Assembly (NCBI GenBank): GCA_030656575.1
Contig: JAUSPO010000133.1
Location: 1-34,744, forward strand
Reading direction: 5' to 3'
DNA from: Bacillota bacterium
GTDB taxonomy: Bacteria > Bacillota > Dethiobacteria > DTU022 > UBA8154
DNA: 34,744 nucleotides
In this document: positions 1 to 34,744 of the stretch, in pieces
How positions within the stretch are numbered: the stretch's first letter is position 1
Layout: the number at the start of each line of letters is the position of its first letter
Made by a program: the position numbers and the translations under genes
Notes under the pieces: generated by a model
The model's input: only the letters and a program-made list of their open reading frames with translations
The model's database searches: none
What the model was told of the DNA's origin: nothing

Positions 1-270
1 GAAATGAGTAGTAGAACTAAAAACAGGGCTGAAAGTGTAAAAAGACAACAGTAAATTTACTTCAGCTTCCTTATATTCATTTTTATGTAAATCTTCTCTA
101 AAACGCTATGGAAATATATGGGTTCATGAATTCGCCGTGTCCCCATGTCTCTTGGGTATTGACATTCGCTCCAGGTTCTGCCTGAAGTTTGCTGGGTAAG
201 GCGACACACCTCATTTTTCAAGTTGTATGGCGACACACCTGATTTTTCAAGTTGAGCATTCCATGTAATA
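1..270. other. Intergenic region downstream of ilvN
   Basis: No convincing gene lies here; the open frames are short and have no recognisable protein features. The left part is AT-rich. The right part (about 130-257) holds GGGGACA-type repeat sequence, including two tandem 29-bp units at 200-257 that recur between gyrA and gyrB. I see no clear hairpin followed by a T-run that would terminate the ilv operon, so it is unclear whether transcription continues beyond the window. Confidence 0.6.
200..257. repeat. Two tandem copies of a dispersed 29-bp repeat
   Basis: Units at 200-228 and 229-257 both begin GGCGACACACCT and continue with ATTTTTCAAGTTG; they differ at only a few bases. A third, slightly diverged copy lies at 11157-11185 between gyrB and gyrA, also preceded by GGTAA. 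There are no spacers, so this is not a CRISPR array. The pattern suggests a short dispersed REP-like element; that interpretation is inferred. Confidence 0.7.
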
Positions 271-771
271 TCAGACGCGCACATCTCTGGTAATTTTGCT
301 CCCTCTCAGGAGAGATATTTTACCGGTGGAGGCTATCTCTTTAATCCCAAACTCCTGCATCATCATCAGGAAAGCCTGCAGCTTCTGGTCGTCCCCCGTT
401 ACTTCAATAATCATGGAGTCAGGGGAAATATCAATAATTTTGGCGCGAAAGGTGGCTGACATCTGCTGGATATCACTGCGCCTGCCCGGTTCTGCCTTTA
501 CCTTGACTAGCATTAGCTCGCGGGCGACAGAAGCTTCATCCGTCAGGTCACTTACTTTTAGGACATTCACCAGTTTATTAAGCTGTTTAACAATTTGCTC
601 CACAGTAACTGGATCCGCTTCCACGGAAACTGTCATCCTAGAAATACCGGGCTCCATTGTCCGGCCAACGGCAATATTTTGGATGTTATATCCCCTTCGG
701 CTGAAGAGGCCTGAAACTCTCGTCAACACCCCGGGACGATCTTCCACAAGAATGGCTAAAATCCTTTTCAC
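271..771 (-). CDS. ilvN: Acetolactate synthase, small regulatory subunit
   Basis: This is the regulatory subunit of acetohydroxyacid synthase, which stimulates the catalytic IlvB subunit and normally confers valine feedback inhibition in branched-chain amino acid synthesis. The 166-residue protein opens with an ACT domain (about residues 4-80; the motif [22 protein letters not shown] is split here as [11 protein letters not shown] and [11 protein letters not shown]). The second half is the conserved C-terminal domain that ends in a typical basic tail. Length is normal for the long bacterial IlvN class (IlvH type). Its start overlaps the ilvB stop by 4 bp (ATGA), which implies translational coupling. 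It is the last gene of the T-box-led ilvE-D-B-N operon visible here; ilvC and leu genes are not in the window. Confidence 0.95.
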
Positions 772-2447
772 CTTTCTTCACCCCCAATCATCTCTACAAT
801 AGAAGTATTAGGGGCCACCATGGGCAGTACGTTCTCTTCGGGATCCACCTGAAAATCCATGACTACGGGACCCGGTGTATTCAAAGCGTTTTCTATGACA
901 GCTCCCACATCCTCCGGACTTTTAGCACGAAATCCACTGGCTCCATAGGCCTCCGCCAGCCTGACAAAATCCGGGCTTCCGGCCAGACAGCTCTGGGAAT
1001 AGCGACCGTCGTAGAAAAATTTCTGCCACTGCCTGACCATCCCAAGATACTGATTATTAATAATGGCAATTTTGACGGGAATATTATAACAGACAGCAGT
1101 TGCCAGTTCCTGGGAATTCATCTGAATACTTCCATCACCTGCAATACAGATCACAAGTTTTTCAGGAAAAGCCATCTGGGCCCCCATGGCTGCAGGGAAA
1201 CCAAAGCCCATGGTTCCAAGACCACCCGAAGAGATCAAAGTACGGGGATTGTTAAAACGGTAATACTGCGCCGCCCACATCTGGTGTTGGCCTACATCTG
1301 TAGTTATAATGGCCTCACCCTTTGTCCTGCGATAGAGTTCTTCAATTACATACTGGGGCTTAAGGCAATCTCCAGCCTGCTGCCTGTAACGAAGGGGGTA
1401 GTCCTTTTTCCAGGCGAGCACTTTTTCACACCACTGCTCTGTCTCACCGGGCTTTACACGCTTTAGCATCTCTTTAAGAACGTTTTTTACATCCCCTACG
1501 ATAGGAAGATGGGTCTTAATGTTTTTGCCTATCTCTGCCGGGTCAATATCTATATGGATAATTTGCGCCTGGGGAGCAAAGGTGTTAAGCTTCCCTGTGA
1601 CACGATCATCAAAGCGGGCACCCACAGCTATGAGCAGGTCCGATTCATTAATGGCGTTATTTGCAGCATAGGTGCCATGCATTCCCGGCATACCGAGAAA
1701 TAGCTCATAATCACCTGGAACACCTCCCATGCCCGTCAGGGTAGTTGTTACAGGGATAGAAGCCCTCCTTGATAACTCCAGCAGTTCTTCATGGGCTGCC
1801 GAGCTTATTACTCCACCGCCGGCATAGAGGAGGGGCCTCTTTGCTTTTCTAATCACAGATGAAGCCTTGGCAATCTGGCCTGGGTGTCCTTCATAGGTTG
1901 GCTTATAGGTGGATATTTCAACTTTATGAGGATATACAAAGTCAGCTTCTTCCACCTGAAGATCCTTGGGAATATCAATCAGGACAGGTCCTTTGCGCCC
2001 GGTCCCGGCAATATGAAAAGCTTCCTTCAGGATCATAGGCAGCTCATTAATATCTCTGACAAGATAGTTATGCTTCGTAATAGGCATAGTAATACCGGTG
2101 ATATCGGCCTCCTGGAAAGCATCCGTCCCAATGAAAGGTTTGGCTACCTGGCCCGTAATGGCAACAAGGGGAATTGAATCCATATAAGCTGTGGCAATAC
2201 CCGTAACCAAGTTGGTAGCACCCGGGCCTGAGGTGGCAAAAACAACACCAGTCTTTCCCGATGCTCTGGCGTAACCATCAGCAGCATGCACTGCCCCCTG
2301 TTCGTGGCGGGTTAAAATATGCTTTATGCCTTTTTTAAAAATCTCATCGTAAAGCGTTAAGACAGCTCCACCTGGATAACCAAAAATAATATCCACATTT
2401 TCTTCTTCCAGGCAGGCCAGAACCATCTGGGCACCTGTTAACTTCAT
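768..2447 (-). CDS. ilvB: Acetolactate synthase, large catalytic subunit
   Basis: This thiamine-diphosphate enzyme condenses two pyruvates to acetolactate, or pyruvate plus 2-oxobutyrate to acetohydroxybutyrate, the first common step to valine, leucine and isoleucine. The 559 residues show the three-domain layout of the family. The N-terminal TPP domain has the catalytic Glu in RHEQGA near residue 49. The central domain carries RFDDRVTGK. The C-terminal domain has [11 protein letters not shown] followed by the NN pair that binds Mg and the diphosphate. Length is normal. The ATG overlaps the ilvD stop by 4 bp and the stop overlaps ilvN by 4 bp, so all three are probably translated in a coupled way. 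Nothing appears broken. The paired ilvN directly behind supports an anabolic enzyme rather than a catabolic AlsS. Confidence 0.97.
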
Positions 2448-4129
2448 TTATTTTCATCCCCTTTACGGGAAATTTCCAGAACTGCGCCTTTCCCCGCAGA
2501 TGTAACCTGTGAGGCATAGCGTAAAAGATAGCCTTTTTTTATGGTAGGTTCGGGAAGAAGCAATTTTTCAAAGCGTTTCTTCTTTTCATCCTCTGAAATA
2601 AGCAGATCCAAACGCCGTCCGGGGATATCTATTTCAATCTTATCTCCGTCCTCAATAATGGCTATTAGACCTTTTTCCATGGCCTCCGGTGAGATATGCC
2701 CAATGGCAGCGCCCCTGGTAGCACCGGAAAAACGTCCATCAGTGATCAGGGCAACGTCTTTGTCCAGCCCCATACCTGCCACTGCAGAAGTAGCAGTGAG
2801 CATCTCCCTCATCCCGGGACCTCCTTTGGGGCCCTCAAAACAGATCACAACAACATCTCCTGCCGCGATCCTTCCCTGAAGTATGGCTTCCACAGCCGCC
2901 TCTTCACTGTTAAATACCCGGGCTTTCAACGTTCTGTGCTGCATTTCCGGGGCCACTGCACCCTGCTTGACAACCGATCCACCGGGAGCCAGATTCCCGA
3001 ATAGGATGGCCAGCCCTCCTTCAGGACGGTAGGGATCACTTATATGGCGGATTACCTTGCCGTCGGGCGCCTTAGCTGAAGCAAGATTAGCGCTGATCTT
3101 CTCTCCGGTTACAGTAAGAAGTTCTGTATCAATAAGGTTATGGTCAGCAAGTTCTTTCATGACGGCCCCAATACCGCCTGCCCTGTGAAGATCTTCGATA
3201 TGATCCGGACCTGCAGGACTCAATAGACACAATTGCGGCGTCTTGCCGCTGATAACATTGATTTCATTTAGATCCAGCTCAATATCCCGTTCATTGGCAA
3301 TAGCCGGAAGGTGTAAAACAGTATTGGTGGAACATCCGAGGGCCATATCCACCGCCAGAGCATTACGGAAGGCCTGCTCATTCATGATTGTGGAAGGCCG
3401 AATATCTTTTTCAAGAAGTTCCATCACTTTCATTCCTGCTTCCTTGGCCATTCTCAATCGACGGGCCGCTACCGCGGGCACTGTGCCATTTCCGGGAAGA
3501 CCCATACCAAGGGCTTCCGTCATGCAGTTCATAGAGTTCGCAGTAAACATTCCGGCGCAGGAGCCGCATCCGGGGCAGGCAGACAATTCCAATTCAGCAA
3601 GTTCGGACTCTTCAAGGCGCCCGGCTTTCACAGCTCCCACAGCTTCAAAAACATTGCTCAGATCGACGGCGCGTCCCTGAAATTCCCCGGCCATCATAGG
3701 CCCACCAGATATGAAGATAGAGGGGAGATCCAGGCGGGCAGCAGCCATGAGCATGCCGGGAATAATCTTATCACAATTAGGAATAAAAACGAGAGCATCG
3801 AATCCGTGAGCCATTACCATCACCTCAACACAATCTGCAATAAGTTCCCTGCTGGCCAACGAATACTTCATGCCCAGGTGCCCCATGGCGATCCCGTCAC
3901 AAATCCCAATCGTTGAAAATTCCACAGGTACACCACCGGCCGAATAGACCCCGGCTTTTACGGCAGCCCCAATCTTATCGAGGTGAATGTGCCCCGGTAT
4001 GATCTCATTAGCTGAATTTACAACTCCGATGAGGGGCTTTTCCAGTTCAGAGGGAAGGTAACCCATCGCGTAAAAAAGAGAGCGATGCGGCGCCTTATCC
4101 ACTCCTTTTTTAACTATATCACTTCGCAT
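2444..4129 (-). CDS. ilvD: Dihydroxy-acid dehydratase
   Basis: IlvD dehydrates 2,3-dihydroxy-3-methylbutanoate and its ethyl homologue to the 2-oxo acids that are transaminated to valine and isoleucine. It is an Fe-S cluster lyase. The 561-residue protein has the hallmark cysteines: [10 protein letters not shown] with Cys119 and the [18 protein letters not shown] block around residues 185-202. [11 protein letters not shown] lies near residue 78. An N-terminal VPGH-type segment ([12 protein letters not shown]) occupies the position where some [2Fe-2S] relatives carry a cysteine, so the cluster type may be [4Fe-4S]; this is inferred from memory of the E. coli enzyme. It overlaps ilvB by 4 bp and follows ilvE by 22 bp on the same strand. 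The enzyme class is commonly oxygen sensitive, which would suit an anaerobe. Confidence 0.97.
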
Positions 4130-4151
4130 CTGTCACTCTTCCTCCTTATTG

Positions 4152-5039
4152 TTACTCCCCTGGGTATACGGGAGTACCATTATTCTGTGTATAATGATGA
4201 AATTTTTCCTGAAGGTTTTTGGTAACGGGTCCCGGGGTCCCTTCCGCCACAATACGCTTATCAATGGAGGTAACAGGAATAAGTTCGGCTGCCGTCCCCG
4301 TTAAAAAACATTCCCTGGCAATATAGAGGTCATGCCGGGTAAAAGGATTCTCTTTAACAGTAAGGCCAATTTCTCTTGCCAGCTCAATAACAGTATTGCG
4401 AGTAATACCTTCCAAAATCCCCAAATAAGAAGGTGGGGTTATTAGTTCTCCGTTTTTAGTAACAATAAAAACATTGCAACCTGAACCTTCCACAACATAA
4501 CCCTGGTCGTTTAGCACGATTGCTTCCATGACACCGGCATGTGTAGCCTCCGTCTTAACGAGTATATTATTCAAATAGTTCAGAGATTTAATGCGTGGTT
4601 CCATGGAGTTGGCGTTCCGCTGACGTGTAACAGCCGTAGTAACCTCCAGACCCTGGTCATAATACTCCTGCGGATAAAGAGATATTTTATCTGCAATGAT
4701 TACGACTGTAGCGCGGGAACATTTTTGGGGATCTAAACCCAGGTCCCCCACACCGCGGGAGACAACAGTCCTGATGTAGGCATCGCGCAGGTTATTTTTT
4801 CGTACTGCATCAAGCGTGGCGTCTTCCAGCTCTTCCATAGAAAGGGGGATCTGGAGCAGGATATGCCGGGCAGATTCGTAAAGCCTTTCGGTATGTTCCC
4901 TTAGTTTAAAAATTCGGCCGTTGTATGCCCGGATGCCTTCAAATACCCCATCACCATAGAGAAATCCATGGTCAAAAACAGAAATCTTCGCGTTTTCCTT
5001 TGAATAATATGAACCATCAATATAAATCTGAATGCCCAT
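4152..5039 (-). CDS. ilvE: Branched-chain amino acid aminotransferase
   Basis: This PLP enzyme of fold type IV transfers the amino group from glutamate to the 2-oxo acids in the last step to valine, isoleucine and leucine. In the 295 residues the PLP lysine is Lys151 in RIKSLNYLNN. The phosphate-binding EGITRNTVIELA segment and FLTGTAAELIPV follow in the C-terminal half, and FDHGFLYGDGVFEGIRAYNG near residues 22-41 (split here as FDHGFLYGDG and VFEGIRAYNG) is typical of the family. It is first in the ilvE-D-B-N operon, directly downstream of a T-box leader. The start is slightly odd: the ATG at 5039 has only weak Shine-Dalgarno sequence close by, while a strong GGAGGTGA lies about 40 bases upstream. 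A D-amino-acid transaminase has the same fold, but the operon context favours IlvE. Confidence 0.93.
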   Translation of the reverse strand: MGIQIYIDGSYYSKENAKISVFDHGFLYGDGVFEGIRAYNGRIFKLREHTERLYESARHILLQIPLSMEELEDATLDAVRKNNLRDAYIRTVVSRGVGDLGLDPQKCSRATVVIIADKISLYPQEYYDQGLEVTTAVTRQRNANSMEPRIKSLNYLNNILVKTEATHAGVMEAIVLNDQGYVVEGSGCNVFIVTKNGELITPPSYLGILEGITRNTVIELAREIGLTVKENPFTRHDLYIARECFLTGTAAELIPVTSIDKRIVAEGTPGPVTKNLQEKFHHYTQNNGTPVYPGE

Positions 5040-5090
5040 CCTAAGTCTGATCTCCCAAGCAAGCCGGTAAACCAGACCTTCACCTCCTCT

Positions 5091-5407
5091 CGTCTATAAA
5101 AAAACCCCTTCATCCTTTGCAAGGGACGAAGGAGTTATCTCCGCGGTACCACCCTTTTTGCCCATGAAAAAAGGGCCACTTTAAGTGTCAATTCCTCTTC
5201 TTTAACGGGCTTACCGTCTACCCTTACTCAGCAAACCAACCCAACTGGATGGCCTGCTTTCGGGGAAAAACTCCAGGGTGACCAAAAGGCAGCTTTCCAC
5301 CGGTTCCCAGCATCGCCGGCTCTCTGCAGGAAAAGGATGCCTCCCTATATCCCTGTCATAGCTTTATTCATATATACTTCAAGTCGTCACGAAATAAAAA
5401 TTAATTG
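5091..5407 (-). promoter_or_regulatory. T-box leader (tRNA-sensing riboswitch) of the ilv operon
   Basis: Read on the minus strand, the leader contains the hallmark T-box sequence AGGGTGGTACCGCGG at about 5138-5152, whose bulge pairs with the uncharged tRNA acceptor end. An intrinsic terminator follows. Further upstream are Stem I features: AGAGAGCCGG and a TGGAG segment after the presumed specifier loop. The most likely specifier is GTC at 5282-5280 (valine), because it is followed by A and then CCCTGGAG; this reading is inferred and GGT (glycine) in the shifted register is not excluded. Known T-box mechanism: uncharged tRNA stabilises the antiterminator and turns on the biosynthetic genes. 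Confidence 0.93.
5098..5136 (-). terminator. T-box attenuator terminator
   Basis: On the minus strand the arms CTCCTTCGTCC and GGATGAAGGGG pair over about 11 bp (one or two G-T pairs) around the loop CTTGCAAA, followed by a run of seven T. The 5' arm lies immediately after the GGTGGTACCGCGG antiterminator sequence, the standard mutually exclusive arrangement. Confidence 0.9.
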
Positions 5408-5413
5408 TTTTTT

Positions 5414-5442
5414 ATTATATATGCACTATTTTTTTTTGTCAA
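5414..5442 (-). promoter_or_regulatory. Sigma-A promoter of the ilv operon
   Basis: On the minus strand a perfect consensus TTGACA (5442-5437) and TATAAT (5419-5414) are separated by 17 bp, with an A-tract in the spacer. Transcription should start near 5407, just ahead of the T-box leader. It is only 45 bp past the stop codon of the upstream carboxyltransferase gene. Confidence 0.92.
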
Positions 5443-5487
5443 CAACTATCTCTCGGACTTAAGCGGCTTAAACAGCCCGTAGCGGCC

Positions 5488-6990
5488 TTAGGCGGCAGGA
5501 TAAGCAAAATATCCCTGAACGTCACATAATACAAGTGTTTCATCCACCGTGAAAAGTTCTGCGAGTTGAGCTTCCCTGTTTTCCTGATTTTCGCTGCTTC
5601 TGTTTTCAGCCGGGGCCTGCCCTGAAACACCTTCTTTTGTGGCAGCCATCCCTTGAGATGCTCTCCCCTTAAAAAAAGTCATTGCTACCTGGGGAAAAAT
5701 AATATAGGAGAGAAGATCCTCCTCTTTTTGAATTTGATTTTTCATTTCTTCCCGTGTTTTTTCCAACTGTGGTTCCAGTAAATCAGCAGGTCTTCCCTGG
5801 AAAGGCTTTTCATCCACTAATACCTTTTTAACCAGGTCAGGGTCCAGTTCACCGGGAGGTTTCCCGTAGAGACCTTTAAGGTAATTTTTCACTTCAGTAA
5901 GGACAATCTTGTAGCGTTCGCCTGTAATGACATTCATCACTGCCTGGGTGCCAACAATCTGGCTGGATGGAGTTACGAGTGGAGGGTAACCCAGTTCTGC
6001 CCTTACACGGGGCACTTCTTTAAGCACTTCTCCCAGACGATGGGAAGCATTCTGCCCGGCCAGCTGGGAAGTAAGGTTTGAAATCATCCCCCCGGGAATC
6101 TGGTAATTTAGTACATCCGTATCCACACCCATAATCACTTCAAGGGGAATATCATAATTTGAGCGGATTTTCTTGAAATACTCCCCTACCTGGCCAATAA
6201 GCTCAATGTCCAGCTCCATGTCAAAGGGCGTGCCTTTGAAAGCTGCAACGATGCTCTCTGTTGCGGGCTGGGATGAGCCTAAAGAAAGGGAAGAAATGGC
6301 GGTATCAACTACATCACAGCCCGCTTCAATAGCTTTCATGTAAGCCATGTCTGCCATGCCGCTTGTAAAATGACAGTGCAACTGGACAGGGATTTCTATG
6401 GTTTTTTTCATTTTCTCCACCAGTTCAAAAGCATCATAAGGGGAAATAAGTCCAGCCATATCTTTAATACAAACGGAATCAGCACCCATTTTTTCTAGCT
6501 CAGAAGCCAAACCTACAAAGTGATCAATGCTGTGCAGCGGGCTTATGGTGTAGGCTATTGTTGCCTGAGCATGAGCGCCGGCTTTTTTGGTGGCCTTTAA
6601 GGCCGTCTCAATATTGCGGATATCATTGAGAGCGTCAAAAATACGGATAATATCAATACCGTTTTTTACAGCAAGCCTCACAAAAGCTTCCACCACATCA
6701 TCGGAATAATGACGATAGCCAACCAGATTTTGCCCGCGCAAGAGCATTTGAAGTTTTGAATTTTTAAGTATCTCCCTTAGGCGACTCAGCCTTTCCCACG
6801 GGTCTTCATCCAGAAAGCGCATGCATGTATCAAATGTGGCGCCACCCCACATTTCCACTGAATGATAGCCGACTGCATCGATTTTTGGTAATATGGGGAG
6901 CATATCTTCAGTACGCATACGGGTTGCCATCAATGACTGATGCGCATCCCTTAAGGTTGTATCGGTAATACCGACTTTTTTTCTTTCCAT
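5488..6990 (-). CDS. oadA: Pyruvate/oxaloacetate carboxyltransferase (OadA/PycB type), no biotin domain
   Basis: The 500-residue protein is the carboxyltransferase part of pyruvate carboxylase subunit B or oxaloacetate decarboxylase alpha. It moves a carboxyl group between carboxybiotin and pyruvate/oxaloacetate. It begins with ITDTTLRDAHQSLMATRMRT. VCIKDMAGL holds the catalytic lysine, HCHFTSGMADMAY the metal-binding histidines, and the conserved carboxylase domain follows to about residue 440. Family members often end in a biotinyl domain with an AMKM motif. Here the tail is instead a low-complexity A/E/N/Q-rich linker (about 455-485) ending ETLVLCDVQGYFAYPAA, so biotin must come from a separate carrier protein not in this window. 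A clear GGAGG precedes the ATG. It is probably its own transcription unit; the 3' side abuts the ilv promoter. Confidence 0.88.
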   Translation of the reverse strand: MERKKVGITDTTLRDAHQSLMATRMRTEDMLPILPKIDAVGYHSVEMWGGATFDTCMRFLDEDPWERLSRLREILKNSKLQMLLRGQNLVGYRHYSDDVVEAFVRLAVKNGIDIIRIFDALNDIRNIETALKATKKAGAHAQATIAYTISPLHSIDHFVGLASELEKMGADSVCIKDMAGLISPYDAFELVEKMKKTIEIPVQLHCHFTSGMADMAYMKAIEAGCDVVDTAISSLSLGSSQPATESIVAAFKGTPFDMELDIELIGQVGEYFKKIRSNYDIPLEVIMGVDTDVLNYQIPGGMISNLTSQLAGQNASHRLGEVLKEVPRVRAELGYPPLVTPSSQIVGTQAVMNVITGERYKIVLTEVKNYLKGLYGKPPGELDPDLVKKVLVDEKPFQGRPADLLEPQLEKTREEMKNQIQKEEDLLSYIIFPQVAMTFFKGRASQGMAATKEGVSGQAPAENRSSENQENREAQLAELFTVDETLVLCDVQGYFAYPAA

Positions 6991-7010
6991 ATTTTAACGC
7001 CTCCTTTATG

Positions 7011-7166
7011 GGAATATAGGTAGTTTGTTTAAGGTATGGGGAAGCACGGGGACGGTTCTTCTGCTTCCTGATCCGCGTCTATCTCTAAAGATTATAGTTT
7101 GGGATTCTATTATACTATAAAGATTATAGTTTGGGAATAGAGGTAGTTTGTTTAAGGTATGGGGAA
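7011..7166. repeat. Direct 33-bp repeat pair bracketing a REP-like hairpin upstream of oadA
   Basis: A 33-bp sequence at 7011-7043 recurs at 7134-7166 with a single mismatch; both contain GGTAGTTTGTTTAAGG. Between them lie a GGGGACGGTTC element framed by GAAGCA/TGCTTC (7041-7067) and two copies of TAAAGATTATAGTTTGGGA (7086-7104 and 7118-7136). The inverted repeat ACTATAA-AGA-TTATAGT is at 7114-7130. On the minus strand a TATAAT (7114-7109), with TTCCCA 17 bp upstream, could be a weak promoter for oadA. The layout looks like a duplicated or inserted non-coding block. Confidence 0.75.
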
Positions 7167-7197
7167 ATGTTCCCGGTTAGTAAGGTGGCCTGGTCGA

Positions 7198-8559
7198 TCA
7201 GCGCTGGGCGTATTCTGCAGCGAATTGGCCGGCCGTTTTGGCAGTAAAAAAAGTTTCGCTGAGGGCCATGCCGGGAAGCAGGGCTTCACCGTGAAGACCC
7301 CCAACAATCTCTCCGGCAGCGTAGAGGCCCTTAATAACTTTTCCGTCTTCTTTTACCTCTCCCTGAGGTGTTATGGAGATACCACCTAATGTATATTCCA
7401 GAGCGGCACTTATAGGAGCGAGATAGTAAGAAGCTTGCATCCTTAGACCCGGAATGCGAAGAAGATCGTCCAAGGGGTAAACCTCAAGCAGATCATCCAA
7501 CTCTTCAAAGCATGAAAAAAACGAAATATAAGACAGCGCCCTTTCTTCAGGGGCCAAAATATACGTACTGCCTGGTGGGGTTTGGTGAATAAAAGTTAAG
7601 ACATCCCTTGGTGAAGATTCAGCCCAGGTTAATATTTGGCCGTTAGTGTTTACCAAGAAAGTATCCTGCCAGGGCATAAGCGGCAGCAGGGCACTCTCTT
7701 TGCTGACAGGTTCGTATAGGAGGGGCCTTTTCTGAAAAAACCCCATTTGAACAATATCAGCTCCCAGACTATAGGCAAGCCGAAGGCCATAACCTTTTTG
7801 ACCAGGACGCAGTACAAAAAGGTTTTCAGGGGGAAGGTAGTCCTGCCAAAAGTGGATATCCCCACTATAACCTCCATCAGCGAGGATTACAGCACGGAAA
7901 TAATAGGTAATTTTTTCACTTTGATCGTTTTCAAGGAGTAAGGCCTGAACATCACCGTTCGGGGAAAGAAGAATATCTTCAACTCGCAGTTCATCTATTA
8001 CAACAATGGGGGATTTGTTTATACGTTCTATCAACTGTTTTCTAAAAAGCAAGTCAGCGTGAAGATTGGCCAGGTGAAAATATGGCTTTGATTCCGGGTC
8101 TGGGAGAAAATCAAAAGAAAGATCTTCAAATTCATTGGCCCATAAGAAAAGGCTGCTGGAAGAATCCCTGAAAGCATTAAGCAAAAGAGGATCGTTGATC
8201 GCTCCTCCATGCTCACTGATCATTTCTGCCAATCTTTCAGAGGTGAATCCTATTTCCAGTTCGTTCTGTGGCGAAGCAAGAGGTGCAGCCAGGCCTCCTT
8301 TTACCAGAAACGATGTGTCTTCTCCCGGTTCCTGGCCATTGAGGAATAGAACAACCTGCGCGCCGTGTTCTGCTGCTTCCAGCGCGGCCAGCAATGCGGC
8401 AGTGGTCCCTCCAATGACAGCGAGATCGGCTCCTTTGGAAATTTCCGGAGCTATCGCTCTATCCTGCAGTCCAATCTGAATAATAAAAATTGCAACTATG
8501 GAAAACAGCAACACAATAGTAATAGCCAGGGAGTTTGAGTTTGCCCGTGACTGAGCCAT
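7198..8559 (-). CDS. Membrane-anchored FAD-dependent oxidoreductase (fumarate reductase/succinate dehydrogenase flavoprotein-like)
   Basis: The 453-residue protein has one N-terminal hydrophobic segment (about residues 11-31), read as a signal anchor that would place the enzyme outside the membrane. A Rossmann-type FAD domain starts at about residue 44 with ADLAVIGGTTAALLAALEAAEHG. The usual GxGxxG is degenerate (GGTTAA). A GGLAA segment follows. The C-terminal part ITPQGEVKEDGKVIKGLYAAGEIVGGLHG is the typical closing FAD motif of the FrdA/KSTD/urocanate reductase family. The substrate cannot be named. The gene starts 23 bp after gyrA with its own AAAGGAG ribosome site, so it is probably cotranscribed with gyrA. 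I see no heme-binding CxxCH motif, and no cytochrome or iron-sulfur partner gene is adjacent. Confidence 0.75.
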   Translation of the reverse strand: MAQSRANSNSLAITIVLLFSIVAIFIIQIGLQDRAIAPEISKGADLAVIGGTTAALLAALEAAEHGAQVVLFLNGQEPGEDTSFLVKGGLAAPLASPQNELEIGFTSERLAEMISEHGGAINDPLLLNAFRDSSSSLFLWANEFEDLSFDFLPDPESKPYFHLANLHADLLFRKQLIERINKSPIVVIDELRVEDILLSPNGDVQALLLENDQSEKITYYFRAVILADGGYSGDIHFWQDYLPPENLFVLRPGQKGYGLRLAYSLGADIVQMGFFQKRPLLYEPVSKESALLPLMPWQDTFLVNTNGQILTWAESSPRDVLTFIHQTPPGSTYILAPEERALSYISFFSCFEELDDLLEVYPLDDLLRIPGLRMQASYYLAPISAALEYTLGGISITPQGEVKEDGKVIKGLYAAGEIVGGLHGEALLPGMALSETFFTAKTAGQFAAEYAQR

Positions 8560-8582
8560 TAGCTTTCTCCTTTGTTATCTCC

Positions 8583-11048
8583 TTATTCCCTGGTCACCAC
8601 TGCAATATTTACCACTTTGTCCTCAGGCGAAAGGCGTATTAATCTAACACCGCCTGCATAACGTCCCTGAATGGGAACCTGTGATATCTTTGCCCGGATA
8701 ATCAGACCGCGGGCTGTTACTGTGATAATCTCTTCTTTTTTATGCACAGGAATAAAACTGACCAGTTCCCCATTGCGCTTGTTTGGCTTAATGGCCATTA
8801 CACCTTTGCCTCCCCGGTTCTGGGGGCGAAACTCTTCCACTTTTGTTCTCTTGGCAAATCCCTTCTCTGTAACAAAAAGAAGAGGAATATTTTCACTGGA
8901 AACAATATTCATGCCTATCACCTCATCGCCCTTAGAGAGAGAGATACCTTTCACTCCCCTGGCGGTGCGGCCCAAAGACCGCAGTTGTTCCGCAGGAAAA
9001 CGAATCAGCAGCCCACTGGCAGTAACGAGCATGACATGAACGTTTTCATTAAGATCCGTATTATCATCCTGGTCCCGGTTTTCATCGCCGCTTATATGCT
9101 TCACAGAAATGAGTTCATCTCCCGGAACGAGATGGATCGCTATGAGTCCGGACTTCCTCGCTGCAGCATATTCTCTAAGCTGAGTCCTCTTAGTAATACC
9201 CCTTTTTGTAGCCAGAATGATATGATCCTTTCCACCGTATTCCATAAGGGGAAAAACAGAAGTAATATGCTCTCCACTTTCCAGAGGCAATAGATTAATA
9301 ATGGCTGTTCCTTTAGCCTGACGTCCAGCTTCAGGTATTTCATATACTTTAAGAGGGTATACCTTACCATTATTACTAAAGAAAAGCAGTTTATCCCTTG
9401 TAGAGGAGATCATAATCTGTTCAATAAAGTCAGCATCCCGGGTGGTATGACCCATAATTCCCTTTCCTCCGCGGCCCTGAGCTTTATAAGTATCCAGGTG
9501 CAGGCGCTTAACATAGCCCTGATGGGTCAGTGTTATGACCATTTTTTCTTCAACGATGAGATCTTCCAGATCAATTTCCCCTTCATCGGGAACGATATCG
9601 GTAAGCCTTTTATCGCCGAATTTTTTCTTTATTTCCTGAAGTTCATCTTTGATTTCCCTCATAATCAGGCTATCATCTGCCAGCAAAGCTTCAAGATAAG
9701 ATATTTCCTCCTGAAGAGCACGGAATTCCTCGTCTAATTTGTGTCTTTCAAGGGCGGTCAGTCTTTGCAGGCGCATATCCAAGATAGCCTGGGACTGCCT
9801 TTCACTTAAGGAGAACTCCCGCATTAAACCTTCTTTTGCTTCTGCAGCGTCAGCAGAACCCCTGATTAAGGCAATAATCCGGTCTATATTGGAAAGGGCA
9901 ATAAGCAGGCCCTCCACAATGTGGGCTCTCTCTTTAGCTTTTTTCAGTAAATACTGTGAACGCCTCGTCACGATTTCTTTCTGGTGCTCTAGGTATGCCG
10001 TTAATATTTCTCGTAACGTAAGAACCTTTGGCCTTCCGTCAACTAAGGCAAGCATAATTATACCGTAGCTCTGCTGAAGGGGGGTGAATTTAAATAGTTG
10101 GTTTAAAATAACCTGGGGATTAAAGCCACGCTTTATTTCTATGACAACACGCACACCGTTGCGGTCCGATTCGTCTCTTAATGCGGTAATTCCCGTGATC
10201 TTTTTATCCCTGACCAGTTCGGCGATTTTTTCGATCAGCCTTGATTTGTTCTGCTGATAGGGTACCTCTGTAATCAGCATCCGGTCTCTGCCGTCTGCAG
10301 TTTTTTCAAAACTGGTTTTCCCCCTGATCTTGATTGTTCCCCTTCCGGTCAGGTAGGCCTGCTGGATACCCTTGTGGCCCAGTATTATTCCCCCCGTGGG
10401 AAAGTCGGGGCCTTTAACCATTTTTAAAATATCATTATCGGATACTTCGGGATCGTCAATGAGAAGGATAAGGGCATTAATTGCTTCCGTAAGGTTATGA
10501 GGAGGCATGTTCGTTGCCATCCCCACAGCAATCCCGGAGGCGCCGTTTACGAGCAGGTTGGGGAAATGTGACGGCAATACAACGGGTTCTTCAAGAGTCT
10601 CATCAAAATTAAACCTGAAATCAACAGTTTCTTTATCCATATCCCGCAGCATCTCAGTAGCGAGAGAAGAAAGCCTCACTTCTGTATAACGCATCGCTGC
10701 TGCAGAGTCACCGTCCATAGAACCAAAGTTCCCCTGCCCATCCACAAGAGGGTAGCGAATGGAAAAGTCCTGTGCCATACGCACCATAGCATCATAAACA
10801 GCCTGATCTCCATGGGGATGGTATTTACCAAGAACTTCCCCCACAAGCCTGGCAGATTTTTTATGCGGCTTGTCGGGTCCCATTCCAAGTTCCCTCATAG
10901 CAAACAGAATCCGCCTGTGAACAGGCTTTAAACCATCCCTTACATCAGGTAATGCCCTGCTTACTATGACGCTCATGGCGTAATCGAGAAAAGAGTTCTT
11001 TACCTCTTCGTGAAGAGGAATATCAACAATTCTACCTTCTGGCATCAT
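8583..11048 (-). CDS. gyrA: DNA gyrase subunit A
   Basis: GyrA cuts and rejoins DNA and, with GyrB, introduces negative supercoils. The 821-residue protein has the catalytic tyrosine at Tyr121 in AMRYTEVRL. The breakage-reunion domain contains [19 protein letters not shown] (about 75-93). The C-terminal wrapping domain has a GyrA-box-like QGRGGKG near residue 540, where the classical form is QRRGGKG. The residue matching E. coli Ser83, the main quinolone-resistance position, is Gln82 here. Two consecutive ATG codons are possible starts (11048 or 11045), with GGAGG 13-16 bases upstream. The gene is separated from gyrB by 323 bp of repeat-rich sequence, longer than usual for this pair. Confidence 0.97.
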
Positions 11049-11371
11049 TTAAGTGGCTCTGCCTCCTTGAAAAATTTTTTTTACTTACAGCAAGATTTTT
11101 TGCACCACCGCTAAGCCACGGGGACGGTTCCATCGTCTTCCCACTAGCTATGGTAAGGCGACACACCCCATTTTTCAAGTGGTATGGGGACACACCCCTC
11201 CGGGGAATGTCCCCTATGAATGTCCCCAAGTCTTCGCTACGCTACGGTGACGCTCGAACCGTCCCCAAGCTTCACTTATCTTTTATCTGAGTAGTTACAA
11301 ACTTTTTTTATTTTTTTTTAAGTAGTTTCTATAATATGATCAAATAAATTCACTATCTATAAAAGAAATAG
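11049..11371. other. gyrB-gyrA intergenic region with REP-like inverted repeats
   Basis: This 323-bp gap has no gene. Inverted copies of GGGGACGGTTC at 11120-11130 (forward) and 11256-11266 (reverse) frame the block. Inside are a 29-bp unit (11157-11185) shared with the region after ilvN and several GGGGACA/TGTCCCC words that can form hairpins. The left-most part next to gyrB (11290-11371) is AT-rich. A promoter for gyrA could lie here, but I cannot assign one with confidence. Confidence 0.65.
11120..11266. repeat. REP-like element with terminal GGGGACGGTTC inverted repeats
   Basis: The ends are GGGGACGGTTC (11120-11130) and its reverse complement GAACCGTCCCC (11256-11266). They are extended on the inner side by similar sequence (CATCGTC versus a reverse-complement GAGCGTC). 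The same 11-mer is seen at 7049-7059 in front of oadA. Such small palindromic elements are often spread by REP-associated transposases; no transposase is present here. Confidence 0.7.
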
Positions 11372-13300
<1,929 letters not shown>

Positions 13301-13310
13301 CTATAAAGTA

Positions 13311-13568
13311 TTATTCCCAATTTTTCTCAATCCTCTTTTGCAGTGTAAGCGGAGATATAGGGGAATAGTAAACTTTTTTAGTGGTTACGACAAAGGAGTT
13401 TAATGCTTTTTCTTCTTCTCTGGTTACTTTTTCGCCCGGGCGGCTTTCCAGAAACTGAGTGTTTACCTGGTTATTTTTGATCTCAAGATTAAAAATGCCA
13501 ATAATTTCCTGCAGGGATACAACGCGTGAATTTCCAATATGTAAAAACAATTCCTTTTCCCCCTTCAT
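13311..13568 (-). CDS. remB: RemB-like DUF370 regulatory protein
   Basis: This 85-residue protein matches the small DUF370 family encoded between recF and gyrB in Bacillus (YaaB/RemB). It has the conserved opening LFLHIGNSRVVSLQEIIGIFN. RemA-type relatives bind DNA and regulate matrix and osmolyte genes, but the role of RemB itself is less clear, so function is assigned only by family and position. The C-terminal half (KVYYSPISPLTLQKRI) is also family-like. Its ATG overlaps the stop of the DUF721 gene (ATGA), indicating coupled translation, and it precedes gyrB by 25 bp. Confidence 0.88.
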   Translation of the reverse strand: MKGEKELFLHIGNSRVVSLQEIIGIFNLEIKNNQVNTQFLESRPGEKVTREEEKALNSFVVTTKKVYYSPISPLTLQKRIEKNWE

Positions 13569-14467
13569 GAATTTATTAACTGATTAAGCCCTGGAAAACA
13601 ACCTAAAATATTAACAATATCCCCTTCTTCGATTTCTGGAGGCTCTTTCTCTGCAGCCAATAAAACATAACGATGCGCAGCTTTTTTTAAAATTTTTATT
13701 TGAATTGTTTTGTCGATACGGTTATTTCCCAGCGTTTTTAATATGCGCTTTTCATGGCCTTCCATTACTGTCTTTTTACATACAGAAAAAATCCTTTCAT
13801 CCAGAAAAGGATGTTTTTCTTTAACTGCATTATATTTTATCCAAGGACTGTTGTAAAAAACATTTTTTAATATCTTCATCCAACTGACTATTTTTTGAAG
13901 ACAATAAGGGCAAAATTCATCATCGGGGTATTTTTTAAAAAAAGGATCGTTACATACCCTGCATGAAATTGCTCCTTTTTCTTTTTTCCATTTATCTCTT
14001 AAAAAGCTTTTTTTAAAAATTATCCTTAGTTGATTTCTAAAATATTCTGGTGACAATTGGAGAGCTCTTTCTATTTCTTCTTCTTCTTTTGGCGCAAGGT
14101 TTATATGGCCGTTATGGGAAAAATGATTTTTCTCTGTTAAGTTGGCACTTTCCTGTCTCTTCTCGGATAACTCGCGAGCATAGAAATCTTCATTGATAAA
14201 CTTTATTTTGGAAATCATTTTTGAGCCAACATGTTCATTAAATTCATCAATAATTTTTTCCTGAAGCATATTAAGGTGGTATACCCAAATACTGTCGTTA
14301 ACTTCAACAAAAAGTGTTTCTTCTTTAATTTTAACTGGCCTGGTGTATTGGGCAACATGCTCTCCTGCAACTTTTTCCCAAACAAAAAGATATTCCCTTT
14401 TTTTAAGTTGACTCTTTAAACCGCTTCTTTCAAGAAAAACTTCAACAGAATGTCCTACTTTTTCCAT
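13565..14467 (-). CDS. DUF721 (DciA-like) protein with C-terminal zinc-ribbon extension
   Basis: Residues 1-95 form a DUF721 domain (FLERSGLKSQLKKREYLFVW, then WEKVAGEHVAQYTRP and LFVEVNDSIWVYHLNMLQ). The family includes DciA, which helps load or control the replicative helicase in many bacteria, and such genes often sit next to recF near oriC. What is unusual is the length, 300 residues. After a charged linker comes a four-cysteine ribbon, CRVC...CPYC (about residues 178-198), then a basic region up to the end. The extension's function is unknown; a nucleic-acid-binding or structural ribbon is a reasonable guess. It overlaps recF by 26 bp upstream and remB by 4 bp downstream, so all three are likely made together. 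Confidence 0.8.
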   Translation of the reverse strand: MEKVGHSVEVFLERSGLKSQLKKREYLFVWEKVAGEHVAQYTRPVKIKEETLFVEVNDSIWVYHLNMLQEKIIDEFNEHVGSKMISKIKFINEDFYARELSEKRQESANLTEKNHFSHNGHINLAPKEEEEIERALQLSPEYFRNQLRIIFKKSFLRDKWKKEKGAISCRVCNDPFFKKYPDDEFCPYCLQKIVSWMKILKNVFYNSPWIKYNAVKEKHPFLDERIFSVCKKTVMEGHEKRILKTLGNNRIDKTIQIKILKKAAHRYVLLAAEKEPPEIEEGDIVNILGCFPGLNQLINS

Positions 14468-15605
14468 TTTCTTTTAACTCCATCACTTTTCCTTCACTGA
14501 CATGAAAAAATGAAAAGTCTGAAAACTTTTCTAAAAAAGGCTCAAGATAGTTATCTTTTCTCGTTATAGTAATAAATACCTGTTCGGCGCCTTTAAAAAG
14601 CGAAAAACACTGCTCCATCCTAAATTCATCAAGCTCAGAAAAAAGATCATCCAGTATGAAGAGAGGTTTTTCTTTTTTATCATTAAAAAACTGTATTTGT
14701 GCTGCCTTCAAACTGATAATCGCACTTCGCTGCTGTCCATGAGAAGCAAATCGCCTGGCTTCCCGCCCATCAAGCAAAAACAATAGATCTTCTCTGTGGG
14801 GGCCTAACAGAGAGTAACCCCTTCTCATTTCTTCTTCTTCTGTTTTTTTTATTTCATTTTGAAAAGTTTTTTCTATTTCTTCAATATCTGTTGTTATTTC
14901 TTTAATTCCTAAACAGTTTTCATAAGAAATACTCAATAATTGACTCTCCTGAAATAAACATGCATAATTCCGGGAAGCAAGGCTACTCCAAATTGAAATC
15001 ATTTCATTCCTTATTTTTATAATCCGGCTACCAAAATGAACTATCTGTCTGTTCCAAACATGAAGCATTTCTCTTAATTCTTTTTTTTGGATATTTTCTT
15101 TTAAAATCTTGTTTTTTTGAGCTATGATCCTGTTATAGCGAATAAGATAGTCTCTGTAAAGAGCGCTTATCTGGCATATTTCCCTGTCAATAAAACGCCT
15201 TCTTTCTTCTGGCCCTCTTCTAATCATTTCAAGATCTTCAGGAACGAAAAAAACAACAGGAAAGTTACCTTCCAAAGAAAATTTTTTATCCACTTTTCCA
15301 TTTACTTTTACTACTTTTCTTCTTTTTCCTGTCTCAAAGCCCACTTCCATCTTGTAGGGATGTTTCTGTAGAACTACTGTCCCCTGAATAAAATAGAAAG
15401 GTCTTTCCCATTTAACCAGGTCGCTATCTTTGTAATTTTTAAATGAACGGCCAAAACAAAGGCAGTAGATGGCCTCTAAAAGATTACTTTTTCCCTGTCC
15501 ATTGGCTCCCTGTACAATACAAATTCCCGGCGCAAATTGTAACTTTTCCTTTTCATAGTTGCGAAAATTTGTAAGGATTAAATCTTTTATGAACAAACTC
15601 TGCAC
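14442..15605 (-). CDS. recF: DNA replication and repair protein RecF
   Basis: RecF is an SMC-like ATPase that recognises single-strand/double-strand junctions and helps load RecA at gaps. The 387-residue protein has the opening LILTNFRNYE and Walker A GANGQGKSN at about 33-41. The signature region is SLLGPHREDLLFLLDG plus FASHGQQRS, and the Walker B is LFILDDLFSELD. The annotated start is GTG at 15605. A TTG at 15596 (giving MFIKDLILTNFRNYE) fits the usual RecF N-terminus better and has AAGGGTG six bases upstream, so the true protein may be three residues shorter. It starts 6 bp after dnaN; the S4-domain gene (yaaA) that often lies between them in Bacillus is absent. Downstream it overlaps the DUF721 gene. 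Confidence 0.96.
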   Translation of the reverse strand: MQSLFIKDLILTNFRNYEKEKLQFAPGICIVQGANGQGKSNLLEAIYCLCFGRSFKNYKDSDLVKWERPFYFIQGTVVLQKHPYKMEVGFETGKRRKVVKVNGKVDKKFSLEGNFPVVFFVPEDLEMIRRGPEERRRFIDREICQISALYRDYLIRYNRIIAQKNKILKENIQKKELREMLHVWNRQIVHFGSRIIKIRNEMISIWSSLASRNYACLFQESQLLSISYENCLGIKEITTDIEEIEKTFQNEIKKTEEEEMRRGYSLLGPHREDLLFLLDGREARRFASHGQQRSAIISLKAAQIQFFNDKKEKPLFILDDLFSELDEFRMEQCFSLFKGAEQVFITITRKDNYLEPFLEKFSDFSFFHVSEGKVMELKENGKSRTFC

Positions 15606-15611
15606 CCTTAC

Positions 15612-16760
15612 CTAAATGCTTTTTTTATCAACTTTAATAGGCAAAACCAGGTATCTGTATTTTGAGGTATCTTCGTCTATCTGTTCTTCAGAATTAATAA
15701 TACACGGTCCATAAGATCCGTTAAAATCAATCTCTGTGTATTCATCATTCAATACCCTTAGAGGATCAAGGATATATCGGGCATTTAGTAATATCTCTTC
15801 CAGATCATCTCCTTCTTTCCTCTCCAGGATTAATTCTTCTTCCATTCTTCCCACTTCCGACCCGGATTTCACCTGAAGAATATTATCTTTTATATGCAGC
15901 GAAATCATTTGATTGTAACCATGGGCTAAAAGTGAAGCTCTTCCAATTGATTTTTCCATAACTCTTGTATTTACCAAAATTTTTGTAACAAACCCTTTAG
16001 GAAAAACATTTGTTAGGTCGGGAAATTTATTTTCTATTAACCTGCCAGCAAAAAGAAACTGCCTGTAGCTGAATATTATTTCATTTTCCTGGAAATAACA
16101 TTGAATCATCTCATCAGAATCATCCAAAATCTTTGCAATTTCCAGTAATGTTTTCCCTGGAATCAGGAGTTGCAGAGGTTCTATTTCTTTTTTTCTCTTT
16201 AAAATATTTAAATGGGCAAGACGGTATGTATCAGAAGATATAAAAGAAACATTATTATGATCATCTACCTGAAATAATACTCCCCTGAATGAAGGTTTTC
16301 CTTCGTCATGTGAAACTGCAAAATTAACTTTTCTTAATATGTTCTTAAATTCATTGGCTGAAAACTCAATACTCCCCCATTTTCTCCACTGTGAGTCTTC
16401 CTTGAATGATGGAAACTCTTCCGGATCCATTCCGTATAGAAAAAAATTTGCTTTCCCACTGATAATCTCTGTGCGAAAATCTCCGGGAGCCATCTTTATT
16501 TCAACATCTTCATGAGGTGACTGTTTCAAAATATCTACGATTTCCCCGGGTAAAACAACCCGCCCTTCCTCAATTACCTGGATATCCTCACATACCGCTT
16601 TAATACTCATTTCTAAATTATTTGATATCATAGTGAGACAATTATTTTTTACCTGCAACAGAACTCCCTGAATTGTGGTTATTGTCGTTTTTAAAGGGAT
16701 ACTTCTTTGCACAATATTGAGGTTTTCCATAAGAATACTTCTTTTTACTGCAAAATGCAC
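15612..16760 (-). CDS. dnaN: DNA polymerase III beta subunit (sliding clamp)
   Basis: DnaN is the ring-shaped processivity clamp for the replicative polymerase and the binding platform for many repair proteins. The 382-residue sequence has the three-repeat clamp layout. The first domain begins MHFAVKRSILMENLNIVQRSIPLK, given here in two parts as MHFAVKRSILMEN and LNIVQRSIPLK. The middle domain has SFRGVLFQVDDHNNVSFISSDTYRLA, shown here as SFRGVLFQVDD and SDTYRLA. The last segment ends YRYLVLPIKV, close to the usual hydrophobic-pocket C-terminus LPIR/LPMR. The start is GTG at 16760 with AGAGGTGA seven bases upstream. Between it and dnaA lies a 292-bp DnaA-box region, so dnaN probably has its own promoter there. 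Confidence 0.97.
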   Translation of the reverse strand: MHFAVKRSILMENLNIVQRSIPLKTTITTIQGVLLQVKNNCLTMISNNLEMSIKAVCEDIQVIEEGRVVLPGEIVDILKQSPHEDVEIKMAPGDFRTEIISGKANFFLYGMDPEEFPSFKEDSQWRKWGSIEFSANEFKNILRKVNFAVSHDEGKPSFRGVLFQVDDHNNVSFISSDTYRLAHLNILKRKKEIEPLQLLIPGKTLLEIAKILDDSDEMIQCYFQENEIIFSYRQFLFAGRLIENKFPDLTNVFPKGFVTKILVNTRVMEKSIGRASLLAHGYNQMISLHIKDNILQVKSGSEVGRMEEELILERKEGDDLEEILLNARYILDPLRVLNDEYTEIDFNGSYGPCIINSEEQIDEDTSKYRYLVLPIKVDKKSI

Positions 16761-17052
16761 AATTAATCACCTCTCGCTGTTAGGCAAACTCTCTTAGATT
16801 ATCCACATGCTCTTCTTTTAATTAATTAATATTTATAAAGATAGTTCTAATAGTAATGCCTGTGAATTTGTTAATATTTCAACATCTTTTCCGTGAAAAA
16901 GAGCTTTCTATAGACTTAATTACTGTGGATAAGAAAATAAAAATATAAACACAATTAACAGGTGGTAAGAATTACAACAAAAATATTGGTTTTTATCCAC
17001 ATTTAAAAGTAAATATACACATATTTACCAAGGTTTGTCCACAGGGTTAAAA
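16761..17052. other. oriC region between dnaA and dnaN (DnaA-box cluster and AT-rich DNA)
   Basis: Perfect DnaA boxes TTATCCACA lie at 16799-16807 (+), 16924-16932 (-) and 16993-17001 (+). A one-mismatch box TTGTCCACA is at 17035-17043 (+). The stretch around 16811-16855 is nearly pure A/T (with TTAATTAATTAATATTTATAA near 16818, given in part as AATTAATTAATATTTATAA) and is a candidate unwinding element. In Bacillus the dnaA-dnaN gap is where strand opening occurs, so this is probably the core of the origin; the unwinding site itself is inferred. Confidence 0.9.
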
Positions 17053-18423
17053 TTAATGTAGAAGCATATTTTTAATTTCTTTGATACAACGCAATAAGGT
17101 TTCGTCTTTAAGCATTTGTGACGAAATTTTTTTGTGGGAATGCATTACTGTTGTGTGGTCTTTTCCTCCAAATTCTTCGCCTATTCGGGGCAGTGAATAG
17201 TCTGTAAGTTCGCGGCAGAGATACATTGCTATCTGCCGTGGAAAAGTGAAATTTTGTGTTCTTTTTTTAGATTTAATATCCTGAACAGATAATTTAAAAT
17301 ATGAAGCTGTAGTGGAAATGATCTGTTCGGCATTTAAATTTCTGTGTTTCTGGGAAAGAAAATCTTTTAAAGCTTCACTGGCAAGCTGCATATTAATTTG
17401 CTTGTCCTCAAGGGAAGCAAAGGCAATAATACGTATAAGAGCGCCTTCTAATTCCCTGATGTTATTTTCATTTTTTTGTGCGATGAACATGAGAACATCA
17501 TCAGGTATAAATATTCCTTCCTGAGAACTTTTTTTACGGAGGATAGCAACTCTAGTTTCAAGGTCAGGGGCTTGAATATCTGTAATTAAACCCCATTCAA
17601 ACCGTGAGCGGAGACGGTCCTCAAGGGTAGGTATCTCTTTGGGCGGCCTGTCGCTTGAAATAATAATTTGTTTATTGTTTTCATGAAGGGCGTTAAAAGT
17701 GTGAAAAAATTCTTCCTGAGTCTGTTCTTTCCCAGCAAGAAACTGTATATCGTCAATTAGCAAAACATCAATGTTCCTGTATTTATTTCTAAATTCGACC
17801 GTCTTGTTATCTCTAATAGCGTTAATAAATTGGTTTGTAAATTTTTCTGAAGACAGATAGTCTACTTTTTCACTAGTGTTGTGTGAAATAACATAATGAC
17901 CAATTGCATGCATAAGATGAGTCTTACCCAGACCTACGCCTCCATAAATAAAAAGAGGATTATAGGCTTTTGAGGGAGCCTCTGCAACAGCAAGGGATGC
18001 TGCATGCGCCAGGCGGTTACTTCCTCCGATTACAAATGTTTCAAATGTATACTTTGGATTTAACCATTTGCAAACGCCGGAAAGGTCTTTTTTTGTATTG
18101 TGATTATCGGGATTGTTGTTATTTAATGATGGCTGCTTTTGAAAAGTATTATTTGTTTCAGGAATGTCAATATTTTGTGGAGTGACAAAGTGTATGTAGT
18201 AATCGCAATTTGTCACTTTTTGTAATGCCCTTGATATGTTTTTTCTGTAATGATTTTGGAGCCAGTCTTTCGTAAATTCATTAGGTACTTCAATCATAAT
18301 TGTTTCATTTTGAAGAGCAATTGGTCTGATGGTTTTTAACCATGTTTCAAAACTTGGTTTACTAAGAATTTTTTCCATTTCCGAAAGAACTGAGCGCCAG
18401 ATTGCAGACAAACGCTCTTCCAT
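17053..18423 (-). CDS. dnaA: Chromosomal replication initiator protein DnaA
   Basis: DnaA binds TTATCCACA boxes at oriC and, as an ATP-bound filament, opens the DNA for helicase loading. I take the ATG at 18423 ([10 protein letters not shown], 456 aa) because GGAGG lies 7 bases upstream; a longer frame from 18471 reads through promoter-side DnaA boxes. Domain I spans about residues 1-80. A short Asn-rich linker (about 90-112) follows. The AAA+ domain has Walker A GGVGLGKT at 161-168 and Walker [11 protein letters not shown] near 224. Domain IV carries the DNA-binding signature [15 protein letters not shown] near the C-terminus. It is flanked by box clusters on both sides and reads leftward, divergent from rpmH, as at most Firmicutes origins. 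Confidence 0.98.
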
Positions 18424-18440
18424 TGCGTAACCTCCGTTAC

Positions 18441-18520
18441 TTATCCACAAATACCATAAAGTTTTCCACAAAACCTGTGGAAAACTGGTTTTAGAAGATA
18501 AAGATGTTGTTTAATCCACA
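18441..18520. promoter_or_regulatory. DnaA-box cluster upstream of dnaA
   Basis: A perfect TTATCCACA is at 18441-18449. A perfect inverted repeat of near-boxes, GTTTTCCACA and TGTGGAAAAC around AAACC, occupies 18461-18485. Another near-box, TAATCCACA, is at 18512-18520. These sit between the dnaA promoter and the start codon, the usual place for DnaA autoregulation, and probably form the second half of a bipartite origin. Confidence 0.88.
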
Positions 18521-18525
18521 GGACA

Positions 18526-18554
18526 ATAATATCAGAATTACTTGTTAACTGCAA
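18526..18554 (-). promoter_or_regulatory. Probable sigma-A promoter of dnaA
   Basis: On the minus strand TTGCAG (18554-18549) and TATTAT (18531-18526) are spaced by 17 bp. The start of transcription would fall near 18519, inside the near-consensus DnaA box at 18512-18520, consistent with self-repression. Confidence 0.65.
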
Positions 18555-18664
18555 TTAAAATTTAACACCTCTTAGGACGCTGAGTCTACTATAATTGTTT
18601 TAGATCTGTTAATAACTCTTTTTTCCACCAATTAAAAGAATATATTAAAAGAAAGCATGAAATG

Positions 18665-18693
18665 TTGCATCATTTAAAAAGATAAGTTATAAT
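18665..18693 (+). promoter_or_regulatory. Sigma-A promoter of rpmH operon
   Basis: TTGCAT (18665-18670) and a perfect TATAAT (18688-18693) are separated by 17 bp. The predicted start near 18700 leaves about 54 bases of leader before rpmH, which has an AGAGAGG ribosome site. Confidence 0.85.
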
Positions 18694-18753
18694 GAATTCC
18701 AGAGTTTTACTGTATAAAAATGATAGAAATCCAGACAAAGAGAGAGGATATTT

Positions 18754-18888
18754 ATGAAAAGGACATATCAACCAAAAGTAAGAAAACGCAAGAGAGTTCA
18801 TGGATTCAGAAAAAGAATGAGAACACTGGCTGGTAGAAATGTACTCAGAAGGAGAAGAAATAAAGAAAGAAGAAGATTATCTGCTTAA
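18754..18888 (+). CDS. rpmH: 50S ribosomal protein L34
   Basis: L34 is a small basic protein of the large ribosomal subunit. The 44-codon frame reads [18 protein letters not shown] followed by [18 protein letters not shown] and ends RRRLSA, a full-length match to the family pattern. An AGAGAGG site precedes the ATG. The stop codon TAATG overlaps the first base of rnpA, so the two are translationally coupled, as in most bacteria. It begins the rightward replichore genes. Confidence 0.98.
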
Positions 18889-19250
18889 TGAAAGAAGATC
18901 AGGAAAGGCATTCTGGAAAAATTGAAAAGCTTCGAAAAACGTTTCAGTTTCAGAAAGTGTACAGACAGGGAAGATCTGTGGCTACGCAAAGTACAGTTCT
19001 ATTCTTAAAAAGAAATGATCAACCTTACAACAGGATCGGAGTGTCAATTAGTAAAAAAGTTGGAAAAAGTGTTACCAGGCATAGATTAAAGAGATTGTAT
19101 TTAGAGGCTTATAGAAATCTTAAGCCTGAAATATTGAAAGAAGGATATGACCTTGTTATTATAGCTAGAAAAGGTGCAGGTAACCTCACTTATTCAGAAG
19201 CACTTCAAGATCTGAGGAAGCTTATGTTGAGAGGAAAGTTGTTAAAATGA
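18888..19250 (+). CDS. rnpA: Ribonuclease P protein component
   Basis: RnpA is the protein partner of the catalytic RNase P RNA, which cuts 5' leaders from pre-tRNAs. The 120-residue basic protein has the typical start region [15 protein letters not shown], the [20 protein letters not shown] segment (shown as [14 protein letters not shown]) and the signature helix. In that helix the usual RNR motif reads RHR ([14 protein letters not shown]). The C-terminal [17 protein letters not shown] is also standard. Its ATG overlaps the rpmH stop by one base, and its end overlaps yidD by 4 bp. Confidence 0.96.
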
Positions 19251-19465
19251 TTCAAAAAACGATCTTATTCTTTATTATGATCTACAGATCGGTTATTTCT
19301 CCTCTGATACTTCCGAGATGCCGCTTCTATCCTAGTTGTTCACAGTATTGTTATGATGCTGTAGAGCAATGTGGAGTAGTAAAGGGGCTATTTTTTAGCA
19401 TAAAAAGAATTTTGAGGTGTCATCCTTTTAATCCTGGAGGGTATGATCCTGTTCCTAAAAAATAA
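19247..19465 (+). CDS. yidD: Membrane protein insertion efficiency factor YidD
   Basis: YidD is a small, membrane-associated protein that assists YidC-dependent insertion. The 72-residue sequence has the family core [18 protein letters not shown] with its cysteines, then [13 protein letters not shown] at the end. A hydrophobic N-terminal helix ([17 protein letters not shown]) is consistent with membrane association. It overlaps rnpA by 4 bp (ATGA) and is followed 42 bp later by yidC, the canonical order. Confidence 0.96.
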
Positions 19466-19507
19466 GAACGAAAACAGGTTTCGCAGAGAATAGAAGGGGG
19501 TCAGTTG

Positions 19508-20377
19508 ATGATCGAAACTTTGGCTGGGTATGTTAATATACTGCTAAGTTATTTTTATATTGTTGCTGGAAGCAACTATGGAATAGCTATAATTATGCTT
19601 AGCGCAGTTGTAAACATTATTACTTTTCCTTTAACCAGGAAACAAATTCAGTCTTCTAAAAAGTTACAGGATATTCAACCCGAACTTAAGAAATTACAGG
19701 AAAAATATAAACATGATAAGGAAAAATATAATAAAGTAACAATGGAATATATGAAGGAGAATAAGGTAAACCCCCTGGGGGGTTGCCTGCCCTTGATTGT
19801 TCAGTTTCCGATCATTATTGCAGTTTTTCATCTGCTTCGTGATCCTTCATTAATTGCCCAAAGAGTCGAGATGCTGGGGTATGAGTTTAGTTCGAGTTTT
19901 CTGTTCGGTTTAGACCTTGTAGAGCCGGATCCTATCTATCTTTTGCCAATAATGGCAGCAGCAGCTACGTTTTTTCATCAGAGAATGGTTTTAACTGACC
20001 CTAAGCAAAAAATGATGCTCTATATATTTCCTGTCATGATTATGGTTATCAGTGTTAGTTTTCCATCCGGTCTTGTCTTATATTGGTTAACAAATTCCAT
20101 TTTTTCTATTGGAAATCATTTTCTGATGAAATCCAGTGATGGAAAACTAAAGGAAATAAAAGATAATGTTAAAAATGGACATCAGGAGAATAATGGCAAG
20201 GCAGATGTAGAAGATAGTAAAGTACGGGAAAATGCAGATGAAGAGAAAGCAATTAATAGTAAAAGGAAGATTAAAAAAGATATAGCAACACCCAAAAAAA
20301 TTAAAGCTGCGGATGGGCCCAAAATTAAAAGGAAATCTACAAAAGGGAAAAAGAAGGGGGCAGGTAAAGACAGATGA
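19508..20377 (+). CDS. yidC: Membrane protein insertase YidC/OxaA (SpoIIIJ family)
   Basis: YidC inserts proteins into the cytoplasmic membrane, alone or with Sec. I choose ATG at 19508 because GGGGG ends 7 bases before it; a TTG at 19505 is too close. The 289-residue protein has five expected hydrophobic segments, the first at about 20-43 and others near 85-110, 130-150, 165-180 and 185-210. Features include the cytoplasmic hairpin PLTRKQIQSSKKLQDIQPEL (given as PLTRKQIQSSKK) and PLGGCLPLIVQFPI. It lacks the N-terminal lipobox of the Bacillus proteins. The last 80 residues are a long Lys/Glu-rich cytoplasmic tail, as in YidC proteins that contact ribosomes. jag overlaps by 4 bp. Confidence 0.95.
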   Translation: MIETLAGYVNILLSYFYIVAGSNYGIAIIMLSAVVNIITFPLTRKQIQSSKKLQDIQPELKKLQEKYKHDKEKYNKVTMEYMKENKVNPLGGCLPLIVQFPIIIAVFHLLRDPSLIAQRVEMLGYEFSSSFLFGLDLVEPDPIYLLPIMAAAATFFHQRMVLTDPKQKMMLYIFPVMIMVISVSFPSGLVLYWLTNSIFSIGNHFLMKSSDGKLKEIKDNVKNGHQENNGKADVEDSKVRENADEEKAINSKRKIKKDIATPKKIKAADGPKIKRKSTKGKKKGAGKDR

Positions 20378-21000
20378 GATCGCTTGAAATTACTGCTAAA
20401 ACCGTAGAAGAGGCCCTTGAAGAAGGCATAAAGCAATTGGGTGTCCGAAAAGAAAATACCGCGGTTGAAATTTTAAATGAACCGTTTCAGGGTTTACTAA
20501 AATTTCTCGGTTCAAAGCCTGCAAAAGTAAAATTAACTGTTATTAAGGAACCTGAAGAGTATATGAAAGATTTTCTGAAAGATATTATCGATATTATTGG
20601 CCTTGAGGGGGAAGTTATCAGTAAAGTGGAAGAAAACGGGGAAGATGTTACCCTGAACATAAACGGGAAAGACTTGGGATTGTTAATTGGAAAGAGAGGT
20701 AATACTCTTAATGCGCTTCAGTATTTATCTAATGTGATTCTGCACAGGCAGTTTACTTTATCTAACGGAAGAACAATCGTTGATATTGAAAATTATCGGC
20801 AGAAGCGAAGGGTAACTCTGGAACAGCTGGCAAAAAACTTGGCCGATAAAGCGCTTAGAACAAATAAAGAAGTTATTCTCGAACCCATGAATCCCCAGGA
20901 TAGACGTATCATTCATCTGGCACTTCAGGATAGCAGAGATGTTACCACTCATAGTCATGGAGATGAACCGTATCGCAAAGTAGTTATTTCTCCACGCTAA
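20374..21000 (+). CDS. jag: RNA-binding protein Jag/KhpB (SpoIIIJ-associated)
   Basis: Jag (KhpB) is an RNA-binding protein linked to cell-division and envelope control in Firmicutes. The 208 residues comprise a Jag N-terminal domain (1-55, with EEALEEGIKQLGV), a KH domain around GKDLGLLIGKRGNTLNALQYL (shown as LLIGKRGNTLNALQYL) and a C-terminal R3H domain ending RDVTTHSHGDEPYRKVVISP. All three parts are intact. The ATG overlaps the yidC stop by 4 bp. A terminator follows at 21029-21062, so the rpmH-jag unit ends here. Confidence 0.95.
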   Translation: MRSLEITAKTVEEALEEGIKQLGVRKENTAVEILNEPFQGLLKFLGSKPAKVKLTVIKEPEEYMKDFLKDIIDIIGLEGEVISKVEENGEDVTLNINGKDLGLLIGKRGNTLNALQYLSNVILHRQFTLSNGRTIVDIENYRQKRRVTLEQLAKNLADKALRTNKEVILEPMNPQDRRIIHLALQDSRDVTTHSHGDEPYRKVVISPR

Positions 21001-21028
21001 TCAGGTTACTCTAAAGGAATGTTTGTTG

Positions 21029-21062
21029 CCGCATCTGTCCATAAAAAGACGATGCGGTTTTT
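21029..21062 (+). terminator. Intrinsic terminator after jag
   Basis: CCGCATC (21029-21035) pairs with GATGCGG (21051-21057), extended by GTC/GAC inside with one bulged base, and is followed by TTTTT (21058-21062). It separates the rpmH-jag operon from the mnmE promoter. Confidence 0.88.
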
Positions 21063-21130
21063 AGATGGTGAAACATTATTATACATTGATGTATTCCGTA
21101 GGGGCATGTTAGTAAGAATTACAGAAATAC

Positions 21131-21159
21131 TTGAAGTGGTCGGGAAAATATGGTATAAT
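21131..21159 (+). promoter_or_regulatory. Promoter of mnmE-rsmG
   Basis: TTGAAG (21131-21136) and TATAAT (21154-21159) lie 17 bp apart, and TGG directly before the -10 gives an extended -10 (TGnTATAAT). About 38 bases separate the likely start from the mnmE ATG. Confidence 0.85.
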
Positions 21160-21202
21160 GCGAACAAGTGGTCGTATAAAATATCTTAAAGAAGATTAGG
21201 TG

Positions 21203-22633
21203 ATGGTTGTGGAATATGAAGACGACACCATTGCTGCTGTATCTACTCCTCCGGGGGAGGGTGGCATTGGTATTGTTCGGATGAGCGGGGATGCCTCTCT
21301 GTCTATAGCATTAGAGATATTTGCACATTCAAGGTTGCGTGGGAAGAAAGATTTTTTTCAAAAAATGGAATCACTTCATCCACGGAATCTTTACTATGGT
21401 TATATTGTGGATGAAGCGGGTAATGAATTAGATGAGGTGCTTCTTAGTTATATGAAAGCTCCTTATACCTATACTAGTGAAGATGTTGTAGAAATAAACG
21501 CGCATGGCGGCATTGTCCCACTACAAAAGATCTTACATTTAGTCCTGAGAAAAGGCGCGCGACTTGCTGAGCCCGGAGAATTTACAAAAAGGGCTTTTTT
21601 AAATGGAAAAATTGACTTGGTTCAGGCTGAAAGTGTGCTTTCGCTGATTAGGGCAAAAACTGAAAAAGGGTTAAAAGCTGCCTTGCAAAGTTTGCATGGT
21701 TCTCTTTCAAAAGAAATTAAGCAAATGCGTGAAGAGCTTCTAAGTATTATCTCTCAAATAGAAGTGGAAGTGGATTTTTCTGAAGAGGATCTTGACCTGG
21801 AAGAGGCAGTCTACAGAAATATTAAGGAGAAGTTAATGCTAATCAAGGAAAGACTGGAAATTCTTTTGGAAAAGAGAAATCAAGGAAAAATCTTACAAGA
21901 TGGTTTAAAAACTGTCATTGTGGGTAGGCCAAATGTTGGAAAATCCTCACTATATAATTATCTGATTAGAGAAGAAAGGGCAATTGTTACAGAAATTCCG
22001 GGAACTACAAGGGATCTTTTAGTAGAGTTTGTAAATTTAAATGGAATTCCACTGAAACTGATCGATACTGCCGGTTTTCGCGAAAACGGTGATCGGGTTG
22101 AAAAAATAGGCATGGAATTTTCTAAAAGAGCAATGCGCGAAGCAGATCTTCTTTTGTTTATGCTGGATGCGGAAACTGGTATTACCCAGAAAGATAGGTG
22201 GATATATGATAGTATCTTTGATGAAGGTAATAATCCAAAATTAATAGTAATCATCAACAAGGTGGATCTGACTCAAAAAATTACTACAGATGAAATAAAA
22301 CGATTATTTTCCGCTGACCGTATTGTTGAAATATCTCTTTTGGAAGGGACAGGTCTGCAGGAACTTGAAGATACTGTTACAGATGCTGTATTTAAGGGAA
22401 ATGTAACGAGGGATGAGGGCGTTATAGTTCTTGAAGCCCGACAGGGAAATCTGATTTCCAAAGCTGCTCAAAATATCACAGAGGCTCTTGATGCCCTTGA
22501 AGGTAAAATCCCCCCTGACATTGTCAGTATTGACATAAAACAGGCCTGGAAGCATCTGAGTGAACTTCTTGGAGAAGATATTAAAGATGAAGTATTAGAT
22601 TATATCTTTAGTCGGTTTTGTATTGGAAAGTAA
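21203..22633 (+). CDS. mnmE: tRNA modification GTPase MnmE (TrmE)
   Basis: MnmE, with MnmG, builds the 5-carboxymethylaminomethyl group on wobble uridine 34 of certain tRNAs. The 476-residue protein starts with the folate-binding domain (DTIAAVSTPPGEGGIGIVR). It has the inserted GTPase domain with G1 GRPNVGKSS near 241-249, G3 DTAGFRE and G4 NKVD, and ends with the catalytic-cysteine motif FCIGK. I use ATG 21203, after GAAGATTAGG; a GTG one codon upstream and another at 21209 are alternatives. It has its own promoter. The next gene is rsmG, which overlaps only marginally. The partner gene mnmG, normally between them, is absent from this window. Confidence 0.96.
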   Translation: MVVEYEDDTIAAVSTPPGEGGIGIVRMSGDASLSIALEIFAHSRLRGKKDFFQKMESLHPRNLYYGYIVDEAGNELDEVLLSYMKAPYTYTSEDVVEINAHGGIVPLQKILHLVLRKGARLAEPGEFTKRAFLNGKIDLVQAESVLSLIRAKTEKGLKAALQSLHGSLSKEIKQMREELLSIISQIEVEVDFSEEDLDLEEAVYRNIKEKLMLIKERLEILLEKRNQGKILQDGLKTVIVGRPNVGKSSLYNYLIREERAIVTEIPGTTRDLLVEFVNLNGIPLKLIDTAGFRENGDRVEKIGMEFSKRAMREADLLLFMLDAETGITQKDRWIYDSIFDEGNNPKLIVIINKVDLTQKITTDEIKRLFSADRIVEISLLEGTGLQELEDTVTDAVFKGNVTRDEGVIVLEARQGNLISKAAQNITEALDALEGKIPPDIVSIDIKQAWKHLSELLGEDIKDEVLDYIFSRFCIGK

Positions 22634-22658
22634 GAACATTCTTAAGGGTGGAGATATG

Positions 22659-23390
22659 ATGCCGCAGGTTAATATGGGAGCGCTTGAAATTATTGAAGCA
22701 GCAAAATCCTGGCGCCTTTCCCTTACTTTAGAGCAGGCCATTCATTTTGTGAAGTATTTGAAGCTTTTGCTTCAGGAGAATGAAAAATATAACTTAACAC
22801 GTATTATTCAACCGGAAGATATCCTTGAAGAGCATTTTTTAGATTCCCTGGCGGGGCTGAAAGAGGGGCATGAAGAAACCGGTCCTTCTTTGTTAGACTT
22901 AGGCAGTGGGGCCGGGTTTCCCGGATTACCTCTAAAAATCTTTCTCCCCCATCTCAAAGTAACTTTATTAGACGCGTCCAGAAAGAAACTCGAATTTTTA
23001 AGGTTTGTTATAAAAGAATTGGAACTGGAAGAGGTAGGGGTACTACATCAGAGGGCTGAAGATCTGGGAAGGGGTGGGGGTAGAGAAGGATACTCCTGGG
23101 TTACGGCCAGAGCGCTTGCTCCATTGGTCGTAATTGCAGAGATAGCGCTTCCGCTGGTCAAGGTAGGAGGTTTTTTATGGGCCCTTAAGGGACCCGCTGC
23201 TTTTGATGAGTTAAATGAAGCTGAGGTTATTATCCGACTTTGCGGGGGGAAGTTGATTAAGAACATATCTTATGATTTGCCGCGGACAGGAAAAAGAAGA
23301 AATATCCTGATCTTTAAAAAAATTAGATCTACGGAGAGTTCTTTTCCACGCAAGGCTGGAATCCCGCAAAAAAGACCTTATATAAAATAA
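22659..23390 (+). CDS. rsmG: 16S rRNA (guanine527-N7)-methyltransferase RsmG (GidB)
   Basis: RsmG methylates G527 in 16S rRNA using S-adenosylmethionine; loss gives low-level streptomycin resistance in several bacteria. I take the second of two ATGs (22659), 5 bases after GGTGGAG, giving 243 residues. A TTG at 22623 would extend it into mnmE. The SAM-binding motif is LLDLGSGAGFPGLPLKIFLP (residues about 68-87), with LDASRKKLEFL after it, ERAEDL-like HQRAEDLGRG, and VTARALAPL. The C-terminal end is Lys/Arg rich. It is cotranscribed with mnmE. Confidence 0.95.
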   Translation: MPQVNMGALEIIEAAKSWRLSLTLEQAIHFVKYLKLLLQENEKYNLTRIIQPEDILEEHFLDSLAGLKEGHEETGPSLLDLGSGAGFPGLPLKIFLPHLKVTLLDASRKKLEFLRFVIKELELEEVGVLHQRAEDLGRGGGREGYSWVTARALAPLVVIAEIALPLVKVGGFLWALKGPAAFDELNEAEVIIRLCGGKLIKNISYDLPRTGKRRNILIFKKIRSTESSFPRKAGIPQKRPYIK

Positions 23391-23495
23391 TAGAAAAGCA
23401 GGAGAATCTTTCCTCATGTCGAATAATTACAACATATAGAATAATCTATATTTATTGGAGTGAAGATTTTTCTTTAAAGCGAGGTGTATTTATTA
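23391..23495 (+). other. noc leader region with a conserved-looking motif
   Basis: The 105 bases before noc hold AGCAGGAGAATCTTTCCTC followed by ATGTCGAATAATTAC. I recall similar AGGAATTTTCC...ATGTCGAATA strings upstream of genes in related clostridia, but I cannot check this. No terminator for rsmG is evident. The GCGAGG at 23479-23484 is the likely ribosome site for noc. Confidence 0.35.
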
Positions 23496-24344
23496 ATGAA
23501 GGAGAGCTGGGGGAAAAAGCTCGGATTGCATGGCAAGGAAGAGGAAATGGAAAACATTCAAAAGGTTAGCATTGATTTGATGCGTTCCAATCCTTATCAA
23601 CCAAGAAAAACATTTGAAGACGAGAAAATAGTGGAACTGTCTCAATCCATTAAGACATACGGATTGCTTCAGCCAATTATTATAACAAATGATGGAACAG
23701 GCTTTTGTATTGTTGCGGGCGAACGGAGGCTTTTGGCTTGTAAAGCACTGGGTTGGGCTGAGATCCCTGCTATAATCAGGGAGTATAGTGGAAGTTCAAT
23801 GGCGGCTGTAGCATTAATAGAAAATCTGCAGAGAGAAAATCTTGATTTCATGGAAGAAGCATATGGGTATAAGAGACTTATTGACGAATTTGATTTAACT
23901 CAGGAAGTTCTTGCCCAGAGGCTTGGTAAAAGCCAGTCTACAATTGCCAATAAATTACGATTGTTAAAACTGCCTGATGATGTTAAGGAACTGCTCAGAG
24001 AAGGAAAACTGTCGGAAAGGCATGCGCGGGTGCTTTTAAAGCTGGATACACTAGAGAAACAACAAGAAGCAGTAAATTTAATGATTGAACTGGATATGAA
24101 TGTAAAAGAAGCAGAACAGCTTATCCAGGAAATTAAAAAAAGTGGAAATACTGAACGTGTATCTAACCAAAGAAAAGTAGTGATAAGAGATTTGCGGATT
24201 TTTTTAAACACAATTCGGCATGCAATAAGTATTATTCGGAAGGCTGGTATAAATCCACATGTCGAAGAAAATGATTTAAGTGATTATTGGGAAATCCGGA
24301 TTAAACTTCCGAAAAAAGAAAACAATATGTCCGCAACAAAATGA
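23496..24344 (+). CDS. noc: Nucleoid occlusion protein Noc (ParB family)
   Basis: Noc is a ParB paralogue that binds dispersed sites and blocks division over the nucleoid. The start at ATG 23496 (282 aa) is chosen because MKESWGKKLGLHGKEEE aligns with the membrane-targeting amphipathic helix that opens Bacillus Noc (MKHSFSRFFGLGEKEEE, from memory). A start at 23547 would delete it. The ParB N-domain has the CTP-binding GERRLLA box, ALIENLQRENLD and the helix-turn-helix LAQRLGKSQSTIANKLRLLK. The C-terminal dimerisation part is short. Position after rsmG and before soj matches Firmicutes noc (yyaA). A terminator follows at 24379-24410, so soj probably has its own promoter. Confidence 0.9.
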   Translation: MKESWGKKLGLHGKEEEMENIQKVSIDLMRSNPYQPRKTFEDEKIVELSQSIKTYGLLQPIIITNDGTGFCIVAGERRLLACKALGWAEIPAIIREYSGSSMAAVALIENLQRENLDFMEEAYGYKRLIDEFDLTQEVLAQRLGKSQSTIANKLRLLKLPDDVKELLREGKLSERHARVLLKLDTLEKQQEAVNLMIELDMNVKEAEQLIQEIKKSGNTERVSNQRKVVIRDLRIFLNTIRHAISIIRKAGINPHVEENDLSDYWEIRIKLPKKENNMSATK

Positions 24345-24378
24345 AATCGATTAAAGGATGATAAAACATTCCCACTAT

Positions 24379-24410
24379 ATAACCGGGTTTATGTGAACCG
24401 GTTATTTTTA
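24379..24410 (+). terminator. Intrinsic terminator after noc
   Basis: ATAACCGG (24379-24386) pairs with CCGGTTAT (24398-24405), with extra GTT/AA pairing inside, followed by TTTTA. The following AT-rich stretch to 24517 presumably contains the soj promoter, which I could not assign. Confidence 0.85.
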
Positions 24411-24517
24411 TTTCCTTTTTTTAATATAGAAGGAACTATTTTCTTTTTTAACGAATATATAAAGTGTTTGTTAATTAAAATGAATTTTAGATGTTTAAAC
24501 AAAACAGGGGTGAAAAG

Positions 24518-25276
24518 ATGAATGGAGTAATTGCTATTATAAACCAGAAGGGCGGAGTTGGAAAAACCACTACAGCAGTAAATCTGAGCGCTTGTCTGGC
24601 AAGCCTGGGAAGAAGTGTTCTGCTGCTGGATATAGACCCTCAGGGTAATGCAACCACTGGAACCGGATTAGACAAAAACCAGATCAAAGGCTGCATCTAT
24701 GATGCGCTCATTAATGAAATACCGGTGGAAAAGGTTATTTATAAAACAAATCAGGTGAATATGGATGTGCTCCCTGCGACACTTAAGCTTGCAGGAGCTG
24801 AAATAGAACTGGTTTCCATACTTTCCCGTGAAGTTCGGCTGCGCAGCGTTATTAAAAAAATAAAAAATAAGTATGATTATATTTTAATTGACTGTCCTCC
24901 TTCGCTGGGTCTGCTTACAGTTAATGCTTTAACTGCTGCTGATACTGTCCTTGTGCCGATTCAATGTGAATACTACGCTCTTGAAGGTTTGGGGCAGTTG
25001 GTAAATGTTATTACTCTTGTAAGAAAACATCTTAACCCCAGCCTAAAAATTGGTGGAGCTCTCTTAACTATGTTTGACATAAGGACAAACCTTGCATCAC
25101 AGGTAGCGGAAGAAGTAAAAAAACACTTTGGGGAGTTAGTTTTTGAAACTGTAATTCCCAGAAATGTAAGACTGAGTGAGGCCCCCAGTTATGGAAAAAC
25201 AATTATTGATTATGACCCCCGCAGCAAAGGAGCAGAGGCATATATGATGCTTGCCGAGGAGGTAGTAAATAAATGA
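24518..25276 (+). CDS. soj: Chromosome partitioning ATPase Soj/ParA
   Basis: Soj is the ParA-type ATPase that works with Spo0J in origin segregation and also modulates DnaA. I use ATG 24518 (252 aa), five bases after AGGGGTG; the in-frame ATG at 24491 adds nine atypical residues. The deviant Walker A KGGVGKTT is at residues 11-18, the Walker A' region LLDIDPQGNATTG near 40-52, and Walker B YILIDCPPSLGLLT near 119-132. EAPSYGKTIIDYDPRSKGA is at the end (shown as EAPSYGKTIIDYDP). It overlaps spo0J by 4 bp, so the two are translationally coupled. Confidence 0.96.
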   Translation: MNGVIAIINQKGGVGKTTTAVNLSACLASLGRSVLLLDIDPQGNATTGTGLDKNQIKGCIYDALINEIPVEKVIYKTNQVNMDVLPATLKLAGAEIELVSILSREVRLRSVIKKIKNKYDYILIDCPPSLGLLTVNALTAADTVLVPIQCEYYALEGLGQLVNVITLVRKHLNPSLKIGGALLTMFDIRTNLASQVAEEVKKHFGELVFETVIPRNVRLSEAPSYGKTIIDYDPRSKGAEAYMMLAEEVVNK

Positions 25277-26136
25277 ATAAGCAAAGATTGGGAAGAGGAC
25301 TTGATGCCCTAATTCCTAAAGAGGAATATTCGAGCGATAGGGGGGGGATAGTGGAGATTCCTTTGGAAAAAATAAAACCAAATCCTTTACAGCCAAGAAA
25401 AGAATTTAATGAGGAAAAACTAAATGCTCTTGCTGAAACAATCAAAAGTTATGGAGTTATTCAACCTTTAATTGTGCAGAAGGATCAGGAAAATTACGTT
25501 CTGGTCGCTGGCGAGAGAAGATTAAGGGCCGCAAGGCTGGCTGGCCTAAAAGTAGTTCCTGTAGTGGTAAATGAATATGACCATAACCAGCTTATGGAGA
25601 TTGCTCTTGTAGAAAATTTGCAAAGAGAAGACCTTAATCCTATTGAAGAAGCAAGCTCATATAAAAAATTGATAGATGAATTTGGTCTGCTCCAGGAAGA
25701 TTTGGCTAAAAAGCTTGGCAAGAGTCGCTCTTCAATTACAAACTCTATGCGTCTTTTGTTGTTAGATAATGATGTTAAGAAATATCTGGCTGAAGGAAGA
25801 ATTTCAGTGGGTCAGGCGAGACCTCTTTTATCCCTCGCCACGATGGAGGAGCAGAAATCTATCGCTTTACAAATAATTAACAAGGGCTTAAGCGCAAGAC
25901 AGGTAGAGAAAATGCTCAAGTCTCTCAAAAAAGAAATAGAAACATCTGTAGTAAAAGAGGAGAGCACGGCTCCTTCGCAAGTAAGAGAACTCTTGCTGAA
26001 AGAAATGGAGGATAAAATAAGAAAAGTATACGGAACAAAGGTATCAATAAAAAGCGGCCTGAGGGACGGAAGGGTCGAAATCTTTTTTTATGACGATCAA
26101 GACTTAGACAGATTGGTTGAACTGCTCTTAAAGTAA
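25273..26136 (+). CDS. spo0J: Chromosome partitioning protein Spo0J/ParB
   Basis: Spo0J is the CTP-dependent DNA clamp that loads at parS, spreads, recruits SMC and regulates Soj. The 287-residue protein opens with RLGRGLDALIP, the basic segment that stimulates the Soj ATPase. The N-domain follows with GERRLRAARLAG (CTP box) and ALVENLQREDLNPIEEA. The helix-turn-helix is LAKKLGKSRSSITNSMRLL. The C-terminal dimer domain ends VEIFFYDDQDLDRLVELLL. Ten bases after its stop is a perfect parS site. The strong similarity to Noc upstream reflects the known duplication in Firmicutes; the Noc-type amphipathic tip is absent here, which separates the two. Confidence 0.96.
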   Translation: MNKQRLGRGLDALIPKEEYSSDRGGIVEIPLEKIKPNPLQPRKEFNEEKLNALAETIKSYGVIQPLIVQKDQENYVLVAGERRLRAARLAGLKVVPVVVNEYDHNQLMEIALVENLQREDLNPIEEASSYKKLIDEFGLLQEDLAKKLGKSRSSITNSMRLLLLDNDVKKYLAEGRISVGQARPLLSLATMEEQKSIALQIINKGLSARQVEKMLKSLKKEIETSVVKEESTAPSQVRELLLKEMEDKIRKVYGTKVSIKSGLRDGRVEIFFYDDQDLDRLVELLLK

Positions 26137-26145
26137 AATGACTAA

Positions 26146-26161
26146 TGTTTCACGTGAAACA
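26146..26161. promoter_or_regulatory. parS centromere site
   Basis: TGTTTCACGTGAAACA is a perfect 16-bp palindrome matching the bacterial parS consensus. It lies just behind spo0J, about 8-9 kb from the DnaA boxes. I saw no second exact copy in the window. Confidence 0.97.
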
Positions 26162-26198
26162 TGTAAGGAAATGAAATGTTCCAGGAGATGATTATTTA

Positions 26199-26888
26199 AT
26201 GGTTTTGGGTAGCTACCTGGGGGTGGTTGTCAATGGCCTTGCAGTCCTTTTAGGTGGTATTGTAGGCGCATTACTGGGAAAACGTGTTCCTAAAAATTAT
26301 CAGGAAACAGCTGTTCACTCACTGGCGCTTGTTATTGGCTTGATAGGTTTACAAATGGCGCTTCAAAGTTAGAGTTTTTTATTGTTGACATTGAGAATGC
26401 TTCTCGGTGGATTGACGGGTGAATTATTAAATATACAGGGCAGATTAAATAATTGGGGGAAATTTGTAGAGGAACAGCTTAAAGTAAGTGGGGGACAATT
26501 TTCAAATGCTTTAGTTTTCGGCACAATCCTATACTGCGTGGGAGCAATGGCGATTATGGGCTCCCTGGAGAGTGGGTTAACAGGTAAACATACTATTTTA
26601 TATACAAAAGCTTTACTTGACGGAACAATAGCTATTGCCTTTGCGTCAACGATGGGGATTGGTATTTCCCTGGCGGCTGTGCCGATTATTATCTACCAGG
26701 GAATTCTTGTGTTTTTAGCTCAAAGGTTAAGTCCCGTTCTTACGCAGGGCATAATTAACGAACTTACGGCTGTTGGAGGATTGCTTATTCTCTCCATCGG
26801 CCTTAACGTGTTGCAATTAACAAAATTGAGGATCGCAAACATGCTTCCCGCCCTTCTATTTATTACATTGGTTGTCTATTTTTTTTAG
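26199..26888 (+). pseudogene. DUF554 family membrane protein, interrupted by in-frame TAG
   Basis: The frame from ATG 26199 encodes a DUF554 (YdfK-like) multi-pass membrane protein: VLGSYLGVVVNGLAVLLGG..., GLQMALQS, then TAG at 26370-26372. It continues in the same frame with SFLLLTLRMLLGGLTGELLN and further hydrophobic segments to a stop at 26886-26888. In intact relatives (from memory) a single residue stands between MALK(T) and the FLIVI-type helix, so TAG replaces exactly one codon and no bases are gained or lost. The full frame would be about 230 codons, normal for the family. The downstream half could restart at TTG 26382 or ATG 26397, but without a clear ribosome site. Explanations are a recent nonsense mutation, a sequencing error, or readthrough. 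TAG is used as an ordinary stop by adk and ychF nearby. The family's function is unknown. Confidence 0.8.
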
Positions 26889-26940
26889 AATAAGCAGGAA
26901 TTTCCAAATATTTAGCGAAACATTACTTTTACGTAAAATT

Positions 26941-27045
26941 TTTATGTGGGACAACCCTTAGATAAAAATGGGCGTTGAATGCTGAGCCGAAAGTTACGGT
27001 TTCCCGTGGAACTTGAGCGAACTCCAGTCCTGCGCCATCTGTGGG
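26941..27045 (+). repeat. Short copy of a structured dispersed repeat (copy C)
   Basis: The block between DUF554 and the M23 peptidase shares sequence with the repeat at 32.7-32.96 kb on the opposite strand: AATGCTGAGCCG..AGT.ACGGTTTCCC (26978-27011 versus the reverse of 32867-32899) and CT.CAG.CCTGCGCCAT (27022-27038 versus the reverse of 32702-32718). The spacer between the two shared blocks is about 10 bp here and about 150 bp there, so copy C looks internally deleted. GTTTC and GGAAC around CCGT (26999-27012) can form a small hairpin. Confidence 0.65.
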
Positions 27046-27150
27046 AAATAAAGAGTTGTTGGTAACCCGTCAAATATGTTCTTTGTTGTGCTCCGCATAG
27101 TCGTGGCGGTTATGTCTCCTGGATCAGAAGCAGGGGGAGAGATAGATATT

Positions 27151-28062
27151 GTGAAGAATAGAAAAAAACATGGTTTTTTTACATTAATGGTAATTCCACA
27201 TACGGAAGAGTCGATTTTCAGTGTGCGTATTCCGTTGTTTATTTTACAGGCCTTAAGTGTAATTGTTATGGCCAGTTTGATATTTAGTTTTTTTTGGATA
27301 AATTCTTATCAGGTATTACAAGATGAAGCTTCTGACATTTCTTTACTTAGAGAAGAAAACCGCATTTTAAATGAGCAAATAGACTATATTGCACAGGAGA
27401 CAGAAGATTTAAAGCAGTGGGTTGAGCAGATGAATTTTTTAAGCATGGAAATACGTCAGTTAATAGAATTGCCCATTTCCTGTGATGAGGAGATCACCCC
27501 ATCCATTTACTTTGCTCAGAATGATACTGTGCGTCTTCTGGCAAGTCGGGGAGCTAATCAGGTAGTCGATCGTACTGCTTTAAATATCTCTTTATTACAT
27601 GACTCCATTCCAGGGTCAAATGAAAATCTTATACAGCTAAAAGAAGAAATTATGGAATTCCAGAAGCAGCAGGCAGCCACTCCTTCGATCTGGCCCGCCC
27701 AGGGTAGAGTTACCTCCGGATTTGGCTCCCGAATTTCTCCTTTTACCAGGAGAAGGGAATTTCATTACGGCATTGATATAGCCGCACCCAGAGGTACACT
27801 AATTATAGCTTCAGCAGACGGTAAGGTTACTGAAGCTTCTTATCGGCGCGGGCATGGAAATACTGTAATTATTAACCATGGCTATGGGATAAGAACAATG
27901 TATGCCCATCTGAGTAGTATAAGTGTTTCAGTAGGGGATCAAGTACTTAAAGGACAAAAAATCGGTTTAATGGGCAGTACCGGTGTTTCCACAGGTTCAC
28001 ATCTACATTACGAAGTACATCTTAATGGAGTTGCAGTTAACCCACGGGGATTTTTACCCTGA
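27151..28062 (+). CDS. M23 family metallopeptidase with coiled coil, membrane anchored
   Basis: This is a LytM/M23 zinc endopeptidase that would cleave peptidoglycan cross-links or act as a regulator of hydrolases. I use GTG 27151 (MKNRKKHGFFTLMVIPHTEE, 303 aa), about 11 bases after GGGGGAGA; the open frame upstream runs through the repeat and looks non-coding. A hydrophobic helix lies at about 33-57, then a coiled coil (LLREENRILNEQIDYIAQET). The M23 domain runs from about 195 to the end. Its zinc motifs are complete: HYGIDIAAP, then YAHLSS and HLHYEVHLNG. The gene is followed 16 bp later by a bactofilin, a common M23-bactofilin pairing linked to cell shape or spore envelope. Confidence 0.9.
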   Translation: MKNRKKHGFFTLMVIPHTEESIFSVRIPLFILQALSVIVMASLIFSFFWINSYQVLQDEASDISLLREENRILNEQIDYIAQETEDLKQWVEQMNFLSMEIRQLIELPISCDEEITPSIYFAQNDTVRLLASRGANQVVDRTALNISLLHDSIPGSNENLIQLKEEIMEFQKQQAATPSIWPAQGRVTSGFGSRISPFTRRREFHYGIDIAAPRGTLIIASADGKVTEASYRRGHGNTVIINHGYGIRTMYAHLSSISVSVGDQVLKGQKIGLMGSTGVSTGSHLHYEVHLNGVAVNPRGFLP

Positions 28063-28078
28063 GGAGAAAGGATGAATC

Positions 28079-28576
28079 GTGTTTAAGAATAAAAAAAACT
28101 TTGAAACGAAGAAAGTTGATACTCTAATTGGTAAAGAGACTTCCATGAAGGGCCAGCTGGAAGCCAAGGGGATTATACGTATAGAAGGCGCTTTTGAGGG
28201 AGAGATTTTTACAGCCAGTGATGTTATTATCGGCGAAAATGCTGATGTAAAAGGAGACGTTAATTGTTATAATGCTACACTTGCCGGTAGAGTTGAAGGT
28301 AATGTGAATGTCCAAAACAAGCTGGATATACGTGCAAATGGTATTCTTATAGGGGATATTAAGGCAGTGGTTTTGTCCATAGAAGATGGTGCATATTTCT
28401 CAGGTAATAGTAAAATGGAAAAAAAAGATAAAAAAAACGAACGTGTTCAGTTGAAAACATCAGAGATTACAGTAAATACGGAAAATAAAGGTGTTCAGGA
28501 GAAAGAAAACAAAAAAGACTACAAAGGGGAAGAAAACAAAAATACAGCCAAAAATGACGTAAAACAAAAACGGTAA
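28079..28576 (+). CDS. Bactofilin (polymer-forming cytoskeletal protein)
   Basis: Bactofilins form nucleotide-free filaments on the membrane and often localise peptidoglycan enzymes. The 165-residue protein has a short basic N-terminus and the beta-helix repeat core (about residues 14-105) with the recurring G.I...G...G.V pattern: LIGKETSMKGQLEAKGIIRI (given as LIGKETSMKGQLEAKG), GENADVKGDV, AGRVEGNVNVQNKLDIRANG. The last 55 residues are a highly charged Lys/Glu/Asn tail. The start is GTG at 28079 after GGAGAAAGGA. It is cotranscribed with the M23 peptidase and converges with yyaC, 15 bp away, without an obvious terminator. Confidence 0.92.
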   Translation: MFKNKKNFETKKVDTLIGKETSMKGQLEAKGIIRIEGAFEGEIFTASDVIIGENADVKGDVNCYNATLAGRVEGNVNVQNKLDIRANGILIGDIKAVVLSIEDGAYFSGNSKMEKKDKKNERVQLKTSEITVNTENKGVQEKENKKDYKGEENKNTAKNDVKQKR

Positions 28577-28591
28577 AATATAGAAGCATAT

Positions 28592-29191
28592 TTACCTGAC
28601 AGCAGACCGGGAATCCTCTGAGATTGCCATAAAAATTCCTAAACCGATAAAACGAGCCATGGGAATAACGACGCTAAGAGGGGTGCTCTGCAGGACCATC
28701 ATCTCCATAAATCCTCCCACATTTACTATTCCTGCAATGTAGATGTCTCCAACAGGGGGAATTCTTTTGTTAACGGCTGCCCCTGGTTGGAGGGGTCCTT
28801 TACCAATTTCAAGGTGTCCAATTTTCTGCTTCTGTCCAAGGCAGGCATCAACAGCTATAATTGCTGCTGATGCATAATTTTGTTCTATATGGAGACGTGT
28901 TTCCTTTAAATTAAGAGCATGCACGGGTTTGTTCAATGTCCCGAGGACAACAGCATTTTTAGTGTTCAGGTCTTCAAGCATGCTTCCTACCAGGGGGCCA
29001 AGTGAATCACCTGTAGAACGGTCACTCCCGATACAGAGGATCACAAGATCAGAAAAATTCTCATCAAGTTCGTCAAGCAAATCTGTCAAAGCTTTCACAA
29101 AATCAACCTGTGCTCCGTGTTCATGTGTATCTAACGATATAAATGGTTTTTGGGAAGGTATAATATCGGTTGTTGTGGTAGATGAATACAT
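28592..29191 (-). CDS. yyaC: Spore protein YyaC (GPR-related putative peptidase)
   Basis: YyaC is a small relative of the germination protease GPR found in spore formers near spo0J; its substrate is not established. The 199 residues contain the family core LVILCIGSDRSTGDSLGPLVGSML (shown as CIGSDRSTGDSLGPLVG), GTLNKPVHALNL, IIAVDACLGQ and the Gly-rich GDIYIAGIVNVGGFMEMMVLQ (shown as GDIYIAGIVNVGGFME). Those acidic and glycine motifs resemble the metal-independent aspartic-like fold of GPR. The start ATG 29191 has GGAAAGGG five bases upstream. It is the only rightmost-arm gene on the minus strand, which fits an independent, probably sporulation-time promoter that I cannot locate. Its presence supports a sporulating host. 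Confidence 0.92.
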   Translation of the reverse strand: MYSSTTTTDIIPSQKPFISLDTHEHGAQVDFVKALTDLLDELDENFSDLVILCIGSDRSTGDSLGPLVGSMLEDLNTKNAVVLGTLNKPVHALNLKETRLHIEQNYASAAIIAVDACLGQKQKIGHLEIGKGPLQPGAAVNKRIPPVGDIYIAGIVNVGGFMEMMVLQSTPLSVVIPMARFIGLGIFMAISEDSRSAVR

Positions 29192-29386
29192 ATAAGCCCT
29201 TTCCTATGAGATGTGAGAATGGTCATAAAAAGTTTTCTTTCTTAAGTATGGCTCCGGAAAGGAAAATTATGTGTGCTTGTGGCAGGATTTTCAGAAGAAA
29301 AAGAGAATTATTAAAAGCTGGGGAAAATATTTCCCATAAGAACCGAGGAGAGCTTGTAACTAACTATATTGAGGAGGGAATTAAAG

Positions 29387-30043
29387 ATGCATATTATCCT
29401 GATGGGGCCTCCTGGGGCTGGGAAAGGCACACAGGCAGAAAAATTGGCAAAAGAATTTGCTTTACCCCACATTTCAACCGGAGAGATGTTTCGTAATGCT
29501 GTAAAAGAAGGAACAGAAATGGGAAAAAAAGCAAAAGAATATATGGATAAAGGGGGCCTTGTTCCTGACGAAATAGTTGTAGGTATCGTTAAGGAAAGAT
29601 TATCTAAGCCGGACTGCACAGGCGGTGTTCTTCTTGACGGCTTCCCCCGGACGCTGGAACAGGCTGAAGCGCTTGATGAAGTTTTTGAAGAATTAAAAAT
29701 GAAAATTGATGCAGCCGTAAGCGTGGATGTAGAAGCGGAAGAACTTATCAACCGTCTTACCGGAAGAAGGGTTTGCAGGAATTGCGGCGCTACGTACCAT
29801 ATGAAATTCAATCCTTCAAAGGTGCGTAATATTTGTGACCACTGCAGTGGTGAGCTTTACCAAAGAAGTGATGATACGATAGATACTGTTAAAGAAAGAC
29901 TGATCATCTACAATAGTCAAACCTTGCCCATCATTGAGTACTATAAACGTAAGGGCTTATTCGCAGGTTTTGATGGTTCACGTCCCATAAACGAAGTTTT
30001 TACAGATATTTCTGCTTACTTGCAGAAGATACAGGAAAAGTAG
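29387..30043 (+). CDS. adk: Adenylate kinase with zinc-binding lid
   Basis: Adk interconverts ATP, AMP and ADP. I choose ATG 29387 (218 aa) because GAGGAGGG ends 8 bases upstream; the TTG at 29369 overlaps this site. The P-loop is GPPGAGKGT at residues 7-15. [20 protein letters not shown] and [10 protein letters not shown] follow. The LID domain has four zinc cysteines in the order CRNC, 16 residues, CDHC, which is typical for Gram-positive long-form Adk. The gene is normally found inside the ribosomal protein cluster with secY and map; here it lies near oriC between yyaC and mscS, so it may be a second copy or a relocated gene. Confidence 0.95.
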
Positions 30044-30087
30044 CACTTCAGCCCAGATTATATTAATAATTATTACGGGAGTTTATA

Positions 30088-30972
30088 ATGGTAATATTTC
30101 AGGAATTATTTCTGCAATTAACTCTAAACTGGCAGGAGATAGTCTTTAAATGGGGCGGAGTATTTCTCCGCCTCATTCTTATATTGGTTTTAGCCAAGTT
30201 TGTATTACGCTTTGGGTATTCAATAGTTGACCGTGTTTTTGTAGATAAGCATAAAAGTATTTCCTTTGGGAACAGAGTAGAGACTTTTAGCGGGCTGTTA
30301 AAAAGTATTTTAAGATACCTTATATTTTTTGTTGCTGTTTTAATGATTTTAAGAGAATTTATTGATATTACTCCCATACTGGCCGGTGCCGGCATTGTAG
30401 GTCTTGCCATCGGGTTTGGAGCACAAAATCTGGTTAGAGACATTATTACCGGCTTTTTTCTAGTCATAGAAGACCAAATTTCTGTAGGAGATTTTGTTAC
30501 CATTGAATCATACAGCGGCATTGTGGAACAGGTTGGACTGAGGGTAACAAAAATCAGGGATTTTGGAGGACAGGTACATATTTTTCCAAACAGCAAAATA
30601 GAAATTGTTACCAATCACAGCCGGGGACCCCAGCGTGCTTTAGTTGATGTTTCAGTAGCCTATGAAGAAGATATTGACCATGTCCTAAAAGTATTAGAAG
30701 AGATATGTGCCGAATTCTCCAAAGAACATCCTGAAGTGAAGGAAGGTCCCCTTGTCCTCGGGGTGGCAGACCTTGGTGACTCAGAGGTTGTGGTAAGAAT
30801 TATCGCGCAAGTTGAACCGATGCGCCAGTGGCAGATTGAAAGAGAATTAAGACGGACGATCAAAAGACAATTTGACAAACTTGGAATAGAAATACCTTAT
30901 CCCCGGAGAGTTCTTTTTACAGGCAAAGACAAATCGAAAAAGGATACTTATTTAGATGAGGGAGAAAAATGA
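30088..30972 (+). CDS. mscS: Small-conductance mechanosensitive channel MscS family
   Basis: The 294-residue protein should form a homoheptameric pore that opens under membrane tension and protects against osmotic shock. Three hydrophobic helices are visible: about 25-48, 68-90 and the pore-lining helix from about 93, ILAGAGIVGLAIGFGAQNLV, with the alternating Gly/Ala pattern of TM3. The beta domain follows with DFVTIESYSGIVEQVGLRVT (shown as GDFVTIESYSGIVEQVG). The C-terminal cytoplasmic vestibule domain ends with PYPRRVLF. ATG 30088 has GGGAG eight bases ahead. It precedes DUF951 and ychF on the same strand, an order shared by many Firmicutes origins. Confidence 0.93.
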   Translation: MVIFQELFLQLTLNWQEIVFKWGGVFLRLILILVLAKFVLRFGYSIVDRVFVDKHKSISFGNRVETFSGLLKSILRYLIFFVAVLMILREFIDITPILAGAGIVGLAIGFGAQNLVRDIITGFFLVIEDQISVGDFVTIESYSGIVEQVGLRVTKIRDFGGQVHIFPNSKIEIVTNHSRGPQRALVDVSVAYEEDIDHVLKVLEEICAEFSKEHPEVKEGPLVLGVADLGDSEVVVRIIAQVEPMRQWQIERELRRTIKRQFDKLGIEIPYPRRVLFTGKDKSKKDTYLDEGEK

Positions 30973-31026
30973 AATTGTTCAGATGTGGGAGCTTCAGGTG
31001 TCTAATTCACCTAAGGGAGAAAAAAA

Positions 31027-31212
31027 ATGTATAAAATTGGCCAAATCGTCAGAATGAGAAAAACTCACCCTTGCGGTGGGGATCTCTGGCGTATTATCAG
31101 GGTCGGAATGGACTTCCGCATTAAATGCTTACAGTGCAGCAGAAGCGTTCTTTTGCCAAGGCAGCGCTTTGAACGCAAAGTTAAGGAAATAGTTGAGGAA
31201 CCACAAGAGTGA
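31027..31212 (+). CDS. DUF951 family small protein
   Basis: This 61-residue protein matches the DUF951 pattern: MYKIGQIVRMRKTHPCGGD, then WRIIRVGMDFRIKCLQC and R.VLLPR..FERKVK. Three cysteines (one in HPCGG and a CLQC pair) suggest possible metal binding, but the function is unknown. The family is typically encoded just before ychF in Firmicutes, as here (82 bp). The AAGGGAGAAAAAA site before the ATG is good. Start and length agree with the family. Confidence 0.9.
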   Translation: MYKIGQIVRMRKTHPCGGDLWRIIRVGMDFRIKCLQCSRSVLLPRQRFERKVKEIVEEPQE

Positions 31213-31294
31213 ACTCGTTCAGCAAAAGCTAAATTCGGACTTCAGATGGGGGTTTTACCCAGCAAATCAGATAACCGTAAGGGGGTAGTCTCTT

Positions 31295-32392
31295 ATGGGG
31301 TTTCAGTGCGGACTTGTTGGACTTCCGAATGTAGGTAAGTCTACGCTTTTTACAGCTCTTTCCAGCATTCCGGTGGAAAGAGCAAAATTCCCCTTTTCAA
31401 CTGTTGAACCTAATCGCGGTATAGTTCCAGTCATGGACGACCGCCTCTTCAAAGTGGCCGGGCTCGTTTCTTCGGAGGAAATTACTCCCGCAACATTGAA
31501 GATTGTTGACATTGCAGGCCTCATTAAGGGCGCTGGCAGGGGTGAGGGTCTTGGAAACCGCTTCCTGGCGCATATTAGGGAAATGGATCTCCTGCTCCAT
31601 GTGGTCAGGGGTTTCAGTTCCCCTGATGTTCCTCATCTGGCCGGGGAGCCGGACCCCTGCAGGGATATTGAGATTGTGGAATTGGAACTAATTTTTGCTG
31701 ATCTTAACTTCATAGAAAAAAAGCAGGAAAAGATGGTGCGCACTATAAAGAGTGGCTCTGCAGACCTGATCGCGGAAAAAGAGCTTCTCGAAAAATTGCA
31801 TGCTCACCTTAACGAAGGGCAAACAGCGAGAAGCATGCTTCTTTCCGAAAAGGAAGAGTTAATCATAGAAGACTGGCAGCTGCTCACCGTAAAGCCTGTT
31901 ATTTATGTTATAAATACCGGCGAGGATGAACTGGTTCAGCAAGAACCGGAAACTGTGAAGAGTGTTAAGCTTTTTGCAGAAGAGTCAGGGTCTCCTGTGA
32001 TCAGCATTTGTGCATCTCTTGAAGCTGAACTTGAGGGATTAGGTGAAAAAGATAAAATTCTATTTATGAATGAGTACGGACTAAAGGAAACCGGCTTGAA
32101 CAGACTCACAAAATTGGGATATGATTATCTTGGACTGATCACATTTTTTACATTAAAGGGCAGGGAAGCAAGAGCATGGGCAATCAAAAATGGCACGACA
32201 GCTAAAAGAGGAGCAGGAAAAGTACACAGTGATATGGAGAGAGGCTTTATCGCTGCAGAAGTTATTTCATGGGATGAATTAATTAGAATCGGATCCCTGG
32301 CTGCGGCAAAGGAAAAGGGTGTTTTAAGGTTGGAAGGACGGGATTACGTTGTCCGGGACGGCGATGTGGTCCTTTTTCGATTTAAAGTTTAG
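31295..32392 (+). CDS. ychF: Ribosome-binding ATPase/GTPase YchF (EngD)
   Basis: YchF is a universally conserved Obg-family P-loop NTPase that prefers ATP and is implicated in translation and oxidative-stress response. The 365 residues include G1 GLPNVGKSTL at about 8-17, the Switch region PFSTVEPNRGIVPV, G3 DIAGLIKGAG.GEGLGNRFLA (shown as DIAGLIKGAGRGEGLG), the NTGE in place of the classic G4 NKxD, and the C-terminal TGS-like domain with AWAIKNGTTAKRGAGKVHSD (shown as AWAIKNGTTAKRGAG). Start ATG 31295 follows AAGGGGGTAG. It is the usual upstream neighbour of rpsF, but here an AI-2E family gene and repeats intervene. Confidence 0.96.
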   Translation: MGFQCGLVGLPNVGKSTLFTALSSIPVERAKFPFSTVEPNRGIVPVMDDRLFKVAGLVSSEEITPATLKIVDIAGLIKGAGRGEGLGNRFLAHIREMDLLLHVVRGFSSPDVPHLAGEPDPCRDIEIVELELIFADLNFIEKKQEKMVRTIKSGSADLIAEKELLEKLHAHLNEGQTARSMLLSEKEELIIEDWQLLTVKPVIYVINTGEDELVQQEPETVKSVKLFAEESGSPVISICASLEAELEGLGEKDKILFMNEYGLKETGLNRLTKLGYDYLGLITFFTLKGREARAWAIKNGTTAKRGAGKVHSDMERGFIAAEVISWDELIRIGSLAAAKEKGVLRLEGRDYVVRDGDVVLFRFKV

Positions 32393-32403
32393 TACGGGAA
32401 CCG

Positions 32404-32617
32404 GGTGGTGATCGCTGTTGGCAGTAGTTCCAGGTTCAAGTGGCCAGCTCTAGCGGCTCAGCTCCGGCACTATGGTAACTCCCTCCGTGGTAACTCCCAT
32501 CCAGGTCGTCCACGGGTCTGCTGACGTCCTGTCAGCAGAGTTACCTTCGTGCCTACGCTTCGCCGAGAGTTTATGGCCTACTTGAACCAAGTCACTCTGC
32601 CAACATCGATCACCACC
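32404..32617. repeat. 214-bp imperfect palindrome (repeat copy A)
   Basis: The outer 21-bp arms, 32404-32424 and 32597-32617, pair with one mismatch. Inner arms include GGTTCAAGT (32433-32441) with ACTTGAACC (32580-32588), GGCCA with TGGCC (32574-32578), and GGTAACTC with GAGTTACC (32538-32545). The centre has CTGCTGAC (32518-32525), loop GTCCT, GTCAGCAG (32531-32538). GGTAACTCCC occurs twice, at 32474 and 32489. No open frame is convincing. As RNA it would fold into a long branched hairpin and could also stop transcription after ychF. Confidence 0.85.
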
Positions 32618-32618
32618 T

Positions 32619-32960
32619 TGGCGGAACCAAAAGAGTTAAAACCATTTCATGTATTGTTGTGTCCCTGTACCGTGGGTTATGTCGGTTAATATGAAAACTG
32701 GATGGCGCAGGGCTGTAGGCTCGCGACTTGTGCAGCGAAGCAAAAAATTCAGGTGAAGCGAGGGTTGGAGATGGGCCAGTTGACTGGATGTCAACTGGCG
32801 GCAGACGACCTGGACGGAAGTTCCGCCGGGGAAGTCGCCGGGAGGCCTGAGTTGAACCTTAGAGCGTTCCGAGGGAAACCGTTACTCCGGCTCAGCATTT
32901 GCCACCCCCTGGCGGGAACAAACGAGATGAAGCCATTTTCATACATTATTGTGTCCCTTC
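32619..32960. repeat. Second repeat copy (B) with shared tail sequence
   Basis: A tail of about 48 bp at 32619-32666 (TGGCGGAACC..., ending GTTGTGTCCCT) recurs at 32910-32958 (TGGCGGGAAC..., ending ATTGTGTCCCT) in the same orientation. Between them, the reverse strand of 32702-32905 is similar to copy A in order: GGGTGG, AGGTTCAA.T, GGCC, AACT.CC..TCCAGGTCGTC and then a hairpin, here CCAGTTGAC/GTCAACTGG around ATCCA (32777-32798). The gap from 32393 to 33004 thus holds two diverged copies of one element and no supported gene. Confidence 0.75.
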
Positions 32961-33004
32961 TAGGGTCGTAATGGGCAGCTGGAAAATAAGGAAGGGAATT
33001 TAGC

Positions 33005-33033
33005 TTGCGGAGGTGCAAGTTCATCTCTATAAT
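33005..33033 (+). promoter_or_regulatory. Probable sigma-A promoter of the AI-2E family gene
   Basis: TTGCGG (33005-33010) and a perfect TATAAT (33028-33033) are spaced by 17 bp. Transcription would start near 33040, which rules out the in-frame GTG at 33013 as the start and supports ATG 33073. Confidence 0.7.
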
Positions 33034-33072
33034 AGAGATAGAGGGTACTTTACACTGGAAAGGACTAAGCGG

Positions 33073-34119
33073 ATGCGTGATAAGGATTCAAAAGGCTTTA
33101 TCAAGATTGTTGCCTTAATAGCGTTGCTCGTGGGGATTGTTTGGTTTTTGAACCGCATTTCCTGGGTAATAAATCTTGCTATTGTAAGTTTATTAATAGT
33201 TTATGTTCTTTTCCCCATTACTGAATTTCTGAAAAGGCGTTTTCGGTTTTCCCATGTTCTGGCGGTTGGTGTAACTTTTCTATTTTTTCTTTTGATGATT
33301 GTAACCCTTATAAGTTTAATTGTGCCGATTGTCAGCTTTGAGGTTCAGGATATTTTAGCAGATCTGCCATACTACGCCAGGCAGATACAACTGTATACTG
33401 AGGAATTTTCAACCTATTTGCTCACATTCGACCTGAGCCCTGAGTTTATGGAGTCAATTCCTGATATTTCAGCAAACATACAGCCTATTCTTGAAGAGAT
33501 TGCTTTTATCAGTATTTCAGTTGTTGGAAGTTTTGTGGATATTTTCTTCATAACTTTTATTGTTTTTTATCTCCTCTATGATTTTCAAAATGTTAGAAAT
33601 TCAATTCTGCAGCTAATCCCCCGCGAATACGAAAGATATGCAAATGATGTTATCCAAATCATAGACAGAAATTTTGGAGGATATATCAGGGGGAATATTG
33701 TCCGCTGTACAGTTGTTGGTATTATTACGGGGTTAACACTATATTTTATGGGAATGCCCTATGCTTTTCTTCTGGGAGTACTGGCCGGTGTCCTAAATAT
33801 CATCCTCTATATCGGACCGTATATTGCAGCAGTACCTGCAGTTATTTTGAGTTTTACCCCTCATACACCCTCTCCCGTGGTTATCATTATTGTTTATATT
33901 TTAGTGCAGTTAATTGACGGGATGGTTTTGTCTCCAATGCTGCTCGGCAGGGCGGTAAAGCTTAAGCCAATTACAGTAATTATCTGTCTGCTCGTTGGGC
34001 AGCAGCTTGCCGGAATACTAGGCATGATTCTTTCCATACCTTTTGCCGGTATTGTTAGGAGCCTGATTGAATACGTTAGGGATGAACGAAAAAAAGTAAG
34101 GAGGACGAAAGTTCAGTAG
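33073..34119 (+). CDS. AI-2E family transporter (PerM/YtvI-like)
   Basis: This multi-pass membrane protein belongs to the AI-2E exporter/PerM family, whose members are proposed permeases; the substrate cannot be told from sequence. From ATG 33073 (348 aa; GGAAAGGA eight bases upstream) it has hydrophobic segments near residues 10-28, 30-50 and 62-85, an extracytoplasmic loop (about 90-150), and several more helices in the second half. The conserved region is GYIRGNIVRCTVVGIITGLTLY (shown as GYIRGNIVRCTVVGIITG), followed by GVLAGVLNIILYIGPYIAAV-like sequence and DGMVLSPMLLGRAVKLKP. The C-terminus is basic. Family members often sit near oriC or tRNA synthetase genes; here it lies between ychF and rpsF. 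Confidence 0.9.
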   Translation: MRDKDSKGFIKIVALIALLVGIVWFLNRISWVINLAIVSLLIVYVLFPITEFLKRRFRFSHVLAVGVTFLFFLLMIVTLISLIVPIVSFEVQDILADLPYYARQIQLYTEEFSTYLLTFDLSPEFMESIPDISANIQPILEEIAFISISVVGSFVDIFFITFIVFYLLYDFQNVRNSILQLIPREYERYANDVIQIIDRNFGGYIRGNIVRCTVVGIITGLTLYFMGMPYAFLLGVLAGVLNIILYIGPYIAAVPAVILSFTPHTPSPVVIIIVYILVQLIDGMVLSPMLLGRAVKLKPITVIICLLVGQQLAGILGMILSIPFAGIVRSLIEYVRDERKKVRRTKVQ

Positions 34120-34127
34120 TGAAAAGG

Positions 34128-34155
34128 CCCACCTACCCTATGCTTAGAGGTGGGG
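34128..34155 (+). terminator. Possible terminator hairpin after the AI-2E family gene
   Basis: CCCACCT (34128-34134) can pair with AGGTGGG (34148-34154). The following sequence (GATCTT) has only a poor T-run, so termination would be weak at best. Confidence 0.45.
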
Positions 34156-34202
34156 ATCTTATACACCAAAGATGGTTCCGTAACAAGTAATCAATTTTAA
34201 AC

Positions 34203-34231
34203 TTGCTTTGACTTAATCTTTATGTTATGAT
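34203..34231 (+). promoter_or_regulatory. Probable promoter of rpsF
   Basis: TTGCTT (34203-34208) and TATGAT (34226-34231) lie 17 bp apart. The start would give a leader of about 60 bases containing the strong AAGGGAGGTGA ribosome site. Confidence 0.6.
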
Positions 34232-34297
34232 TAAGCCTGCATTATCCCTGCTCCCTTTTTTGTAAAGGGGGCCGCGAGACCGAAGGGAGGTGAAAAA

Positions 34298-34744
34298 ATG
34301 CCACTATATGAAGTTATGTATATTGTCCAGCCTGATCTGGATGGAGATGATTTGGAAACTGCCATTTCCAAGGTTAGTGATGTTATGGAAAAAGAGGGCG
34401 GCGAAATTGTATCCCTGAAAAAAATGGGTAAAAAGAAGCTCGCCTATGAGATTAATGATATAAAAGAAGGATCTTACGTTCTTGTAAATGTACAGGCAGG
34501 CGGTGGTTTGGCTCCAGCCCTGGACCATTTCTTTAAGGTAAATGAAGGGTATTTACGTTATATCATAATCCGCCTGGAAGAAGCAAAAAAAGCTGAACCT
34601 CAACTAGCAGCACAAAAGGAAGTCCCGGAAGTCGAAGTTCAGGAAGTCGAAGTTCAGGAAGTCGAAGTTCAGGAAGTCGAAGTTCAGGAAGTCGAAGTTC
34701 AGGAAGTCGAAGTTCAGGAAGTCGAAGTTCAGGAAGTCGAAGTT
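34298..34744 (+). CDS. rpsF: 30S ribosomal protein S6 with repetitive EVEVQ C-terminal tail (partial)
   Basis: S6 is a small-subunit protein that binds 16S rRNA as a dimer with S18. The first 95 or so residues are a normal S6: MPLYEVMYIVQPDLDGD, KKMGKKKLAYEINDIKEGSY, then GYLRYIIIRLEE. After a short A/E/K linker (residues 95-110) the frame enters a perfect 15-bp tandem repeat, GAAGTCGAAGTTCAG, encoding EVEVQ from residue 111. Seven full units and 12 bases of an eighth fit before the window ends at codon 149 without a stop. AAGGGAGGTGA precedes the ATG at a good distance. S6 usually begins the rpsF-ssb-rpsR operon; the next genes lie outside. The tail's true length and role are unknown. Confidence 0.95.
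   Translation, partial: MPLYEVMYIVQPDLDGDDLETAISKVSDVMEKEGGEIVSLKKMGKKKLAYEINDIKEGSYVLVNVQAGGGLAPALDHFFKVNEGYLRYIIIRLEEAKKAEPQLAAQKEVPEVEVQEVEVQEVEVQEVEVQEVEVQEVEVQEVEVQEVEV
34628..34744 (+). repeat. 15-bp tandem repeat inside rpsF
   Basis: Seven identical copies of GAAGTCGAAGTTCAG (34628-34732) and 12 bases of an eighth (34733-34744) run to the window edge. Perfect DNA identity including synonymous positions suggests recent slippage or unequal exchange rather than old selection on protein alone. Confidence 0.97.

Follow-up and report, generated by a model that had tools for sequence, protein, structure and literature searches.

The window analysed here (34,744 nt) is the entire contig C127 (G000:C127) of a genome assembly of 195 contigs and 2.99 Mb that is 99% complete. 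It ends within rpsF, the gene for ribosomal protein bS6, whose reading frame starts at position 34298 and is still open at the end of the contig (Table 1). The first ~95 residues match the Pfam family Ribosomal_S6 with an E value of 4e-24 and a score of 85 bits against a cut-off of 27, and the core also scored 71.4 in the NCBIfam model, for which the cut-off is 42.9. The structure predicted by AlphaFold2 from 39 sequences has the alpha/beta fold of S6, with pLDDT values of about 95 or higher for residues 1-90, and consists of strands at residues 3-10, 36-52, 55-66 and 85-93 and helices at residues 16-32 and 71-81. With regard to the region upstream of rpsF, an Rfam search for a leader RNA gave no match for this gene. 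Elsewhere in the window, a T-box leader RNA at 5119-5368 on the minus strand (Rfam RF00230, 106.5 bits) precedes a branched-chain amino acid operon (aminotransferase, ilvD, ilvB and ilvN, named by eye), and two near-identical 29-bp direct repeats are found at 196-254, downstream of the ilvN-like gene. A set of origin-region genes, likewise named by eye, occupies 8583-26136, with gyrA, gyrB, recF, dnaN and dnaA on the minus strand and rnpA, yidC, jag, mnmE, rsmG, noc, parA and parB on the plus strand; the distance between rpsF and dnaA is about 16 kb.

Table 1. Features of the rpsF locus; positions refer to the window unless another contig is named
Feature	Position	Strand	Basis
ychF, conserved upstream synteny marker	31295..32392	+	TIGR00092; synteny in relatives
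AI-2E family transporter, upstream neighbour, conserved synteny marker	33013..34119	+	Pfam PF01594; position kept in relatives
Shine-Dalgarno-like AAGGGAGGTG, 5' of rpsF	34283..34292	+	direct reading
rpsF, S6 core, residues 1-95	34298..34582	+	Pfam PF01250, NCBIfam TIGR00166, AlphaFold2
Tail lead-in, non-repeat, AKKAEPQLAAQKEVP (first EVP unit 34619-34627)	34583..34627	+	sequence
Perfect 15-bp tandem array, EVEVQ units, up to contig end	34627..34744	+	lag-15 periodicity
Array continuation, EVEVP units, then EVKDDSKEE and stop	C135 (L002:1-130)		frame continuous with rpsF

Downstream of the lead-in, where an EVP directly precedes the first EVEVQ, the frame enters an array of 118 nt made up of seven full GAAGTCGAAGTTCAG units (34628-34732) and one partial unit. 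The initial annotation had described 7.8 copies of a 15-bp unit at this place, and its coordinates, unit and copy number are correct, the 15-bp period being perfect throughout. The array produced 103 consecutive lag-15 matches; 20 Markov shuffles of the window gave no more than 13, and the remainder of the window itself no more than 19. It is by far the top-scoring tandem array of the window and is far beyond chance, and its copies do not show a single silent difference.

Since the window is a complete contig, the missing end of the array is due to a break in the assembly and not to the cutting of the window. Searches of the same genome with the S6 protein and with the repeat led to a second contig, C135, the first 106 bases of which have a perfect 15-base period of a sister unit, GAAGTCGAAGTCCCG (EVEVP, about seven units), and run in frame into EVKDDSKEE and a stop codon. 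The frame is thus not broken right after position 34744 but stays open into C135, which bears out the earlier claim of a genetically encoded acidic S6 tail. The description as EVEVQ units is incomplete in that the array is not uniform: the C135 side consists of EVEVP units, and an EVP stands before the first EVEVQ. The tail stop is followed by ssb, rpsR, a 102-aa open reading frame (orf102) and rplI, as expected for the rpsF-ssb-rpsR(-rplI) operon of bS6. In relatives the gene order is ychF, AI-2E transporter, rpsF, ssb, rpsR, (orf102,) rplI, and here the first part of this order is found on C127 and the second on C135, which also carries the only rpsR of the genome. The joining of the two contigs is strongly supported by the reading frame, the related repeats on both sides, the synteny and the presence of only one rpsR, although no contig spans the junction and mixed strains in the metagenome bin may complicate it; in the rest of the genome the repeat search gave only isolated matches with two mismatches. 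A search for the repeat DNA in viral contigs found none. The sequenced parts of the tail comprise 54 and 42 residues with net charges of -15 and -16, so that the sequenced parts have a net charge of -31 and the whole tail, with the middle of the array unassembled, has at least about 96 residues.

To place this tail, we compared it with S6 proteins from relatives. All 20 complete S6 proteins of the same family (Dethiobacteraceae by NCBI taxonomy; named members include Dethiobacter alkaliphilus) carry a Glu-rich tail of 17-85 residues, which is net negative in 19 of them. Of the 28 complete S6 proteins from other families of the order, 7 are tail-less and 21 have tails of 50-133 residues with net charges from -12 to -47; the lengths in this part of the order (L034-L062) look bimodal, with no intermediates between none and at least 50 residues. 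Among the other Bacillota S6 proteins examined, most stop only a few residues past the core (one sample was partly picked for long frames). Moreover, several S6 tails of order relatives have in-frame tandem repeats of their own with unrelated units, namely 18 bp x10 (L044), 45 bp x3.2 (L051), 27 bp x4 (L050) and 15 bp x3.5 (L033). The tail studied here resembles those of the family and the order in gene, position, operon and net charge, whereas such an array is lacking from the tails of the Dethiobacteraceae relatives, and those in other families are longer and in some cases built from unrelated units. As judged from these comparisons, the acidic S6 tail is a trait of the lineage, and repeat expansion inside such tails appears to have occurred repeatedly. 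Two observations stand beside this survey: L177 (G105:C10), from another family of the phylum, has the S6 tail TKVVEDIKVVEDTKVVEDTKVVEEDKG with an independent 18-bp x3.9 tandem repeat, and L064, a public MAG titled Desulfovibrio sp. DeMMO6_36, has a Dethiobacter-like rpsF locus, so that the title of the record looks wrong.

The nearest relatives (a Dethiobacter sp. and another bin) are 74-75% identical in the S6 core and have non-repetitive tails of 22 residues, EKKEQKNEKEIVENVQEDNKEE and EKKGQKTNNEIVENVQENSKEE, each running up to the stop. These tails end in VQEDNKEE and VQENSKEE, similar to the VKDDSKEE of the genome with the EVEVQ array, the KEE end being shared. The relatives searched include no second genome of this genus. 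Read-through of a fixed intergenic gap was rejected as the source of the tail because the spacing between S6 and ssb in the relatives grows with tail length.

A link to S6 glutamylation had been suggested earlier, together with a search for a rimK homologue. In stationary-phase E. coli, RimK attaches as many as four Glu to S6 (PMC10931766), and in Pseudomonas the glutamylation of S6 by RimK has effects on the proteome and on the composition of ribosomes (PMC4741518). A Glu-rich tail might thus act as an encoded substitute for RimK, giving S6 a permanently negative C-terminus with the repeat number setting the dose. In line with this, no RimK scored over the cut-off in the source genome (best PF08443 score 13.7 bits versus 21) or, with TIGR00768, in any of 60 relatives (0/60), with E. 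coli positive as the control, and the tail is acidic, with C-terminal residues (DDSKEE) that could serve as an acceptor for RimK. We nevertheless consider such a substitution unlikely. All 60 relatives lack RimK, those with an S6 tail as well as those without, the tail-less members of the order included, and in a sample of the phylum a RimK-family gene was found in 11 of 199 genomes, mostly alongside tail-less S6, most sampled Bacillota having neither. A tail therefore cannot be predicted from the lack of RimK, the suggested link finds no support, and an exclusivity or coupling of RimK and tail across the phylum was rejected, as no pattern emerged. The tail also differs from RimK-glutamylated S6 in kind: an acidic S6 C-terminus with C-terminal Glu is common to both, but here the acidic residues are gene-encoded among Val, Gln and Pro, and a constant tail of 96 or more residues is far longer than the regulated mark of at most four Glu. 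A bolder version, in which a RimK-less lineage would have swapped enzymatic S6 glutamylation for an encoded polyanionic tail that slippage can tune, its number of repeats adjusting how the ribosome behaves from strain to strain, seems very doubtful.

With regard to structure, AlphaFold2 (single chain) predicted the tail to be disordered, with pLDDT values of about 41-54 (below 50 for residues 96-141) and neither strand nor helix past residue 93, which places it among disordered extensions. The beta strands proposed in the initial annotation are thus not seen in the model, and long strands are also disfavoured by the proline present in every EVEVP unit; an extended acidic brush, the other form proposed, would be the better picture. 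C-terminal extensions of bS6 occur throughout bacteria; most such extensions of ribosomal proteins are predicted to be disordered and their function is elusive, but the one on Mycoplasma pneumoniae S6 is ordered in part, and on the ribosome it shows secondary structure and a long loop that could be traced (PMC9534751). By analogy, the repeats could have been selected to bind a partner such as ribosomal proteins, translation factors or the mRNA exit region, and the acidic character kept throughout the order would agree with this. Such a role appears improbable, however, as neither the sequence nor the length of the tail is conserved even within Dethiobacteraceae, and the single-chain model shows no structure. 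The S6 of M. pneumoniae likewise has, after the core, a C-terminal extension specific to its lineage, whereas the extension described here is encoded by a near-perfect tandem array with a 15-bp period, consists of pentapeptides rich in Glu and Val, and is predicted to be disordered. A search of openly accessible literature gave no description of an acidic S6 tail built from tandem repeats, which is no proof that none exists.

That the assembler created or inflated the repeat is highly improbable: C127 does end within the array and short-read bins break at repeats, but the units at the two independent contig ends differ while being related, each end is joined to its correct unique flank, a real array longer than a k-mer or read would break on both sides in the same way, and tandem tails in other S6 genes are assembled in full.

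We thus favour, with good but not full confidence, the reading that this is a normal bS6 with a long, disordered polyanionic tail, in which the acidic tail standard for the family was recently inflated by slippage, is brush-like and is tolerated in its length. In Dethiobacteraceae such tails mostly have about 20-40 residues. The repeats look as if they were inserted into an ancestral short acidic tail, since the 22-residue tails of the nearest relatives end similarly. The recent expansion claimed at the outset is supported by the lack of silent differences between copies, which indicates a recent event or ongoing homogenisation, and by the close relatives having an acidic tail of ~22 aa and no repeat at this place. 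The most likely process is replication slippage of the 15-bp unit, which would have enlarged the middle of the tail while always keeping the frame. EVEVP units probably came first and EVEVQ units after: with EVP in front of the first EVEVQ and EVEVP at the close of the array, the simplest account is that EVEVQ arose later as a variant within an EVEVP array and expanded there. In assembled ribosomes this tail would most likely extend outwards from the platform of the 30S subunit and form a flexible, charged brush. Its role is probably at most that of such a polyanionic brush under weak length constraint, with acidic composition loosely maintained and length tolerated rather than tuned; the negative charge that persists over the whole order nevertheless points beyond simple tolerance.

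Ribosomal proteins generally count as conserved, and here a protein of the 30S subunit tolerates a long, apparently fast-changing acidic repeat, presumably in every ribosome. In this RimK-less group, acidic S6 tails are a trait of the whole lineage, and their natural differences in length can be used to study the effect of negative charge at the C-terminus of S6, an effect that is unsettled for RimK glutamylation in E. coli (PMC10931766).
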